A DNA stretch of 64,000 nt, taken from Xanthobacter autotrophicus (GTDB lineage Bacteria; Pseudomonadota; Alphaproteobacteria; Rhizobiales; Xanthobacteraceae). The DNA lies in the NCBI RefSeq assembly GCF_005871085.1, contig NZ_VAUP01000004.1, positions 124,001-188,000 on the forward strand, in the 5' to 3' direction. Made by a program: the position numbers and the translations under genes. Shown here in pieces: positions 1 through 64,000 of the stretch; the stretch's first letter is position 1, and every line of letters starts with the position of its first letter. Below the pieces are notes generated by a model, which saw only the letters and a program-made list of their open reading frames with translations, was not told the origin of the DNA and did not search any database.

Positions 1-1
1 C

Positions 2-556
2 TCGGCCGCGGTCTGGGCGCGCATTGCCGCCGCCACCGCGCGGCCGGCCGCCGCCCCGTCGCCCGCCCGCACCACGCGGCCGGCATCCGGCTGGCGCCTG
101 GCGCTGGCCGCCGCGTGGGAGAGCCTGCCGGTGTGGCGCGGCATCGGCATGGGAGCTGCGGCTGCGGCGCTGCTGCTCGCCATCGGCCTCGGCTTCCAGA
201 TGCGCGAGACGGCGCGCGCGCCGGTGCTGGTGGCCGTGCTGCTGTCCGATGACAACCGGCCGGCCGCGGTGGTCAACACCTTCAGGGACGGCCGCGCCGA
301 ACTGGTTCCGCTCGCCGCGCTGCGGGCGCCGGAGGGCAAGGCGCTTCAGGTCTGGACCCTGTGGGACCGCGCGCGCGGTCCGGTCTCGGTGGGCCTGGTG
401 AACGCCTTGCACAGCCTCGACCTGCAACTCAAGGGCCTGCCCACGGCGGTGCCGGAGCAGCTCTTCGAGGTGACGCTGGAACCGGCCGGCGGCTCCCCCA
501 CCGGCCGCCCCACCGGCCCCATCCTGATGAAGGGCACCGCCAGCCGCGCGCTGTGA
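2..556 (+). CDS. Anti-sigma factor, RskA/anti-sigma-K type, 5'-truncated by window edge
   Basis: The frame is open from base 2, so the true start lies outside the window. The first residues include VWARI, typical of the segment before the membrane helix of anti-sigma factors. A membrane segment follows at about nucleotides 143-200 (IGMGAAAAALLLAIGLGF), then a C-terminal domain with QVWTLWD and a late FEVTLEPAGGSPTG motif, which is the RskA C-terminal domain pattern. Family knowledge: these proteins hold an ECF sigma factor at the membrane and release it by proteolysis. The partner sigma factor would be expected just upstream, which cannot be checked here. The visible part is 184 codons. Confidence 0.8.
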   Translation, partial: SAAVWARIAAATARPAAAPSPARTTRPASGWRLALAAAWESLPVWRGIGMGAAAAALLLAIGLGFQMRETARAPVLVAVLLSDDNRPAAVVNTFRDGRAELVPLAALRAPEGKALQVWTLWDRARGPVSVGLVNALHSLDLQLKGLPTAVPEQLFEVTLEPAGGSPTGRPTGPILMKGTASRAL

Positions 557-745
557 GGGGACCGGCGGAGGCCCCGCGGACTGCATGGCGGTGGAGCTCT
601 GTGCCGGGATGGGCGGACGTGGAACGACAGCAGGAGATACAGTCGACGAAAGAGTTTCGGCAAGAAAAACACCGGTGTTCCCGAACATCCGGCAGCGATC
701 GTGACGGACTTGACACCTCCGGCGAATTGAGTTCTTTCCTAAGGC

Positions 746-1171
746 ATGCTTCGCGTTCTGGCACTGGTTCTGGCATCCTTCCGCGGCCTGGCGTTTCGCC
801 GGGTCCTCGCGGTGATGGTCAGCCTCTGCCTGGTGGTCGGCTCGCTTGAGGCTTCGTTTGCAGCGTGCGTCAGCGATGAGACGGCGGGTGCGGTATCGCA
901 CCCATCGGCATCGGCCCTGATGGCTGTGGCCGGCGAGCCGGATGCGGGCGCCCCGGATGCGAGCGTGATCGAGCCCGCGCCGGCCGAGACACAGTCGCCA
1001 GCGAAATCGCAGACCTCCGTGCTTCATGATTGCCACGGCTGCCATGTGGCGGTCATGCCGGCGCATTCGGCCTCCCTGGGCCAGCGCCTTGCCGTCGTGT
1101 CCGCCGACGTAACCGAGCCCTCCGTTCTCGGCCGTACCGTCCCGACGGACCTTCGCCCCCCACGCGCCTGA
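746..1171 (+). CDS. Exported Cys/His-rich protein ahead of czcCBA (CzcI/DUF2946-like)
   Basis: A 141-residue protein with a hydrophobic N-terminal segment (about residues 20-41, ending SFAAC), probably a signal peptide or anchor. An Ala/Pro-rich stretch follows, then a compact HDCHGCH motif near residue 95 that could bind metal. It lies 65 bp upstream of czcC in the same direction, the position often held by small periplasmic CzcI-type or DUF2946 proteins in efflux operons. Assignment to either family is inference from length, signal and the Cys/His cluster. It may buffer or sense periplasmic metal. A TTGACA-like hexamer lies near 713, but no convincing -10 box accompanies it. Confidence 0.6.
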   Translation: MLRVLALVLASFRGLAFRRVLAVMVSLCLVVGSLEASFAACVSDETAGAVSHPSASALMAVAGEPDAGAPDASVIEPAPAETQSPAKSQTSVLHDCHGCHVAVMPAHSASLGQRLAVVSADVTEPSVLGRTVPTDLRPPRA

Positions 1172-1236
1172 TCCGCATTCTGTCCGCGCGCTGACGCTTT
1201 GCGTCGGCGCTGTGCCATCAGACATCGGATCACATC

Positions 1237-2538
1237 ATGTTCCCCCGTGCCCAAGGACGCGCGCTCCGACGCGCGCTCGGACGCGTGCTCGCGCTTGGGG
1301 CAGCGCTCGCGCTGCTTCCGGCGTTGCCGCTGCGCGCCGAGCCCGCGCATCCCTTGACCCTCACCAGCGCCCTGGCGCGTGCGCTTGCCGCCAATCCGCG
1401 CCTCACCGCGGCAGAGCGGGATATCGGCATGGCGAGCGGCCGCGATCGGCAGGCCGCCGCCCTGCCGAACCCGAACCTGTCGCTGGAGGTGGACAACGCT
1501 TTCGGCTCAAACAGTTACCAGGGCCTCGACCTCGCCGAGCAGACGCTCCAGATCAGCCAGCTCGTCGAGCTGGGCGGCAAGCGCGAGGCGCGCATGGCCG
1601 CGGCCGGCGCCGGCACCAGTGTCGCGCGCTGGGAGCGGGAGGCGACGCGCCTCCAGGTGTTGGCTGAGACCACAGCCGCCTTCGCCTCCGTGCTGGGCGC
1701 CCAGCAGCGGATGCACGTGCTGCAGACCCAGGCGGACGCCATCGCGCGGCTCCATCCGCTGCTCCAACAGCGGGTGGAAACCGGCGCCTCGTCTCCAGCC
1801 GAGATCTCCCGCGCCCGCGTCGCCGGGGATTTCGCCCGGGTGGAGCTGGACCGGGCCCGGGCGGCGCTCGGCACCGCCCGGCGCGAGCTGGCGCTGCTGA
1901 TGGGCCAGCCGGACGCAAAGTTCGGGCGCGTCACCGGTAACCTCCTGCGGATCCATGTCCCACCCCCGCTGCCGCGGCTCCTGAAGGAAGCGCAGGGCAA
2001 CCCGCAGCTCACGCGCTTCACGGCCGTGGAAGCGCAGCGCCGTGCGGAAGTGCGCTCGGCACAGGCCAAGGCCGTGCCGGACGTGACCCTTGGCATCGGC
2101 TACCGCCACTACAACGAGACCGCCGACAGCGGCATGCGCCTTACCCTTTCGGTCCCCATTCCGATCTTCGATCGCAATGAGGGGAATATCTCGGAGGCCC
2201 GGGAAGCTCTGCTCAAGGCGGAAGCCGAGCAAGCCATCGCCCGCAGCGCCCTCGTCTCCCAGCTCGGCCGCGCCCATGACCAGCTCACGGCGGCCCATGA
2301 CGAGATCGCTCTGCTGCGTGCCAGCACCATTCCCGGTGCGCGCAGTGCCTTTGAGGGCGTCGCGGAGGGCTATGGGCAGGGTCGCTATACGCTGCTGGAA
2401 CTCCTCGACGCCCAGTCCTCCCTCACCGATGCCGCCCTGCGCGAGCTCGATGCGCTCGTCACCTACCACGTCGCGCTCGCGACCATCGAAGGCCTGACCG
2501 GGCGGCCGGTGCACTTCAGCAAGGGAAAAACCAGATGA
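1237..2538 (+). CDS. czcC: CzcC-type outer membrane factor (TolC family)
   Basis: A 433-residue protein, the usual size for TolC-family outer membrane factors. It has a basic N-terminus and signal peptide ending near PLRAEP, then the duplicated long-helix repeats of the OEP family (ALAANPRLTAAERDIG and ELLDAQSSLTDAALREL). It would form the outer-membrane exit duct of a tripartite metal efflux pump. Its stop overlaps the czcB start in an ATGA, indicating translational coupling. No strong Shine-Dalgarno is visible before the ATG at 1237, and the signal peptide supports this start. The heavy-metal assignment rests mainly on the adjoining CzcA. Confidence 0.9.
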   Translation: MFPRAQGRALRRALGRVLALGAALALLPALPLRAEPAHPLTLTSALARALAANPRLTAAERDIGMASGRDRQAAALPNPNLSLEVDNAFGSNSYQGLDLAEQTLQISQLVELGGKREARMAAAGAGTSVARWEREATRLQVLAETTAAFASVLGAQQRMHVLQTQADAIARLHPLLQQRVETGASSPAEISRARVAGDFARVELDRARAALGTARRELALLMGQPDAKFGRVTGNLLRIHVPPPLPRLLKEAQGNPQLTRFTAVEAQRRAEVRSAQAKAVPDVTLGIGYRHYNETADSGMRLTLSVPIPIFDRNEGNISEAREALLKAEAEQAIARSALVSQLGRAHDQLTAAHDEIALLRASTIPGARSAFEGVAEGYGQGRYTLLELLDAQSSLTDAALRELDALVTYHVALATIEGLTGRPVHFSKGKTR

Positions 2539-3566
2539 GCCGCCCGGCGCGACGCGACCTTGCCATGATCCTCATCGGCCTCGTGGCCGGGGCCGGGGCG
2601 TTTTACGCCCTTTCCGATCGTCCCATGCGCCTCACCTCGGCCAGCCCGGCCGCCGAAAGCGGGCACGGGGAACAGGGGCATGAGGACAAGGGACACCCGG
2701 AAAAGGGACACGCGGAAAAGGGGCACGGCGAGGAGGGTGGCCACGGCGCAGGCGGCGTGGAGCTCGACGACACCAAGCTTGCCGCCGCCGGCATCGGCCT
2801 TGAGACCGCAGGGCCGGAAAAGCTGCGGCAGAAGCTGCGCCTGAACGGCCTCGTCCAGACCAACCAGGAAGCGGTGGTGCAGGTGACGCCGCGCTTTCCG
2901 GGCATCGTGCGCGAGATCCGCAAGCGCATCGGCGACACGGTGCAGAAGGGCGAGGTGCTGGCCGTCATCGAGAGCAACCAGTCCCTCACCACCTACGATC
3001 TGAAGGCCCCCATGGCAGGCACCGTGGTGGACCGGCAAGTGGCGCTCGGGGAATACGCCTCGGAACAGAAACCGGCCTTCGTGGTGGCGGACCTCTCCAC
3101 GCTGTGGGTGGACCTGTCGGTCTATCGCCACGACTTCTCCAGGGTGCGGGTGGGCGACAAGGTGGCTGTGGATCCGGAGGATGGTGGCCCGCCCATTCTG
3201 GGCGCGGTGGCCTATGTCTCGCCCATTGGCGCCGCCGATACCCAGACGGCGCTGGCCCGCGTGGTCATTCCCAATGACGGCTTCCGGTTGCGGCCGGGCC
3301 TGTTCACGGTGGGCACCATCGCGCTCTCGGAAAAGCCGGTGGACCTCGCCGTGCGGCTCGGTGCCCTCCAGTCCGTCGAGGGACGAACCGTCGTCTTCGT
3401 GCGAAACGGCGACGCCTTCGAGCCCCGCGACGTGGAGCTGGGCGAACGCGACGGCGAATGGGCGGAGGTGAGCTTCGGCCTCGTGCCCGGGGATGTTTAT
3501 GCCGCGAAGAACAGCTTCGTGGTGAAGGCCGAACTCGCCAAGGGGAGTGCCAGCCATGAGCATTGA
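2535..3566 (+). CDS. czcB: CzcB-type periplasmic adaptor (membrane fusion protein) with His-rich pentapeptide repeats
   Basis: A 343-residue adaptor that would bridge CzcA and CzcC. An N-terminal membrane segment (residues about 10-26) is followed by five GH-x-E-K-like pentapeptides (residues 43-67), a probable metal-binding region. The lipoyl/barrel-sandwich hybrid halves follow (TPRFPGIVREI and KAPMAGTVVDRQVALGEY), then the beta-barrel and membrane-proximal domains. The start overlaps the czcC stop by 4 bp, and the 3' end overlaps the next gene. Family knowledge: HlyD/RND adaptors of this type capture Zn, Co or Cd in the periplasm. The tandem repeat may vary in length between strains. Confidence 0.9.
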   Translation: MSRPARRDLAMILIGLVAGAGAFYALSDRPMRLTSASPAAESGHGEQGHEDKGHPEKGHAEKGHGEEGGHGAGGVELDDTKLAAAGIGLETAGPEKLRQKLRLNGLVQTNQEAVVQVTPRFPGIVREIRKRIGDTVQKGEVLAVIESNQSLTTYDLKAPMAGTVVDRQVALGEYASEQKPAFVVADLSTLWVDLSVYRHDFSRVRVGDKVAVDPEDGGPPILGAVAYVSPIGAADTQTALARVVIPNDGFRLRPGLFTVGTIALSEKPVDLAVRLGALQSVEGRTVVFVRNGDAFEPRDVELGERDGEWAEVSFGLVPGDVYAAKNSFVVKAELAKGSASHEH

Positions 3567-3963
3567 GGCGTCCTCCGGCGTGGTCGACGACGGCCTGCGG
3601 CTCGTCACCGCCATCATCCATCCGCACCTGGAGGGGCGCGTGGTGGGCGCCCTGCACGAACTGCCCGAATTCCCCGGCTTCACCCTCACCGAGGCGCGCG
3701 GCCAGGGGCGTGGGCGCGGGGCCGGCGGCACCTATGTGGCGAGCGAATACGACCTCACCTATCAGCGCCATCTCCAGATGCAGATCGTCTGCGACGCGGC
3801 CGCCGTGGAAACGGTGATCGCAACCCTCACCCGGGCCGGGTGGACCGGGCGCCGGGGTGACGGCGTGGTCTTCGTCACGCCGGTGGAGCGCTTCTCCCGC
3901 ATCCGCGAGGCGGGCGAAACCCAGGCTCAGGCGCAAGCCCGCGATCAGGAGGAGGCGCGATGA
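3556..3963 (+). CDS. PII-like signalling protein of the metal-efflux-associated group (PII-NG-like)
   Basis: A 135-residue protein with the PII/CutA-like ferredoxin fold pattern: a first strand (RLVTAIIHPHLEGRVVGAL), a central loop rich in Gly/Arg (GQGRGRGAGG) where a T-loop would be, and a second half (HLQMQIVCDAAAVETVI) ending at GDGVVFVTPVERFSRIR. A GTG at 3547 is possible, but ATG at 3556 has AAGGGGAG at a good distance and is preferred. It overlaps czcB and shares an ATGA with czcA, so it is an operon member. Family knowledge: a PII subgroup is encoded within heavy-metal RND operons. Its ligand and partner are not known from this sequence. Confidence 0.75.
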   Translation: MSIEASSGVVDDGLRLVTAIIHPHLEGRVVGALHELPEFPGFTLTEARGQGRGRGAGGTYVASEYDLTYQRHLQMQIVCDAAAVETVIATLTRAGWTGRRGDGVVFVTPVERFSRIREAGETQAQAQARDQEEAR

Positions 3964-6900
3964 TCGACGCCATCCTCGCCTTTTCCATCCGCCAGCGCTG
4001 GCTGGTGGTGATCGCCTGCCTCATCGTCGGCGCGTTCGGCGCGTGGAATTTCACGCGCCTGCCCATCGATGCGGTGCCGGACATCACCAACGTGCAGGTG
4101 CAGATCAACTCCCAGGCGCCGGGCTTCTCGCCGCTGGAGGTGGAGCAGCGCATCACCTTCCCCATCGAGACCGCCATGGGCGGCCTGCCGGGCCTGCAAT
4201 ATACCCGCTCGCTCTCGCGCTACGGCCTCTCCCAGGTCACCGTGGTGTTCCGCGACGGGACCGACATCTATTTCGCCCGCCAGCTCGTGAACGAGCGCAT
4301 CCAGCAGGCCAAGGACCAGTTGCCCCAGGGCGTCGAGACCGCGCCCGGCCCCATCTCCACGGGCCTCGGCGAAATCTACATGTACACGGTGGAGGCGAAG
4401 CCCGGCGCGACCAAGCCCGACGGCACCTCCTTCACCCCAGCCGAGCTGCGGACCATCCAGGACTGGATCATCAAGCCGCAGCTGCGCACGGTTCCGGGCG
4501 TGGTGGAGGTGAACACCATCGGCGGCTTCGAGCGGCAGCTTCACGTGCTGCCGGACCCCGCCCGCCTGATGGCCTATGCCATCACGTTCCGCGACGTGAT
4601 GGCGGCGCTCGCCGCCAACAACGCGAATGTGGGCGCGGGCTATATCGAGCGCAACGGCGAGCAGTATCTGGTGCGCACGCCCGGCCAGGTGGCGGACGCG
4701 GCTCAGATCAGCGATATCGTCATCAGCACCAAGGGGGGCACCCCCCTCCGCATCGGCGACGTGGCCGACGTGCGGGAGGGCCGCGACCTGCGCACCGGCG
4801 CCGCGACGCTGAACGGTGAGGAGGTGGTGCTCGGCACCACCATGCTGCTGATCGGCGAGAACAGCCGCACGGTGGCCCAGCGCGTCGCCACGCGATTGCA
4901 GGAGATCTCCCGCTCGCTGCCCGAGGGGGTCATCGCCCGGGCCGTCTACGACCGCTCCCACCTCGTGGAGGCCACCATCGCCACGGTGGAGAAGAACCTC
5001 TTAGAGGGCGCGCTCTTCGTGGTGGTGGTGCTGTTCGTGCTGCTCGGCAATTTCCGTGCGGCGCTGGTGACCGCCTGCGTCATCCCGCTCGCCATGATGC
5101 TCACCATCACCGGCATGGTGGAGAACAAGGTGAGCGCCAACCTCATGAGCCTTGGCGCCATCGACTTCGGCATCATCATCGACGGCGCGGTGATCATCGT
5201 CGAGAACTGCCTGCGCCTGCTCGCCGTCGAGCAGCACCGCCGCGGCCGCCTGCTGACGCGGGCCGAGCGCTTCGAGACCATCCTCGCCGGCGCTAAGGAA
5301 GTGATCCGACCGAGCCTGTTCGGCACCATGATCATCGCGGTGGTCTATTTGCCGGTCCTCACCCTCACCGGGGTCGAGGGCAAGATGTTCACCCCCATGG
5401 CCGTCACGGTGCTGATGGCCCTTGGCGCGGCGGCCCTGTTCTCCATGACGTTCGTGCCGGCGGCGGTGGCGCTCCTCGTCACCGGCAAGGTGTCGGAGCA
5501 CGAGAACTTCATCATGCGGGCGGCCCGGCGCATCTACACGCCGCTGCTCGACGCCGCCATCAACTACCGCGCCCTCGTGGCGGTGGGGGCGGGGGCGCTC
5601 GTCATCGCCTCCGGGCTCGCGGCCGCGCGCATGGGCGGAGAGTTCATCCCGAGCCTCGACGAGGGCGACGCCGCCATCCAGGCCCTGCGGGTGCCGGGCA
5701 CCAGCCTCACCCAGTCGCTGGAGATGCAGCAGGCGCTGGAGAAGAGTCTGCTCAATGTGCCGGAGGTGAGAGAGGTGTTCGCCCGCACCGGCACGGCGGA
5801 GGTGGCGACCGACCCCATGCCGCCCTCCATCTCCGACGGCTACGTGATGCTGAAGCCGCGTGCAGAGTGGCCGGACCCGAAGAAGTCGAAGTCGGAGGTG
5901 ATGGAGAACATCGAGAAGGCGGCCGAGCAGGTGGCGGGCAGCAATTACGAGCTGTCCCAGCCGATCCAGCTGCGCTTCAACGAGCTGATCTCCGGCATCC
6001 GCTCCGACGTGGGCGTGAAGATCTTCGGCGATGACCTCGACGTGCTGCTTCGGGTGGCCGGGCAGGTCGAGGGCGTCATCCGGACCATTCCGGGCGCGGC
6101 AGACGTAAAGACCGAGCAGGTCTCGGGCCTGCCGGTGCTGACCGTCACCCTGAACCGTCCGGTGATGGCGCGCTACGGCGTGAGCGTCGCGGAGGTGCAG
6201 GAGCTCATCGAGATTGCGGTGGGTGGGCGCAGCGCCGGCGTCCTGTTCGAGGGCGACCGTCGCTTCGACATCATCGTCCGCCTGCCGGAGGACCTGCGGA
6301 CCGACATCGAGGCCTTGCGCGCGCTCCCCATCCCGCTGCCGCCCGCGACAGGGGCCGACAAGCCGCTGCGGGCGGCCTGGACACCAACCGCGACGGCGCA
6401 GATCCGGTATGTGCCACTTTCCGCCATTGCCACGCTCACCATCGCCCCCGGCCCCAACCAGATCAGTCGGGAAGACGGCAAGCGCCGCATCGTGGTGAGC
6501 GCCAACGTGCGTGAACGCGACCTCGGTTCCTTCGTGTCGCAGGCCCAGCGGCAGGTGGCCGAAACCGTGAAGCTGCCTGAGGGCTACTGGATCGGCTGGG
6601 GGGGCCAGTTTGAACAGCTGGTTTCCGCGACCCAGCGGCTCGCCATCGTGGTGCCCGTCGCGCTGCTGCTCATCTTCCTGCTGCTGTTCATGAGCTTCGG
6701 ATCGGTGGCGGATGCGCTGCTTGTGTTCTCCGGTGTGCCGCTGGCGCTCACCGGGGGCATCGCGGCGCTCATCCTGCGGGACCTGCCGCTGTCCATCAGC
6801 GCCGGCATCGGCTTCATCGCGCTGTCGGGCGTGGCGGTGCTGAACGGCCTCGTCATCATCGCCTTCATCCAGCGCCTGCGGGAGGACGGGCAGGAGATCG

Positions 6901-7172
6901 CCGCCGCCGTGCGCGAAGGCGCTCTGACCCGCCTAAGGCCGGTCCTGATGACAGCGCTGGTCGCCTCGCTCGGCTTCGTACCCATGGCCGTCGCCACCGG
7001 GCCCGGGGCGGAGGTGCAGAGGCCGCTCGCCACCGTGGTCATCGGCGGCATCATCTCCTCCACCATCCTCACGCTGCTCGTGCTGCCTGCGCTCTACGTG
7101 CTGTTTCGGCGCGAGACCAGGCGTGTGCGCCCCGAGGCCTTCGCCACATCGGCGGAAGCCGCACCCCACTGA
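3960..7172 (+). CDS. czcA: CzcA-type heavy-metal RND efflux pump (HME family)
   Basis: A 1070-residue inner-membrane RND transporter of full family length. It has TM1 near residues 12-30, two large periplasmic porter domains and two blocks of TM helices (about 340-545 and 870-1050). The TM4 motif DFGIIIDGAVIIVEN has Asp402, Asp408 and Glu415, the residues known to be needed for proton-coupled Zn/Co/Cd transport in CzcA. This signature places it in the Zn/Co/Cd (HME1) class rather than the Cu/Ag class. It starts in an ATGA overlap with the PII-like gene. It would pump divalent metal from periplasm (and perhaps cytoplasm) through CzcC. Confidence 0.95.
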   Translation: MIDAILAFSIRQRWLVVIACLIVGAFGAWNFTRLPIDAVPDITNVQVQINSQAPGFSPLEVEQRITFPIETAMGGLPGLQYTRSLSRYGLSQVTVVFRDGTDIYFARQLVNERIQQAKDQLPQGVETAPGPISTGLGEIYMYTVEAKPGATKPDGTSFTPAELRTIQDWIIKPQLRTVPGVVEVNTIGGFERQLHVLPDPARLMAYAITFRDVMAALAANNANVGAGYIERNGEQYLVRTPGQVADAAQISDIVISTKGGTPLRIGDVADVREGRDLRTGAATLNGEEVVLGTTMLLIGENSRTVAQRVATRLQEISRSLPEGVIARAVYDRSHLVEATIATVEKNLLEGALFVVVVLFVLLGNFRAALVTACVIPLAMMLTITGMVENKVSANLMSLGAIDFGIIIDGAVIIVENCLRLLAVEQHRRGRLLTRAERFETILAGAKEVIRPSLFGTMIIAVVYLPVLTLTGVEGKMFTPMAVTVLMALGAAALFSMTFVPAAVALLVTGKVSEHENFIMRAARRIYTPLLDAAINYRALVAVGAGALVIASGLAAARMGGEFIPSLDEGDAAIQALRVPGTSLTQSLEMQQALEKSLLNVPEVREVFARTGTAEVATDPMPPSISDGYVMLKPRAEWPDPKKSKSEVMENIEKAAEQVAGSNYELSQPIQLRFNELISGIRSDVGVKIFGDDLDVLLRVAGQVEGVIRTIPGAADVKTEQVSGLPVLTVTLNRPVMARYGVSVAEVQELIEIAVGGRSAGVLFEGDRRFDIIVRLPEDLRTDIEALRALPIPLPPATGADKPLRAAWTPTATAQIRYVPLSAIATLTIAPGPNQISREDGKRRIVVSANVRERDLGSFVSQAQRQVAETVKLPEGYWIGWGGQFEQLVSATQRLAIVVPVALLLIFLLLFMSFGSVADALLVFSGVPLALTGGIAALILRDLPLSISAGIGFIALSGVAVLNGLVIIAFIQRLREDGQEIAAAVREGALTRLRPVLMTALVASLGFVPMAVATGPGAEVQRPLATVVIGGIISSTILTLLVLPALYVLFRRETRRVRPEAFATSAEAAPH

Positions 7173-7193
7173 CCCCGAAGACGGAGACCCCAT

Positions 7194-7571
7194 ATGCTCA
7201 AGTGCCTGCTCGTCTCCTGCAGCCTGTTCGCCGCCGCCCCGGCTCTGGCCCAGCACGCCCATGGCGCCCAGAAGGGCCCGAACGGCGGCCCCATGGAGGA
7301 TATCGCCGGTGTTCATGCCGAACTGGTGGTCGCGGGCGAGAGCCTGACTTTCCACGTGCTCGACGAGGCGGGAAAACCGGTCGACACCACCGGCTTCACC
7401 GGTTCCGCCATGCTGGTTTCCGGTCCCGACCGCAAGACCATCCAGCTCGCCGCTGGGGGGCCGGCGCTGGTTGGCAAAGCCCCGGCGCCGGTCGCCAAGG
7501 GAAGCGCCATCACCCTGCTCATCAGGACCGCTGCCGGCAAGTCCGGGCAGGCGAAGTTCACGGCGCCGTAA
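7194..7571 (+). CDS. Small exported protein of the czc operon, unknown function
   Basis: A 125-residue protein with a clear signal peptide (residues 1-20, cleavage after ALAQ), then a His-containing start (HAHGAQKGPNGG) and a short beta-rich domain (ELVVAGESLTFHVLD). It follows czcA by 21 bp with an apparent ribosome site (GGAGA) before the ATG, so it is probably co-transcribed. Similar small periplasmic proteins accompany CzcA/CusA pumps in other alphaproteobacteria; a role in metal handling is inferred only from position and the His residues. Confidence 0.75.
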   Translation: MLKCLLVSCSLFAAAPALAQHAHGAQKGPNGGPMEDIAGVHAELVVAGESLTFHVLDEAGKPVDTTGFTGSAMLVSGPDRKTIQLAAGGPALVGKAPAPVAKGSAITLLIRTAAGKSGQAKFTAP

Positions 7572-7582
7572 AGGGGAACAAT

Positions 7583-7828
7583 GTGAAATCGACAGTTCTG
7601 AACGCGCTTGTCCGCGGCGCCCTGTGCGCGCTGGCTCTTGGTGTCGCATCGCCGGCCCTGGCGCTTGATCCGCAACCGAAAACCTATCGAGAGAAGCAGC
7701 GGCACGACTTCCGCGACGCGCAACTGGGGCTCGGCCACCCCCCGCCCCACGGCCGGAGCACGCCGGTCAACGCGGAGCGGACGCGCAACGACACGCCCGC
7801 CCCGCGCCCTCCAGATGCACCACGATGA
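7583..7828 (+). CDS. Very small exported protein, GTG start, unknown
   Basis: An 81-residue reading frame beginning with GTG at 7583, preceded by AAGGGGAAC at good spacing; the nearby ATG at 7581 is followed at once by a stop. It has a signal peptide (residues 1 to about 28, ending ASPALALD) and a short polar, Pro/His-rich mature part. It starts 11 bp after the previous gene and is likely the last member of the czc operon. No family is recognised. The signal peptide and ribosome site make it more likely real than chance. Confidence 0.6.
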   Translation: MKSTVLNALVRGALCALALGVASPALALDPQPKTYREKQRHDFRDAQLGLGHPPPHGRSTPVNAERTRNDTPAPRPPDAPR

Positions 7829-8091
7829 GTCCGCGATCGATCCCGGTGGCCTCGCGGAGGAAGCGGGGGTGTGAAGCCTCCTCGCGGAGCCCTGCCGTGC
7901 CGTCTGCGGGTCATGGGGGCGGCCTGTCCCCTGCGTCCCGGCTTCCGGCGCCGGGCGTCAGCGGCACACCGGGGCGGGCGGACCTGATGGCCTCCGACGC
8001 CAGTTGGCGCCGCCGCGCCATTGAAATCGGATGCGGCGATACTTCATCTCTTTTCGCCACATCCTGAATTCAAAGCGGGTGAGACCGACAT

Positions 8092-8571
8092 ATGAAGATT
8101 TTAATTGTCTCCGCAGCGTGTATATTCATTGCCATGAATGCCGCTTACATGGGGGTCGTGTCAGCCGCAGGAGGCTCGCCGGCCCCGCCAACGCCCGCCG
8201 ATCTGCGGGCGCAGGCCACCAGTCACCTGAAATTCCTGTATGGGATGTATTTTGCCATCCGAGGCTGCACGGAAGCGTTTCAGGAGCAGTCCGAGCCCGC
8301 TTTCAAGCCAACCGTCAGTCTCTCGGAGGCCCAGCAGGTTCTGCGTGCCGCGGACGCGTCCGCCCGCTCGGTCGGGGTCGATGTGGATCAGGCCTGGCTT
8401 GAAATGAGTTCCATCGGCCAGGCTGCCGGAGAGGCCTTGAAGCAGAAAACGCCGGACAATTTCCGTAAATGCCAGCAAAGCGGCATGTTTTTCAGAACGA
8501 CCACATCCAGGCTTCAGATGGCAATTGCCCAACTCCAAGGAAAAATCCCGTTAATCCAGAAGGATTTTTGA
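8092..8571 (+). CDS. Secreted protein of unknown function
   Basis: A 159-residue protein with a hydrophobic N-terminus (about residues 3-25, ending VVSAAG) that looks like a signal peptide. The mature part is helical with two cysteines (RGCTEAF and FRKCQQ) that could form a disulfide. GGTGAGA precedes the ATG. It stands alone between the czc operon and the P-type ATPase, in the same direction but with gaps of 263 and 140 bp, so it probably has its own promoter. Not recognised; a periplasmic role is inferred from the signal peptide only. Confidence 0.7.
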   Translation: MKILIVSAACIFIAMNAAYMGVVSAAGGSPAPPTPADLRAQATSHLKFLYGMYFAIRGCTEAFQEQSEPAFKPTVSLSEAQQVLRAADASARSVGVDVDQAWLEMSSIGQAAGEALKQKTPDNFRKCQQSGMFFRTTTSRLQMAIAQLQGKIPLIQKDF

Positions 8572-8711
8572 GCGCCCCCCACGCAAAAAAGTACCAGGGA
8601 CGCAAGGCGCACGATCCCACGCGGGCCGCGAGAGTGGCACCGTCCGAAGGGATCGCAACTGCCAGGTGGACGTGACCCAGAAGCACGTCTCATCTTGAGG
8701 GACCATAGACG

Positions 8712-11219
8712 ATGACCGAAAAGCTGCGCCTGGACATTCCGATCCTGCTGCCGAACGTGCCCGATGCCGCCGATTCCTGTGTCACCCGGTTGATCGGCGA
8801 GTTGCAGGGGCGCGAGGGCATAGAGCAGGTCCACGTCACCGCCAGCGCGCCGGTGCAGCTTTGCGTCCATTACGATCCGGCGGTGGTGACCCTGCCCCGC
8901 ATCCGTGAGCTTGCGCTGAGTGTCGGCGCCCGCATCACCGAGCGGTTCGGCCACGTGTTGTGGCAGGTCGACGGGATCAGCCATGAACGCCGTGCGCGCA
9001 CCGTCGCCGAGAGCCTGCGCGGGCTGCCGGGCGTGATGGAGGCCGAGGCCAGCGCCTCGGGCATGGTGCGCGTCGAGTTCGACCGTGGGATCGCCTCGGA
9101 GCAGGCGATCCGGGACGCGCTGGCGGGAATGGGGGTAGCGCAGGCCCGTTCCGCCGCTGCGCGGGAACCGGGGGATGCTCACGCCGGCCATGATCACGGG
9201 GACGGCCACGACCATGGCCACGACCACGGGGCCGGGACACACGCCCACGCCGAGGGCGCACATGATCACGCCCATGGTGGCTTCCTCGGACCGAATACCG
9301 AGCTGATCTTCTCGCTGGCCTGTGGCGCAATGCTTGGGATCGGCTTCGCCATCGAGCGGCTGGTTTCCGAAGCACCCGGCTGGCTGCCCGTCGCCTGCTT
9401 TGTCGCGGCATACGTCTTCGGCGGCTTCTACACGGTGCGCGAGGCGGTTGATAATCTTCGCCTGCGCAAGTTCGAGATCGACACGCTGATGCTGGTGGCC
9501 GCCGCCGGCGCGGCAGCCCTCGGCGCCTTCGCGGAGGGCGCGCTGCTGCTCTTCCTGTTCAGTCTCGGACACGCGCTGGAACACTACGCCATGGGCCGGG
9601 CCAGGCAGGCCATCGAGGCCCTTGCGGAACTCGCCCCGCGCACCGCCACGGTGCGGCGCGGCGGCGAAACCCACGAGGTGCCTGTGGAGGAGCTGCGGGT
9701 GGGGGACATCGTGGTCGTGCGCCCCAACGCACGGCTGCCGGCTGATGGCTTCCTGGTGAAAGGCTCCTCGGCCATCAACCAGGCGCCGGTCACCGGCGAG
9801 AGCATCCCGGTGGACAAGTCCCCGGTGGAGGACGCGGCGGCGGCGCGCGCCAGGCCCGATACGGTGGGCTCATCCTCCCGCGTCTTCGCGGGAACCATCA
9901 ATGGCGCGGGAGCCATCGAGGTGGAGGTGACGCGCCTGTCCAGCGACACGGCGCTGGCCAAGGTGGTGAAGATGGTGAACGAGGCTGAGACGCAGAAGTC
10001 CCAGACTCAGCGCTTCACCGAAAAGTTCGAACGGATCTTCGTGCCGGTGGTTCTGATCCTCGCTGTGGCGCTGCTGTTCGCGTTTGTGGTCATCGATGAG
10101 CCGTTCAGCGCCAGCTTCTATCGCGCCATGGCGGTGCTGGTGGCGGCCAGCCCCTGCGCCCTTGCTATCGCCACCCCGAGCGCGGTGCTCTCCGGCGTGG
10201 CGCGGGCGGCGCGCGGCGGCGTGCTGGTGAAGGGCGGCGGGCCGCTGGAGAACCTGGGCTCGCTCAAGGCCATCGCCTTCGACAAGACGGGAACGCTCAC
10301 CGAGGGCACGCCGCGCATCACCGATGTCGTGCCGGCCGAGGGTGTCTCGGAAGGCGAGCTTCTCGCCGTGGCGGTGGCCGTGGAGGCCCTCAGCGACCAT
10401 CCCCTCGCCGCCGCCATCGCCCGCGACGGACGCGCGCGGCTGGGCGATCGCGCGGTTCCCGAGGCGAGTGATCTCAGGAGCTTCACCGGGCGGGGGGTTA
10501 CCGCCACGGTCGCCGGCCAGCCGGTGTGGATTGGCAAGACCGAGATGTTCGGCGCCGACGGGATTGCGCCTCTCGGCGCGGCCATGGCGAGCGCCATCGA
10601 AACCCTGCGCGAGGGCGGGCGAACCACGATGGTGGTTCGGCGCGGCAACAGGGACCTCGGGGCGATCGGGTTGATGGATACGCCGCGCGCCACCGCGCGC
10701 ATTGCGCTCCAGCGGCTCCGCGCTCTCGGCATCACGCGGATGATCATGATCTCCGGCGATCACCAGAAGGTGGCGGATGCCATCGCCCGGGAGGTGGGGC
10801 TGGACGAGGCATGGGGCAACCTGATGCCGGAGGACAAGGTCCAGGCGATCCAGAAGCTGCGGGACGAGGCCAAGGTCGCCATGGTGGGTGACGGGGTGAA
10901 CGACGCGCCCGCCATGGCGCACGCCACCGTTGGCATTGCCATGGGCGCGGCGGGCTCCGACGTGGCGCTTGAGACCGCCGACGTCGCCCTCATGGCCGAC
11001 GACCTGCTGCACCTGCCCTTCGCGGTGGGGCTGAGCCGCCACAGCCGCTCCATCATCCTGCAGAACGTGCTCATCAGCCTTGGGGTGGTGGCGCTTCTGG
11101 TGCCGGCGACGATCCTGGGCCTCGGCATCGGCCCGGCGGTCGCGGCGCATGAAGGATCGACCCTGGTGGTGGTCTTCAACGCGCTGCGCCTGCTGGCCTA
11201 TCGTGATCGGCAGGACTGA
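8712..11219 (+). CDS. Heavy-metal P1B-type ATPase, P1B-4-like (SPC / HEGST), Zn/Co/Cd/Ni exporter
   Basis: An 835-residue ATPase. Visible motifs: TGES at 361-364 (actuator), SPC at 480-482 in the TM6 position, phosphorylated Asp in DKTGT at 524, an SDHPLA nucleotide-binding motif, GDGVND at 726-731, and HEGST at 813-817 in the last TM. SPC plus HEG(G/S)T is the published P1B-4 signature (Co, Zn, Cd or Ni) and differs from the CPC of CopA/ZntA. The first ~150 residues look like two HMA-fold repeats without CxxC. A His/Asp-rich linker with more than ten His follows (about 155-190). Extra N-terminal TM helices appear present. It likely exports cytoplasmic metal to the periplasm, complementing CzcCBA. 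Confidence 0.92.
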   Translation: MTEKLRLDIPILLPNVPDAADSCVTRLIGELQGREGIEQVHVTASAPVQLCVHYDPAVVTLPRIRELALSVGARITERFGHVLWQVDGISHERRARTVAESLRGLPGVMEAEASASGMVRVEFDRGIASEQAIRDALAGMGVAQARSAAAREPGDAHAGHDHGDGHDHGHDHGAGTHAHAEGAHDHAHGGFLGPNTELIFSLACGAMLGIGFAIERLVSEAPGWLPVACFVAAYVFGGFYTVREAVDNLRLRKFEIDTLMLVAAAGAAALGAFAEGALLLFLFSLGHALEHYAMGRARQAIEALAELAPRTATVRRGGETHEVPVEELRVGDIVVVRPNARLPADGFLVKGSSAINQAPVTGESIPVDKSPVEDAAAARARPDTVGSSSRVFAGTINGAGAIEVEVTRLSSDTALAKVVKMVNEAETQKSQTQRFTEKFERIFVPVVLILAVALLFAFVVIDEPFSASFYRAMAVLVAASPCALAIATPSAVLSGVARAARGGVLVKGGGPLENLGSLKAIAFDKTGTLTEGTPRITDVVPAEGVSEGELLAVAVAVEALSDHPLAAAIARDGRARLGDRAVPEASDLRSFTGRGVTATVAGQPVWIGKTEMFGADGIAPLGAAMASAIETLREGGRTTMVVRRGNRDLGAIGLMDTPRATARIALQRLRALGITRMIMISGDHQKVADAIAREVGLDEAWGNLMPEDKVQAIQKLRDEAKVAMVGDGVNDAPAMAHATVGIAMGAAGSDVALETADVALMADDLLHLPFAVGLSRHSRSIILQNVLISLGVVALLVPATILGLGIGPAVAAHEGSTLVVVFNALRLLAYRDRQD

Positions 11220-11399
11220 CCCCGGCCGAGGGCGGCCGCGACGAGGAATGACCGCGACCGTCAAACGGTACAACCGGCTGCAGCACAGCAACCGGTTGAA
11301 GGCATGCCCGGATCTTGCGGGCAAGGCCGATCCCCGCATGGCCGCCCCTGTCCGAGACGGTTCCCGATCCGCAGAGAGCTGACGGCGCCAGGGCGCGCG

Positions 11400-12104
11400 T
11401 CAGATGGATCGGGTGAGGCCGCCATCCACGCGGAGGTTCTGGCCCGTGATGTAGCCCGCCCCATCGGAGGCGAGGAAGGCGACGGTCGCGGCGATCTCCT
11501 GGCTCGTGCCATAGCGCTGCATGGGCACGCTGTCCCGGCGCTCCTCGGTGGCGGGCAGGCTGTCGATCCAGCCGGGGAGGATGTTGTTCATCCGCACGTT
11601 GTCGGGGGCGTAGGTGTCGGCGAAGATCTTGGTGAAGGCGGCAAGGCCGGCCCGGAATACGGCGGAGGTGGGAAACATGGCGGTGGGCTCGAATGCCCAT
11701 GCCGAGGAAATATTGATGATCACGCCCCACTTCTGCGCCTGCATCACGGGGGTGACGAGGCGCGTCGGGCGGATCACATTCATCAGATAGACGTCGAGCC
11801 CGGTGTGCCACTGGTCATCGCTGATCTCCAGCACCGGTGCCCTCGGTCCATGGCCAGCGCTGTTCACCAGCACGTCGATGCGGCCCCAGCGTTCCAGCGC
11901 CTCATCGACAAGGCGCTTTAGGTCGTCGTTCGACTGGTTGGAGCCGGTCAGGCCAAACCCGCCCAGGTCCTGCGCGAGCGCCTCGCCTTTCCCGGACGAT
12001 GACAGGATGCCCACCTTGAAGCCGTCCCCTGCGAGCCGTCGGGCGGCTTCCGCCCCCATGCCGCTGCCGCCTGCCGTGACCAGCGCGACCTTGTCTCCCG
12101 CCAT
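11400..12104 (-). CDS. SDR-family oxidoreductase with SxxxR in place of YxxxK
   Basis: A 234-residue classical SDR in the Rossmann fold: TAGGSGMG nucleotide-binding motif near residue 11, LVNSAGHG (NAG motif), NISSAW (catalytic Ser), and a C-terminal NILPGWIDS then ITGQNLRVDGG. Where the active-site YxxxK normally stands, 13 and 17 residues after the Ser, it has Ser and Arg (TSAVFRAGLAAF). The start at 12104 has GGAGAAGAGG before it; an upstream ATG at 12119 has no ribosome site. It converges with the ATPase gene. The fold is certain, but a normal dehydrogenase activity is doubtful. Confidence 0.85.
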   Translation of the reverse strand: MAGDKVALVTAGGSGMGAEAARRLAGDGFKVGILSSSGKGEALAQDLGGFGLTGSNQSNDDLKRLVDEALERWGRIDVLVNSAGHGPRAPVLEISDDQWHTGLDVYLMNVIRPTRLVTPVMQAQKWGVIINISSAWAFEPTAMFPTSAVFRAGLAAFTKIFADTYAPDNVRMNNILPGWIDSLPATEERRDSVPMQRYGTSQEIAATVAFLASDGAGYITGQNLRVDGGLTRSI

Positions 12105-12252
12105 GGCCTCTTCTCCCATTGGATGGTGTTTGTGATGCCGGAGCGCATGTTTCCCGAACCGGGCAGGGATGTCATGCGCCCCTTTCTGTCGGATTGGCTT
12201 GAAGGCCGTGCAAGGGGTTGCAGCGACCGGACGGGCGAGGCGACGCCCGAGT

Positions 12253-12684
12253 TCAGGCGAGCGCTTTGCCCTCCGGTGGCTGGACCTGGATGACCTTCAG
12301 CGCGTGGCGGCGGCCGTCACGAGCCGTCCAGCAGATGGACTGGCCTTCGGAGAGGCCGATCAGGGCGGCACCGATGGGCGTCATTACCGAGACCCTGGCG
12401 GCGGCGATGTCGGCGTCTTCCGGGTAGACCAGCGTCACGGTACGAGTGGTGCCACCCGCTTCGTAGGTCACTTTGGAGCCCATCCGCACGGCGGTGGCGG
12501 GAACACGGGCGATAGGCACCACGCGGGCCCTGTCCAACTCGGCGAGCAGCTCTTCGGCCACGTCGGGGATGCGGTCGAGCGCGGCCGTGGCGAGGTTGGC
12601 GAGGCGCTCGTGATCCGGATGGCTCAGAACGAGGGCGGGCAGGCGGGGGGACCTGGATGAGGAGTTGGATTGCTTTTTCATCAT
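12253..12684 (-). CDS. rnk: Rnk/GreA-B C-terminal-domain family regulator
   Basis: A 143-residue protein with a short helical N-terminal part (LVLSHPDHERLANLATAAL) and a C-terminal FKBP-like GreA/GreB domain (SKVTYEAGG, VYPEDADI, VSVMTPIGAALIGL). This is the layout of Rnk, which binds RNA polymerase but lacks the long Gre coiled coil. The start is the double ATG at 12684/12681; longer in-frame upstream extension is low-complexity and unlikely. It is divergent from the GreA-like gene at 13086. Likely a modulator of transcription or of nucleoside diphosphate kinase, by family knowledge. Confidence 0.8.
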   Translation of the reverse strand: MMKKQSNSSSRSPRLPALVLSHPDHERLANLATAALDRIPDVAEELLAELDRARVVPIARVPATAVRMGSKVTYEAGGTTRTVTLVYPEDADIAAARVSVMTPIGAALIGLSEGQSICWTARDGRRHALKVIQVQPPEGKALA

Positions 12685-13085
12685 GATTAGCGTCTTCGCA
12701 GGACTGCCTGGCATCGCGCGGCCACGGTTGAGCGGTGGCACGGGCAAGGCTTGGGGAATGGGAGAGCGTTGGAGCGCCGTCATCGTGTGCCGTGGTGGCA
12801 CACGGCGAGACATCATCACCCCGGCGCTCGGGGCGCGGGGGCCGAGCGCGGGGCTACTGTCCTGCGATGGGGCAGGGGCGGCGGAGGGTGTGGGTCGTCG
12901 CGCTCATGGGCGGATCACAGCCCGTCGGCTTACCTTATGTCAAGTGCTGCGGACGGTGAGCCGTTTGGCGGGACGCAACCGGTTGCACGGAAACGAACAG
13001 GGAAGCGCTGCCCGGGCAGCAGGGCGACTTTGCGGGAGCCGCGTTGTATGCTCGCCGGTCTTGGCCAACCTGGATCCCGTTCAGC

Positions 13086-13562
13086 ATGTCCGTCGCCTTT
13101 ACGCGCGAAAACGACCTCGAAGCGACCGCAGCCGACCTCCCGGACCGGCCGATCTCGCCCCATGCAAATCTGGTGACGCCCACAGGGATGGCGGCGCTGG
13201 ATGCGGCCCTGGGCGAGGCGCGGGCCGCCTATGCGCAGGCGCAGACCGGTGATGTGCAGGCCGACCGGATGGCCATGGCGCGGGCGACCCGCGACCTGCG
13301 CTACTACAGCGCCCGGCGGGCCAGCGCCCAGCTGGTCGAAGCTGTTGCCCATCCCCGGTCGGTCCAGTTCGGGACCACCGTCACCATCGACCGCGAGGAT
13401 GGCCGCCGCCAGGTGTTTCGCATCGTCGGCGAGGACGAGGCCGACCCGGCCAAGGGCTCGGTGTCCTATGTCTCGCCGCTGGCGAAGGCCCTGATGAGCA
13501 AGGTCGTGGGGGATGTGGCGATGGTGGCCGGCCGTGAGGTGGAGGTGCTGGAGATCGCTTGA
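13086..13562 (+). CDS. GreA/GreB-family transcription elongation factor
   Basis: A 158-residue protein, the length of GreA. Residues about 20-85 form the N-terminal coiled coil (ALDAALGEARAAYAQAQ, RATRDLRYYSARRASAQL) and the rest the FKBP-like domain (VQFGTTVTIDREDG, RIVGEDEADPAKGSVSY, SPLAKALMSKVVGD). GreA-type proteins enter the secondary channel of RNA polymerase and stimulate transcript cleavage. The acidic tip expected between the helices is not the classical DE pair, so it may be a divergent paralogue rather than the housekeeping GreA. It is divergent from the Rnk-like gene across about 400 bp. Confidence 0.85.
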   Translation: MSVAFTRENDLEATAADLPDRPISPHANLVTPTGMAALDAALGEARAAYAQAQTGDVQADRMAMARATRDLRYYSARRASAQLVEAVAHPRSVQFGTTVTIDREDGRRQVFRIVGEDEADPAKGSVSYVSPLAKALMSKVVGDVAMVAGREVEVLEIA

Positions 13563-13952
13563 TGCGCACTTTCAGCAGTGCACCGTTCGTCTGCCGCACG
13601 GGTTCTGCAACCTGCGCCTCGTGCGTCCCTTTCTGGCGATGATAAATCTGAGCCATCCCATTGTGGGAGCAAAACTGCCGAAACCCCGCGGCTCCCACCC
13701 CCGCCGGCAGGAAGCGGGCGTGCCAGCCCGAGCGGCCGAGACAGAAGGGGCCTTTGATCTGGGGGAAGGTCCGGATCAAGCGAGATCGCAACCCTCTCGG
13801 AAACGCCAGACAAGCGCCACGGCGGGCCGCACTGAAGGGAGCCTGCGCCGACCTCACGCCGGCTCGTCCCGCCGGTCAGGAACGCCGCCGAGGCGAATGG
13901 ATGCCGGCCCCTCCGCGCCGCGCGCGGGGGGGGCATTCAGTCTATTCCAGCC
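13563..13952. other. 390 bp without a recognised gene
   Basis: The stretch between the GreA-like gene and the small membrane protein has open frames on both strands, but their translations are Arg/Pro-rich shadows without ribosome sites. No tRNA, repeat or terminator was seen. Confidence 0.5.
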
Positions 13953-14099
13953 TTATTTTTCCTCGATGGAGATGCCGCTTTTGCCGATACTGATCTCGAT
14001 GCCGGAGGGCTTCTGCCGCTCCTTGTAGAGCTGGTATCCGACGACGGCGACGGCGAGCACGAGTGCGCCGATGGCAAGGTAGAGAATATTCCGGTTCAT
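13953..14099 (-). CDS. Small single-pass membrane protein, 48 residues
   Basis: ATG at 14099 with AAGGTCG upstream. The protein has one membrane helix (about residues 5-20, LYLAIGALVLAVAVVGYQL) followed by a charged tail with the repeated element IEISIGKSGISIEEK. This is the pattern of small membrane proteins often misannotated as intergenic in Hyphomicrobiales. A longer upstream frame to 14243 exists but lacks a ribosome site. Function unknown. Confidence 0.6.
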   Translation of the reverse strand: MNRNILYLAIGALVLAVAVVGYQLYKERQKPSGIEISIGKSGISIEEK

Positions 14100-14410
14100 C
14101 GCGTTCGACCTTGGTGACGGGACAGTCTGTTGTGGTGCCGGAGGCGGGCGGGTCGGCCTTGCCAGGGTGAGTAGTTTCCGACCCTGCTCTTTCTTCCTTC
14201 CAGCGTGCAACCTGCAGGCGGTGCGGTTCCCCCGCCGCGGCATACCGCGATCGCGCCCTGCCGGCGGCGGTGTTCTGCCGCCGGTGGATTTCCGGCCGCA
14301 TCAACCGGGAGGCGCCCAATGGTGTTCATGCATGGAACTTTGGCGGAGCTTGTCGCGCTCGGACGGACGTTCCGGCGGGTGGGCTGCCATATGGCCCCGG
14401 GATACTGCGC
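14100..14410. other. Divergent intergenic region, about 310 bp
   Basis: It lies between the 48-residue membrane protein (minus) and the response regulator (plus) and probably carries promoters for both. No clear promoter hexamers, repeats or RNA gene were identified. Confidence 0.4.
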
Positions 14411-14773
14411 ATGATACTGCGGATCCTTATCGTCGAGGACGATTTCATGATCGGGACTCATCTCGCCGAGATGCTCGAGGACCTGGGCCATGAGGTGTGT
14501 GCCGTCGAATCGACGGAGGCCGAGGCCGTCGCGGCCGCCGATCGCTGCCGGCCGGACCTCCTGATCGTGGACGCCTGGCTTCGGGAAGGCAGCGGCATTT
14601 CGGCGGTCGAGACCATCTGTCGAAGCCGGCAGGTGCCCCACGTCTTCGTCAGCGGCGATGCGGCGAGCGTCAAGGCGGTCCTGCCGGCAGCCGTTGTGGT
14701 GGAGAAGCCATTTCGGCCAGAAGTCCTCACCCGCGCCATCCAGCGCATGATCGACAACATGCCGCCGCCCTGA
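14411..14773 (+). CDS. Single-domain response regulator (CheY/receiver)
   Basis: A 120-residue stand-alone receiver domain: acidic pair Asp10/Asp11 (LIVEDDFMI), phospho-acceptor Asp54 (LLIVDAWL), Ser81 in the Thr/Ser position (FVSGD) and Lys99 (VVEKPF). It has no output domain and so probably acts by protein contact or phosphotransfer. The ATG at 14411 opens right at the receiver fold; a longer frame from 14270 is less likely. It lies about 0.6 kb from the 3' end of the very large hybrid kinase gene, on the opposite strand, and could be its partner (inference). Confidence 0.85.
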   Translation: MILRILIVEDDFMIGTHLAEMLEDLGHEVCAVESTEAEAVAAADRCRPDLLIVDAWLREGSGISAVETICRSRQVPHVFVSGDAASVKAVLPAAVVVEKPFRPEVLTRAIQRMIDNMPPP

Positions 14774-14852
14774 ACAGAGCGGCGGCCCGCAGGCGCGCGG
14801 GTCAGCCATATGCAAGGCTGCTCCCGCCTGATCTCTTCCGGTTCTCAATGCG

Positions 14853-15020
14853 TCAGAGATGAAGCCCCTGGAGCCCGCCCAGGAGCCACAGCACGACGAT
14901 GATGAGCAGGATCAGGCCGAGTACGCCCCCGAGCCCGCGACCGCCATAGCGGTTGAAGCCGTAATAGCCTCCGCCGCCGAACAGCAGAATAAGAACCACG
15001 ATCAAAAGTATTGTGCTCAC
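14853..15020 (-). CDS. Tiny glycine-rich two-helix membrane protein (DUF3309-like)
   Basis: A 55-residue protein starting with GTG at 15020, with a near-perfect AAGGAGG eight bases upstream. It consists of one hydrophobic helix (STILLIVVLILLFG), a short turn (YYGFNRYGGRGLGG) and a second helix (VLGLILLIIVVLWLLGG). Length and pattern resemble DUF3309 proteins, which are common near stress genes. It is shorter than most gene-calling cut-offs. Function unknown. Confidence 0.75.
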   Translation of the reverse strand: MSTILLIVVLILLFGGGGYYGFNRYGGRGLGGVLGLILLIIVVLWLLGGLQGLHL

Positions 15021-15378
15021 GTTCCGGCCTCCTTGACTTATTTTCGACTGACGGAACTCTTCCGGATATGTCCGGCCCGGCAGTCTTCAGGCCGCGCGAA
15101 GCGGCAGGCGGATCACTTGCGCAGATACGCTGCATCGACCACATTCTAGCTCCGCGAGAGCACGGCGGCAGGCTCGGAAACTACTCAGCTTCGCAGCACA
15201 GCCTGGGCACCTCGCCGACACCCGGTCTCGCCGCCATCCCGGCGCGACGAAGGAGCCTCTGAAGGCCCTTCCGGATTTCACATGCGCCAAGTGAAGGGCG
15301 TTGTGCTTCAAGGTGCGGGCGGCCTCATGGAAAGAGGCCGCCTCGGCAGCGTTTCCACCCCGGCAGACGTGGTCGACG
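15021..15378. other. Intergenic region with a 9-bp hairpin 3' of the hybrid kinase gene
   Basis: No gene was recognised. A perfect 9-bp inverted repeat (GGCGGCCTC / GAGGCCGCC, loop 7) lies at 15318-15342, 37 bp after the stop of the minus-strand hybrid kinase. It has no U-run on that strand, so it may be a processing or pausing structure rather than a canonical terminator. Confidence 0.45.
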
Positions 15379-18300
15379 TCAGGTGAAGGGTTCGCCGGTC
15401 GCCGTCCAGGCTGCGGCGAGCGCGATGCGGGCAAGGGCTGGCAGCGACTTGGCGCCGGTTTTCTTCATGATGGCCGCGCGGTGGTTCTCGACGGTGCGCT
15501 GGCTTATGCCGAGGTCTGCGGCGATGTTCTTGCTGGGATGCCCGGCGAGCACCAGGTCTAGGATCTCGCGTTGGCGATGCGTCAGTGTCGACAATTGTTC
15601 GGCGGCTGCCGCGCGCCATACCGGCCGCGTCTCCGCGTCGTGCCCCTGGTCGAGGGCTTGTTTGACGCAGGCGAGCAATTCCCTGCGGCCCACCGGCTTC
15701 TCGATGAAGTCAAAGGCGCCGGCCTTCATGGCCTCGACCGCCATGCGGACATCGCTGTTGCCGGTGATCATGATGGCCGGCATGCCATGACCGGTCGCAT
15801 GGAGCCGTTGCAGCAGCTCCAGCCCCTTCATGCCGGGCAGATAGGCATCGACGAGCAGACAGCCGTCACGACCTGGGCCGAAGGCTTCGAGGAAGGCTTC
15901 GCAACTGTCGTAATCCTCGACTGTCCGGCCGTCCTCCTCCAGCACGCTGCGCATGCTCTGCCGGACCGGATCATCATCGTCGACGATGAAGATGACTGGC
16001 GAAGCCGCCGGCGCGTGTTCCCCGCCCGCGGATGGGACGTCCGGCGCGACGGGTAGCGGCTGCGTGGAAAGCTGGCCCTGGATAACGCGGATCAGATCCT
16101 CCGCCTTAACCGGCTTGTTGAGCTGTACGCAGTCGTGAGCCGCGATGGCGCGCAGGGCGCTCGTCGATATGTCTCCGGTCACGATAACCACGGGGATGCG
16201 CCAGCGCAGCTTGGCGCGGAGGCGTGTTGCGGCATCGAGACCCGTCATGCCGTTGGGCAGATTGTAGTCCGCCAGGATGAGTTCGGGCCGGATGGCGTTG
16301 CGCTCCACCAAGGTGAGCGCGGCGTCGCCGTCGGGCGCGACCGTCACGGCGTGTCCTTCGGTCGTGAGCAGGAGCTTGAGCAGGGAGCGGACGTCGGGAT
16401 CGTCCTCGATCACGAGAACCGCGGCCTTCCGGCTCGTGGCATCTTTGCCGGTGACCGTGACGGGGCCGAGGGCGGACGCATCGTGACGCGTCGCAGACGC
16501 AGGAGAGAGTTTGACGTCGATCGAGAAGACCGAGCCATGGCCGGGACGCGATCGCACATGGACAGGATGACCGAGCAGCAGGCCGAGCCGCTGCACGATG
16601 GAGAGGCCCAGCCCAAGGCCCAGGTTGCGCTCGCGGGCCGCGTTGTTGAGCTGGTGGTATTCGTCGAAGATGGCACGCAGCTCGGTCTGGGGAATGCCTA
16701 TTCCCGTGTCCCACACCTCGATGCGCAACCACGGCCCATGCCGGCGGCAGCCCACCAGCACGCGGCCGCGCAGGGTGTATTTCAGCGCATTCGAGATGAG
16801 GTTGCGCAGCATCTGCTCCAGCAGGCGCGGATCGCTTTCCACTGAAAGGCCGCAGGCGATCACGCTCAGGCTCAGCTTTTTGCCGCGCGCGTGATACGTC
16901 AGCTCCTCCCGCATGCGATCGAGCAGATCGTTGATGGCGAAGCTCGTTATGTCCGCCTTTATGGTGCCGGCCTCGATCTGGTTGATGTCCAGCAGTGCAT
17001 TCAGCATGCCGGACATGGCGCTGATGGTCTCATCCAGGCGCGTGACCAGCCGCTCCGCCTTCTCGCCCTCCGCCACCTTCGCCAGAAGCCCCTGAAGTAG
17101 GACCAGCGATTGCAGGGGCTGGCGCAGATCGTGGCTCGCGGCGGCCAGGAAGCGGGACTTGGCGCTGTTCGCCAGTTCCGCGTCCCGCTTCGCGGTTTCG
17201 AGCGCGTCGGCGGCCCGGCGGCGTTCGGTGACATCGACGAAGGTGATGACCACGCCGTCGACGCCGCCGTCCTGGGTCCGGTAGGGCAGAATGCGGCGAA
17301 CATACCAAGCCCCGTCGCTGGTCTCGATTTCCCGCTCCTGCGCCGTTTGACCCGCAAGCACGGCCTTTATGTCAGAGGTCAGCGTCCCGTCGGCGGCCAG
17401 CGAGCGGAGGTCCGACAGAGGCCGTCCCACGTCGCCCGGAATGACGCTGAAGAGCGCGCGCGTTGCCGGGGTGAAGAAGCGGATCTTCAGCTCCATGTCG
17501 AGGAACAGGGTTGCCACGTCGGTGCTGTAAAGCACGTTCTGCAGGTCACTCGACGTGGTGCGCTGCCGCTCCAGCGTTTCCTGGAGCTGGCCGTTGAGGG
17601 CTGTCAGCTCCTCGTTAAGGGATTGCAGTTCTTCCTTGGAAGCCAGAAGCTCCTCGTTTGTGGACTGAAACTCCTCGTTGACCGACAGCGCCTCCTCATT
17701 GACCGCCTTCTGCTCCTCGCTGGACAATTCGAGATTGCGGATGGCGCTCTCAAGTTCCGTGCGCGTGGACTGGAGCTCCTGCTCCAGCTCGACCACGCGC
17801 GATACATTGCGCGCCGGGAGCGGTCGCTCGGGCGAGGCCCCGGGCGTGGCGGCATTGAGGAAACAGACCAGCAGCAGTTCCTCGCCTTCGCTCTGCAACG
17901 GGTGCACGGCGATGCTGAAGGGGAGGGGCTTGCCGTCCCCGCGCGTCCGGCCGCCCGTCACGACCACGCGCTTCTTCTCCTGGCTCGCCTGCTGGATCGC
18001 GGCCCGGAGCTTGGTGCGGACGCCCTCCCGGGCCATGGAGAGCAGGTCGTGGGTCGGGTGGCCCGGCGCGAGCCGCAGATAGGGATCGGTCGAGCCGAGG
18101 GAATAGAGGCATTCGTAAGTACGGTTGATCAAAACCGCGGCCGGCGCATAGGCCTCCAGGACGGCCTGCCGGCAGAGTTCGGCGAGGGCGGCCTGGCGCG
18201 ACGGCGTCGCAATCCTGGCTGGGCGCAAAGGGCGGAGCACGCCATCGGACGAGCCGACCTGGAAGGACAGCGTTCCTGTTCGGCGCTGTCCGACGCGCCG

Positions 18301-19767
18301 GTAAAGCCGGACCGGCTTGGAGACCACATCGAACCTGCAGTCGGCTTGGCCCACCTCTTCGGAGGTGCCGAGCAGGAGAAGGCCGTCGTCGAGAAGCGCG
18401 AAATGGAACAGGGAAATGACCTTGGCCTGCGCCTCGGGAGACAGATAGATCAGCAGGTTGCGGCAAGAAATCAGGTCGAGGCGTGAGAAGGGCGGGTCCG
18501 CCAGCACGTTCTGCACGGTAAATACCACCGCGGCGCGCAGGTCCGCCGCGATCCTGAAGCCTCCCGCGTCCTTCATGAAAAAGCGTTCGAGCCGTTCGGG
18601 AGAGACGCTCTGCGCAATCGCCTCGGGATAGAAGCCTTCCCTCGCCTTTGCGACGGCATCGGGATCGACATCCGAGGCGAACACCTGCAACTGGATGTTG
18701 CGCCTGAGTGCCCCGATCGCTTCGAAGACCAGCATGGCCAGGGAATAGGCTTCCTCGCCCGTGCTGCACGCGGGCACCCATATGCGCAGGGGGTGGCTTG
18801 GGGGATGGGCGCGCACCAGATCGGGAATGATCTTGTCTGCGAGAAAGGCGAAGACCTCGGGGTCGCGGAAGAACTCGGTGACGTTGATGAGCAGATCCTT
18901 GGTGAGGAGGTCCAGTTCCGTAGGGTCCTTTCGCAACAGGTCGAGGTATCGCTCCATGTCCTCGGCGCCCATGGCTGCCAGGGCCATGCGCCGTTCGGTC
19001 CGGCGTTGCAGCGTTCCGGGCTTGTAGAGGGTGAAGTCGAACGCCGTGCTCGACCGCAAAAGATCAACGATTTGCACCAAAGCGGCGTTCATGGGGGGGT
19101 GGGCCGGCTGCCGGGTGCGGGTGAGCAAGGCTTCGGGGATCTTCTCCACGGGCAGCACAACATTCACAGCGCCGGCGGCGATCGCGCTGCGCGGCATGCC
19201 GTCGTAGTCGGCCTCCTCCGGATCCTGCGCGACGGTGAAGCCGCCGTTCTCCTTTACCGCCTTGAGGCCCGCGCTGCCGTCGGTCCCGGTTCCCGAGAGG
19301 ACCACGCCGATGGCGTTGGAGCCGTACTCGGCGGCCAGCGACTTCAGCAGGAAGTCGAACGGCAGTCGCGCCCCATGGGGCGCCGCAGGCGCGGAGAGGC
19401 GCAGCTGGCCGCCATTGACCGACAGGTAGAAGCCGGGCGGGATGACATAAAGATGATCCGGCTCCACCGGCATGCCATCGGCCACCTGCTGCACCACCAT
19501 GGAGGTGTGCGGGGCGAGCAGATCCGCCATCAGGCTTTTATGGGTCGGATCAAGGTGCAGGACCAGTATGAGCGCCATTCCGTGATCGGCGGGAAGCGCG
19601 GCAAGCAGTTTCTTGCAGGCATCGAGCCCACCGGCCGAAGCGCCGACGCCGATGACGTGGAACTGCCGGGACCCGCGCGAGGGCTTTCCCGTCTCCAAGG
19701 GACGCCCCCGTGATCGTGGCGCGGTCGATGTGGTCGCACGCACAGGCAGCTTCGGCATGTTCCTCAT
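15379..19767 (-). CDS. Fusion protein: CheB - CheR - PAS - histidine kinase - two receivers - LuxR/FixJ-type HTH
   Basis: A 1462-residue single polypeptide. Residues 37-225 form a CheB methylesterase domain with Ser44 (GASAGG), His71 and Asp163 (GTGTDG). Residues about 235-490 form a CheR methyltransferase (ACSTGEEAYSLAM). Coiled-coil repeats rich in NEE follow at about 660-730, then a PAS domain. The HisKA domain has His879 (ASHDLRQPL) and the ATPase has NLISNALKYT and DTGIGIP. Receiver 1 has Asp1167 (LADYNLPNG) and receiver 2 has Asp1307 (VDAYLPGMKG). A LuxR-type HTH lies near 1390-1455 (LTHRQREILDLVLAG, KNIAADLGISQRTVENH). It has no membrane segment and is likely a soluble sensor-to-DNA signalling protein. 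The start could instead be the ATG at 19758. Confidence 0.93.
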   Translation of the reverse strand: MRNMPKLPVRATTSTAPRSRGRPLETGKPSRGSRQFHVIGVGASAGGLDACKKLLAALPADHGMALILVLHLDPTHKSLMADLLAPHTSMVVQQVADGMPVEPDHLYVIPPGFYLSVNGGQLRLSAPAAPHGARLPFDFLLKSLAAEYGSNAIGVVLSGTGTDGSAGLKAVKENGGFTVAQDPEEADYDGMPRSAIAAGAVNVVLPVEKIPEALLTRTRQPAHPPMNAALVQIVDLLRSSTAFDFTLYKPGTLQRRTERRMALAAMGAEDMERYLDLLRKDPTELDLLTKDLLINVTEFFRDPEVFAFLADKIIPDLVRAHPPSHPLRIWVPACSTGEEAYSLAMLVFEAIGALRRNIQLQVFASDVDPDAVAKAREGFYPEAIAQSVSPERLERFFMKDAGGFRIAADLRAAVVFTVQNVLADPPFSRLDLISCRNLLIYLSPEAQAKVISLFHFALLDDGLLLLGTSEEVGQADCRFDVVSKPVRLYRRVGQRRTGTLSFQVGSSDGVLRPLRPARIATPSRQAALAELCRQAVLEAYAPAAVLINRTYECLYSLGSTDPYLRLAPGHPTHDLLSMAREGVRTKLRAAIQQASQEKKRVVVTGGRTRGDGKPLPFSIAVHPLQSEGEELLLVCFLNAATPGASPERPLPARNVSRVVELEQELQSTRTELESAIRNLELSSEEQKAVNEEALSVNEEFQSTNEELLASKEELQSLNEELTALNGQLQETLERQRTTSSDLQNVLYSTDVATLFLDMELKIRFFTPATRALFSVIPGDVGRPLSDLRSLAADGTLTSDIKAVLAGQTAQEREIETSDGAWYVRRILPYRTQDGGVDGVVITFVDVTERRRAADALETAKRDAELANSAKSRFLAAASHDLRQPLQSLVLLQGLLAKVAEGEKAERLVTRLDETISAMSGMLNALLDINQIEAGTIKADITSFAINDLLDRMREELTYHARGKKLSLSVIACGLSVESDPRLLEQMLRNLISNALKYTLRGRVLVGCRRHGPWLRIEVWDTGIGIPQTELRAIFDEYHQLNNAARERNLGLGLGLSIVQRLGLLLGHPVHVRSRPGHGSVFSIDVKLSPASATRHDASALGPVTVTGKDATSRKAAVLVIEDDPDVRSLLKLLLTTEGHAVTVAPDGDAALTLVERNAIRPELILADYNLPNGMTGLDAATRLRAKLRWRIPVVIVTGDISTSALRAIAAHDCVQLNKPVKAEDLIRVIQGQLSTQPLPVAPDVPSAGGEHAPAASPVIFIVDDDDPVRQSMRSVLEEDGRTVEDYDSCEAFLEAFGPGRDGCLLVDAYLPGMKGLELLQRLHATGHGMPAIMITGNSDVRMAVEAMKAGAFDFIEKPVGRRELLACVKQALDQGHDAETRPVWRAAAAEQLSTLTHRQREILDLVLAGHPSKNIAADLGISQRTVENHRAAIMKKTGAKSLPALARIALAAAWTATGEPFT

Positions 19768-20580
19768 CTAACCGGCACTATAGACCCTTGCATGCCCACT
19801 CTAATTCATTCTGTCATGATTTGTGAAATTTCGTGTATTTCGCGCGCTGATGCCTTGGTTTTCATCAACAAAAAGCGTCGTGCAGTCCCTCGTGAAATTG
19901 CGATCGAGGTGCGCAGTCAAGGTCGTGTACAACGGCCAGTTCGTCCAAGTCGTACCCGACAACATCATGATGACATTATCTTTTCTTAAAAGAATATTGT
20001 TGGCATTGGACGTTATATGTCATCAATCGCGGTTCTGGATCGTCCCGTTCAGGATCGGACGGCCCCGTTTGGGGCAGATCGAGCATGATGCGGATTGAAG
20101 CGGGCGCCGCCAGGGAAATCCCCGGACCGGATGAACGGCGCAGGACACGCCAAAAAGCGGTGAAGCCTTTCAAGGCCAATCTTGCCCATGCCAACGCCGC
20201 TTCTGAGCGCTGCCGACACCTTCAGGACCATCGCCCCCACGCACTTGAATCGCTGCTGGCTCCTAAAAAACGATCCACTCGGCAATTAAATCAATTCAAA
20301 TAATCACCAGCAGGCGATCCCAAAATCTCAGAGGGGTCGGCGGTGCTGACATCGTCCGTGGCAGCCAAATCTTGCGATACTTACGACGACCCCGAACCTC
20401 ACCGGGATGCCGGTCCGAAGATGAGCGCGGCTTTCTTGCGATGTCGCGTGACGTTGCCCCTTCTTCCTCATTGAGGGGACCTCATGCGAAGCCCAAAACG
20501 GTCATACAAGAATGCACGCGGCCCGAACCGAAACTGAAAGCCGCCATCGATCGGTGCCACGTCCGTTGGCTCTGCTTGTA
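19768..20580. other. About 800 bp without a recognised gene
   Basis: The 5' part (19790-20010) is noticeably AT-richer than the surroundings and holds a small palindrome (TCTTTT-CTT-AAAAGA). Short frames exist but none has a ribosome site or recognisable product. The right part could be decayed upstream cas sequence, since a cas6e tail follows, but nothing could be aligned by eye. Confidence 0.45.
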
Positions 20581-20691
20581 CCTCCACGTCGCCCACAAGA
20601 TGGCTGGCAAGCACCAACCGTTCCACAAGGGGTGGGCCGGCACCGTGCGTTCGGCTACGGCATGCTGCTGCTCTCGCCACCGGAGGCGTGA
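20581..20691 (+). pseudogene. cas6e: 3' remnant of cas6e (type I-E CRISPR-Cas)
   Basis: In the frame ending at TGA 20689-20691 the translation ends GVGRHRAFGYGMLLLSPPEA, the typical C-terminus of Cas6e, with the Gly-rich loop that binds the crRNA hairpin. Upstream in this frame the sequence loses similarity quickly and no start or catalytic part can be traced. The cas1-like frame begins one base after the stop, exactly the cas6e-cas1 order of type I-E operons. Only the last 30-35 residues are recognisable. Confidence 0.7.
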
Positions 20692-21040
20692 ATGCTGCCC
20701 GGACGCCTCGGACTCGAGACGGCGCGGCTGCCGCACTCCGATCGCCACGGCCTTGTCAGCCTCGACCGGGGAAGGCTGGCGGTCGAAGAGGGCTGTCTCA
20801 CCTTCGACTGCGCCGGGGGCGGCGTGACGCCGGCGGGACGCTATGGTCTGCCCCGCATCAATTCGTTTCGCTTGTCGTGCTGGGCCCCGGATCGAGCGTC
20901 AGCCACGACGTGCCGCGCCTCCTCGCCCGGCACGGAGTGGGGCTGGTGGCGACCGGCGAGGACGGCGTGCGCTTCTATACCGCGCAACCGCTGTTGCCAG
21001 ACTTCTCCCACCTCGCCCGCGCCAACCGGTTGCAACGGCA
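20692..21040 (+). pseudogene. cas1: Frameshifted, truncated cas1 (type I-E integrase of CRISPR adaptation)
   Basis: ATG at 20692 opens GRLGLETARLPHSDRHGL and RGRLAVEEGCLTF, the N-terminal beta domain of type I-E Cas1. Near 20855 the frame shifts, and the next segment, FVSLVVLGPGSSVSHD then RLLARHGVGLVATGEDGVRF, continues the same protein in frame 3. Similarity ends near 21040 (SHLARANRL), just before a decayed integrase on the other strand. The catalytic C-terminal domain (Glu/His/Asp) is missing, so it cannot be active. No cas2 and no repeat array was seen nearby. Confidence 0.8.
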
Positions 21041-21072
21041 ATGCCGCGAGAACGATGAGTACGGCAACGCCC

Positions 21073-21773
21073 CTACGGAACGCCCAAGGGGGCGATTTTC
21101 TCCATCTCCACCGCCAGTCCCGGCAGTATCACATCAGTCGCGCCGTATTTCCGGTGCACGTCGGCCGAAGCGTGCCCGAGAATATATTCGCGAGCCTCGT
21201 CGCCGACCTGATAGCGCTGGGCCAGGGCCTTCAGCAGGTGGCGCAGTTGGGGGAGATGCCCTTGCGCTTGATGCCGACGTTCTCCGAGCGCACCCAGCGG
21301 CTCATATAAGAACTGGCGGAACTGCCGAATAGCTGCCCCTCGGGCGCCGCCTTGAGCCGGTCCATGAAGCCTTCGTCGACGATGGCGGGGTGGACTGGAA
21401 TGACCCGCTCGCTGGACCTCGTCTTGAGGGAGCAGGGCTTCCGTGGCCCTGAGAATGTCCCGGCCGTCGTTCAGTTGCAGCATGCTCTCTTGTGCGGCTG
21501 CCTTGGCGATGCCCTGTCCGACACCGACGCGGGGGTGTCGTCAGTCGTGCCGCCGGCGCGCTTCGCCCGCGCCTCCGCGAACAGGGCGTCGGCCTTCACC
21601 GACTCGACGTGTGACAGGCGCAAGGCCTCGCGGTAGCTGACCGCGCCGAGGCTTTTCCAGATTTCCCGCTTGTCGATGATCGCTCGCAGCTCCTCCGGCA
21701 CGAACGCCCGGAAGGTCCAGCGGCGCCCGAGCCGAAACAGCCTCGAAGGCTTGCGATCGTTCAAGATTTGCAA
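21073..21773 (-). pseudogene. Decayed tyrosine integrase (DUF6538 N-terminus plus catalytic C-terminus in several frames)
   Basis: The N-terminal part (21471-21773) reads RLFRLGRRWTFRAFVPEEL and SYREALRLSHVESVKADAL, the DUF6538 head of phage integrases. The C-terminal part reads SERVIPVHPAIVDEGFMDR in one frame, then shifts near 21240 to AREYILGHASADVHRKYG, which keeps the terminal HASADVHRKY with the nucleophilic Tyr. About 200 residues in the middle are missing. It reads away from the tRNA-derived att site 10 bp to its right, as the intact integrase at 37808 does from the other copy. It marks an older element at the same tRNA gene. Confidence 0.85.
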
Positions 21774-21782
21774 TGGGTTGGA

Positions 21783-21806
21783 ATGGTGCTGCGAGAGAGG
21801 ATTGAA
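21783..21806. other. Left attachment site: copy of the tRNA-Thr 3' end
   Basis: This 24-bp sequence is identical to 39520-39543, the 3' end (acceptor stem, CCA and T-arm side) of the tRNA-Thr gene. The flanks diverge at once on the inner side, and only a degenerate TTTGCAA stretch is shared outside. It is the crossover duplication expected from tyrosine integrase insertion into a tRNA gene. Confidence 0.92.
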
Positions 21807-21866
21807 TTCAAAAATGAACGCGATAAGCTATTGAAAACAATGAAAGAAAAATTGCGAGCGGAGGTA

Positions 21867-21899
21867 TTTTGGACGCTTGGGCGGACAGGTTTTGGACAA
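21867..21899 (+). repeat. Left-end integrase arm-type repeats (TTTGGAC x2)
   Basis: TTTTGGAC at 21867 and TTTTGGACAA at 21890 lie 61-93 bp inside the left att core. The TTTGGAC cores are 23 bp apart, about two helical turns. The same word occurs three times near the right end. Binding by the element's integrase is inferred from position and phasing. Confidence 0.6.
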
Positions 21900-21951
21900 T
21901 CAACAAAATCGTACGTGAAATATTCTGGATAGAATGACGTAGGTACATAAA

Positions 21952-22578
21952 CTATGTCGCCCTACCGTAGCCATGATTGGAAATCGTAATATCCGAACTT
22001 ATCGTATCTTTATCAAACAAAACGGATTGTTTCTCAAATTTACTAAGCATAAAAGTCCTGACCGTTTGGTGGAAATTGTCATCATGCAAGGTTTTGTAGG
22101 TACAACATACGATAGCTATTAAAGCGAACATTTGATTCGAATCGGAGTCAACAAGTTCAAAACTTGGACACCATGTCCTAACATATGTATCTCCCGGCAT
22201 CACCAGACGTGATGAATATGGTTCTTCATAGCAAAGAGATTTTACGAAATCTTCAATTAGAGGTATTGTGGAATTCTTGTAATCTAAAAGCTTAACATAT
22301 GTAGTAACGTCGAGGGCGGGCGTCCTTCCAATATTTGAAATTTTAACATTGAATGTCATGCTGATTGATTTTTCGTTAAAAGAAAAATCCTCAATATTAA
22401 GTACTTCATTTAATATCCACGCACGTTGATCCGATATTAATTGTTTTCTCGTAATTTCAGCTTGCTCAGAGGCGGATTTTGCCGCTCTTGATGCAGCAAG
22501 GGCGGCCCATCCGGAAAATAGAATGGATACCGTGGTTCCGAGTGTTGAGATATATGTTGCTATCTCTTCCGAGTTCAT
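21952..22578 (-). CDS. AT-rich N-terminally anchored membrane protein, unknown (moron candidate)
   Basis: A 208-residue protein with one membrane segment near residues 11-30 (TLGTTVSILFSGWAALAAS), then a helical linker (AAKSASEQAEITRKQLI) leading to DQRAWIL and a beta-rich domain (MTFNVKISNIGRTPALDV). This layout with an RAWI motif is seen in many uncharacterised accessory-island proteins. The gene is far richer in A+T than the phage genes, lies between the operon terminator and the att site, and is probably transcribed alone. This end position is typical of cargo or phage-defence genes, but no function can be assigned. Confidence 0.75.
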   Translation of the reverse strand: MNSEEIATYISTLGTTVSILFSGWAALAASRAAKSASEQAEITRKQLISDQRAWILNEVLNIEDFSFNEKSISMTFNVKISNIGRTPALDVTTYVKLLDYKNSTIPLIEDFVKSLCYEEPYSSRLVMPGDTYVRTWCPSFELVDSDSNQMFALIAIVCCTYKTLHDDNFHQTVRTFMLSKFEKQSVLFDKDTISSDITISNHGYGRAT

Positions 22579-22755
22579 TCCAGTTCCATTGAAATATGCC
22601 TGACGTGAGGCCGGTCGGGGGTCGCATCGGTGAAAATAAGAGCGGCGGCGAATGTCGCCCGCTTAATTCTAAAGATATGGTTCATCTCCACAAGCGCGTC
22701 TGCATTCCGGATATCTGGTGGACATGAAACAAATGGGGAACATATTCAAGCTGAA

Positions 22756-22786
22756 AAAGGCGGCACCGGGTGAGGGTGCCGCCTTT
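22756..22786 (-). terminator. Rho-independent terminator of the element's minus-strand operon
   Basis: A perfect 12-bp inverted repeat (AAAGGCGGCACC / GGTGCCGCCTTT, loop of 7) runs on the minus strand into a run of T. It lies 27 bp after the stop of the 152-residue gene and separates the phage genes from the AT-rich gene. Confidence 0.9.
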
Positions 22787-22812
22787 CATGCCGTGTAGCC
22801 GATGGGCGATGC

Positions 22813-23271
22813 CTATGGGTTGTCGGAGTCCTCTCCAAAGAATGCCTGAACCATTGCCCGATTGTCGACGTTGTGCCGGATCTCTTTCGAAGCGCCGCCC
22901 TTCCCCCTGTTCAATAACGCATTCGTCGCCGCGCGGGCCTCTGCGTCGGACGCCGTCCGCCGCTTTTCGGCCGGAGAATCTTCCCAATGGGGAATGCGGA
23001 AGTTCTCCGGCCTGTAGTGAGCCCCGGCAACGCCAAGCGCGCTTTCCATCACCACACAACAAAACTCAGTGCCGGTGAGGTGGTTAGCCATTCGAAGTAC
23101 GGCATCGCGAGTGATTATGTGACGATGCGCTTCGATAAAATCAATACATGCTTCCACAAGCGGCATGCGTTGGGTGTCCACTAATCCAGATGCTTCGTTC
23201 CCATTCGGCGGGGTTGAGCTGCCGATCAGGCGAGCTTCCAGAGCATTAAGATCTTCACAATACGTAGTCAT
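22813..23271 (-). CDS. Phage-element protein of unknown function, last gene before terminator
   Basis: A 152-residue, cysteine-containing, mostly helical protein (CIDFIEAHRHIITRDAVLRMANHLTG; ending VQAFFGEDSDNP). A strong AGGAGG ribosome site precedes the ATG. It is the 3'-most gene of the minus-strand module, and the terminator begins 27 bp later. No family is recognised. Its 5' untranslated region can fold to hide the ribosome site (see 23282-23302), so its expression may be controlled. Confidence 0.75.
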   Translation of the reverse strand: MTTYCEDLNALEARLIGSSTPPNGNEASGLVDTQRMPLVEACIDFIEAHRHIITRDAVLRMANHLTGTEFCCVVMESALGVAGAHYRPENFRIPHWEDSPAEKRRTASDAEARAATNALLNRGKGGASKEIRHNVDNRAMVQAFFGEDSDNP

Positions 23272-23281
23272 AGACTTTTTA

Positions 23282-23302
23282 CCTCCTAGTTGGGAGGCCT
23301 CC
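23282..23302 (-). promoter_or_regulatory. Possible ribosome-site-sequestering hairpin / palindrome
   Basis: On the minus strand the leader reads GGAGGCCTCC, CAACTA, GGAGG. The middle CCTCC can pair with the true Shine-Dalgarno GGAGG across a 6-base loop, and it also forms a 10-bp DNA palindrome with the preceding GGAGG. Either an RNA switch or a protein operator is possible. Seen directly; function is inference. Confidence 0.4.
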
Positions 23303-23380
23303 TATTAATCACACATTTCAACGGAAAGCTTTAGGCGCCTGTAGGCAGTTTTTGATGTTTCAAGCATCAAAATAGGCGTC

Positions 23381-23605
23381 TTAAACATCAATGATCGTTG
23401 TGGACGCCTGAACGCGCGATGGCGCCTTGATGCGAATGGTGGGCTTCAGCGCGAATTCGCGGGCGAGGTCGGCCAGGAGGGCTTCAAACTCCGCGTCGTC
23501 CAGCGGCTCGACGGTCGCCCGCAGGCGCTCGTTCTCGGCACGCAATTGCGCGATTTCCAAACGCATGAGCGCGAAATCACGGCGCTCTTGAATGGTCATC
23601 CTCAT
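23381..23605 (-). CDS. Small coiled-coil phage-element protein
   Basis: A 74-residue protein whose first half is a clear coiled coil (FALMRLEIAQLRAENERLR), followed by an acidic stretch and a short C-terminal strand region (RVQASTTIIDV). GGAG lies eight bases upstream of the ATG at 23605. It lies between two other small genes on the same strand, 42-110 bp apart, in one operon. Function unknown; probably a dimeric accessory or regulatory protein. Confidence 0.65.
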   Translation of the reverse strand: MRMTIQERRDFALMRLEIAQLRAENERLRATVEPLDDAEFEALLADLAREFALKPTIRIKAPSRVQASTTIIDV

Positions 23606-23647
23606 AAATACATCTCCGTGTTGTGAAACTGAATCGTGTGGCTGGTC

Positions 23648-24088
23648 TTAAATGCGGTAGGTGCCGCGCCACGACTCCATGTCGCGGTGCATGCTCGCGT
23701 TCTCGACCTTCGAGTCGTCCAGGGTGATGTGCCGCTGATCGGCGAGGCCCTCGCTGATCGTGCCTTCCAGATCGGCGACGATATCGTCATCCATTTCCGG
23801 CGCATCGTCGGCGGGCGGCTCTGGTTCGGAGGTGGCTGGCGCCTCTTCGGCGCAGAGGGCCGCCATCTCCGCATCGAAGACGGCAACGTCGTCATCCGTC
23901 ACGGGAGGGGGAGGGGGCACGAAAGCCGGAAGAGGGGCGGGGGCTTTCTCGGCGACCTTCACGCGCGCACGGTGCTCTTGCTGGTAGTGGCGCCAGCGCT
24001 GGCGACGTTCTTCGGGTGAGAGGCGGGAGAGTCGGCGCGCCTGACGCTCACGGTCCTTTGCGCGCCGATGCTCGATTGTTACGACCAT
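23648..24088 (-). CDS. Phage-element protein, basic N-terminus with acidic/proline-rich C-terminus
   Basis: A 146-residue protein. The start at 24088 has GAGG five bases upstream and is preferred over the longer frame to 24112. Residues about 5-45 are strongly basic and helical (RRAKDRERQARRL, RRQRWRHYQQEHRAR), as in DNA- or RNA-binding segments. A Pro-rich linker and an acidic tail follow. It lies just downstream of the TCACG repeat cluster. Family not recognised. Confidence 0.65.
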   Translation of the reverse strand: MVVTIEHRRAKDRERQARRLSRLSPEERRQRWRHYQQEHRARVKVAEKAPAPLPAFVPPPPPVTDDDVAVFDAEMAALCAEEAPATSEPEPPADDAPEMDDDIVADLEGTISEGLADQRHITLDDSKVENASMHRDMESWRGTYRI

Positions 24089-24170
24089 ATGCACCTCGGG
24101 TGCGGGGGCCACACGGTGCAGCCCCTTCGCGAGTCGCTATAGCGGCGAGGTCGTCCTTCACGCTCAGATT

Positions 24171-24267
24171 GCGTTCACGGTTTCGTGAGCGTGAGTGACG
24201 GTCATTCACGCTGTCAGTCACGCCGTGAATGACTGTCAGTCACGGTCATTCACGCTGTCATTCACGT
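24171..24267. repeat. Iteron-like cluster of TCACG/CGTGA motifs
   Basis: About 100 bp hold roughly ten copies of TCACG or its complement, mostly within the larger words GTCATTCACGCTGTC (at about 24201 and 24246) and GTCAGTCACG. Several copies face each other. The cluster fills the gap before the 146-residue gene and runs into the last codons of the next gene (24236-24463). It looks like a multi-site protein-binding region, such as a replication origin or repressor cluster. Confidence 0.7.
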
Positions 24268-24463
24268 GGGGCGAGGGGTTGCAGCGGTGCCACCACGCCC
24301 ACGCCACGTCCGGAATGATCCCCTTGGGCCAGATGTCGGCGCGTTCGCCAAGCGCAAGGATGATCTCGTCACGGTCAATCCGGCCGGTGCGGGGGTCTGG
24401 TTTGAGAAACGAGAGAAATTCGACAATATTATTGTAAGAAACGTCGTCGATGTACGCAGCCAT
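24236..24463 (-). CDS. Small phage-element protein, unknown
   Basis: A 75-residue protein; ATG at 24463 has GGAGG seven bases upstream, clearly better than the upstream extension. Core: SYNNIVEFLSFLKPDPRTG, DEIILALGERADIWP, then AWAWWHRC. Its last residues (HVNDSVNDRD) are encoded within the TCACG repeat cluster. It is unlike any family known to me. The compact helical shape and position suggest a regulator or replication accessory, but this is a guess. Confidence 0.65.
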   Translation of the reverse strand: MAAYIDDVSYNNIVEFLSFLKPDPRTGRIDRDEIILALGERADIWPKGIIPDVAWAWWHRCNPSPHVNDSVNDRD

Positions 24464-24712
24464 ATCGGCACCTCCATTGGATGCCGGAACATGACACGGA
24501 AACAAAACAAAGAACATAGAAAAGATGTAAGTCAGTTTTGACTGATCTTTACCGGATAGCCAGAAGCCGGAAGCTATATCGCTATAAAACAGGAACAGAA
24601 TAAGCAGGGAAAGCCGGTGGCGGGTGTTTTGGGGGCGGTGAGTGTTCGGGGCTTCAGATTTAGAAACGCCCGTGTACGCCCTCCGGAAGAGATTTTCATA
24701 GCCGGGGAGTGA

Positions 24713-24813
24713 GGGCGGTGAAAATCGGTAACGCTTTCCAGGAATCTATAAGACTCTTTGATTCTTAGAATCTTATATACATAGGAGAAAAGCGTTACAG
24801 ATTTTCACCGCCC
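24713..24813. repeat. Large inverted repeat (24/25 bp arms) with nested palindrome
   Basis: Arms 24713-24737 and 24789-24813 match in 24 of 25 positions. The 51-bp AT-rich centre contains the small palindrome GATTCTTAGAATC. The inner word GTGAAAATCGGTAACGCT recurs exactly as a direct copy at 24901-24918. The region has no gene. This is a strong candidate for a protein-binding or origin structure. Confidence 0.85.
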
Positions 24814-24900
24814 TTCCTTGAATACATCCGGCGTTTGATGGATATCCATTGAAAACAAAGGGAAAAATCTCCGGCATGTCCGAGGGTGCCGCCAAGGGCT

Positions 24901-24918
24901 GTGAAAATCGGTAACGCT
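24901..24918. repeat. Third copy of GTGAAAATCGGTAACGCT
   Basis: This exact 18-bp copy of the inner part of the left arm of the 24713-24813 inverted repeat lies 5 bp beyond the stop of the gene at 24923-25495. Confidence 0.85.
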
Positions 24919-24922
24919 CCGG

Positions 24923-25495
24923 TCACAGGTCCAGGTCTTCCAAAAGCTTGCTAACCTCGTCCGGCAAAACGATCTCATCTCGCCGGCTCGGAAGCGGCTT
25001 CCAGACGCCTGCGTCTTCAAGCATGTGGATTGTGTCGAGCAGGCGTTGACCTTGCCGGATGGTGAAAGCCGTCCCGGTTTTCGCGCTCAGCGCCTCGGAA
25101 AGCTGCCTATGCGTGGGTTCCTCGCCGGTGAGTGCCAAGTGGGACGTGTACAGTGCACGGCTCGTCATGATCTCCTTCGCACGCGCGCGAAGCTGTGCTT
25201 GGCGTTGTCCGGACTGTTCGAGCCACTGGCGCAGCGCCTGGGCCTCATCTCTCAGTCTATCGAGGTCAACCGGCCGTGGCGCCCAAGTCCCCTTGTGGGC
25301 GGCTCGGTAGCGAGCCACACGCTCGCGGGTCTTATCCCTCCGGCGTTCTAATGGATCTCGCTGGCGAGCTTCCTTGGCAACTCTACCAAGCTTCCGCTTG
25401 ATCTCTTTGTCACGCTGTTCTTTGTCGCGCCAGAGTGTGGAGAATTTTTCTAAATTTTCGCGCGCAGCGGCGCTATCGTTGCTATAATCTCCCAT
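24923..25495 (-). CDS. Basic DNA-binding-like phage-element protein (possible winged helix)
   Basis: A 190-residue protein. The N-terminal half is highly charged and helical (RDKEIKRKLGRVAKEARQR). The C-terminal part, HRQLSEALSAKTGTAFTIR then QGQRLLDTIHMLEDAG, has the spacing of a winged-helix domain. ATG at 25495 has AGGAGG upstream at long spacing; an N-terminal extension to 25573 is less likely. It lies at the head of the small-gene module and directly beside the inverted repeats, so it is the best candidate to bind them (inference). Confidence 0.65.
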   Translation of the reverse strand: MGDYSNDSAAARENLEKFSTLWRDKEQRDKEIKRKLGRVAKEARQRDPLERRRDKTRERVARYRAAHKGTWAPRPVDLDRLRDEAQALRQWLEQSGQRQAQLRARAKEIMTSRALYTSHLALTGEEPTHRQLSEALSAKTGTAFTIRQGQRLLDTIHMLEDAGVWKPLPSRRDEIVLPDEVSKLLEDLDL

Positions 25496-25641
25496 GTCAG
25501 ATGCGGCCTCCTGAACCGCGTTTGATTTCCTGACTGACTGACGTGCTTCCGACCGTCTGGTGTTTCTCCGCACCAGACGGTCATTTTTATCCGCAACTCC
25601 ATACTATAGCGGGCGCATCGCCCTAGCGCTTCGGCAATCAG

Positions 25642-25998
25642 CTAAACCGCAACATTGAAATCGCGCTTCAGCGTCGCCGTGATCGTGCGGAAGCCGTTGT
25701 CGATCACGTCATGCGACCATTCCTTGCAGGTCCAGCGCACTGGCGCCGCGAACATCACCGGCTTGTAAAGGAATGGCGTGTCGCCGCCCTTGGTCCGGAA
25801 AAATGCGTCGATTGCGTCGGCCTGGGCGGGCAATAGGAGGTCCCATGTCAGGCTGACGTTGTCGCGGATGTGGTTCATGCCATCACGCGTGGTCTGCGTG
25901 TAGCCGTCGCCAAACTGGGCTTCCAGGAGCTTCAGTTCTGGCTTGTTGCCAGTGCTGGGCGACGGCGGGATCGGCGGAACGAAGGTCTCGAGGGCCAT
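25642..25998 (-). CDS. Phage minor tail protein, lambda gpM-like
   Basis: A 118-residue protein: FVPPIPPSPSTGNKPELK, EAQFGDGYTQTTRDGMNH, FFRTKGGDTPFLYKPV and NGFRTITATLKRDFNV match the gpM/minor tail family, which joins the tape-measure tip complex. Its start overlaps the tape-measure stop (TGATG). It is the last recognisable structural gene; the gpL, gpK, gpI and gpJ equivalents that normally follow are absent. Confidence 0.8.
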   Translation of the reverse strand: MALETFVPPIPPSPSTGNKPELKLLEAQFGDGYTQTTRDGMNHIRDNVSLTWDLLLPAQADAIDAFFRTKGGDTPFLYKPVMFAAPVRWTCKEWSHDVIDNGFRTITATLKRDFNVAV

Positions 25999-27995
25999 CA
26001 GGCGAGTGCTCCGTTGGGGCGACGCTGCCGGCGCATTTCCTCGATGATGGTGTCACGCACCATGCGTTGCATGCCGGTTGTCACCTGCTTGGCGAGGTCC
26101 GCGTTCTGCGCGTGCGAACCGCCGTTCGCGTTCACATGCACCGTGGGCGCGAAATTGATCGAGGGCGCGGGCTGGGCAGGGGCGATGTTGATCGAGGGTG
26201 CGCGGATGTTGGCGAGCACGTCATTCGGAATCACGGTGCCAGAGCGTCCAGGCGAGAAAAGTTCCGGCCCCTTCTCACCCACGAGATAGGACTTGCCGGA
26301 CGCAACGTCGCCACCACCAGCACGGGCGCCGCCAAAACCAGAGAAGAGCGAGCCGACGATGCCTCCACCAGTGCCGCCTCCAAGGATGCCCGCAAGCGGC
26401 CCCTGTCCGAGAAGTGCGCCCTGAAGCGCGAGCTTGATCAGGTTGTCGAGCACGTCCGCGAGAACGTCATTCAGCGATTTGGCACCGGTGATCAGCCCGT
26501 GAATCGAGTCGACCATCTGATCGCCAACGGCCTGTTGTAGGTCATGAATCTGCTGCGTCTTGTGTTCCGCATCGGCGAGCTTTTGCGTCGCCTGGGCATG
26601 AGCATTGGCTTCCTTCTCGATTTCCGCCGTCAACTGCGGCGTGATCTCCAAACCCGCTTCCTTCGCAGCATTCAAAAGCTTCTGAACGTCCCGTGCGCGC
26701 TCCATCTCGTAGGTGGACTTGCCCACGACTGCCGTCTCGGCCTCGGTAAGGCGAGTGTGCTCCTGAATCGACCGAATGGCCCGCTCGTATTCGTCCAGGC
26801 TGTCCGAGCCGCCGCCCTTCGTCTTCCCGCCGATGACGGGATAATCCGCCGCCTTTATTGGCTTTGTAGGTGCTGCCGTCCGCATATTTCGATCCGGATC
26901 ACTACCGATGCCACCGGTCGTCTTTGGAGTAGGCGGGAACACGAAGTCCTCGACGGTGTCCGTGCCGAAGATCGCCTGATTGAACTTCTTTCCGAGGTTC
27001 AGGCCGTTCGCGTTTACATAATTGTAGAGGTCCGCAAGCTTTTGCAGAAGGGCGATAACCTCTTTGATCGGCTCGGAAGCCTTCTCGAAGCCCTGCGACA
27101 TACTCTCAAGCTCAGAGACAAGCCCACGGCTGAAGCCGGCCGACTTGTCCACCTCGCCGACCATTCGCATGATCGCGTTTTTCACTTTCTCAGTGGCCTG
27201 CGAAATGGTGGGTTCCGCAGTCGCGGCTTGGTCGCGAAGCTCGCCGACGCCAGCCTGAAAACCACGAAAAAACGCTGTGTTAGAAATCTTGCCCTCAGTG
27301 ACCAAAGCTTTCAGTTTGGAGACACTGCCGGCGGCTTCGTCGATCCCGCGCGCAACGGCCTGAAGGATCGGGCGCGCACCTTCGTTAATGCTGTTGAATT
27401 CTTCAGCCTGCACACGGGCGCTACCGAGAAGCTGGGAAAGCTGAAGCAATGCACCGGAAGCCTCTTCCGGACTGGTGCCAGCGACGCGCAAGGCCGTCGC
27501 TACGTCTTCCGAGAACTGAATCAATTCCTCGCGGGTGGCGCCAAGCTCTTTGGCCGACTGCGATGCGCGACCATAGAGCGTCACCAGGGCACTCAATGGC
27601 GCGCCCTGCCGCTGTGCCGCAGCGTAAAGCTGATCCAGCACGCTGGTGAGGTCCTTCCCGGACAATCCGGCCACCTTCAGGGCGTTTTGGACGCCTGTCC
27701 AGGCATCCGCGTAGCGCAGCAATTCCCGGCCGCTGAAGGCCGCCGCGACGATGCCGCCGAGCCTTCCGCCAAGGGCCGCGAAGGTGTCACCTCGGCCAAG
27801 ATCCGCAAGGCTTTTGCCGGCCTTGGAAGACGCTTCGCCCATAGATCGTTCGATGCGCCCTCTCGCGCGTTCGGCACGGCGCTCAATCTCGCTAAGGGAC
27901 TGGTCCGCGACCTGCTGCGAGCGCTTGAAGCCGCGCTGAAGCGTTGAATTATCGACGTTAAATCCAAGTTCAAGTTTTCCGTCATTTTCAGCCAT
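25998..27995 (-). CDS. Phage tail tape measure protein
   Basis: A 665-residue protein with the tape-measure pattern: a helical N-terminus (VADQSLSEIERRAERARGR), the conserved GRELLRYADAWTGVQNALK and ATALRVAGTSPEEASGALLQLSQ block, and a Gly-rich C-terminus with GGGDVASGKSYLVGEKGPE. It sets tail length and helps DNA entry. The length corresponds to a tail of about 100 nm by the usual 0.15 nm per residue rule. It lies directly after the large terminase, an unusual position. Confidence 0.92.
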   Translation of the reverse strand: MAENDGKLELGFNVDNSTLQRGFKRSQQVADQSLSEIERRAERARGRIERSMGEASSKAGKSLADLGRGDTFAALGGRLGGIVAAAFSGRELLRYADAWTGVQNALKVAGLSGKDLTSVLDQLYAAAQRQGAPLSALVTLYGRASQSAKELGATREELIQFSEDVATALRVAGTSPEEASGALLQLSQLLGSARVQAEEFNSINEGARPILQAVARGIDEAAGSVSKLKALVTEGKISNTAFFRGFQAGVGELRDQAATAEPTISQATEKVKNAIMRMVGEVDKSAGFSRGLVSELESMSQGFEKASEPIKEVIALLQKLADLYNYVNANGLNLGKKFNQAIFGTDTVEDFVFPPTPKTTGGIGSDPDRNMRTAAPTKPIKAADYPVIGGKTKGGGSDSLDEYERAIRSIQEHTRLTEAETAVVGKSTYEMERARDVQKLLNAAKEAGLEITPQLTAEIEKEANAHAQATQKLADAEHKTQQIHDLQQAVGDQMVDSIHGLITGAKSLNDVLADVLDNLIKLALQGALLGQGPLAGILGGGTGGGIVGSLFSGFGGARAGGGDVASGKSYLVGEKGPELFSPGRSGTVIPNDVLANIRAPSINIAPAQPAPSINFAPTVHVNANGGSHAQNADLAKQVTTGMQRMVRDTIIEEMRRQRRPNGALA

Positions 27996-28002
27996 GGGTG
28001 CC

Positions 28003-29616
28003 TCACAGATTCATGAATTTTGAGAAGTCGAAATCTGGATCATCAATCGCACGTCCCGGATTGTCCGAGTCGAACGCAAGTTTAACTGCCATAGCAGCTG
28101 CGACGGCGCCGTCGATCTTGTCGACGCTCTTGGTTTTGTGGAATTCGATGTTGTCATTCTTGTTCCGGACGGTGCGGATGTTCTGGAAATTCCAGCGCAG
28201 CACCGGGTGTCCGCCGTGGGTGAAGCGCTCGCCGACAATGGCGCGCTCCAGCTCGGAAATTGCGGGCACCATGGATGCAGCACCCTGCCGAAACTCGACA
28301 ACGGGCAAGCCCTTGTCTTGAAGAACCTGCATCGTCGATTGCGCGTGCCAGGGATCGATGCCGATCTGGCGCACGTCGAAGCGGTCGCAGATATCGAAAA
28401 TCGCCGCCTGAACGGCTCGATAGTCCACCACATTGCCGGGCGTGGTGGTGATCAAACCCGCATCCACCCATCGCCGATATGCGTCGGTGTGCTCGTCACC
28501 CTTCACCTTCCTGCCATCCACACGGTCGGCCGGCATGAAAAACCACGGGTGCACGATGTATCCGTCTTCGTGCTCAGGATCGCGCCAGCATGCCACCACG
28601 GCGGTAAGGTCGAGGTTGCTGGAGAGGTCCACCGCGAGCCAGCACGGGCGCTCGCGAAGGGCCTCAAGGTCCACCGCGTCGGCGCCCTTGTCGTAAATAT
28701 CCATGGTCACGAACGGCGCGTCGGAATGCTCCTGCCAGAGGTTCAGGTGGAATTGCTGGAACGCATGACGCTCGCTCAGGAGGTGTTCACCCTCGCGTGC
28801 ATGGTCGCGAAGGGCCGAAATGTCGGGGTATCCGTGGGTAAGGCCGGGATTCACGGCATGCCAAAGCGCCTCGTCGCGCCAGTCGTCACCCTCTTCGGCG
28901 GCGAAGATCACGGGGAGAAAATGCGGGTCGTCGATCTCCCCAAGCTGCACGCGCTTGGCGTAGCTCCATCGCTCAAAACACACATTCTCAGAGCCGGCGC
29001 CGGCCGTGGTGGCGATGACGCGCAAGCTGCCGGGAACCTTGCCGGTGCCGGTGCGCACGGCCTGCCAGAGGTGCGGATTTTTATGCGCATGTAGCTCGTC
29101 CACGATTGCGAGGGCGAGGGTGCTGCCATGGGCGCCGCCTGCATCGGCAGAGATTGCCTCATATCGGGCGCGCGAGCCGATAAACCGGATCATGTTTTTA
29201 TGATCGATGACGTTCAGCTTACCGCGCCATTTGCGGTCGGCCTCGACGATCATGGCGGCTTCTTCGAAGCACTCGCGGGCCTGCTTCCGCGTCGAGGCGG
29301 CAGAAACAAGGTGCGAAGCTGGTATCATCTCGGGGCCACAGAGATGCAGAAGCGTGATTGCCGCCGACAGGCTGGTTTTGCGGTTGCCGCGCGGCAGTCC
29401 GAGGAAAACCTCTCGCACCAGGCGCCGGCCGTGCGCGTCGCAAGGTCCATAGATTTTGCGAATGATCCGCTCTTGCCACGGATCGAGCACGAAGGGGCTC
29501 CCCGGTGCGGGGTTCTTCGGATGCTTCCTGCGCCGCAGCCACTCCACCGCGCGCTCGCCATAGCCGAACGGGTCCGGGATGGGCGAGCCGTCATCAATCC
29601 AAATAGGGCGAAGCAT
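28003..29616 (-). CDS. Phage terminase large subunit (HK97/Terminase_1 type)
   Basis: A 537-residue packaging motor. The ATPase has a Walker A-like GLPRGNRKTS and Walker B LAIVDELHAHK. The nuclease part has LAVDLSSNLDLTAVV and a late DKIDGAVAAAMAVKLA, which carry the acidic metal-binding residues. ATG at 29616 is chosen over a TTG at 29637. It overlaps the small subunit gene by about 20 bp. It would cut and pump DNA into proheads. Confidence 0.93.
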   Translation of the reverse strand: MLRPIWIDDGSPIPDPFGYGERAVEWLRRRKHPKNPAPGSPFVLDPWQERIIRKIYGPCDAHGRRLVREVFLGLPRGNRKTSLSAAITLLHLCGPEMIPASHLVSAASTRKQARECFEEAAMIVEADRKWRGKLNVIDHKNMIRFIGSRARYEAISADAGGAHGSTLALAIVDELHAHKNPHLWQAVRTGTGKVPGSLRVIATTAGAGSENVCFERWSYAKRVQLGEIDDPHFLPVIFAAEEGDDWRDEALWHAVNPGLTHGYPDISALRDHAREGEHLLSERHAFQQFHLNLWQEHSDAPFVTMDIYDKGADAVDLEALRERPCWLAVDLSSNLDLTAVVACWRDPEHEDGYIVHPWFFMPADRVDGRKVKGDEHTDAYRRWVDAGLITTTPGNVVDYRAVQAAIFDICDRFDVRQIGIDPWHAQSTMQVLQDKGLPVVEFRQGAASMVPAISELERAIVGERFTHGGHPVLRWNFQNIRTVRNKNDNIEFHKTKSVDKIDGAVAAAMAVKLAFDSDNPGRAIDDPDFDFSKFMNL

Positions 29617-29965
29617 CGTCTTCTTCGTTGCCGGCAAGTACCGGCCGGCTGCGGCTCACGGGCGTAAGGCCAAGCTCCGCAGCGATCTGGCGCGCGGTCG
29701 CCAATGCCTTGTCCTGGGCACGGCACAAGGCGAGGTCGAAGCTGATCTGCAACATGCCCTCGATCTCACGGGCACGACCTTGCGCGATGCAATAATTTTC
29801 AAGTTGCCCAAGGTCGCTTTGGGTGAGAATGCGGCGCTCGATCAGCGGGCGAATGCAGCGCTTCCATTCCTTCTTGGCCTCCGGGGAAAGCCAAGCGGGC
29901 GGGGCAGGGGCTTTCACCAGGGCGCCGGCCGTGCTGTTGATCGTGCTCGGTTTCCGTCCCTTCAC
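29594..29965 (-). CDS. Phage terminase small subunit, P27 family
   Basis: A 123-residue protein beginning KGRKPSTINSTAG, then PPAWLSPEAKKEWKRC and DLGQLENYCIAQGRAREIE, characteristic of P27-type small terminases. The GTG at 29965 overlaps the stop of the head-tail adaptor gene (GTGA) and is supported by family starts. It recognises phage DNA for packaging together with TerL. Confidence 0.85.
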   Translation of the reverse strand: MKGRKPSTINSTAGALVKAPAPPAWLSPEAKKEWKRCIRPLIERRILTQSDLGQLENYCIAQGRAREIEGMLQISFDLALCRAQDKALATARQIAAELGLTPVSRSRPVLAGNEEDDASPYLD

Positions 29966-30294
29966 GGGCCTACCCTCCGCACATCCACCTGAAGGGCCTG
30001 CTTTCGACCGAGCGCCTTCAGGCCGACAATATCGAAAGCCTCGCCGCCCCAAATGACTCGATCCGTCATCGTCAATGCGGACGTGTGGCGGATGCTGAAG
30101 GACGCGCGGATGGTGATCCGGCTTCCCGTGTCGGCAGGCTCTTCCTCTTGCGTGTGCTCGATCAGTTCGGCGCGCACGTCAAAAATGGGCGTCCAGAGCG
30201 TGACGGTGTTGCCGAAATCGCCCACGGCAGTAGCGGCGCGCTCGACCGTCAGTTTTTCCAGAAGGGAGCCGGCGCGAACGGGTGCGTTCTTCAC
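29962..30294 (-). CDS. Phage head-tail adaptor (SPP1 gp16-like head closure)
   Basis: A 110-residue, beta-rich protein: RAGSLLEKLTVERAATAV, VTLWTPIFDVRAELIEHT, ITIRASFSIRHTSALTMTDR and EAFDIVGLK match the head-tail adaptor family, which closes the portal ring. It begins with GTG overlapping the previous stop (GTGA) and ends in the GTGA overlap with TerS, so the genes are translationally coupled. Confidence 0.8.
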   Translation of the reverse strand: MKNAPVRAGSLLEKLTVERAATAVGDFGNTVTLWTPIFDVRAELIEHTQEEEPADTGSRITIRASFSIRHTSALTMTDRVIWGGEAFDIVGLKALGRKQALQVDVRRVGP

Positions 30295-30719
30295 TGCGCA
30301 ACCTCCTGCATGATCGCATCAAGGGACACGACGCCATGCGCGAGGTCCGCCTCGGTCGTGTCTCGGTCGGTCGTGACGCTCGCGGAAAGCCCGTGCACAA
30401 TCCAGCCGTCGCCCTGCCACGGCGCCCACGCGACGCCTGACAACGTCTTCGTGATGACATGGGTGATGCGGCGACACAGCACGGCGCTGCCCTCGCCGCG
30501 CGTCCACACGTCGAGGTCGAGGTAGGCGCGATGGTGCCACGTCTCATAGAGGTCCGGCGGCACCGCATCGCCGTTGCCGATGGCGACAAGGGGGCCGGCG
30601 CCGGTCTCGGTAAACGAGTCCAGCACCCGTTCGGCTGGGCAAAGGGCCAGGAATTCGGGGCTAGAAATGAGCCGCTGGCGCACCATTTTCGTAAGGCAAA
30701 GCACAGGATCAAGGGTCAT
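30291..30719 (-). CDS. DUF3168 tail-completion protein
   Basis: A 142-residue protein with the DUF3168 pattern: an N-terminal helix pair, then PPDLYETWHHRAYLDLDVW and a C-terminal TTDRDTTEADLAHGVVSL strand. These proteins sit at the head-tail joint (tail terminator class). It overlaps the HK97-gp10 gene before it and the adaptor gene after it by 4 bp each. Confidence 0.8.
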   Translation of the reverse strand: MTLDPVLCLTKMVRQRLISSPEFLALCPAERVLDSFTETGAGPLVAIGNGDAVPPDLYETWHHRAYLDLDVWTRGEGSAVLCRRITHVITKTLSGVAWAPWQGDGWIVHGLSASVTTDRDTTEADLAHGVVSLDAIMQEVAQ

Positions 30720-31108
30720 TTCACAGCCCTCCGCAGTGCGGCCTTATGGCGACGGCGGAACTTCGCCCTAAGTGTCCGGTAAGTATTCCACCAGAACGGG
30801 CGCGCCCTCATCTTTTTGCTTCCGTGCTCGACGATGTGCCCGTAACGGGTCTTCGCATCGCCGGCCGTGACGACATAGGTGTTCGCCGGGACAGTCTTTG
30901 CACCACCACGCGAATAGGCAGGCGTGCGCTGTCCGGGGCCGGTGACAACGATGCTTTTCCGCAGATCTCCGGAGCGCCTGGGCACCTTTCGGCGCGCCTC
31001 ACGGGCGAATTCCTTCGCGTTCGCCTCCTGCGACTTCAGTGCGCCTTCAAGAATGACGGGCTCTTTGGCTACAAGAAACGCGCGGAACTGATCACTCATG
31101 TTCGCCAT
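30716..31108 (-). CDS. HK97 gp10-family head-tail joining protein
   Basis: A 130-residue protein. ATG at 31108 directly follows the previous stop (TGAAATG). SKKMRARPFWWNTYRTL near the C-terminus and ARRKVPRRSGDLRKSIVV in the centre are the HK97-gp10 family signature. Positively charged overall. It links the head completion ring to the tail. The longer upstream frame overlaps the connector gene and is not used. Confidence 0.85.
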   Translation of the reverse strand: MANMSDQFRAFLVAKEPVILEGALKSQEANAKEFAREARRKVPRRSGDLRKSIVVTGPGQRTPAYSRGGAKTVPANTYVVTAGDAKTRYGHIVEHGSKKMRARPFWWNTYRTLRAKFRRRHKAALRRAVK

Positions 31109-31109
31109 T

Positions 31110-31400
31110 TCAGTAGGTCCAGCCGTCGCGGTAGGTCGAGATAAGATCCTCGACACCAAGCGGCAGCATGAACACCTGTCCGCCGAAAATCGTGGCTTCA
31201 CGGTGCTGGTATAGGTGCGCGGCGTACATGAGAATTGCTTCCTCGATAGGGGCCGGAACACTGCCATCAAACTTGTCGAAACCGCCGACCTTCTGCTTGA
31301 TCATGTCGGTTGCGACGGCCAGTTTCCGAGTCAAAATGGCGTCGTCTTCATCGCCAAGGTCGCGGATGTGTGCCTTAAGATCTTCCAGCGTCACGGCCAT
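31110..31400 (-). CDS. Phage head-tail connector (gp6-like)
   Basis: A 96-residue helical protein: TLEDLKAHIRDLGDEDDA, AVATDMIKQKVGGFD, AILMYAAHLYQHREAT, then PLGVEDLISTYRDGW, the common pattern of gp6-like connector proteins. ATG at 31400 has GGAG upstream at good spacing. First gene of a tightly coupled block of six. Confidence 0.85.
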   Translation of the reverse strand: MAVTLEDLKAHIRDLGDEDDAILTRKLAVATDMIKQKVGGFDKFDGSVPAPIEEAILMYAAHLYQHREATIFGGQVFMLPLGVEDLISTYRDGWTY

Positions 31401-31535
31401 TCTTAAAACTCCAATTCCACAGAGACTCGCGCAAGCCTGCCCGCGCCGGTCCCTAGTCAATCGTGAGAAGTTTTTCACTACCCCCGGGGTTACACTATTG
31501 TACAGTAAGTCAGTATTGACTGACATACTTCATCA

Positions 31536-32570
31536 TCATTCATCTTCACTGGGGATCACGTCTGATTCGTCGAGCGTGATGGTGTCGAGGTCCATAAGGG
31601 CACGACTGATCGTTCGTGAACGGATACGTTCGCCGGGATCAGAGAAGAGACCGTCAACGTCTTCGGTGTGGTGCATGTCCATCGGCTGGGCACGCTTGCG
31701 TATCGGCTTCTGATCAATGTCGGAGCTTTGGTTCGCCTTGCGCCAGTCGAGGAACGATTGTGCTTTGCCCTTCACTGCATCGGTGTTCTTCGCGAACCAC
31801 TCGCGTGCAAGCTCGACGTGCTTCTCTTTGCAGTGGGCGCGTCGAGGATCGGCCTCGATCTGGGCAATGCACTGATCAAGAGTTGCCGGCATGACGATCA
31901 TGCGGGCGTTCAGCTTACGGCACCATGTGGCGCGTGCGGCGGGATCTGGATCAGCTGTGATGAACCATGCACGCTTGTAGCTGTTGCGCTCACCAAGCAT
32001 GCGCAGGGCTTTGTTCCGGATCTCCAATGCTTCACGGGCGAAGCTGCCGGGTGCCTCATAAAGGGCCGTGCCTGCAAGCTTCGCCATGATCGTCGGCATA
32101 TCAACGACGATATCGTCAGGGCCGGCGCGGTTGGCCACATAGGTGCTTTTGCCACTACCTGGGGCACCGGCAACGATTGTTACGGGGCAGTTGGGCGGGC
32201 GATCAATGAAGGGATGGCTCAGCGGGTTGCTGCCGCTGCGGTGCTCTTCGCTTTGCTTGCGGCTGGAATGGCAGCGGACGCAGAGCGGTTGCCAGTTCTC
32301 ACGCTGCCAGAACAGGTTGCTGTCACCACGATGGGGTCGGATATGGTCCACCACCACGGCCTTGGCGCCGCAGGCGCACATGGGGTGCTTAGCGAGAAAG
32401 CCGGCGCGTGCTCGATCCCATTTCGTGGAATATCCGCGCTGGCGAGCATTTGGGCGGTTTTGATCAGCCTTGGCTTTGCGTGCACGATCTCGCGTAATCT
32501 GGCATTCGCATTTCATCCCATAGGGAACGATCTTGCCACATGAACAACGCCTTGGTGCCGCGAACGCCAT
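31536..32570 (-). CDS. HNH endonuclease fused to a P-loop (polynucleotide-kinase-like) domain
   Basis: A 344-residue fusion. Residues 1-110 form an HNH nuclease: Cys-rich start (CSCGKIV, CEC), then Cys65/Cys67, VVVDHIRPH (Asp75-His76, His80), Asn92, Cys97/Cys100 and His101. Residues 128 to about 260 form a P-loop domain with GAPGSGKST (135-143), VVDMPTI and AWFITADPDPAARATW, as in AAA_33/polynucleotide kinases. The acidic C-terminal tail is unassigned. HNH proteins are usually stand-alone packaging partners of terminase, so joining to a kinase is unusual. The start at 32570 has GGGA upstream and overlaps no other gene. Confidence 0.85.
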   Translation of the reverse strand: MAFAAPRRCSCGKIVPYGMKCECQITRDRARKAKADQNRPNARQRGYSTKWDRARAGFLAKHPMCACGAKAVVVDHIRPHRGDSNLFWQRENWQPLCVRCHSSRKQSEEHRSGSNPLSHPFIDRPPNCPVTIVAGAPGSGKSTYVANRAGPDDIVVDMPTIMAKLAGTALYEAPGSFAREALEIRNKALRMLGERNSYKRAWFITADPDPAARATWCRKLNARMIVMPATLDQCIAQIEADPRRAHCKEKHVELAREWFAKNTDAVKGKAQSFLDWRKANQSSDIDQKPIRKRAQPMDMHHTEDVDGLFSDPGERIRSRTISRALMDLDTITLDESDVIPSEDE

Positions 32571-32702
32571 AGTATTCCCGTTGAAATGAAAAGATGTGGC
32601 CTTGTCACCTTGACCCTTGTTTACCGGCCTCTCCAGAACGGCGGGGGCAGGGAGGTGACTTTTCGCTATTCGACTGGCCACGTCGCCGTCATGATCCGCC
32701 CC

Positions 32703-33299
32703 CTAAGCTAAAGTCTTCAGCGCCTGAAGGCCGACGCGGTCAAATGTGACGTCCATGGCTTGTTCTCGGGCCTGTTCGGCGCGCGCTTCTTCGCGCTCTT
32801 CATCCGTCGGCTTGTAGTCGGGCTGGGTGCGACGCCAAACGTGCATGGCGTGGGCAATCTCGCGCGGCGTGGCGTTCCAGGCCGATTCAGGTGCCCAATG
32901 CAGGATGCCAGTCGCAAAGCTGAAGAATTTACCAAGTTCCCGGTTGAAAGTCATGGAAGGGCCGGACGCCTTGGACGTGTTCGGCTTCTCATTCGGATCA
33001 ATGCCAGCGAGGTGCAGCGTGAAGGCGTAGAGGTCGAGCGCGACGTGTTCCAAACGCTTGCGGAGCGGCTGCGGGCTGTAAGCGAGCCATGCCAGGGCGT
33101 CCCGGCGCTCGTCGTCATCCTCGATCCCGTGGGCGAAAAGGTCGCCGATCAGCGACACGTTGTTTTTCAGGATCTTGTTGCAGAAATCCACGGGTTCGCC
33201 GTGGGCCTCGGAAATCTTCAGGGCGCATCGAAGCGTCGGCCGAAGCCGGACGGTGGAGCCGTCCAGCTTCAGAGTCGTGGTTTCGTCTAGAAGGCGCAT
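32703..33299 (-). CDS. Tail assembly chaperone, two-part (gpG/GT-like)
   Basis: A 198-residue protein. The N-terminal part (KLDGSTVRLRPTLRCALKI, AHGIEDDDERRDALAWL) resembles the GTA-gp10 type of tail chaperone. The C-terminal part (ILHWAPESAWNATPREI) resembles the small TAC_6 chaperone. Many phages make the two as a frameshifted pair; here they form one continuous frame. It overlaps the previous gene in a TAATG. A similar gp10-like gene exists at 35846-36178. Confidence 0.65.
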   Translation of the reverse strand: MRLLDETTTLKLDGSTVRLRPTLRCALKISEAHGEPVDFCNKILKNNVSLIGDLFAHGIEDDDERRDALAWLAYSPQPLRKRLEHVALDLYAFTLHLAGIDPNEKPNTSKASGPSMTFNRELGKFFSFATGILHWAPESAWNATPREIAHAMHVWRRTQPDYKPTDEEREEARAEQAREQAMDVTFDRVGLQALKTLA

Positions 33300-33685
33300 T
33301 AGGCAACCGGCCGGGCGACTGCATCGCCCTTCACCAGCACGGCGCCGGCTGCAATGCTGGTGCCGCTGTTCTTGGTGATGACGGCGCGCAGGTAGCGCTT
33401 GAAGCCGCGATAGCCCACCTTCACCACGCTGTCGGCCGCGAGGCTGGCCGGATAGGCGCCGTGAAGGTCGGCAGCGGCCACGTCCGCGAAGTCGCCGGCA
33501 ACGTCGGTGTCGCTCTCCTGAAGCTTCACGGTGAAGGCGCCAGCGCCGACGATGGCGCCGGTGTTCACCACCAGCACGGCGCTGTTGAAGCCGCGAAGGT
33601 CGAGGGCCGCGCCGGTCACGGTCGCGGCGAGCACGGCGGGCGAAATCGCCAGCACCGTGCCGATGTTGTTCGCAAGGTCACGCAT
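33299..33685 (-). CDS. Phage virion protein of unknown role after the capsid gene
   Basis: A 128-residue beta-rich protein (VTGAALDLRGFNSAVLVV, FTVKLQESDTDVAGDF, GYRGFKRYLRAVIT). Small proteins of this type usually follow the capsid gene in siphophages and may decorate the head or serve as a minor structural protein. It starts 14 bp after the capsid stop and shares a TAATG with the next gene. It is the only candidate here for a small tail tube protein, but the match is weak. Confidence 0.65.
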   Translation of the reverse strand: MRDLANNIGTVLAISPAVLAATVTGAALDLRGFNSAVLVVNTGAIVGAGAFTVKLQESDTDVAGDFADVAAADLHGAYPASLAADSVVKVGYRGFKRYLRAVITKNSGTSIAAGAVLVKGDAVARPVA

Positions 33686-33698
33686 GTTCTGAATCTCC

Positions 33699-35285
33699 TC
33701 AAATGTTCGGCTTGATGCGCAGCTTCTTGATGGCGGCAGGCTGGATCACGCCAGCGCCGACGCGGACGGTTGCGTGAATGCGCGTCTCGCCGAATTCGGC
33801 CCGGACGTAGGGATTCACGAGCGTCGAAAGCGAGCCGCGATCAATGATCCGATAGGCCGTCGCGATGTCGCCGAAGAGAATCGGGAAAGCGTCGGCTTCC
33901 GGGTCCTGCATGTCGGGGACTTCCACCACACGCTGACCAAGGATGGTTTCCGGCTGGCCTTCCTGAAAGGACGGTTGCCATAGCGACAGGCCGTCCGCCG
34001 TCTGCCAGCTTCGGATTGTCGCCAGCGTGGTGCTGTTCATCAGCCAGATGCCACGCTGGCGATATGCGTCCGGAAGAGCGTATTTCAGCGCGACGAAATC
34101 ATTCGGATCGAGAGCGTTCAGCCGTACGGAATCGAGCGCGGTCACGTTCGGGTCGGAGAGCAGCCCCATGGGCTGAAGCACGCCGTCACCGTTGAGGAAC
34201 GCGGCGCCTTCCTTCTTGCCGAAGTCCTCGGAGAGAGCGAGATTGACTTCGGCGAGCGCGGCGCCGGCCGAATCCGCGAGAAGCTGGTTGCTGATATCGA
34301 CGTGCGTGGTCAACTCGCGCACGGGGATTTCAAGCTGGCCGAAGCTGGGCTCGGAACCCTCGGAAGCCTGAAGCTCGCCCTTCCACTTGGCGTTGGTGAT
34401 GCCGGTTCGCTTCGGATAGATGACGCTCGGCGAACTGGTGGGTCGCACGCTGGCGTACGCACGGATCGGCGAGAATTCCACGAGGTTGCGGACGAACTCG
34501 GCGGACACCTCGGCGGGGGCGAAATAGCCGCCCATGGTGTCGGTCGAAACCTGAAGGGTCTTCAGTTCGTCGGCCGGCGCCGCATTGCCGAAGCGCAGAT
34601 AGGTCGCGAACGCCTTCTGTTCGGCGGCCTTGGTCTCGTCGGCGCCCTTACTGGTGATGATGCCAGGGCGGCTCAGGCGGTTCTGAATCTGTGCATTGGT
34701 GGCCGCGATCTTGGCGAGGTCCGCCTTGATGCCGGAAAGCTCGGTATCGTAACCGACCATCTTGGTTTCCAGGGCGGACAGGTCCGCCGTGTTGGTATCG
34801 TCGTGTTCCGTGTTCAGGTCGTCCACTTCAGTTCCCTTTGCAGATTTCGTTTCGAGGATGCGAGCGCTCCCGTGCGACGGCACGGGGACAACCGAGATTT
34901 CAACGAGGTGAATCTTGGAGAAGACGCGGCCACCTTCAGGTCGGGCCTTCATTTCGTGCGGGGCAGGGCGGTTGAAACCCATGCTCAAGCCGGTGAGCTT
35001 GCCGGCCTTCACGGCGGCATGAACGCGCCTGGCAATCGAGTTGCTGGCAATATCCAGCACGCCTTTCACGATCAGTCCGAGGTCGGTTTCCTCGGCTGAA
35101 ACCCAAGTGCCGATGCGCTGCGCTGTGTCGTGCTGGTAGAGAATCGGAAGGCCGGTGAAGTCGCCGATAGCGCCCTTCTCGATCACGTCGCCTGCGCCAT
35201 CGGGAAGGCCAAACACCCACGCGATGCCGGAGATTTCGCCCGTGGGCTGCGCCGAAAACGCGGCTTTGGTTTCAAGCCGGTTCAA
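33699..35285 (-). CDS. Fused HK97 prohead protease and major capsid protein
   Basis: A 528-residue protein. Residues 1 to about 150 form a U35-type prohead protease: ISGIAWVFGLPDGAGDVIEKG, LPILYQHDTAQRIGTW (His), GKLTGLSMGF (Ser) and VEISVVPVPSHGSARI. A linker with a coiled coil (SALETKMVGYDTELSGIKA) acts as a delta/scaffold region. The HK97-fold capsid follows (STDTMGGYFAPAEVSAEFV, FLNGDGVLQPMGLLS). The start is a TTG overlapping the previous stop (TTGA); another TTG lies four codons upstream. Fusion lets protease and shell be made in equal amounts, which normally requires later self-release. Confidence 0.9.
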   Translation of the reverse strand: MNRLETKAAFSAQPTGEISGIAWVFGLPDGAGDVIEKGAIGDFTGLPILYQHDTAQRIGTWVSAEETDLGLIVKGVLDIASNSIARRVHAAVKAGKLTGLSMGFNRPAPHEMKARPEGGRVFSKIHLVEISVVPVPSHGSARILETKSAKGTEVDDLNTEHDDTNTADLSALETKMVGYDTELSGIKADLAKIAATNAQIQNRLSRPGIITSKGADETKAAEQKAFATYLRFGNAAPADELKTLQVSTDTMGGYFAPAEVSAEFVRNLVEFSPIRAYASVRPTSSPSVIYPKRTGITNAKWKGELQASEGSEPSFGQLEIPVRELTTHVDISNQLLADSAGAALAEVNLALSEDFGKKEGAAFLNGDGVLQPMGLLSDPNVTALDSVRLNALDPNDFVALKYALPDAYRQRGIWLMNSTTLATIRSWQTADGLSLWQPSFQEGQPETILGQRVVEVPDMQDPEADAFPILFGDIATAYRIIDRGSLSTLVNPYVRAEFGETRIHATVRVGAGVIQPAAIKKLRIKPNI

Positions 35286-35596
35286 GCTGCCGCCCAACGA
35301 ACCTTGTCGCCCTTGTTCGCAGGAATGATGCGCTCAGCGCCGGCATAGCACCGATACGTCGGGGTTCCCGCCGCTGCTGGATTGGGGCCGACATAGACCT
35401 TGGCATCCACAGCCGCCTGAATCAGAAATGCGGACTGCGAACGAAGGCGATCGTTGAAGTCAGGCAGGGTCGCGACGTTGACGGTCGTGGCCGGGGCCGG
35501 AAGATCTTCCGACCAAACCGCGTCACAGAAAATATCGGTGTTGCCGCCAACTCGTGCGATGCGGCCGTGAAGCACGGCAATACCTGAAAAAGCCAT
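35282..35596 (-). CDS. Phage-element protein of unknown function upstream of capsid
   Basis: A 104-residue protein (MAFSGIAVLHGRIARVGGN, FNDRLRSQSAFLIQAAVDAK, CYAGAERIIPANKGDKVR). It looks like a compact beta-sandwich, possibly a decoration or fibre-like minor protein. It shares TTGA with the capsid gene, so the two are coupled. No family is recognised. Confidence 0.65.
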   Translation of the reverse strand: MAFSGIAVLHGRIARVGGNTDIFCDAVWSEDLPAPATTVNVATLPDFNDRLRSQSAFLIQAAVDAKVYVGPNPAAAGTPTYRCYAGAERIIPANKGDKVRWAAA

Positions 35597-35601
35597 TCAC
35601 A

Positions 35602-35853
35602 TTACTCCTTAGAATTGGTGTTCGTGGGTGCGTCGCCCCCAAGGTCGAGGCTCTGAAGCATTTCGACGATAAGGTCGCGCTTCGCCGCAGCATCGAGCGC
35701 GAAGACAAGTACGCCGGGAATGGCGTCTTCCTCTTCGGCCTGTGCGATCAGCCCTTCTGCGATGTTGTGGACATGCTTGAACATCGGGCTTTTAAACAGA
35801 CGTTCAATCCCGGCATCGTCCACTGTGAAGGCGATTTCCAGAGGGTCACTCAT
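35602..35853 (-). CDS. Small phage-element protein of unknown function
   Basis: An 83-residue acidic helical protein (IAFTVDDAGIERLFKSP, MFKHVHNIAEGLIAQAEEE, DLIVEMLQSLDLGGD). ATG at 35853 has GGAAGGTGAAACCC upstream and overlaps the 3' end of the previous gene by 8 bp. It lies between the gp10-like chaperone and the 104-residue gene. No family recognised. Confidence 0.65.
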   Translation of the reverse strand: MSDPLEIAFTVDDAGIERLFKSPMFKHVHNIAEGLIAQAEEEDAIPGVLVFALDAAAKRDLIVEMLQSLDLGGDAPTNTNSKE

Positions 35854-36178
35854 GGGTTTCACCTTCCGGCTCCGGGGCGCCGTCCCAAGCGGCAGCCAAG
35901 ATCTCGACTGCGAGGGCGTGCACGGGCTTGAGCGGCGAGCCGTCCACGTAGACGGCAATGAGGTTTGCGGCTTGTTCGTGCGACGTACCCGCGCCGATCA
36001 AGCCATGGCGCACGGTCTCGACCAACTCGACGTGATGAAATCGGCCGCTGACGACGCGCTGCGAAAGCTCGCCGATGCCGACATTCAAGAGCTTTTCCAG
36101 CTTCACGATCTGCGTACTGGACAAGTTGAACTCATACTGGCCGTCGCCGAGAAAGCGTTTAATCTTGGTGGAAGTCAC
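35846..36178 (-). CDS. GTA-gp10/TAC_11-type tail assembly chaperone
   Basis: A 110-residue protein matching GTA gp10-like chaperones: FLGDGQYEFNLSSTQIVKLEK, GIGELSQRVVSG, VRHGLIGAGTSHEQAANLI and VYVDGSPLKP. These bind tape-measure or tube protein during tail assembly. It starts with GTG overlapping the previous stop (GTGA). Here it lies between portal and capsid, far from the tape measure. Confidence 0.75.
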   Translation of the reverse strand: MTSTKIKRFLGDGQYEFNLSSTQIVKLEKLLNVGIGELSQRVVSGRFHHVELVETVRHGLIGAGTSHEQAANLIAVYVDGSPLKPVHALAVEILAAAWDGAPEPEGETHE

Positions 36179-36381
36179 GCACCGACTCCGAGCTTGTCCA
36201 GATCGAGCACGATCTGGCCGTCATGCTGGCGCTCAGCGTGCTTGGCGAAATCGCATTTCCGATTTGCGGGCGGCAGGGGCGCGCCAGAGGTCGCGACGCT
36301 CTTGAGCATGGTCACGGCCTGGGAGAATGGACCGTGTGCGGCGGCAAATGCCGCAGCGATTTCAGGCAGGTTTGTCAGCAT
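36175..36381 (-). CDS. Small phage-element protein after portal, unknown
   Basis: A 68-residue protein (MLTNLPEIAAAFAAAHGPF, SGAPLPPANRKCDFAKHAE, DGQIVLDLDKLGVGA). ATG at 36381 lies inside the 3' end of the portal gene (20-bp overlap) and its stop overlaps the next start. The coupling suggests a real gene, but no ribosome site is obvious and no family is recognised. Confidence 0.55.
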   Translation of the reverse strand: MLTNLPEIAAAFAAAHGPFSQAVTMLKSVATSGAPLPPANRKCDFAKHAERQHDGQIVLDLDKLGVGA

Positions 36382-37627
36382 TGTTCTGATCCGGAATGGT
36401 GGAAGACGTGGTATTTGGATTGATGAATTCGTCGCCGCCATCGTAAGGCGGAAGGTTTTCTTTGGCGCGGGCCTCATTGGGCGACAGGACGCGCGAAGAA
36501 ATGAGCTTACTGTAAGCGTCGGCACGCGCCGCGATATCCATGCGGGTGAGGTCATCCGACAGGAATTCGGCGAAGTAGGTGTCGCGCTCATCTTCACGGA
36601 AGAGCTTCATTGCCACTTCATTTTCCCATCGTGCGAGCCACGGGCGAAGGGAATACGTCAGAAACTCCGCACCCATCTCGCCGACGTTCGCCCAAGTCCC
36701 GCGCTCAAGATCGAAGAGCATGTGCGGCGGGACACGAAAGAGACGTGCGATCTCAGTGACCGCAAACCGGCGCAGTTCCAGATATTGAGCGTCGGTCGAG
36801 GTGAAGCTGAACGGTGTGAATCCGGAGCCGCCGGGCACCATGGCGATGTCGCCATTCTTGCGTCCGCCGACTGCCGCCTTCCACGCTTCCTTGAGGGCCT
36901 TAAGCTGGTCGGCCTTCAGGCTGGGATCAACTGTGACGACGCCACTTGGCGCAGCACGGTTGCGAAAAAGCGCAAGCCCGTGCTCTTCCAGGATCAGCGC
37001 CAATTCAATGGCGTGCTTGCCTTGCTGGATCGCCGAGGCGCCGATCAGACCGTCAAGCGACGGTCCCATGAGGTGAAAGATCTCATGGGGCTGATAGATC
37101 ACTTCGCGATTGTCGCCGTGGCGGACCTTGTAGAACGGCGCGTAAGTGATTTCATCGAGTTCAACGGTGACGGCGGTAGGCGGGATACGCCACAGCTCAA
37201 CGAAGTCACCGGAACGATTAATCAGCGCGAAGCCATTGCCGTAGAGCAATGCGTCGCGCGTAAGCTGTTCCTTAAAATGCTGGGCTGAATAAACGTCGGA
37301 GGAACGATAGCGCAGGACATTGAAGAGCGCGTGTTCTGTTGCTCGATCCTTGGAGCCATCTTTGCCGCGCTTGTAAGTGATCAGCGGAAGCTGTCCAACG
37401 GCCTCCGCAATCGACTGAACGGCGCACCGGACGGCGGTGCAGTTCATTGCGGTGCCTTCGTTGACCGTAACCTGAAGCGTTCCGGTGTCCGGAAGCGTGG
37501 CGCCGATCAACTGCGAGAGCCACGCGGCATCGGTGCTGGTGAGCGGAGTGGGCGCCGGAAGAGACGGCGCCGCTTTGGTTTCGGTCACCTGCTGGCGAGG
37601 AAAGGGCCAGAAATCGAAAATACCCAT
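36362..37627 (-). CDS. Phage portal protein, HK97 family
   Basis: A 421-residue protein: AMNCTAVRCAVQSIAEAVGQ, LTRDALLYGNGFALINR, WRIPPTAVTVELDEI and TEIARLFRVPPHMLFDLERG are family motifs. It forms the dodecameric DNA channel of the head. ATG at 37627 is used; the frame extends to a TTG at 37660 but neither start has a strong ribosome site. Only integrase lies upstream, so the usual terminase genes are displaced to 28-30 kb. Confidence 0.92.
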   Translation of the reverse strand: MGIFDFWPFPRQQVTETKAAPSLPAPTPLTSTDAAWLSQLIGATLPDTGTLQVTVNEGTAMNCTAVRCAVQSIAEAVGQLPLITYKRGKDGSKDRATEHALFNVLRYRSSDVYSAQHFKEQLTRDALLYGNGFALINRSGDFVELWRIPPTAVTVELDEITYAPFYKVRHGDNREVIYQPHEIFHLMGPSLDGLIGASAIQQGKHAIELALILEEHGLALFRNRAAPSGVVTVDPSLKADQLKALKEAWKAAVGGRKNGDIAMVPGGSGFTPFSFTSTDAQYLELRRFAVTEIARLFRVPPHMLFDLERGTWANVGEMGAEFLTYSLRPWLARWENEVAMKLFREDERDTYFAEFLSDDLTRMDIAARADAYSKLISSRVLSPNEARAKENLPPYDGGDEFINPNTTSSTIPDQNNADKPA

Positions 37628-37735
37628 TCGGAAAGAACGCGTCCAATTCGTATTAGCCAATAGGATAACACGAATATCGCGTGGAATAGACCGTTTCGTC
37701 GAATTAATTGAGAAAAATTCGCAGATAGCGGAGTG

Positions 37736-37772
37736 AGATTGACGGAAGCCTAGAAGGCGCCGCTGTCAATCT
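37736..37772. repeat. Inverted repeat ahead of the structural operon
   Basis: AGATTGAC (37736-37743) and GTCAATCT (37765-37772) form 8-bp arms around a 21-bp centre, 109-145 bp upstream of the portal start and after the integrase stop. It may be an operator or structural element; the region to 37640 is AT-rich as a promoter would be. Confidence 0.4.
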
Positions 37773-37807
37773 GTGTTGATATTGAATATTCGGCCGTGCG
37801 CTCCTAT

Positions 37808-39430
37808 CTAGGCGGCGCTCTGGTCGGCCTTTTTCGCGATTGTATAGTGTGGCATTTGTTTGATTGCCGCGTAGGCGGCTTTGAGTGTCACGTCGCCATA
37901 GTCCTCGCCTGCCGTGCGTGCGGCGTGGCCTTGGATCTTGTCTATGACGCGTGGATCAAGCCCAAGCTCGCGGGCCACTGTTTTGAACCGGTGGCGCCAG
38001 CCGTGGTTCGGGTCCACCTCGGCAGCAATGACGTTCAGAGCGCGAACCCACATGGCGAGCCGCCCCGCAATCTGTTTGGAGGGATGGGACTTCCCGGCGC
38101 GGTTCGGATTATCGACATAGAAGAGCGGGCCGTCTGGCGCGGCCTTCACGAAGTCGAGGAAGCCCATCTCGACAATTTGCGGGTGAAGCGGCGCGTCGCG
38201 ATATTGGCCCGACTTCACACTGCCGGCTTCTGGCGCGATACGCACAAAGGCAATGCCGTTTTCCTCGCGCACGTCCTGCTTCCGGAGTTGCGTCATTTCG
38301 GCGACGCGGGCGCCGGTATGCGCGCACAACCAGGGCACCCAACGTTTCGCCGCCGTCATGGGCGCTGATTCACGGGTGCGGGGATTGTCGGAGTGCGCGG
38401 GGGAATGGTCGCGCGCTGCTTTCAAGACGGCTTTCGCCTCGTCGAGGGTGAAGCCTTTCTCGCGGTTGCGTACCTTCTTCAGGACACGCACCTTCACCTC
38501 TTTCGCGGGGTTCGCCTTCAGGCGGTCATTGTCCACTGCCCATTGGAAGACGGCTCGAAGGGCCGCAACGTTGGTGTCGCGCACCGTCTTCGGCGACATG
38601 GTGGTGAGCAAGGCGTCTTTCCAGGCGACCACGTCCGCCTTGGTTAGGCGCGAAGCGTCATCATGTCCGAGGTGCCGGACGAACTGCTTAAAGCCGGGCG
38701 TCCAGCGCTTCTCTGCCTCTGCCCCGCGTCCAGAGGCGCGAAGTTCCGCGAGGTAGCCGTCTAGAAGGTCGAGGATAGAGACGCGGTCGCGCTTGGCCTG
38801 CACGGGCGCTGCGGAGGGCTTCAGGGCCGGGTGTGCCGGTTCGGCCTCGGGCTGGCCTTCGTCGCGCTCTTTCTGCCGCTGAAGAACCTCCAATTGGATT
38901 CCGGCAAGGGTGCGAGCCAGGGCGCGCCATTCGGGGGTGCCGGGCTCAGCCTTAGTCAGCTTGTCGGCGGCATAGGCGTCAATGGCCCATCCGATGGTCG
39001 CGCCGATCTTGTCATCTGGCGCGATGCCGGAAACGACTTCCCTTAAGGCAGATGTGTACCCGCCCTCAAACAGGCGTCGATAGGTGGCTCGGTCGTGCCC
39101 GATCTTGGCCAGGGCGCCACTGTCGCGAAGGGCCGCGTCCTCGTCGAGCTGACTTTGATAGTGGTGGTGGGCAAGCTTCGCGGCGTCCAGGGTGCGAGCA
39201 AGCCGGGGAGGGGTGCCGCTGCCCTGTGCCAGCTTTAGCTTGGCTTCGTCCAAAATGGCATGGAAGCGGGTGAGCACCGCGTGGGAGCGGCGTTCCGCCT
39301 CGCGTTGATTGCCGCCTAGAGCCTCATGAAGCTCTGACTTCCCTACGATCTCGCGCAGATCCTTCGGCACGCCCACGCGGACAAACCATGTGGTGCCCCG
39401 CTGCCTCAACCACTTCGCCTTGCCGGCCAT
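37808..39430 (-). CDS. int: Tyrosine recombinase (phage integrase) at tRNA-Thr
   Basis: A 540-residue integrase. The N-terminal DUF6538-like head (KWLRQRGTTWFVRVGVPKDL) and core-binding domain precede the catalytic domain with Arg in HTGARVAEMTQLRKQD, HxxR in HGWRHRFKTVAREL, GHAARTAGEDYGDVTL (Tyr nucleophile). ATG at 39430 is used because the frame above it enters the att region and tRNA. It lies 90 bp from the att core with arm-type repeats in between, the usual layout for autoregulated integrases. Confidence 0.93.
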   Translation of the reverse strand: MAGKAKWLRQRGTTWFVRVGVPKDLREIVGKSELHEALGGNQREAERRSHAVLTRFHAILDEAKLKLAQGSGTPPRLARTLDAAKLAHHHYQSQLDEDAALRDSGALAKIGHDRATYRRLFEGGYTSALREVVSGIAPDDKIGATIGWAIDAYAADKLTKAEPGTPEWRALARTLAGIQLEVLQRQKERDEGQPEAEPAHPALKPSAAPVQAKRDRVSILDLLDGYLAELRASGRGAEAEKRWTPGFKQFVRHLGHDDASRLTKADVVAWKDALLTTMSPKTVRDTNVAALRAVFQWAVDNDRLKANPAKEVKVRVLKKVRNREKGFTLDEAKAVLKAARDHSPAHSDNPRTRESAPMTAAKRWVPWLCAHTGARVAEMTQLRKQDVREENGIAFVRIAPEAGSVKSGQYRDAPLHPQIVEMGFLDFVKAAPDGPLFYVDNPNRAGKSHPSKQIAGRLAMWVRALNVIAAEVDPNHGWRHRFKTVARELGLDPRVIDKIQGHAARTAGEDYGDVTLKAAYAAIKQMPHYTIAKKADQSAA

Positions 39431-39441
39431 GTCCGCCTCGG

Positions 39442-39473
39442 TTTTGGACAAACTTTGGACGGAGCTTTGGACA
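39442..39473 (+). repeat. Right-end integrase arm-type repeats (TTTGGAC x3)
   Basis: Three copies of TTTGGAC start at 39443, 39454 and 39466, spaced 11-12 bp (one helical turn), between the integrase start and the att core. The word is shared with the left end (21868 and 21891). Probable arm sites that also control the int promoter. Confidence 0.65.
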
Positions 39474-39520
39474 GGATGTGAGGATTTGCAAGGGTTTCTA
39501 GCGTTTGCAACGCTTTGGGA

Positions 39521-39595
<75 letters not shown>

Positions 39596-39870
39596 TCACC
39601 GGGTGGCCTTGAATATCCCGTGAGGGAAAATTCCGCCTGCCCGGAAAGGCGACGGGCAATGCCGTCGTCAGGCGGCTTCCTCTGCCACAGGCGGGGGGCG
39701 GGTGCAAGGGGGTGATGCATCTTGAAGGGTGATGAGGCGACTTCTCCCCAGGTGCCGCCTTTGCGCGCCTCTGAGCAGATGCAGCGACGCATTTTTGCGC
39801 GTGCACGCGGCTTGAGCATTTGCGGTTCCCCGGATAGCCTCCATTCCACGAGGCCAGATCGGGGGACAGT

Positions 39871-41034
39871 ATGGCTGCGGATAAGGCGCGAAAGGAAACC
39901 ATCGGCGCTGTCCGGCGATCGTTCGCCCCCTGGACCGATCCCACCAAGACGCCGCTCATTCGCTTCGAGAATGTGGTGAAGCGCTTCGGCGACTTCACCG
40001 CGGTGGATCACGTGAGCCTCGATATCTACGAGCGCGAGTTCTTCGCCCTGCTCGGACCGTCGGGCTGCGGCAAGACGACCCTTATGCGCATGCTCGCCGG
40101 CTTCGAGGAGCCCACCGAGGGCCGCCTGACCCTGGCGGGGGAGGACCTGGCCGGCGTGCCGCCCTACCGGCGGCCGGTGAACATGATGTTCCAGTCCTAC
40201 GCCTTGTTCCCGCACATGAATGTCGAGGCGAACATCGCCTTCGGCCTGAAGCAGGACAAGATGGGCAAGGGCGAGATCGACGCCCGCGTCGAGGAGATGT
40301 TGAAGCTGGTGAAGCTGGAGAAGTTCGCGAAGCGCAAGCCGCACCAGCTCTCCGGCGGCCAGCGCCAGCGCGTCGCTCTGGCCCGGTCGCTCGCCAAGCG
40401 GCCCAAGGTGTTGCTGCTGGACGAGCCGCTGGGCGCCCTCGACAAGAAGCTGCGCGAGGAAACCCAGTTCGAGCTGATGGACCTGCAGATGGACCTCGGC
40501 ATGACCTTCCTGATCGTGACCCACGACCAGGAAGAGGCCATGACGGTGGCCGACCGAATCGCGGTGATGAACAACGGCGTGCTGGTGCAGGTGGCGCCGC
40601 CCTCGGTGATCTACGAGCAGCCGGCCAGCCGCTACGTGGCCGACTTCATCGGCGAGGTGAACCTCATCGAGGGCACCATCACCCAGGCCAGCCACGACGA
40701 GACCCGCATCTCCTCGCCGGTGACGCGCTTTCCGCTGGTGGTGGCACAGACCGTGGCTTGCAAGGCCGGGGACACCGCCTGCATCGCCATCCGCCCCGAG
40801 AAGCTGCGCATCGCGCTGGAACCGCCGGCCGACCCCTCCGAGAACCTTTTCGAAGGCGAGATCTGGGACATCGGCTATCTGGGTGATCTTTCAATTTACC
40901 ATGTGGAACTGGCTTGCGGGCAACGCATCAAGGTTTCGCAGCCCAACCTGTCACGCATGGTGGCGCGCCCGATCTCGTGGGATGACAAGGTCTGGGTGAC
41001 CTTCGCACCCCACGCGGGCGTGGTGCTCACCTGA
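39871..41034 (+). CDS. potG: Putrescine/polyamine ABC transporter ATPase
   Basis: A 387-residue ATPase with Walker A GPSGCGKTT (from residue 62), Q-loop FQSYALFPH, signature LSGGQRQR, Walker B VLLLDEPLGALD and H-loop THDQEEAM, then a TOBE domain (AIRPEKLRI, DIGYLGDLSIYHVEL). The length and N-terminal extension match PotG rather than the shorter PotA. First gene of potGHI. The substrate-binding PotF is not in the window. It energises uptake of putrescine or a related polycation, by family. Confidence 0.88.
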   Translation: MAADKARKETIGAVRRSFAPWTDPTKTPLIRFENVVKRFGDFTAVDHVSLDIYEREFFALLGPSGCGKTTLMRMLAGFEEPTEGRLTLAGEDLAGVPPYRRPVNMMFQSYALFPHMNVEANIAFGLKQDKMGKGEIDARVEEMLKLVKLEKFAKRKPHQLSGGQRQRVALARSLAKRPKVLLLDEPLGALDKKLREETQFELMDLQMDLGMTFLIVTHDQEEAMTVADRIAVMNNGVLVQVAPPSVIYEQPASRYVADFIGEVNLIEGTITQASHDETRISSPVTRFPLVVAQTVACKAGDTACIAIRPEKLRIALEPPADPSENLFEGEIWDIGYLGDLSIYHVELACGQRIKVSQPNLSRMVARPISWDDKVWVTFAPHAGVVLT

Positions 41035-41120
41035 TCGGGAACCGGCGCGCGCCATCGCGCGACGGGCTGAGTTGAGTGTTCTGACGCGTTTTCATCTGGC
41101 GGAGCCGCCGGGAGGCAACC

Positions 41121-42038
41121 ATGGCGATGGCGGGGGAGAAGGGGCGCGGCCGCTGGTTCGTGATCGCGGTGCCCTATCTGTGGCTCCTGGCGCTGTTCCT
41201 CGCGCCCTTCCTCATCGTGTTCAAGATCTCGCTGTCGCAGGATGTGGTGGCCCAGCCGCCCTACGCGCCAACCCTCGATCTGGCGCAGGGGTGGGCCGGC
41301 TTCACCGAGTTCCTGTCGGGCCTGTCGTTTGCCAATTACGGCTATGTGCTGGATTTTTCGAACGAGTTCCTTGAGGCTTACGGCTCCAGCCTGATCATCG
41401 CCTCGATTTCCACCGTGCTGCTGCTGCTGGTGGGCTACCCCATCGCCTATGCCATGGCGCGGGCGCCGCGCTCCATCCAGCCGACGCTGCTGATGCTGGT
41501 GATCCTACCATTCTGGACCTCCTTCCTCATTCGCGTCTATGCGTGGATCGGCATCCTGTCGCAGGAAGGGCTGCTCAATCAGGCCCTACTGGCCCTGGGA
41601 GTGATCGATACGCCGCTGGAGATTCTCAACACCAACCTCGCCGTCTATATCGGCATCGTCTATTCCTATTTGCCCTTCATGGTGCTGCCGCTTTACGCGG
41701 CGCTGGAAAAGCTCGATCTGACGCTGTTGGAAGCCGCAGCCGATCTGGGCTGCCCGCCGGCCAAGGCGTTCTGGACCATCACCTTTCCGCTCTCGCTACC
41801 GGGCGTGGCCGCGGGGGCCCTGCTGTGCTTCATCCCGGCGGTGGGCGAGTTCGTCATTCCCGATCTCCTGGGCGGCTCGGACACGCTGATGATCGGCAAG
41901 TCGCTGTGGACCGAGTTCACCGTGAACCGGTCCTGGACGGTTTCGTCCGCGGTGGCGGTGCTGCTGCTGCTCGTGCTGGTGATCCCCATCGTGGTCTACC
42001 AGAACATCCAGCAGCGCGAGCTGGAGGCGGGCAAATGA
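41121..42038 (+). CDS. potH: Polyamine ABC transporter permease PotH
   Basis: A 305-residue permease with about six TM helices (first: VIAVPYLWLLALFLAPFLIV). The cytoplasmic EAA loop EAAADLGCPPAKAFWTITFP docks to PotG. It starts 86 bp after potG with GGAGGCAACC before the ATG, and the next gene follows by 22 bp, so these form an operon. Confidence 0.9.
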   Translation: MAMAGEKGRGRWFVIAVPYLWLLALFLAPFLIVFKISLSQDVVAQPPYAPTLDLAQGWAGFTEFLSGLSFANYGYVLDFSNEFLEAYGSSLIIASISTVLLLLVGYPIAYAMARAPRSIQPTLLMLVILPFWTSFLIRVYAWIGILSQEGLLNQALLALGVIDTPLEILNTNLAVYIGIVYSYLPFMVLPLYAALEKLDLTLLEAAADLGCPPAKAFWTITFPLSLPGVAAGALLCFIPAVGEFVIPDLLGGSDTLMIGKSLWTEFTVNRSWTVSSAVAVLLLLVLVIPIVVYQNIQQRELEAGK

Positions 42039-42060
42039 GACACGAGCCGGAGGCGGTAAA

Positions 42061-42879
42061 ATGAGAAAAGGCCTCACCTGGTTCAACATCACGTCCATCG
42101 TGCTGGGCTTTGCCTTTCTCTACATCCCCATCCTGTTGCTGGTGATCTATTCCTTCAACGCCTCGCGGCTGGTCACCGTGTGGGCGGGATTTTCCACCCA
42201 ATGGTATTGGGCGCTGCTTGAGAACGAGCAGCTCATGGATGCCGCCTGGGTCACCCTGCGCATCGCCTTCTTCTCGTCGCTGGTGGCCACCGTGCTCGGC
42301 ACCATGGCGGCGCTGACCCTCACCCGCTACGGCCGCTTTCCCGGTCGCACCCTGTTCTCCGGCATGATCTACGCCCCCCTGGTCATGCCCGAGGTGATCA
42401 CCGGCCTGTCCCTGCTGCTGCTGTTCGTGGCGGTGAATTTCGATCGCGGCTTCTGGACCGTGCTTTTGGCCCACATCACCTTCACCATGTGCTTCGTGGC
42501 GGTGGTGGTGCAGTCGCGCCTCGTCACCTTCGACCGCGCGCTGGAGGAGGCGGCCCTCGACCTCGGCTGCCCGCCGTTCAAGACCTTCTTCAAGATCACC
42601 CTGCCGCTGATCCTGCCGGCAGTGGTGTCCGGCTTCATGCTGGCCTTCACCCTGTCGCTGGACGATCTGGTCATCGCCAGCTTCACTACCGGGCCCGGGG
42701 CGACCACGCTGCCCATGCGCATCTATTCGCAGGTGCGTCTCGGTGTGACACCGGAGATCAACGCGGTCTGCACCATCCTCATCGCCATCGTGACGGTGGT
42801 GGTGATCATCGCGTCGGTCATGACCAAGCGGGCGGAGAACCAGCGCCAGGCGGAAGAGCGCGCGGCCATGACGGGGTAG
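42061..42879 (+). CDS. potI: Polyamine ABC transporter permease PotI
   Basis: A 272-residue permease paired with PotH. It has about six TM helices (first: ITSIVLGFAFLYIPILLLV) and the EAA loop EEAALDLGCPPFKTFFKITLP. The C-terminus is charged. The ATG follows GGAGGCGGTAAA closely. It ends the operon, and no terminator was recognised in the 87 bp before the convergent META gene. Confidence 0.9.
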   Translation: MRKGLTWFNITSIVLGFAFLYIPILLLVIYSFNASRLVTVWAGFSTQWYWALLENEQLMDAAWVTLRIAFFSSLVATVLGTMAALTLTRYGRFPGRTLFSGMIYAPLVMPEVITGLSLLLLFVAVNFDRGFWTVLLAHITFTMCFVAVVVQSRLVTFDRALEEAALDLGCPPFKTFFKITLPLILPAVVSGFMLAFTLSLDDLVIASFTTGPGATTLPMRIYSQVRLGVTPEINAVCTILIAIVTVVVIIASVMTKRAENQRQAEERAAMTG

Positions 42880-42966
42880 GTACTGCCGAGGGGGCCGCAG
42901 AAAGGCTTGTCTGCATCCCTGTGGCGCAACGCTGGAGGCCGCCATGTCGCCGCCGCCCGGCTCTGC

Positions 42967-43446
42967 TTACCTGGTAGAAAAGCGGACCAGCTCGGTACCG
43001 GTGAGGTCAATGAGGATCAGCTTGCGCTTCAGCGGATCGATCCGCCAGGCCAGGGTTCGTTCCAGCGCCAGCAGGAATTTCTGCTCCTGCGCCATTACGG
43101 CGGGCGTGCAGGCCATGCGGCTGGACGACAGGCCGCCGAACCGCAGGGAAGCCCCCGACAGCTTGGCCTTGCCGCTATAGCTGTTGCAGCCGCCGGAGCC
43201 GGAAACCGCGCCATCCGCGCCCAGTACAAGCGTGGTCTGGATCCGGTCCAGCACCCCGCCACCGCCGATATCCTCCGCCAGCCAAGCGCCGACGGGGGTG
43301 AGCGGCATGTCCTGTGCCATCGCCGGTGCGCCCCAAAGGGCGGTGAGCAGCAGGCCGGCACCGAGCATGCGCCGGCGCGACAGGAGGGAACGCGACAGAA
43401 GGGCAGACGAGCCTGCAGGCGTACCCATAGACGTTCCCATGGCCAT
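42967..43446 (-). CDS. META (HslJ-like) domain lipoprotein/exported protein
   Basis: A 159-residue protein. The N-terminus SRRRMLGAGLLLTALWGAP is a signal peptide (possibly Tat-type), then GAWLAEDIGG, GCNSYSGKAKLSGASLRFG and SRMACTPAVMAQEQKFLLAL, the META domain pattern. The ATG at 43446 overlaps the stop of the VWA-like gene and has GGGAGGGG upstream, so it is the last gene of the MoxR operon. META proteins are periplasmic and often linked to stress resistance. Confidence 0.8.
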   Translation of the reverse strand: MAMGTSMGTPAGSSALLSRSLLSRRRMLGAGLLLTALWGAPAMAQDMPLTPVGAWLAEDIGGGGVLDRIQTTLVLGADGAVSGSGGCNSYSGKAKLSGASLRFGGLSSSRMACTPAVMAQEQKFLLALERTLAWRIDPLKRKLILIDLTGTELVRFSTR

Positions 43447-45512
43447 CACCGCCCCTCCCGCACCCAGGCGGCGGTGAGCGCGCCGAGCAGCAGCAGCAGG
43501 CCGGACAGGCCGGCGAACAGCGGGAACAAGCCGATGCCCCGCACCACCGAGACATCGCGGGTGCGCAGGCCCATCCAGTCTTCGCCGGCGAGGCGGTCGG
43601 AAGCGGAGACCTGCACCAGGCGCGGCACCGAGCCGCCGAGGTCCGCGAGCCGCCACACACCACCGCCGGTGGCCGCCGAGACCGGCGCCACCACGTCCCG
43701 AGTACTGGTCACTTCGGCGAATTCCTTCGGGTTCAGCGGTCCGATATTGGCGAGCGCCGTGAGCGTGCCGTTGGTGGCGCGCCACAGGCCCAGCTCGTCG
43801 GCCGGGGTTGCCGCCCGCCACAGGCCGGGCTCGGCCTGTGTGAGGGTGAGGGTGCGCAGCGCACCCGACGGCGTAGTGATGGTGGCGGTGGGAACGCCGT
43901 CTGCCATGGTCTGGCGTTCCACCACAAGATCGCGTCCGGAGATGGTGAGCTTCAGCCGCTCTTCCTCCAGGTCAGGTTCCTTCATGAGCCAGTGGGAGAG
44001 CCGGCGCAACAGATCAATGTGCGGGCCGCCGCCCTCATAGCCGCGCGCCCAGAGCCAGATGTGGTCGGACAGCAGCAGCGCGACGCGGCCTTCACCCACC
44101 CGGTCCACCAGCAGCACCGGCTTGTCGCCAGGGGCGGACATGAGGTTGGTGCCGGAGCGCACCTGGGCGTCGATGACGCGGAAGAAGCGGCTCCAGTGCG
44201 GCGGGTCGGTCTCCGAGCCGGGCAGGGCGCGGGTTACCGGATGGCGCTTGCCGGGATCGGTGAGGCGGGCGTGATAGGGCGCGTCGGTGGCCTCGCCCCG
44301 CGGCACGCCGGGCAGGATCTCCTCCAGCGGCGTGTTGTAGAGCGAGCCGGTGTCGATGAAGTCCGTGCCCGCCGCCACCAGAACCGCGCCGCCGGCGCGC
44401 ACATAGCGCACGATATTGTCGAAATAGACCTGCGGCAGCACGCCCTGCTGGGCGTAGCGGTCGAAGATGATCAGGTCGAAGTCCTTGATCTTGGTCTGGA
44501 ATAATTCGCGCGTGGGAAAGGCGATGAGCGAGAGTTCGTTGATGGGCGTGCCGTCCTGCTTCTCCGGCGGGCGCAGGATGGTGAAGTGGACGAGGTCCAC
44601 ATTGGCGTCGCTCTTCAAAAGGTTGCGCCAGGTGCGCTCGCCCACGTTCGGCTCGCCGGAGACCAGCAGCACCCGCAGCTTGTCGCGGATGCCATCGATG
44701 GCGACGGCGGTGCGGTTGTTCACCAGCGTCAGTTCGCCCTCAAGCGCGGGCACCTCGAACTCGACGATGTTGGGCCCGGCATGGGTGATGTCCACGTCCA
44801 CGGATGTGCTGCGCCCGGCGGTGACCGTGGGCCGGGCGATAACCTCGCCGTCGCGGCGGATGGTGACCACCACCCGGGCGCCGGCGGGGGCACCCTCGTC
44901 GGTCACCTTGAAGGTCACGGCCTGCTTCTGGCCGACGATGCCGAAGCGCGGCGTCTTCTCCAGCGCCACCCGGCGGTCGCGCTCGCCGGCATGGCCGGTG
45001 ATGAGGGCGTGCACCGGCCCGGAGAAGCCCAGCGCCTGCGGGTTCTCGGGTACGTCATGCACGCGCCCGTCGGTGATCATGATGGCGCCCGCCACCCGCT
45101 CCGGCGGCACGTCGGCAAGGCCTGCGGAGAGGGCAGAGAACAGCCGCGTGCCGTCGGCGGAGCCGTCGCCCGCATCGGCCTCGATGGTGCGTACTTCCAC
45201 GCCCGAGAGCTTGCCCAGCCGCTCGGCCAAAGCGGCGCGGGCGGCGTCGGTCTGCTGGGTGCGCTCGCCGAAGGACTGGCTGGCGCTCTTGTCCACCACC
45301 ACTGCCACCACGGAGGTGAGCGGCTCGCGCTCCTCCCGCGTGAAGGAGGGGTTGGCGAGGGCGAGCAGGCCCACGGCCAGCGCCAGCGCGCGGAATACGG
45401 CGCCCCGCGTGCGCGAGGCCAGGAGCAGCCCCGCCAGCAGCAGCGCGATCACGCCCACCGCGATGAGCAGCGGCAGCGACAGGAAGGGGGAGAAGGTGAT
45501 GCCGTAATTCAT
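43446..45512 (-). CDS. Membrane protein with VWA/glutamine-amidotransferase-like domains
   Basis: A 688-residue protein: two N-terminal TM helices (LPLLIAVGVIALLLAGLLLA; FRALALAVGLLALANPSF), then a VWA-like region (VVAVVVDKSASQSFGERT, a DxSxS-type MIDAS variant), a beta-rich middle, a Rossmann-like segment (DFDLIIFDRYAQQGVLP, AGGAVLVAAGTDF) and a C-terminal TM (FPLFAGLSGLLLLLGALTAAW). This resembles glutamine-amidotransferase-like membrane proteins coupled to DUF4159. It is in the MoxR-DUF58-DUF4159 operon. Function unproven; envelope-related (inference). Confidence 0.8.
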   Translation of the reverse strand: MNYGITFSPFLSLPLLIAVGVIALLLAGLLLASRTRGAVFRALALAVGLLALANPSFTREEREPLTSVVAVVVDKSASQSFGERTQQTDAARAALAERLGKLSGVEVRTIEADAGDGSADGTRLFSALSAGLADVPPERVAGAIMITDGRVHDVPENPQALGFSGPVHALITGHAGERDRRVALEKTPRFGIVGQKQAVTFKVTDEGAPAGARVVVTIRRDGEVIARPTVTAGRSTSVDVDITHAGPNIVEFEVPALEGELTLVNNRTAVAIDGIRDKLRVLLVSGEPNVGERTWRNLLKSDANVDLVHFTILRPPEKQDGTPINELSLIAFPTRELFQTKIKDFDLIIFDRYAQQGVLPQVYFDNIVRYVRAGGAVLVAAGTDFIDTGSLYNTPLEEILPGVPRGEATDAPYHARLTDPGKRHPVTRALPGSETDPPHWSRFFRVIDAQVRSGTNLMSAPGDKPVLLVDRVGEGRVALLLSDHIWLWARGYEGGGPHIDLLRRLSHWLMKEPDLEEERLKLTISGRDLVVERQTMADGVPTATITTPSGALRTLTLTQAEPGLWRAATPADELGLWRATNGTLTALANIGPLNPKEFAEVTSTRDVVAPVSAATGGGVWRLADLGGSVPRLVQVSASDRLAGEDWMGLRTRDVSVVRGIGLFPLFAGLSGLLLLLGALTAAWVREGR

Positions 45513-45543
45513 GCGCCGGCGTCCGCTGCGCGCGCGTCAATGC

Positions 45544-48375
45544 TCATTGCCCCAGCCTTTCCAGCAGGGCCGGCACATGCACCTGGTCCGCCTTGTAATT
45601 TCCGGTCAGCACATACATCACCATGTTGGCGCCGGCGCGGAATGCGATCTCCCGCTGGCGCGGCTCGCCCGGTGTCAGGGGCAAAAGCGGCTCGCCGTTC
45701 CTCGTCACCGCCCAGGCGCCGGCGAGGTCGTTGGACGTGATGATCACTGGCGAGACGCTGTCGCCGGCCCGCGCCGGGCGATCAGCATCGGTTCCGGCGG
45801 CGGGCAGGGCCTCTACCCAGGTGGTGCCGCCGATGAAGCGGCCGGGGAAGTCCTTCAGCAGGTAGAAGGCCTTGGTGAGCACGTGGTCGCGCGGCACCGG
45901 CTCCAGCTCAGGAATGTCGAGGCGCGAGAGGATCTCCTTCAGCCGGGCGCCTGCGGCCGAGAGCGGCGCGCCTGGGGCGCCCGAGGCCTCGATGGCATCG
46001 CGGGTGTCGAAGATCACCGTGCCGCCCTGCTTCATATAGGCGTCGATGCGCGCCAGCACGGCGGGCGAGGGCGCGGCCGTATCGGGCAATATGGGCCAGT
46101 AGAGCAGGGGGAAGAAGGCGAGCTCGTCCTTGGCGATGTCCACGCCCATGGCCTCGCCGGCCTGCAGGGCGGTGCGCTGGCCGAGGAAGGTGGCGAGCCC
46201 GTCGAGCCCGGCGCGGGAAATCTCGTCCACCTCGCTGTCGCCGGTCAGCACATAGGCGAAGCGGGTCTGGAGCGTGGCCTTCAGGGCGAAGGCGTCGTCG
46301 GCGCGCGCGGGCACCGGCGCCCCGGCAAGGCCGGCCGCGCCAAGCGCGAGCACGGCGAACAGCGCCGCGGCCGCGCCCCGCCGCACCTTCGGCCCACCCA
46401 TGCGGCTGAAGCCGCCGGCCAGGAACAGCACGGCCAGCGCATCGAGCAGCAGCAGCCCCATGGCGGCCACCAGCACCGGCCCGCGCAGGTCGCGCGGCGC
46501 GCTGTCCTGCAAGGGTTCCACGCGCCCGCCGAGGGCGGACAGGTCCAGCGCCTTCGGCCGGTCGGCGGGCAGCAGCGTGTTCACCGCCACCAGCCCGTCC
46601 GGCGGGCCGTAGAAGCCGGGGGGATGGTCGGCGGTGGCGCGGCCCGTGTAATCGGCCGGAAGGGCGCGGGCGGTGGGGCCGGCGGGCCGGAAGGCGCCGA
46701 AACCGTCCAGCACGCGGGCCGGAGGCAGCACCGCCACGTCCGGCCGGCTGGCGGCATGGACCGGGGTTTCCGCCGGCGCCGTCTCGGCGGGGGGCGGGGC
46801 ATCGGACAAGGCGATCACGCGGCGGAGCATCTCTACGAAGGTGCCGGACAGCGGCAGGTTGGACCAGGAGGTGTCGCCGGTCACATGGAACAGCACCAGA
46901 GCGCCCTTGCCCCGCCGCACGCCGGTGACGAGGGGGGTGCCGTCGGCGAGTGTCGCCCAGGCCCGTTCGCCCAGCAGGCCGTCCGGCTCGGCCAGGACCT
47001 GCCGCGTCACGGTCACGTCGTCCGGCAGGTGGAGGTCGCGGAACGGGCCATCGGCCGAGAGGGCACCGAGCTTCTGCGGCGTCTCCCACGACAGGGAGCC
47101 GCCGAGCACGCGGCCGCCGCGCCGCAGCTTCACCGGCAACAGGTCGTCCTGTGCATTGGCGAGGCGGGGGCCGGCAAAGCGCACCAGCACGCCGCCCTCT
47201 TCCACGAAGCGATTGAGGCGGGCGCGGGTGGCGGGCGGGATGGTGCCCACATCGGTTAGCACCAGCACCGGCAGGCGCTGTTCCAGGAAGCGGTTGATGT
47301 TCTCGGTGGCCGATCCGGTCTCGGCCACGCGCAGGTCCGCATAGGGACCAAGCGCCCGGGAGAGATAATAGGTGGGGGCGAGCAGCGGTTGCCCGGTATC
47401 GGTGCTGGTGCCGGACACGAGGCCCACCGCCCGGCGCCGCCACCTTTTGTCGAGCAACTGCACCACGCCCGCCGAGCGCTCGCCGGCGATCTCCAGCCGC
47501 GCGATCTCGTTGCGGATCTCCACCGGCATGTCGAAGCGGGCTTCGGCCTCGGTGGCGCCCTCGGGCAGGGTGAAGGCGGCTTCGCCCAGCGCGAGGCCGC
47601 GCATGTCGTGGGCCGTGACCCGACCGGCGCGGGGGCCGGAGCCTTCGGGGCGCAGCACCTTCACGGTGAGGGCTTCGGCGCCATTCTCGGCGCCGGCCAG
47701 CGCCAGGGGCGCGGCGACGCCGCCGCCCACCACCAGCAGGCGGCCGGCGCCGTTGAGGGCGGCAAAGCCCTGGGCCAGCTCAGTGTCGGCGCCGAGATCC
47801 ACAGCGTCGGTGAGGAAGACGATGCCGGCCTGCGGCTCGTTGCCCACAAGGCGCTGGGCCAGCGCCAGCGCGTCCTTGCGGGCCGGGCCATAGGGCACGG
47901 GCTCCAGCGAGCGCAGGCGGTCGCGAGCAGCGGACGGGCTGAGCAAAGTGGCCTCGCGCGGCACGTCGCCGGTAGGGATCAGGGCGACGCCCCGCCCATT
48001 GGTCTCCGCCTCGTCGATGAGGGCGGCGGCGGCGGCGCGGCGTGCCTCCCAGCTGGCGGCGGCAGGCCAGCCCTGGTCGACGATCAGCACCAGCGGCCCG
48101 CCGGAGGAGGGGCCGGCGGCGGGCGGATTGAGGATGGGACCTGCGGCGGCGAGGATGATGAGCGCCGCCAGCAACAGCCGCAGGGCGGTGAGCCACCACG
48201 GGGTGCGGGCCGCGCTCTCCTCCTTGGGGGTGATGCCGAGCAGCAGCCGCATGGGCGGAAATGCCACTTCCCGCGGCTTGGGCGGCACCACGCGCAGCAG
48301 GAACCACAGCAGCGGCAGGGCCACGAACGCCGTCAGCAGCAGCGGTGCGGAGAAGGCGAGGGGCAGGCCGAACAT
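45544..48375 (-). CDS. DUF4159 membrane protein with BatA-like N-terminus
   Basis: A 943-residue protein. Residues 1-80 match the BatA/aerotolerance N-terminus (LLTAFVALPLLWFLLRVVPP, FPPMRLLLGI) with two TM helices. A VWA-like region follows (VLIVDQGWPAAAS; VFLTDAVDLGADTELA). A TM pair lies near 660-720, and the C-terminal DUF4159 domain includes LFYWPIL-like ELAFFPLLYWPILPDT and GGTVIFDTRD. It lies between DUF58 (overlap TGATG) and the VWA-like gene. Role unknown; the set is conserved in alphaproteobacteria. Confidence 0.85.
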   Translation of the reverse strand: MFGLPLAFSAPLLLTAFVALPLLWFLLRVVPPKPREVAFPPMRLLLGITPKEESAARTPWWLTALRLLLAALIILAAAGPILNPPAAGPSSGGPLVLIVDQGWPAAASWEARRAAAAALIDEAETNGRGVALIPTGDVPREATLLSPSAARDRLRSLEPVPYGPARKDALALAQRLVGNEPQAGIVFLTDAVDLGADTELAQGFAALNGAGRLLVVGGGVAAPLALAGAENGAEALTVKVLRPEGSGPRAGRVTAHDMRGLALGEAAFTLPEGATEAEARFDMPVEIRNEIARLEIAGERSAGVVQLLDKRWRRRAVGLVSGTSTDTGQPLLAPTYYLSRALGPYADLRVAETGSATENINRFLEQRLPVLVLTDVGTIPPATRARLNRFVEEGGVLVRFAGPRLANAQDDLLPVKLRRGGRVLGGSLSWETPQKLGALSADGPFRDLHLPDDVTVTRQVLAEPDGLLGERAWATLADGTPLVTGVRRGKGALVLFHVTGDTSWSNLPLSGTFVEMLRRVIALSDAPPPAETAPAETPVHAASRPDVAVLPPARVLDGFGAFRPAGPTARALPADYTGRATADHPPGFYGPPDGLVAVNTLLPADRPKALDLSALGGRVEPLQDSAPRDLRGPVLVAAMGLLLLDALAVLFLAGGFSRMGGPKVRRGAAAALFAVLALGAAGLAGAPVPARADDAFALKATLQTRFAYVLTGDSEVDEISRAGLDGLATFLGQRTALQAGEAMGVDIAKDELAFFPLLYWPILPDTAAPSPAVLARIDAYMKQGGTVIFDTRDAIEASGAPGAPLSAAGARLKEILSRLDIPELEPVPRDHVLTKAFYLLKDFPGRFIGGTTWVEALPAAGTDADRPARAGDSVSPVIITSNDLAGAWAVTRNGEPLLPLTPGEPRQREIAFRAGANMVMYVLTGNYKADQVHVPALLERLGQ

Positions 48376-49337
48376 CAGGCGGGGCCTCCCGAGACGAAGC
48401 GATGGCCGCCGCCCTTGGGAGACATGGCCGGGCCGCCGCCGGCGCCCATGCGGGCGTGCAAGGCGAGCAGCAGCTCGCTCGCCGGCCGGTCGGTGCGGTG
48501 GACGGCAAAGCTCCAGCCCAGCCGCTCGGCGGCGGCGCGGATGCGGGCGCGATGCTCCACCAGCTTCAGGTCATAATCGGTGCGCCAGCTCTCGGCGCGA
48601 CCCACGGTCAGCCGTGCGCCGCCTTCCGGCTCGCGGAACTCGATGCGGCCGGAGAAGGGGAAGGTCTCCTCCGCCGGATCGACGATCTGCACCACATGGC
48701 CGTGGGCGCCGCTGGCAGCCAGCGCATGAAGGGTGGCGGCGACCTCGTCCGCCGGGCTCCAGAAATCGCCCAGCAGGACCACCTCCGAGAGCGGGGAGGG
48801 GGAGAAGGCCACGGGAAGGCTCGCGGGCAGCACGGGGGCCAGCACTACCGATTCGGCCATGCGCTCCACGATGCGCCGGGTGGCGGAGGGGCGCATCAGC
48901 TCGGGAATGCCCACCCGCTCCCCGCCCTTCACCAGCAGCTCGGCGAGGGCAAAGGCGACGATGAGGGCGCGATCGCGCTTCGGCGCCTGGCCTTTGGAGG
49001 CATAGAGCATCGAGGGCGAGAGGTCGGGCCAGATCCACACGGTGTGGGCGGCCTCCCACTCGCGCTCGCGCACATAGAGCACGTCGTCGCGGGCGGAGCG
49101 GCGCCAGTCCACGCGGTTCGCCGGCTCGCCGTCGACGAAGCGGCGATACTGCCAGAAGTTCTCGCCGGACCCCGCCCGCCGGCGGCCGTGCAGGCCATGC
49201 TGCACGCTCATGGCGATGCGACGGGCTTCCAGCACCAGCCGCGGCATGGCGGCCGCAAGGCCCGCTGCGGCGAGGGCGGCAGTTTCGACGGAGCGGTGGG
49301 CGTCCTGCGCCACCTTGTCGGTCCGGTCCGCCGTCAC
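48375..49337 (-). CDS. DUF58 domain protein
   Basis: A 320-residue protein with the DUF58 signature: RRFVDGEPANRVDWRRSAR, DDVLYVREREWEAAHTVW and IWPDLSPSMLYAS (a degenerate VWA/MIDAS site). It starts with GTG overlapping the MoxR stop (GTGA). MoxR-DUF58 pairs act together, probably as an AAA+ chaperone and its VWA-type partner. Confidence 0.9.
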   Translation of the reverse strand: MTADRTDKVAQDAHRSVETAALAAAGLAAAMPRLVLEARRIAMSVQHGLHGRRRAGSGENFWQYRRFVDGEPANRVDWRRSARDDVLYVREREWEAAHTVWIWPDLSPSMLYASKGQAPKRDRALIVAFALAELLVKGGERVGIPELMRPSATRRIVERMAESVVLAPVLPASLPVAFSPSPLSEVVLLGDFWSPADEVAATLHALAASGAHGHVVQIVDPAEETFPFSGRIEFREPEGGARLTVGRAESWRTDYDLKLVEHRARIRAAAERLGWSFAVHRTDRPASELLLALHARMGAGGGPAMSPKGGGHRFVSGGPA

Positions 49338-50335
49338 CCGAGGCGCTCGGTGAGGCGACGGATGATGTGATTGATGCTCTCGCCTTCCGCGCGGGCGGCG
49401 AAGGTGAGGGCCATACGGTGCTTCAGCACCGGCTCGGCCAGCGCCACCACGTCGTCAAGGGAGGGGGCGTAGCGCCCGTCGAGCAAGGCGCGGGCGCGCA
49501 CGGCCAGCATCAGCGCTTGGCTGGCGCGGGGGCCGGGCCCCCAGGCGATGTAGCGCTGTTCCGGCCCCTCGGCACCGGGACGGGCCGAGCGTACGAGGGT
49601 GAGGATGGCCTCCACCACCGATTCGCCCACGGGCAGACGGCGGACCAGGCGCTGGGCGGCGATGAGGTCGTCCACGCTCATGGCGGCGCGGGCCTTCTGC
49701 TCCTCGGCGGAGGTGGTCTCGAACAGGATTCGCCGTTCCGCGTCGCGGTCCGGGTAATCCACGTCGATTTCCATCAGGAAGCGGTCGAGCTGTGCCTCGG
49801 GCAGGGGATAGGTGCCTTCCTGCTCCAGCGGGTTCTGTGTCGCGAGCACGTGGAAGGGCTTGGGCAGGTCATGGCGCTCGCCGGCCACGGTTACATGGTA
49901 TTCCTGCATGGCCTGGAGCAGGGCCGACTGGGTACGCGGCGAGGCGCGGTTGATCTCGTCGGCCATCAGCAACTGGGCGAAGATGGGCCCCTTGATGAAG
50001 CGGAACGCCCGGCGCCCGCCGGCGCTCTCCTCCAGCACCTCGGCGCCGAGGATGTCGGAAGGCATCAGGTCCGGCGTGAACTGGACACGGCGGGCATCGA
50101 GGCCCAGCACCGTGCCCATGGTCTCCACCAGCTTGGTCTTGGCGAGGCCCGGCACACCCACCAGCAGGGCATGGCCGCCGGCGAGGATGGTGATGAGTGC
50201 CCGATCCACCACGGCCTCCTGGCCGAAGATGACCGAGGAGATGGCGGTTCGCGCCGCTTTCACATGGGCCGCCGCGGCCTCCGCGTTGCGGATGATCATC
50301 TGGTCGAGGTCGAAGGTCTCGCCGGCAGCCGACAT
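49334..50335 (-). CDS. MoxR-family AAA+ ATPase
   Basis: A 333-residue ATPase: HALLVGVPGLAKTKLVETM (Walker A), LMADEINRASPRTQSALLQAM (Walker B and sensor region), ATQNPLEQEGTYPLPEAQ and a C-terminal lid (YIAWGPGPRASQALML). ATG at 50335 has GGAGAAG upstream; the open frame continues to 51247 but that part is antisense to DUF1285. First gene of the five-gene minus-strand operon with DUF58, DUF4159, VWA-like and META. Confidence 0.93.
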   Translation of the reverse strand: MSAAGETFDLDQMIIRNAEAAAAHVKAARTAISSVIFGQEAVVDRALITILAGGHALLVGVPGLAKTKLVETMGTVLGLDARRVQFTPDLMPSDILGAEVLEESAGGRRAFRFIKGPIFAQLLMADEINRASPRTQSALLQAMQEYHVTVAGERHDLPKPFHVLATQNPLEQEGTYPLPEAQLDRFLMEIDVDYPDRDAERRILFETTSAEEQKARAAMSVDDLIAAQRLVRRLPVGESVVEAILTLVRSARPGAEGPEQRYIAWGPGPRASQALMLAVRARALLDGRYAPSLDDVVALAEPVLKHRMALTFAARAEGESINHIIRRLTERLG

Positions 50336-50584
50336 CTCAGCTTCTCCATAACGCAACGCGCCTGCGGGACAGGCTTGCCGCCAAAAGCGGCAATATAACG
50401 CCCCGACCCCAGACCGGCCCACATCCCGGATTCGACATTGCAAACGTCGCGCCACCCGGACACAGAGCTTACGATAAGATCGGCGCACATCGAACCCCAC
50501 TCCCGGTGCTCCGGGGTGCAGCGCACTCACGTCGTCGCGAGGCCGTTGTCCGAAAGGGGCGCCGGCCCTGCGGGAGGAAAATTC

Positions 50585-51250
50585 ATGCCGGGCGAAGACC
50601 CGAACGCCACAGCCGTTCCCAATGCCCCGCCCGCCTCCGGCCGGCTTGAGGCGCTGATGGCGGCCGTGCGCGAGGCCGGCGGTCGCGGCCCGGCGCCGGT
50701 GGAGAAGTGGGACCCGCCCGATTGCGGCGAGATGGACCTCGTCATCAAGGCGGACGGCAGCTGGCACTATATGGGAACGCCCATAGGCCGGCCGGCCCTG
50801 GTGCGCCTGTTCGCGTCTGTCCTTGCACGCGAAGGCGAGCGCTATGTGCTGAAGACGCCGGTGGAAAAGGTGGGTATCCAAGTCGAGGACGCCCCCTTCC
50901 TCGCGGTGGAGATGGCGGTGGAGGATGCGGCTGACGGCCGCACCCTGGTTTTTCGCACCAACCTGGACGATCTGGTGCGCTGCGGCCCCGGCCACGCCCT
51001 GCGCTTTGTCCCCGGCGGCGCCCCTGGCGCGGTGGTGCCCTATGTCCATGTGCGGCGGGGCCTCGATGCGCGGCTGACCCGCGCGGTCCATCTCGACCTC
51101 ATGGCCGAGGGAGAGGTGCGCGAGGAGGGCGGCGTCCCCATGTTCGGGATTGCCTCGGCGGGTGTGTTCTTCCCCATCCTGCCGGCGGCTGATCTTGGGC
51201 TCGATTATGGGGCCGACGACCAGGGGGCCGATGTGGATCTTTCCCAATGA
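50585..51250 (+). CDS. DUF1285 protein
   Basis: A 221-residue protein. KWDPPDCGEMDLVIKADGS and GTPIGRPALVRLFASVLARE match DUF1285, followed by YVLKTPVEKVGIQVEDAPF and a cupin-like beta domain. GGGAGGAAAATTC precedes the ATG. Its stop overlaps the Nudix start (ATGA). It is divergent from moxR, so the 250 bp between them holds promoters for both. Function unknown. Confidence 0.85.
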   Translation: MPGEDPNATAVPNAPPASGRLEALMAAVREAGGRGPAPVEKWDPPDCGEMDLVIKADGSWHYMGTPIGRPALVRLFASVLAREGERYVLKTPVEKVGIQVEDAPFLAVEMAVEDAADGRTLVFRTNLDDLVRCGPGHALRFVPGGAPGAVVPYVHVRRGLDARLTRAVHLDLMAEGEVREEGGVPMFGIASAGVFFPILPAADLGLDYGADDQGADVDLSQ

Positions 51251-51927
51251 CGCATCACACCAACGCGGAGATTTCCGCCGCGACTGGCACTGCGGACGCG
51301 CTTTCCGATTTCCTTGCCCGCGCGGCGGCGCGCCTGTCCTCCGAGCCGCCGCCCTTCTATTCGCAGGCGGCGTTCCTCGGCCTCAATGGCGACCACGCCC
51401 TCCAGCCGGAGAAGGCGAGCCTTGCGCCGGCGGCAATGCCGCGACATGCGGCGGTGCTGGTTCCGGTGGTGGCGCGGCCCGAGCCCACGATCCTCCTCAC
51501 CCTGCGGTCGTCGAGCCTCTCCAACCATGCCGGGCAGATCGCCTTTCCCGGCGGCCGGGTCGATCCTGGTGACCGGGATGAGCTGGACGCCGCCTTGCGC
51601 GAGGCCCGGGAGGAAGTGGGGCTCGATTCGCGCCTCGTGCGGCCGCTTGGCTATCTGGACGGCTATCTTTCGGGCACTGGCTTCTGGATCGCGCCGGTGG
51701 TGGGGCTTGTCGATCCCGCTTACGTCCTGGCCCTGAACCCGGCGGAAGTCGACGAAGCATTCGAGGTGCCCCTCGGCTTCCTCATGAGCCCGCGCAACCA
51801 CGAGCGCCAGTCGCGGGAATGGAAGGGCACCCTGCGCCATTTCTACGTCATGCCCTATGAAGGGCGGAACATCTGGGGGGCGACCGCAGGCATGTTGCGA
51901 AACCTCTACGAAAGGGTCTACGCCTGA
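51247..51927 (+). CDS. CoA pyrophosphatase-type Nudix hydrolase
   Basis: A 226-residue protein with the UPF0035 region ILLTLRSSSLSNHAGQIAFPGG followed by the Nudix catalytic REAREEVGL. These motifs define the NudL/PCD1-type CoA or acyl-CoA diphosphatases. The first Glu of the classical box is displaced, as usual in this subgroup. ATGA overlap with DUF1285 and coupling to DUF6111 next. Confidence 0.88.
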   Translation: MTHHTNAEISAATGTADALSDFLARAAARLSSEPPPFYSQAAFLGLNGDHALQPEKASLAPAAMPRHAAVLVPVVARPEPTILLTLRSSSLSNHAGQIAFPGGRVDPGDRDELDAALREAREEVGLDSRLVRPLGYLDGYLSGTGFWIAPVVGLVDPAYVLALNPAEVDEAFEVPLGFLMSPRNHERQSREWKGTLRHFYVMPYEGRNIWGATAGMLRNLYERVYA

Positions 51928-52187
51928 TGCTGCGCAGCTTCCTCATCGAGTTCGCGCTCTTCCTCACGCCGTTTTTGCTCTACGGCGCACTGCTTCTCGC
52001 CACCAAGGGCTCTGTGGTGCCGGAGCACTGGTCGCTCCGCGCCCTCGCACTGGTGGTGGTGGCGGCCTTGGTTCTGGTGATTGCCGGACTGTTCGTGTTC
52101 GAGCATGGCCAGATGGCCCCGCCCGGCAGCCGCTATGTGCCCGCCCAGATGAAGGACGGGGTGTTCGTGCCGGGGCGTTTCGAATGA
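51927..52187 (+). CDS. DUF6111 small membrane protein
   Basis: An 86-residue protein with two TM helices (LIEFALFLTPFLLYGALLLA; LALVVVAALVLVIAGLFVFE) and a short tail PPGSRYVPAQMKDGVFVPG, the DUF6111 pattern. It lies between Nudix and CCA genes with TGATG/ATGA overlaps, a conserved neighbourhood in Hyphomicrobiales. Function unknown. Confidence 0.85.
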   Translation: MLRSFLIEFALFLTPFLLYGALLLATKGSVVPEHWSLRALALVVVAALVLVIAGLFVFEHGQMAPPGSRYVPAQMKDGVFVPGRFE

Positions 52188-53404
52188 GCCTGTCCATCGT
52201 CGGCGCGCCGTTCTGGCGCACGCCGGGCCTCATGGCCGTGCTCGCCGCGCTCAATGCGGACGGGGAAGAGGCGCGCGTGGTGGGCGGCGCGGTGCGCAAC
52301 ACCCTCCTCGGCCTTCCGGTCTCGGACGTGGACATCGCCACCACCGCCGTTCCGGAGGTGGTGGCCGAGCGGGCGCGCAAGGCCGGCCTGAAGCCGGTAC
52401 CCACCGGCGTGGAGCATGGCACCGTGACGGTGGTGGCCGATCACCACGCCTTCGAGGTCACCACCCTGCGCGAGGACATGGAGACCGACGGCCGCCGCGC
52501 GGTGGTGCGGTTCGGCCGCAGCTGGCTGCACGACGCCGAGCGGCGGGACTTCACCCTCAACGCCCTCTATGCGACGGCGGACGGGGCGGTGGTGGACCTG
52601 GTGGGCGGCCTGTCGGATCTCACCGCCCGGCGCATCCGCTTCATCGGCGACCCGCAGGCGCGCATCCGCGAGGACTACCTGCGCATCCTGCGCCTGTTCC
52701 GCTTCCATGCAGCCTATGGCGCAGGGCCCGTGGACCGGGAAGCGTTCATCGCCAGCGTGCGCCGGCGGGCCGGCCTTCTCACCCTGTCGCGGGAGCGGGT
52801 GCGGGCGGAGATGCTGAAGCTGCTGGTGGCGCCGGGTGCCGCCGCGACCCTCGGCGTCATGAGCGATGCTGGTCTCGTCCAGCCGCTGATCGCGGGCATC
52901 GCCGATGTGGGGGCGTTCACGCGGCTCGTAGCGCTGGAGCGGGAATGGCAGGCGAAGCCCGACGCGATCCGCCGGCTCGCGGCATTGGCCGTGCGCGTCA
53001 GCGATGATGCGGCGCGGCTGCGTGAGCGGCTTCGGCTGTCCAATGCGGAGGCCCGACGGCTCGCGGCCCTGTCAGCGTCCGTGCCGGACCTGCCCGACGC
53101 AAAGGCGGTGCGGGCGTTTCTGTACCGGAACGGCGTGGATGCGGCGCTCGACCTCGCTTTGCTCGCCGCCGCCCATGGCCGGTGCGGGATGGAGGCGGTG
53201 GCGGCCATGGCGGCAGCCTGGACGCCACCGCGCCTGCCGTTCGCCGCCGCCGACCTGATGGCGTTGGGCCTCACCCCCGGCCGCGCGCTCGGCGCGGCCC
53301 TGGCGCGGGCCGAGGCCCGATGGATCGCCGCCGATTTTCCGACGGACCCCGACGCGGTCGCCACCCTCCTCGCGGAAGCGGCCAGGACGTCGTCCGGTGC
53401 CTGA
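52184..53404 (+). CDS. CCA tRNA nucleotidyltransferase / polyA polymerase family
   Basis: A 406-residue protein. The nucleotidyltransferase head has VVGGAVRNTLLGLPVSDVD (Gly loop and DxD metal ligands), GVEHGTVTVV and RRDFTLNALYA (ribose/base site). IREDYLRILRLFRFHAAYG is the helical motif that recognises tRNA. It would add or repair the CCA end of tRNAs. ATG at 52184 shares ATGA with the DUF6111 gene. Confidence 0.92.
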   Translation: MSLSIVGAPFWRTPGLMAVLAALNADGEEARVVGGAVRNTLLGLPVSDVDIATTAVPEVVAERARKAGLKPVPTGVEHGTVTVVADHHAFEVTTLREDMETDGRRAVVRFGRSWLHDAERRDFTLNALYATADGAVVDLVGGLSDLTARRIRFIGDPQARIREDYLRILRLFRFHAAYGAGPVDREAFIASVRRRAGLLTLSRERVRAEMLKLLVAPGAAATLGVMSDAGLVQPLIAGIADVGAFTRLVALEREWQAKPDAIRRLAALAVRVSDDAARLRERLRLSNAEARRLAALSASVPDLPDAKAVRAFLYRNGVDAALDLALLAAAHGRCGMEAVAAMAAAWTPPRLPFAAADLMALGLTPGRALGAALARAEARWIAADFPTDPDAVATLLAEAARTSSGA

Positions 53405-53408
53405 GGCG

Positions 53409-53630
53409 TCAGTCCTCGTCTTCGTCCTCTTCGGCTTCTTCTTCGTCCTCGTCTTCAAAGTCGGCGACTTCGAGCTTTTCGAGGGCGATGACCGGAAGGG
53501 TGTGGGTGCGGAAGGCGTCGTCTTCCTCCGCGTACCAGACAACGGACACTTCCGTTTCCGACGCCGTCACCACAGTGAGGGCCGGGCTACCGGACTTGAG
53601 CTGCACGATGTCTCCGGGCGCGAACGCCAT
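53409..53630 (-). CDS. DUF2158 (YodC-like) small protein
   Basis: A 73-residue protein: FAPGDIVQLKSGSPALTVV and VVWYAEEDDAFRTHTLP match DUF2158, ending in a long Asp/Glu tail encoded by a GAG/GAC-rich stretch. It converges with the CCA gene (4-bp gap). Function unknown; the acidic tail is a striking local feature. Confidence 0.8.
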   Translation of the reverse strand: MAFAPGDIVQLKSGSPALTVVTASETEVSVVWYAEEDDAFRTHTLPVIALEKLEVADFEDEDEEEAEEDEDED

Positions 53631-53703
53631 GGCTTCAGTCTCCCGCTGTCGTCGATGCGCGACGCCGCGCGGCCAGCCTTAGCCGGCATTCATGACGGGC
53701 CGA

Positions 53704-54645
53704 TCACGGCCACTTCACCACCGGTGGCATGGAGGAGAGAATCGAATCGACATTGCCGCCGGTCTTCAACCCGAAGATGGTGCCGCGATCGTACAGCAGG
53801 TTGAATTCCACATAGCGCCCGCGCCGCACCAGCTGTTCCTCGCGCTCCGCCGCGTTCCAGGGCTGGCCCATGTTGGCCCGCACCAGCTTCGGATAAATGT
53901 CGAGGAAGGCGAGGCCCACATCACGGGTGAAGGCGAAATCCTCCTCCCAGGTGCCGGTGCCGGAAGAGGCGCTGTCGAGATAGTCGTAGAAGATGCCGCC
54001 GATGCCGCGCATCTCGTTCCGGTGCTTCAGGAAGAAATAGTCGTCGCACCACGTCTTGTAGCGGTCGTAGTCGGCCACCTTGTAGCCGGTGCAGGCGGCG
54101 CGCATGGCGGCGTGGAAGGCTTGGGTGTCCGGATCATCCTGGGTGCGGCGGTGGTCGAGCACGGGGGTAAGGTCCGCCCCGCCGCCGAACCAAGCCTTGG
54201 TGGTGACCACGAAGCGCGTGTTCATGTGCACCGCCGGCACATGCGGGTTCGCCATGTGGGCGATGAGGGAGATGCCCGACGCCCAGAACCGAGGGTCCTC
54301 CGCCGCGCCGGGGATCTGGCTGCGGAACTCCGGTGCGAATTCGCCGAACACGGTGGAGGTATGCACCCCCACCTTTTCAAACAGGCGCCCGCGCATGAGC
54401 GCCATGGTGCCGCCGCCGCCGGGGGCGCCAGTATGGTCCGCGCGCGACCAGGGAGTTCGATCGAATCGGCCAGGTGCGCCGGCGTAGAGCGCGCCGTCGG
54501 CCTCGTCCTCCAGCGCTTCGAAGGCCGCGATGATGCGGCCTTGCAGGTCCTCGAACCAGGTGCGGGCTCGGGCGCGACGCTCCTCAAGGAGAGCATCCGC
54601 CTGGACCGCAGGGGCGGTATCGGGCGTTGAAGGGGAAGGGCACAT
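53704..54645 (-). CDS. hemF: Oxygen-dependent coproporphyrinogen III oxidase
   Basis: A 313-residue protein with family blocks [63 protein letters not shown] and [19 protein letters not shown] with [11 protein letters not shown]. It converts coproporphyrinogen to protoporphyrinogen with O2 in haem synthesis. ATG at 54645 is used; the upstream frame to 54768 is not conserved. The aerobic enzyme fits a respiring host with a bc1 complex. Confidence 0.94.
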
Positions 54646-54778
54646 GGGGCGCTCCGCCGGTCTTGATCTCGCGGGGATCAGGCTGTCTGGACGACTGTTG
54701 GACTGGGTTTCTAGCCCCTCGCCATGGCGGAAGAAAGCAAAGCGCGCGGCGGGAGAACGCAAAGCCACGGCGCAGGGC

Positions 54779-55237
54779 TCACTCCGGCAGGCCGCCGGTC
54801 TGACGCAGGGCCTCGGCCAGCGCGATTCCCGCGCTCACCGCCACGTTGAGGGACCGCACCCCGAGCCGCATGGGAATGCGCAGGCGGGCATCGGCCGCCG
54901 CATGGACCGCCTCGGGCGCGCCGGCTGATTCCCGGCCGAACAGCAGCACGTCGTCCGGCCGGAAGCGGAAGCCGAACAATGGCTCGGCTCCACGCGTGGT
55001 GAACAGGACCAGGCGCTGGCTCGCCGCCCGACGGGCGCTGTCGAAGGCCTCGAAGGAGGCGTGCCGCCGCCATGTGACCTGATCGATGTAATCCATGCCG
55101 GCGCGGCGGAAGCCCGCATCACCCATGGGAAATCCCGCCGGCTCGATGAGATGCACCTCGACGCCCAGGCAGGCCCCGGTGCGCAGGCATGTGCCTGCAT
55201 TCTGGGCGATATCCGGGCAATAGAGGGCGAGAATCAT
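54779..55237 (-). CDS. trmL: tRNA (cytidine(34)-2'-O)-methyltransferase TrmL
   Basis: A 152-residue SPOUT methyltransferase: [37 protein letters not shown] and [19 protein letters not shown] are the SAM-knot motifs. It modifies the wobble base of tRNA-Leu. It is upstream of hemF on the same strand (133 bp). Confidence 0.92.
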
Positions 55238-55542
55238 GGGCCTTGGGACCTTCGTTCGGAGGTTTGGCGGAGGTATCGTGTGGGGACCTTAGAGGTATCT
55301 CCGGGGCAGCCGGCGAGCCGCCTGAATAATTCAGCCCGGACGAAGCGCTGCCGCCGTGTCGACCTTATTATGGCAGGACGGCGTGCCGCACGGCCACGAT
55401 CTGGACAAGATGGGTCCGGGGTGCAATTAGAGGCCCTTGAAAGTGGCGCTGCATTGGCTCGTGCGGCGCTGCATCGCGTGTGGCCTGCGATCCATCGGAT
55501 GAAAGGCCCGCGCCGAGACGACAACAGATCGGGGACTGCGCC
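55238..55542. other. Divergent region upstream of petABC, about 300 bp
   Basis: It separates trmL (minus) from petA (plus) and must hold the bc1 operon promoter. No confident -35/-10 pair or FNR-type box was recognised by eye, and no gene is evident. Confidence 0.4.
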
Positions 55543-56070
55543 GTGGCACATACGGAGACGTCGGACACGACGACGCGTCGGGACTTCCTCTACATCGCGA
55601 CCGGCGCTGTCGGTGCCGTCGGGGCCGCCGCCATGGTTTGGCCGTTCATCTCCCAGCTTCAGCCTGACGCCTCGGTGCTCGCGCTCTCCACCACTGAAGT
55701 GGATATCGCGCCCATCGCCGAAGGTCAGATCGTCACCGTGCAATGGCGCGGCAAGCCCATCTTCATCTCCCATCGCACGGCGGCGGAGATCAAGTCGGCG
55801 CAGGACGTGCCCCTCTCCGCGCTGCCCGACCCGCAGCCCGACCAGGACCGGGTTAAGCCCGGCAAGGATCAGTGGCTGGTGGTGATTGGCATCTGCACCC
55901 ACCTCGGCTGCGTGCCGCTGGGCCATCAGGGCCAGTACAACGGCTGGTTCTGCCCCTGCCACGGCTCGGTCTACGACACCTCCGGCCGCATCCGGCAGGG
56001 ACCGGCGCCGCTCAATCTGGCGCTCCCGCCCTACGCTTTCACATCCGACACCAAGATCGTGATCGGCTGA
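55543..56070 (+). CDS. petA: Ubiquinol-cytochrome c reductase Rieske iron-sulfur subunit
   Basis: A 175-residue protein. Tat-type anchor [19 protein letters not shown] near the N-terminus, then the 2Fe-2S ligands: CTHLGC (Cys118, His120, Cys123) and CPCHGS (Cys137, Cys139, His140). GTG at 55543 has GGGGA upstream and matches family starts better than the ATG at 55480. It moves electrons from quinol to cytochrome c1. Confidence 0.95.
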
Positions 56071-56107
56071 CGCGCGCATCGTCGCCGCTTTCAAAAAGGT
56101 TGGACCC

Positions 56108-57382
56108 ATGGAAGGACATTCCACCTACCAGCCCAAGGGGAAGGTCGCGCAGTGGTTCGAAAGCCGCTTGCCGATCGTCGGGCTGATTCATTCCTCGGCA
56201 GTCGCCTATCCGGTGCCGAAGAATCTCAATTACATGTGGACCTTCGGTGCGATCCTGACCTTCATGCTGGTCTGCCAGATCGTCTCCGGCGTGGTGCTCG
56301 CCATGCACTACGTGGCCTATGGGCCGGTGGCCTTCGCCCGCGTCGAGCACATCATGCGTGACGTGAGCTACGGCTGGCTGATCCGCTACATCCACGCCAA
56401 CGGCGCCTCGATGTTCTTCATCGCGGTCTACATCCACATGTTCCGTGGCATGTATTACGGCTCCTACAAGGCGCCGCGCGAGGTGCTCTGGATCCTTGGC
56501 GTGATCATCTACCTGCTGATGATGGCCACGGGCTTCATGGGCTACGTGCTGCCCTGGGGCCAGATGTCCTTCTGGGGCGCCACCGTGATCACCAACCTGT
56601 TCTCGGCCATCCCCTGGGTCGGCGAAACCATCGTGCAGTGGCTGTGGGGCGGCTATTCGGTGGGTGACCCCACGTTGAACCGCTTCTTCTCGCTCCATTA
56701 CCTGCTTCCCTTCATGATCGCCGGCGTCGTGGGCCTGCACATCTGGGCGCTGCACCATGTGGGCCAGAACAACCCGGACGGCGTCGACATCAAGAACGTG
56801 GCGAAGGACTCGGTGCCCTTCACCCCCTACGCCACCATCAAGGACACCTTCGCCATGGTGGTGTTCCTGATTTTCTTCTCCTGGTTCATCTTCTACATCC
56901 CGAACTATCTCGGCCATTCGGACAATTACATCCCGGCCAACCCGCTCTCGACCCCGGCGCACATCGTGCCTGAATGGTATTACCTGCCGTTCTACGCGAT
57001 CCTGCGCTCGATCCCGGACAAGCTTGGCGGCGTTCTGGCCATGTTCGGTGCCATCGTGGTGCTGGCGTTCCTGCCTTGGCTCGACACCTCCAAGGTGCGC
57101 TCGGCCAAGTATCGCCCGCTGTTCCGCCAGTTCTTCTGGATCTTCGCGGCGGTGGCGGTGGGCCTTGGCTATCTCGGCTCGCAGCCGGCGGACGGCTGGT
57201 ATGTGGTCGTGTCGCGCATCTTCACCGCCTATTACTTCATCCACTTCCTCGTGATCCTGCCGTTGCTCGGCCTGTTCGAACGCCCGAAGCCCGTGCCGGC
57301 CTCCATCGCGGATGCCGTCCTCGCCAAGAGCAAGGGCGGAGCGGTGGTGGTTGCCGGCGCGGCCGGCCCTGAGACCAAGTGA
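56108..57382 (+). CDS. petB: Cytochrome b of the bc1 complex
   Basis: A 424-residue protein with eight TM helices. The Qo-site PEW appears in [35 protein letters not shown] and [20 protein letters not shown]-like segments carry the haem-ligating His residues, and [17 protein letters not shown] is the ef-loop region. It starts 37 bp after petA and is followed by petC in 21 bp. Catalytic core of quinol oxidation. Confidence 0.96.
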
Positions 57383-57403
57383 GCCGGCGCGGAGAGAACA
57401 GCA

Positions 57404-58252
57404 ATGACCATTCGTAGCAGTCTCTTCGGTGCCGTTGCGGCGGCCCTTCTTCTGGCCTCGGGCGCGTCTGGCGCGCTCGCGTCGGAAGGCGGCGGTCACG
57501 ACAACCGCCCGCACCGCATGTCCTGGTCGTTCGCAGGTCCGTTTGGCACCTACGATCGCGGCCAGCTCCAGCGCGGCTTCAAGGTGTTCAAGGAAGTGTG
57601 CAGCGCCTGCCACTCGGCGAACTACCTCTACTTCCGCAACCTCGCCGCACCCGGCGGCCCCGGCTTCACCGAAGCCCAGGCCAAGCAGGTGGCGAGCGAA
57701 TACCAGATCACCGACGGGCCGAACGACGCCGGGGACATGTTCCAGCGTCCCGGCCGCCTGTCGGACCACTGGCCGGCGCCGTTCCCGAACGACAATGCCG
57801 CCCGTGCGGCCAACGGCGGGGCGTTCCCGCCGGACTTCTCGGTGCTCGCCAAGGCCCGCTCGTACCATGTGGGCTTCCCCGGCTTCATCACCGACGCTTT
57901 CATCCAGTACCAGGAGCATGGCGTGGACTATATCCACGCGCTGCTCACCGGTTACGAGGATGCCCCGGCCGGGGTGCATCTCCAGCCGGGCCTGAACTAC
58001 AACAAGTATTTCCCCGGCAATCAGATTGCCATGCCGAAGCCGATCAGCGACGGCCAGGTGGAATATTCCGACGGCGCGCCGCAGACCGTTGACCAGTATT
58101 CCCAGGACGTGGCGGCCTTCATGATGTGGGTGGCGGAACCCCACCTCGAGGATCGCAAGCGCATCGGCTTCCAGGTGATGATCTTCCTCATCGTCCTGTC
58201 CGGCCTGCTCTATTTCACCAAGAAGAAGGTGTGGCAGCACGTGTCGCACTGA
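57404..58252 (+). CDS. petC: Cytochrome c1
   Basis: A 282-residue protein: signal peptide (VAAALLLASGASGALAS), haem c motif CSACH (Cys66, Cys69, His70), the distal Met region PFPNDNAARAANGGAFPPD, and a C-terminal anchor (MIFLIVLSGLLYFTKKKVW). Final gene of petABC; a rho-independent terminator follows 24 bp later. Here b and c1 are separate genes rather than fused as in some Bradyrhizobium. Confidence 0.95.
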   Translation: MTIRSSLFGAVAAALLLASGASGALASEGGGHDNRPHRMSWSFAGPFGTYDRGQLQRGFKVFKEVCSACHSANYLYFRNLAAPGGPGFTEAQAKQVASEYQITDGPNDAGDMFQRPGRLSDHWPAPFPNDNAARAANGGAFPPDFSVLAKARSYHVGFPGFITDAFIQYQEHGVDYIHALLTGYEDAPAGVHLQPGLNYNKYFPGNQIAMPKPISDGQVEYSDGAPQTVDQYSQDVAAFMMWVAEPHLEDRKRIGFQVMIFLIVLSGLLYFTKKKVWQHVSH

Positions 58253-58275
58253 GCACCGTCCTGTCCACCGCGATC

Positions 58276-58298
58276 AAGGGCCCTTCGGGGCCCTTTTT
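58276..58298 (+). terminator. Rho-independent terminator of petABC
   Basis: An 8-bp GC-rich stem AAGGGCCC-TTCG-GGGCCCTT with a stable UUCG tetraloop and a T-run, 24 bp after the petC stop. Confidence 0.93.
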
Positions 58299-58554
58299 CT
58301 TTGCGAGGTCGGCCTGCCTTGCCGAGTCGCCTTTTGGCCGGGACGAATTCCTGGCTGCTTTCTGGCCGGGTCGCGGGGGCCGACAGCGCCCGGCGTGCGC
58401 GCGATCCCCCCCGTGCTAATGCGCGGGCGCGGCTACGTCCGCTCGGGCGCAGGCGACGCCTCTCGCCCATGCCGAGGGGGGATTGCCTCATCAACATGCT
58501 TTTCCCCCCTCGGATCGCGCTCTAAAGAAGCGCAACCCTTTTCCGGAGCGTCTG

Positions 58555-59091
58555 ATGTCCCCCGCCGATTTCGCCGCCAGCATCCGCACCATCCCGGACT
58601 ACCCGAAGCCCGGCATCTTGTTCCGCGACATCACCACCCTGCTCGGCGACGCCCGGGCCTTCCGCCGCGCGGTGGACGAATTGGTGCAGCCGTGGGCGGG
58701 CGCCAAGATCGACAAGGTGGCCGGCATCGAGGCCCGCGGCTTCATTCTCGGCGGTGCGGTGGCGCACCAGCTTTCGGCCGGCTTCGTGCCGATCCGCAAG
58801 AAGGGCAAGCTGCCCCACCAGACCGTGCGCATGGCTTACGCCCTTGAATATGGCGAGGACGAGATCGAGATGCACGTGGATGCCATCGCGCCCGGCGAAC
58901 GCGTGCTGCTGGTGGACGACCTCGTCGCCACTGGTGGCACCGCCACCGGCGCGGTGAAGCTGCTCCAGACCTGCGGCGCGGTGGTGGAGGCGGCCTGCTT
59001 CATCGTCGACCTGCCGGATCTCGGCGGCGCGGAGAAGCTGAGGCTCGCCAACGTGTCGGTGCGCACGCTGGTGTCCTTCCCCGGTCATTGA
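58555..59091 (+). CDS. apt: Adenine phosphoribosyltransferase
   Basis: A 178-residue enzyme: [37 protein letters not shown] and the PRPP loop [17 protein letters not shown]. It salvages adenine to AMP. ATG at 58555 fits family length (about 175-180). It stands alone after the pet terminator; its 3' end overlaps a truncated gene on the other strand by 7 bp. Confidence 0.94.
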
Positions 59092-59402
59092 GGGCCGCGC
59101 TTCCCACGATCGGCACCCCAGAGCCGCCACAACGGGATCACCGGCTGGATGTTCAGGATCTCCTGCGTGCCCTTGTGCGGCCCGACACCGAAATTGGTGT
59201 TGCTCTGGAACGGGAAGCTGTAGAGGTCGCCGATCGGGTTCTGCAACTTCTTGGCGAGATCGGTTGCGCTGTCCTCGCTGCTGGAATCGGTGGGCCGGCT
59301 TGCTTCGGAGGTTGCCTCCCCCGCCGGCGCGGCGGTGAGTGCGGCCCATAAGAAGACTGCCAGCAGCGCCACCAGCAGCACGGAGACGTTCAGTTGTCTC
59401 AT
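59085..59402 (-). pseudogene. N-terminal fragment of a transporter-like ('neuromedin U') exported protein
   Basis: A 105-residue reading frame with a signal peptide (NVSVLLVALLAVFLWAALT), then ATDLAKKLQNPIGDLYSFP and NTNFGVGPHKGTQEILNIQPV, the start of a large beta-barrel-like family that is normally about 280-380 residues. After IPLWRLWG the sequence ends in unrelated residues and a stop overlapping apt. It is truncated, so it is probably inactive. The start at 59402 is well placed before the signal peptide. Confidence 0.7.
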
Positions 59403-59746
59403 GGGGCAACCCTCGGCTTGCTCTTGATCGGCAGCAGCGAGCGCCCGGCACGGACGCCCGCCGCAATCAGGCGGATCCGCCAGACCTATCTCACCTCGAC
59501 GATGGCAGCTGGCGCTTAGACGTCCGGATTGAACGCCGATGGAATCGTGGCCTGCCCGGCGCATAGGCGCACAGGTTCAGGTACCAGCGTCCGGCAGCAG
59601 GGGGGCGGCAGGCAGTTGGCTTCCTTGTCCTTGCCTGGGTTCGTGGCCTGAAGGTACAGGGTCACGGTCGCGCGTGGGCCATGGCGCTGTTGTGGAGGTT
59701 CACCATCCTCCGGCTTTTGGGCCGCGCCGCCACCAGCCAGGGAGGG
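59403..59746. other. About 340 bp without a recognised gene
   Basis: The sequence upstream of the truncated gene shows no convincing open frame, repeat or RNA. It may hold further decayed sequence of the adjoining pseudogene. Confidence 0.4.
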
Positions 59747-60891
59747 TCAGTCTCCAGCGGTGCAATGGGAAGGCGGCTCCTTCGCGTCACGGCTCATGCC
59801 CGATACGGTTCGATCCTGCCGGATTTCGCCGCAGGCGGCCGGTCTGTGTCCGAGCGCTATTGCGCGCGCGCCGGTCCGATCTGCGGAGCCGCCACCGGCA
59901 AAACCCGTGGTCATTGGCGAAAGCGGATGGCCATTGGGCGCGAACTTGGTGGCGTTGCCGTGCGAGAGCGAGTCTTGCCCCTGCCAGCCGATGGTGAAAC
60001 TGTTGCCGACCCAAAGATTGCCCTCGCTGTCAAGCATCGCCTTGCCGCCGGCGCGATAGCCGCCGCCGTCGATCTTCAACAGCAGAACCCAGGCGCTCGG
60101 CGCGAAGTTCAGATAAGGCATGAACGGGACCGCCCGCATGTTTCGGCCCTGGGGAACCGGGTAAAACGTGTCGAGCAAAGCGAACAGCCGCTTCGGCAAG
60201 GACCAGGGGTAGCGCGCGACCGATACGGCGCCGGTCAGCGTGTCGGTTGGCCATCACCCTTGGGCGACGTTGCCGCCGTGAACAGCCCGTCGCGGGCGTC
60301 CGGCGTCACGCGGGTTACGCAACCGGCTAGAACGTCCGCCAGAGTGGCGAAATTGGCCATGGTCGGTGTCTGGCTGCTGTTCAGCCAATCCTGGATGAGC
60401 CCGCCCCAGCCCCCTGTCGCCAGATCGACGAAATTGGGCACGTTGCCCGCGGCTATGCGCAGCCCGAGCGCGTGCCCCTTGATCTGCGCGCTGTCGATGA
60501 ATTGCGCATGAGTCCAGACCGAGGCGATGGTGGTCATCTCATTGATGGTCACATGCGCGAGCGGATTGTTCCTGAGCACGGTCAGCAGCGCCAGCGCCGG
60601 ATTGGCGAGCCCATGCAGTCCGGCGGCGAAGAGTTCGGCGAGCTGATCGGATTGGCGCAGGGTGCCATCGAAATGCGGACCGTTCCGGGTACGGCGGACA
60701 CGCGTCTGATGCATGTCGCATTGCCGGTGTTCTGGCTCGGCTATGTGCCGCTCATCTTGGGACGTCCCCGGCGGATCGCCGCCAGCGCCAAGAGTCCGCT
60801 GCCTTGAACCTGACACTCGGACGCGAAGCCACTCACGCTGTTCCACGCTACACCCTCCCGCGGCCCGAAGCGGCTTCACGGCATCCCGCAC
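59747..60891 (-). pseudogene. Frameshifted exported NHL/beta-propeller-like protein
   Basis: Two frames on the minus strand form one protein. The first (60235-60891) reads NPALALLTVLRNNPLAHVT, ASVWTHAQFIDSAQIKGHA and LADVLAGCVTRVTPD. The second (59747-60199) continues PKRLFALLDTFYPVPQGRN, GGKAMLDSEGNLWVGNSFT and NATKFAPNGHPLSP, an NHL-type repeat (DSEGNLWV). A frameshift lies near 60200-60240, and the N-terminus and C-terminus are missing. Family unnamed; large secreted proteins of this type occur in many Proteobacteria. Confidence 0.65.
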
Positions 60892-60910
60892 GTGGTGTGT
60901 TCTGGCCGCG

Positions 60911-60982
60911 TCAGATCAGCCGCAGCCCCTTCAGGCTGGCGTGGCCATCCTTGCCGACGATGATGTGGTCGTGCACCTCGAT
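60911..60982 (-). pseudogene. radC: 3' tail of a radC/JAB-domain gene
   Basis: Before the stop at 60911-60913 the minus frame reads [19 protein letters not shown] then LRLI, the conserved RadC C-terminus. Upstream of Ile the frame becomes unrelated and soon hits a stop (61034). About 23 codons remain. RadC copies of this type are common on integrative elements. Confidence 0.75.
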
Positions 60983-61058
60983 GGATCGGAACAGGAGCTG
61001 ACCTCGACCGACGATGTGCACCTGCATCCATCGTCAATCGAAGGCCAGCCCTGTCCAT

Positions 61059-61301
61059 TCAGTCTATTTCTCCCTCGGTGTCGTTCGCCCCGAAGGACGC
61101 AGTTGACATGCGCTTACAGGAAATCAGGTTTGAACGATCCCATCGCTTCAGCTCCTCAATCGGATATAGGATCGCTTTGCCGATTTTGATGAATGACGGA
61201 CCAATTCTCTTGGATCGCCAGTTGCGTAGCGTACCCTCGCTAACTTGGTTGCGATAACGCTCGACAACCTCTTCGAGGGTCAGATAAGCAGGAACGGACA
61301 C
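61059..61301 (-). CDS. Small helix-turn-helix DNA-binding protein (excisionase/AlpA-like)
   Basis: An 80-residue protein: YLTLEEVVERYRNQVSEGT, LRNWRSKRIGPSFIKIGK and ILYPIEELKRWDRSN is a MerR-type HTH_17 domain as in excisionases and AlpA regulators. GTG at 61301 has GGAG at good spacing; the open frame continues upstream to 61811 but without a matching pattern. It lies beside the radC tail, which suggests a remnant mobile element. Confidence 0.7.
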   Translation of the reverse strand: MSVPAYLTLEEVVERYRNQVSEGTLRNWRSKRIGPSFIKIGKAILYPIEELKRWDRSNLISCKRMSTASFGANDTEGEID

Positions 61302-62183
61302 AGCTTCTCCGTAGCTCCAGTGATTGAGCAACGGCCTGTTGCGATGTGTATGGGGTGGATGAACAGGATTGACCTCGCTGCGCTTGGCGCTGGGCAATCC
61401 AGCGATCACGCCGGCTAGCAAGAAGTCCGACATCGGACTCGAGGCTCGCGGATGCTTCTCGACGGAGTGTCCGCGAACCCGATCGGCACTTAGGCCTTTC
61501 GGCGAGTTGTCCGATGCTGCGGCGCGGCCGGGCGCACTGTTCTGCTGTTCGGATCGGACGTTGAGTTCGCTGTGCCTGGATCCGCCCATTGCTGCAGATC
61601 GGCGAGGGGCAACGTCACAGTAACCAAATAGGACTTCGAGACATTCCTCGCCCAGGCACCCGCATTGAACCCCGCGCGAACTGAAATTAAGGGCGCCGTC
61701 TGCGGCGTTCGTGTCTGGGACGTCGCCGAGCCGCTCATGCGGGAAATCCGCTACCTCGACAAGCTCATCGACGAACTCGCCAAGGGTAAAGCGATGGCGA
61801 GACCTGCGCATAGGGGTGGAAATTTCCGCTTCTCACCATTTGGAAGGTCCGAGGAAGGGCCGCTTCCGGGCAGCTCGCCCGGCTCGCGGTGATCGCTGCC
61901 CCGCGATGCCATCTGCGGGAAGAATCCAGCGCCGCCGGCCAGGGTGGCGGCGGTACCGTTGCCCTGCTGATACTTCAGTACTGGTTCCTGAAGGCGGTAC
62001 ACCGAATTCTCCGAAATGCAGAATTTCCGTATATTTTTCCTTTAGATAGATGCTCTTTGACCGGCACCTTCGCCGATCCTGGGTGGTCCTCCCGACTGAT
62101 TTTCCCGTGTCCCCGGTTCGTGATTGTTTTCACCTGTCGCAGCGAGGCCGCTGACGACCAGAACCATCCCGAGGACCACGACT
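61302..62183. other. About 880 bp of unassigned, probably decayed sequence
   Basis: A plus-strand frame near 61665-61892 holds a conserved-looking segment ([19 protein letters not shown] then DELAKGKAM) but has no convincing start and soon turns into low-complexity sequence; I could not name its family. The part before 62184 likely holds the DUF4242 promoter. No repeats or tRNA were seen. Confidence 0.45.
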
Positions 62184-62462
62184 ATGCCTCTCCATAAGTA
62201 CGTCATTGAGCGCGACATCCCGAACGTCGGCAGCTTCGAGCGCGAGCAGCTCCGGGCGGCCGCGCAGAAGTCGAACGATGTCCTGCGCGAGCTCGGCCCG
62301 GACATCCAGTGGGTCCAGAGCTACGTTGCCGCCAACAAGACCTTCTGCATCTACATGGCGACGGGCGAGGACATCATTCGGCGCCATGCCGAGATGAGCG
62401 GGTTTCCGGCTACGGAAATCACCGAGATCCGCAAGATGATCGACCCGACCACCGCCGCCTGA
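62184..62462 (+). CDS. DUF4242 (SCO4226-like, possible nickel-binding) protein
   Basis: A 92-residue protein: KYVIERDIPNVGSFEREQL, ELGPDIQWVQSYVAANKTF, CIYMATGEDIIRRHAEMSG and GFPATEITEI match DUF4242. Proteins of this ferredoxin-like family bind nickel in Streptomyces. ATG at 62184. It opens a plus-strand cluster with OsmC and a flavoprotein. Confidence 0.88.
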   Translation: MPLHKYVIERDIPNVGSFEREQLRAAAQKSNDVLRELGPDIQWVQSYVAANKTFCIYMATGEDIIRRHAEMSGFPATEITEIRKMIDPTTAA

Positions 62463-62792
62463 CACGCGGCCGGCCGCGGCACCGTCTCCAGAGCGGCTCC
62501 GCGGCATCCGGCATCTGGTGAGCGTGGCGGAAAGGTTGCCATGACCCGTCATGGCATGCCTCGTCCCGCCAGGAGGCTGCTCGGCGCCCGCGTCCTGGCC
62601 TTCTCGGCCGACGAGGCACTCCCGAGGTGGTCCAACCAGCGCGTCACACCCTGCTGACATTCCTCCGGGAGCGCCTCGCTCCTCCGGACCGTGACCGCCT
62701 TGCCCGAAATCACGGGCCCGGCACCCACTGGCGGTTCTCGGGATCAACCGATGACCGTCACCGCCAAGCACCTGTTCGAAAGGAATGAGACC
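62463..62792. other. 330 bp between DUF4242 and OsmC genes
   Basis: No gene is evident on the coding strand; a frame starting at 62691 merely extends the OsmC gene. No terminator hairpin was identified. Confidence 0.4.
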
Positions 62793-63362
62793 ATGACCAC
62801 CGCTCTCTCCACCAGCCAGGGCGTCAACAACGGCGTCAACGTTGCCGCTCTCCTCGGGGCCCGCGAGGCTCTCTCCCAGATGCCCGAAGCCGCGGCGTTC
62901 AAATGGCGTGCCTCCTGCGAATGGATCCAGGGGACGCATAGCCGCTCGACCATCGGAGGCTTCTTCGGCCTCGGCGCCGAGCAGTCGCGCACCAAGACCT
63001 TCTCCGTCGAAGCCGACCACCCGGAGGTCTTCGCGTCGGAGGACACTGCCCCGACCCCCGTCGAGCTGGTCCTCGCCGGCCTCGCCGGCTGCCTGACGGC
63101 AGGCGTGGCCGCTGTCGCCCAGAATCGCGGCATCCAGCTCCACTCCGTCAAGGCCAGCCTCGAGGCGGAGATGGACATTCAGGGCATCCTCGGCATCGAC
63201 GACGAGGTCCGCAACGGCTTCAGCGCCGTCCACGTCCACTTCGATATCCGCGCGGACGCCAGCAGGGACGAAATCGCGGCGCTGGTCGCCCAATCGCAGA
63301 AGCGGTCCGCCGTATTCGACATCATCACCAACCCCACCGCCGTGCACGTCACCGTCGGCTGA
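62793..63362 (+). CDS. OsmC-family protein
   Basis: A 189-residue protein. ALSQMPEAAAFKWRASCEW (first conserved Cys in SCEW), EVFASEDTAPTPVELVLAG and LAGCLTAGVAAVAQNRGIQ carry the OsmC fold and its second redox Cys. Family members are thiol peroxidases or stress proteins. AGGA stands 12 bases before the ATG at 62793. It is followed by the flavoprotein gene in 33 bp, probably one operon. Confidence 0.88.
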   Translation: MTTALSTSQGVNNGVNVAALLGAREALSQMPEAAAFKWRASCEWIQGTHSRSTIGGFFGLGAEQSRTKTFSVEADHPEVFASEDTAPTPVELVLAGLAGCLTAGVAAVAQNRGIQLHSVKASLEAEMDIQGILGIDDEVRNGFSAVHVHFDIRADASRDEIAALVAQSQKRSAVFDIITNPTAVHVTVG

Positions 63363-63395
63363 GTGGCGGCGGCCTGGAGCCTGGGAGCGAGTATC

Positions 63396-64000
63396 GTGAA
63401 ACACATTGCGACCGTCGTCATCGGCGCCGGCCACTGCGGTCTCGCCATGAGCAAGCAACTTCTCGATCGCGGCATCGATCATGTCGTGCTCGATCGGGGC
63501 AAGGTCGCCAACTCGTGGCGGACGCAGCGGTGGGACTCGCTCCGCCTCCTCACGCCGAACTGGCAGAGCCGTCTGCCGGGCCATGCCTATGCCGGGTCGG
63601 ACCCCGACGGCTACATGACCATGCCGGAGCTGGCCGGCCATCTGCAGGCCTATTCGGATCGCGTCGGCGCGCCGGTCGAGACCGACACGACGGTGCTCCG
63701 GGTGAACGCCACCTCCGACGGTTACATAGTGGATACGGACCGCGGCAGCTGGACGTGCCGGTCCGTGGTTGTCGCGAGCGGCGCCTGCGCGGTGCCCGTT
63801 GTGCCCGCTTTGTCCAGCGGGTTGCCGGCGGGCATCGCGAGCCTGAATCCGTTCGCCTACCGCAACCCCCAGCAGTTGCGTCCCGGCGGCGTGATGATCG
63901 TCGGGGCCTCGGCGACCGGCGTGCAGCTTGCCAGGGAGATCCGCGCGTCGGGACGCGACGTGCTGCTGTGCGTCGGCGAGCATGTCCGGCTGCCACGCCT
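63396..64000 (+). CDS. FAD-dependent monooxygenase-like flavoprotein, 3'-truncated by window edge
   Basis: GTG at 63396 with GGGAGCGA upstream. Visible residues (about 201): HIATVVIGAGHCGLAMSKQ (FAD-binding GxGxxG), RTQRWDSLRLLTPNWQSRL, VVVASGACAVPVVP and the second dinucleotide motif MIVGASATGVQLAREI. This is the pattern of flavin-containing monooxygenase-like proteins (sometimes called K+ transport flavoproteins). It continues past 64000 so the C-terminus is unseen. It follows OsmC closely. Confidence 0.88.
   Translation, partial: MKHIATVVIGAGHCGLAMSKQLLDRGIDHVVLDRGKVANSWRTQRWDSLRLLTPNWQSRLPGHAYAGSDPDGYMTMPELAGHLQAYSDRVGAPVETDTTVLRVNATSDGYIVDTDRGSWTCRSVVVASGACAVPVVPALSSGLPAGIASLNPFAYRNPQQLRPGGVMIVGASATGVQLAREIRASGRDVLLCVGEHVRLPR

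Follow-up and report, generated by a model that had tools for sequence, protein, structure and literature searches.

What role does a large inverted repeat play when a third copy of its arm lies beside a small gene in a phage-like island? The repeats were found in a 64,000-nucleotide stretch of Xanthobacter autotrophicus DNA, analysed here as a whole and called the window, and the original prediction had offered three options for them, namely an origin of replication, plasmid-style control or a novel operator. Comparison of related islands leads us to regard it as probable that the repeats are the replication origin of an island integrated at a tRNA gene and that the adjoining gene, X, encodes its initiator. 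An origin or plasmid-style control is favoured because the place of X is held by a predicted HUH Rep in relatives, repeat arrays accompany X-type proteins, and the sequence of the repeat arms follows X; the novel operator remains as a rival.

The repeat array and its island

The arms of the inverted repeat, copies A and B, pair at 24 of 25 positions with a single mismatch at 24727 (the repeat search reports an inverted repeat of 39 nt at 82%), and the centre between them, with a GC content of 30%, contains a palindrome of its own, GATTCTTAGAATC. The 18-mer GTGAAAATCGGTAACGCT is exact at 24718 and again at 24901, in the third direct copy, and recurs at 24791 on the opposite strand with one mismatch. 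The near-perfect arms of 25 bp, the third copy and the AT-rich centre with its palindrome were all features of the original prediction, and they are confirmed.

At up to three mismatches the 18-bp core matches three times in the window, against 0.03 matches expected. When the variable base was written as N, the only matches without mismatch in the whole assembly (5,013,287 bases, 42 contigs) were the three repeat copies. Three further places in the assembly match with three mismatches each, a backward-read control gave two matches, and no place in the 5.0-Mb assembly outside the three copies matched with fewer than three. The genome search proposed with the original prediction thus found the core confined to three places at this level, and not in many genomic copies. 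Nowhere else in the window do at least 22 of 24 arm bases pair across a spacer of up to 120, thresholds chosen after the window had been seen. Of 20 further 20-kb stretches of the genome, three have one equally strong inverted repeat each, so hairpins this large are uncommon without being unique. A transposon or MITE was ruled out by the constant position of the repeats relative to X and gene Y in three islands and by the lack of further copies in the genome.

The island is 17.8 kb long and integrated at tRNA-Thr, and its ends are marked by a 24-bp direct repeat, which rules out the array as the attachment site. Its minus strand carries, in order, genes for integrase, portal, protease-capsid, HNH, connectors, TerS, TerL, tape measure and one minor tail protein, and then X, after which come the repeats, genes Y and Z and another two frames. 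The true start of the integrase is probably lower than that of its longest ORF, because the latter overlaps the tRNA. Among the island proteins searched, a set from which five small head-region frames were left out, none was recognised as the product of a replication, lysis or repressor gene. We class the island as phage-like, either satellite-like or defective-prophage-like, and IMG/VR has it as a provirus record of 16,050 bases. Directly outside the left att repeat, two short frames (21073-21773) probably represent what is left of a further integrase with the same tRNA as its target; the outer one has a DUF6538 domain, as the island integrase has.

Table 1 Features of the island and its repeat array in window coordinates.
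Feature	Position	Strand	Remarks
att repeat, left island end	21783..21806	+
Gene Z, basic protein	23648..24091	-	ORF opens at 24112
Gene Y	24236..24463	-	conserved small gene after the slot in relatives
Copy A, left arm of inverted repeat	24712..24736	+	sequence reading and repeat search
AT-rich centre	24737..24789		four GANTC sites: 24742, 24752, 24760, 24768
Copy B, right arm of inverted repeat	24790..24814	-	sequence reading and repeat search
Copy C, third direct copy	24895..24918	+	repeat search; adjoins 3' end of gene X
Gene X, proposed initiator	24923..25495	-	190 aa; 216 aa from GTG at 25573
Overlapping TGACTGAC motifs before X	25531..25542	+	separate candidate operator
Terminator-like hairpin and T tract, upstream of X	25551..25582	+	comparable hairpins seen by eye in G008 and G011
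Portal, protease-capsid, HNH, connector, TerS, TerL, tape measure and minor tail genes	25642..37660	-
Integrase, longest ORF	37808..39565	-	overlaps tRNA
att repeat, right island end	39520..39543	+	within tRNA-Thr

The predicted length of X, 190 residues, holds for a start at 25495, and the protein may instead begin at the upstream start given in Table 1. The winged-helix-like end that had been ascribed to the protein found no support, as the structure model (pLDDT 73, best in the C-terminal half) consists of helices only and lacks winged-helix strands; a helix-turn-helix-like end, at most, is plausible. X had zero matches in phage and plasmid collections and no RepA_N match in Pfam up to E 1, a search that a diverged domain could escape. 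Since no match of note to Pfam or PHROG was obtained, and no PDB fold at E ≤0.001, its suggested activity as an initiator is one that we infer from position.

Relatives of X are rare. They were found in 4 of 101 relatives (own genome counted), in 3 of 397 genomes of the order (its own and two weak ones) and in 1 of 385 genomes of the class (its own). G252 matches X at E 7.5e-4. G295 (L021) has a weak relative near an integrase, where neither a comparable array nor Y was detected; its sequence entered alignment A5, and it was left out of the tally below. The only IMG/VR record with X is this island itself, which also has the 18-mer. A single 18-mer in another IMG/VR record, L014, was set aside as a chance match, lying at the start of a gene that by eye encodes a DPPY-type methyltransferase, and L011, from a Thiobacillus MAG, was likewise set aside, its match to the X profile being weak (E 0.22).

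An exchangeable slot in related islands

In the window, X occupies a slot between the tail genes and Y, and we use the term for the place between the tape measure or minor tail gene and Y in all islands. In eight relatives (L026, L033, L034, L047 and L126-L129), the tape measure or minor tail gene is followed by a gene whose product combines an HxH motif with a Tyr downstream of it (conserved in 7 of 8 and 8 of 8 sequences of alignment A8, respectively), and Y comes next in all but L034, which has no Y hit. The structure model of the slot protein (pLDDT 66) gave a REP-associated transposase (E 0.026), AAV Rep68 and parvovirus NS1 as its best Foldseek rows, none of them at E 0.001; circovirus Rep stood lower in the same list, with unrelated PII proteins in between. 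VIA-align placed SIRV1 ORF119, which we take to be an HUH Rep, first (Z 7.8, 3.2 Å over 108 residues), followed by AAV Rep (Z 6.9, 3.7 Å over 116 residues) and nanovirus Rep (Z 6.6, 2.9 Å over 89 residues), and it also returned SAM lyase (Z 6.5) and ribosomal S6 (Z 6.1). Because structural scores this low can be chance, the prediction of an HUH (Rep-type) protein rests on motif, fold and position together. Three of the eight proteins were searched against Pfam and PHROG and had no match up to E 1; these proteins (L033:10824-11942, L026:8743-9870, L047:8105-8908 and others) are candidates for an unnamed Rep family. A broader X-type profile compared with the HUH profile gave a probability of 0.1.

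A survey with the Y profile found 13 of 397 genomes of the order and one with the HUH profile 10 of 397; five genomes had both, with the genes adjacent. An inverted repeat with at least 18/20 paired bases and a spacer of up to 120 is present in the slot of all eight islands examined that lack the HUH-like protein, versus 1 of 13 examined with it (L182, where the repeat is perfect), and host DNA has a background of 0.0375 such repeats per 2 kb. The eight islands are the window, L015, L016, L017, L130, L175, L176 and L178, four of them from one genus, and seven have an X-type protein; in L016 X is truncated and the tape measure is missing, and in L175 the tape measure was assigned by eye. For this non-random sample of loci, with thresholds fixed after the observation, the Fisher p value is 4e-5, and it becomes 7e-4 if the genus of the window is entered as a single case. 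The count leaves out three Y-profile hits whose surroundings could not be recognised as an island, namely L177 (a portal fragment and a minor-tail-like match), L179 and L180 (an inverted repeat about 1.5 kb from a weak Y hit); entering all three as array-less gives 8 of 11 versus 1 of 13 (p 0.002). HUH places numbered 19, eight from alignment A8 and 11 from the HUH-profile survey, of which 13 were in the tally and six outside it.

Arrays outside the genus differ in sequence. That of G073 comprises six copies around TGTGCTAGACA, of which one is changed and one inverted, and G064 has four around the same core in both orientations; the X-type proteins of these two are 41% identical. G228 has three copies, two direct and one inverted, together with an X-type protein. 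G388 has one perfect 20-bp pair, and no X-type protein was recognised there, the slot holding a ribbon-helix-helix-like protein only (by eye). Profile comparison of these X-type proteins with X gave a probability of 84% (E 8e-6) over the C-terminal part when five sequences were used, and 59% (E 9e-5) with four, G295 being left out. Two side observations concern these islands. A purine-rich AG/AAG tract comes after the inverted array copy in G228 and G073 (L175 ~5280-5320, L178 ~5035-5060). Ribbon-helix-helix-like proteins, which may resemble plasmid copy-control repressors, stand beside HUH or X-type genes at L033:10275-10739, L130:8270-8731, L175:4601-5074 and L176:4385-4843; the L130 protein matches that of L033 at E 1e-10, and the others were judged by eye.

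Within the genus, the window, G011 and G003 have the three-copy plan and X in common. The offset from A to B is 79 bp in the window and 81 bp in both G011 and G003, and that from B to C is 104, 105 and 104 bp, respectively. The X proteins of the three are 49-56% identical, the arms are common to all of them, and the arms have changed in concert, with AGGGCGGTGAAAATCGGTAACGCT in the window versus CTAACCGGTGAAAATGTGTAACGC in G011. In G008, where X is 31% identical, a perfect 25-bp pair of unrelated arm sequence surrounds a similar centre. Y identity to the window runs opposite (85% in G008, 28% in G011), so on these alignments the arm sequence follows X, not Y, in the four islands. G008 (L017) has in addition an outer inverted-repeat pair (8757-8774 and 8988-9005, 18 nt, 94%) that encloses the 25-bp one.

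The GANTC-rich centre and competing explanations

The array has the features of an iteron origin, in that three repeat copies lie beside a candidate-initiator gene (also in G011 and G003) with an AT-rich segment between them. The four GANTC sites of the window's centre lie in 31 bp. Centres in G011, G003 and G008 have 36-39% GC, the first two with four GANTC sites each at offsets of 10, 8 and 9 and the third with three, and in all four islands of the genus 3-4 sites fall inside a 32-bp part of the AT-rich centre. In 864 kb of DNA (the window and 800 kb of host DNA, with 795 GANTC sites), this is the only place with four sites within 100 bp. Tape-measure-related viral contigs (1.13 Mb) have no place with four sites within 45 bp, the island's own record excepted. 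Three GANTC sites in 16 bp also occur at 22134-22149, inside the frame 21952-22578 of the window.

The host carries a CcrM-type gene, as the RAMA model matches once in its genome and, among 14 control genomes, in Caulobacter alone. GANTC enrichment and a host CcrM gene, as a CcrM-controlled origin or locus would need, are both present, and the GANTC-packed centre suggests that copying may be tied to the host cell cycle. The arrays outside the genus (G073, G064, G228 and G388) are without the GANTC cluster, so methylation control, if real, is limited to this genus. No DnaA box was found between the copies in the window or G008, and one with one mismatch lies between B and C in G011 and G003. 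The CtrA-type motif, which we took to be TTAA-N7-TTAA, was absent from the four regions scanned.

These features could be combined as follows. Once the island has excised, X would bind all three iteron-like copies, the two that face each other across the AT-rich centre and the additional one, and would open the centre and recruit the replisome of the host or a helper; the GANTC sites would make firing sensitive to CcrM methylation. X and the array would form a module that replaces the HUH (rolling-circle-type) Rep gene of islands with the same gene order. A more specific proposal, which is possible though on balance doubtful, is that X represents an unnamed initiator family with inverted-iteron origins that swaps in place for HUH Reps in one alphaproteobacterial island lineage, the unwinding segment of the genus origin being built from CcrM sites and gated by once-per-cycle GANTC methylation.

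In the chief competing explanation, the same centre is a promoter influenced by CcrM or GcrA, with the copies as operators of X, which would then regulate Y and the genes following it, or an antisense transcript that crosses X as far as the terminator on the plus strand. The intergenic gap is indeed upstream of Y, the terminator-like hairpin upstream of X leaves room for such a transcript, and GANTC sites act in promoters, including the repE antisense promoter of repABC replicons, according to the available portions of two papers (PMC11514494, PMC6090056). We nevertheless consider it unlikely, since a regulator and its operator are not expected to alternate with an HUH protein in one slot. Two points weigh mildly in the same direction: the centre has no sigma-70-like promoter (host promoters may differ from this consensus), and another candidate operator, TGACTGAC or its palindrome, precedes X, Y and Z in the window, with TGACTGAC also at 24213 and 24235 before Z and GTCAGTTTTGACTGA, counted with it, at 24531 before Y. 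The TGACTGAC motif is absent from the G011 region. A second inverted repeat (24190-24245, 18/20, spacer 15) lies between Y and Z, over TGACTGAC motifs.

Another DNA-processing site, such as a packaging site (cos/pac), the oriT of a relaxase-like HUH system or a centromere, with X as an accessory protein, would also accommodate an X that may bind DNA and the island's own terminase, and in the relatives the HUH protein might serve as a relaxase instead of a Rep. Against this, the genes for terminase and HNH are at least 3 kb away, and the proteins searched included no recognisable partition ATPase or transfer protein, which makes such a site quite improbable. An RNA element in which copy B pairs with either A or C to form alternative hairpins is the least credible explanation, for although both pairings are kept in the window, G011 and G003, no Rfam family reached its threshold (the single match up to E 1, to a microRNA family, scored 22.7 bits where the cut-off is 90), and spacing constant within 1-2 bp and several direct copies in other arrays fit DNA binding better.

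Comparison with known systems

Dam sites make some gammaproteobacterial origins methylation-sensitive, and in P1 oriR, Dam (GATC) methylation heptamers lie in an AT-rich segment beside the initiator sites. Both P1 oriR and the present array thus have methylation sites in an AT-rich segment, and they differ in that the sites here are GANTC, whereas P1 combines Dam GATC with direct iterons and DnaA boxes. If GANTC methylation gates the array as in the more specific proposal above, a phage-like element would have the CcrM equivalent of a P1-type origin gated by Dam. If the array is an origin, it would also provide a compact natural one (about 210 bp and a 190-residue protein) for testing GANTC methylation in replication timing.

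Predicted HUH rolling-circle Reps occupy the same slot in the 13 collinear islands examined, and X shows no similarity to them in the profile comparison. A functional origin with X as its initiator would mean that, in phage-like islands that are otherwise collinear, a Rep gene of the rolling-circle type can give way to an origin made of a protein and its repeats, and that X adds an initiator family unrecognised by the present Pfam and PHROG searches. As for the element itself, capsid-forming satellites (cf-PICIs) are defined by their own head and packaging genes with an integrase and without tail genes. The island resembles them and defective prophages in its integrase, its own head and packaging genes and its small size, but differs from cf-PICIs in having a tape measure and a minor tail gene. 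Among the listed matches to literature searches on GANTC origins, prophage inverted repeats and capsid-forming or alphaproteobacterial satellites, which comprised titles and the starts of abstracts and mostly excluded subscription papers, no such island type or origin appeared.

Links between GANTC sites and replication are described in the available parts of several papers. Origins of repABC replicons are GANTC-rich (PMC6090056); the putative ori2 of Agrobacterium, which three GANTC sites overlap, over-initiates on CcrM overexpression (PMC11514494); GANTC clusters occur near plasmid partition sites (PMC9040568); and phage genes for GANTC methyltransferases lie near replication genes (PMC5537653). 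The role of GANTC methylation in replication timing is itself still treated as a hypothesis in the passages available from PMC6090056 and PMC11514494. The repABC replicons, including A. tumefaciens ori2, resemble the present case in a GANTC-rich origin, a CcrM-bearing host and proposed cell-cycle gating. Their origin lies inside repC and works with repA and repB, whereas the array is intergenic, flanked by inverted repeats and accompanied by an unrelated small protein, and the three sites overlapping ori2 in A. tumefaciens compare with four in 31 bp here.

The PLE satellites of Vibrio cholerae offer another parallel. According to the accessible sections of two papers, PLE has RepA and semi-palindromic iterons in a non-coding region (PMC7145576, PMC8263062), and RepA's DNA-binding domain and the origin covary, with replication by cognate pairs only (PMC8263062). 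Like PLE, the element described here is an integrated phage-related island with one initiator-like protein and three repeats that covary and are exchanged as a module. Unlike RepA, X has no RepA_N match in Pfam, and the repeats of PLE are direct semi-palindromes in a satellite of a gammaproteobacterium, whereas the function of the array in the present island is predicted.
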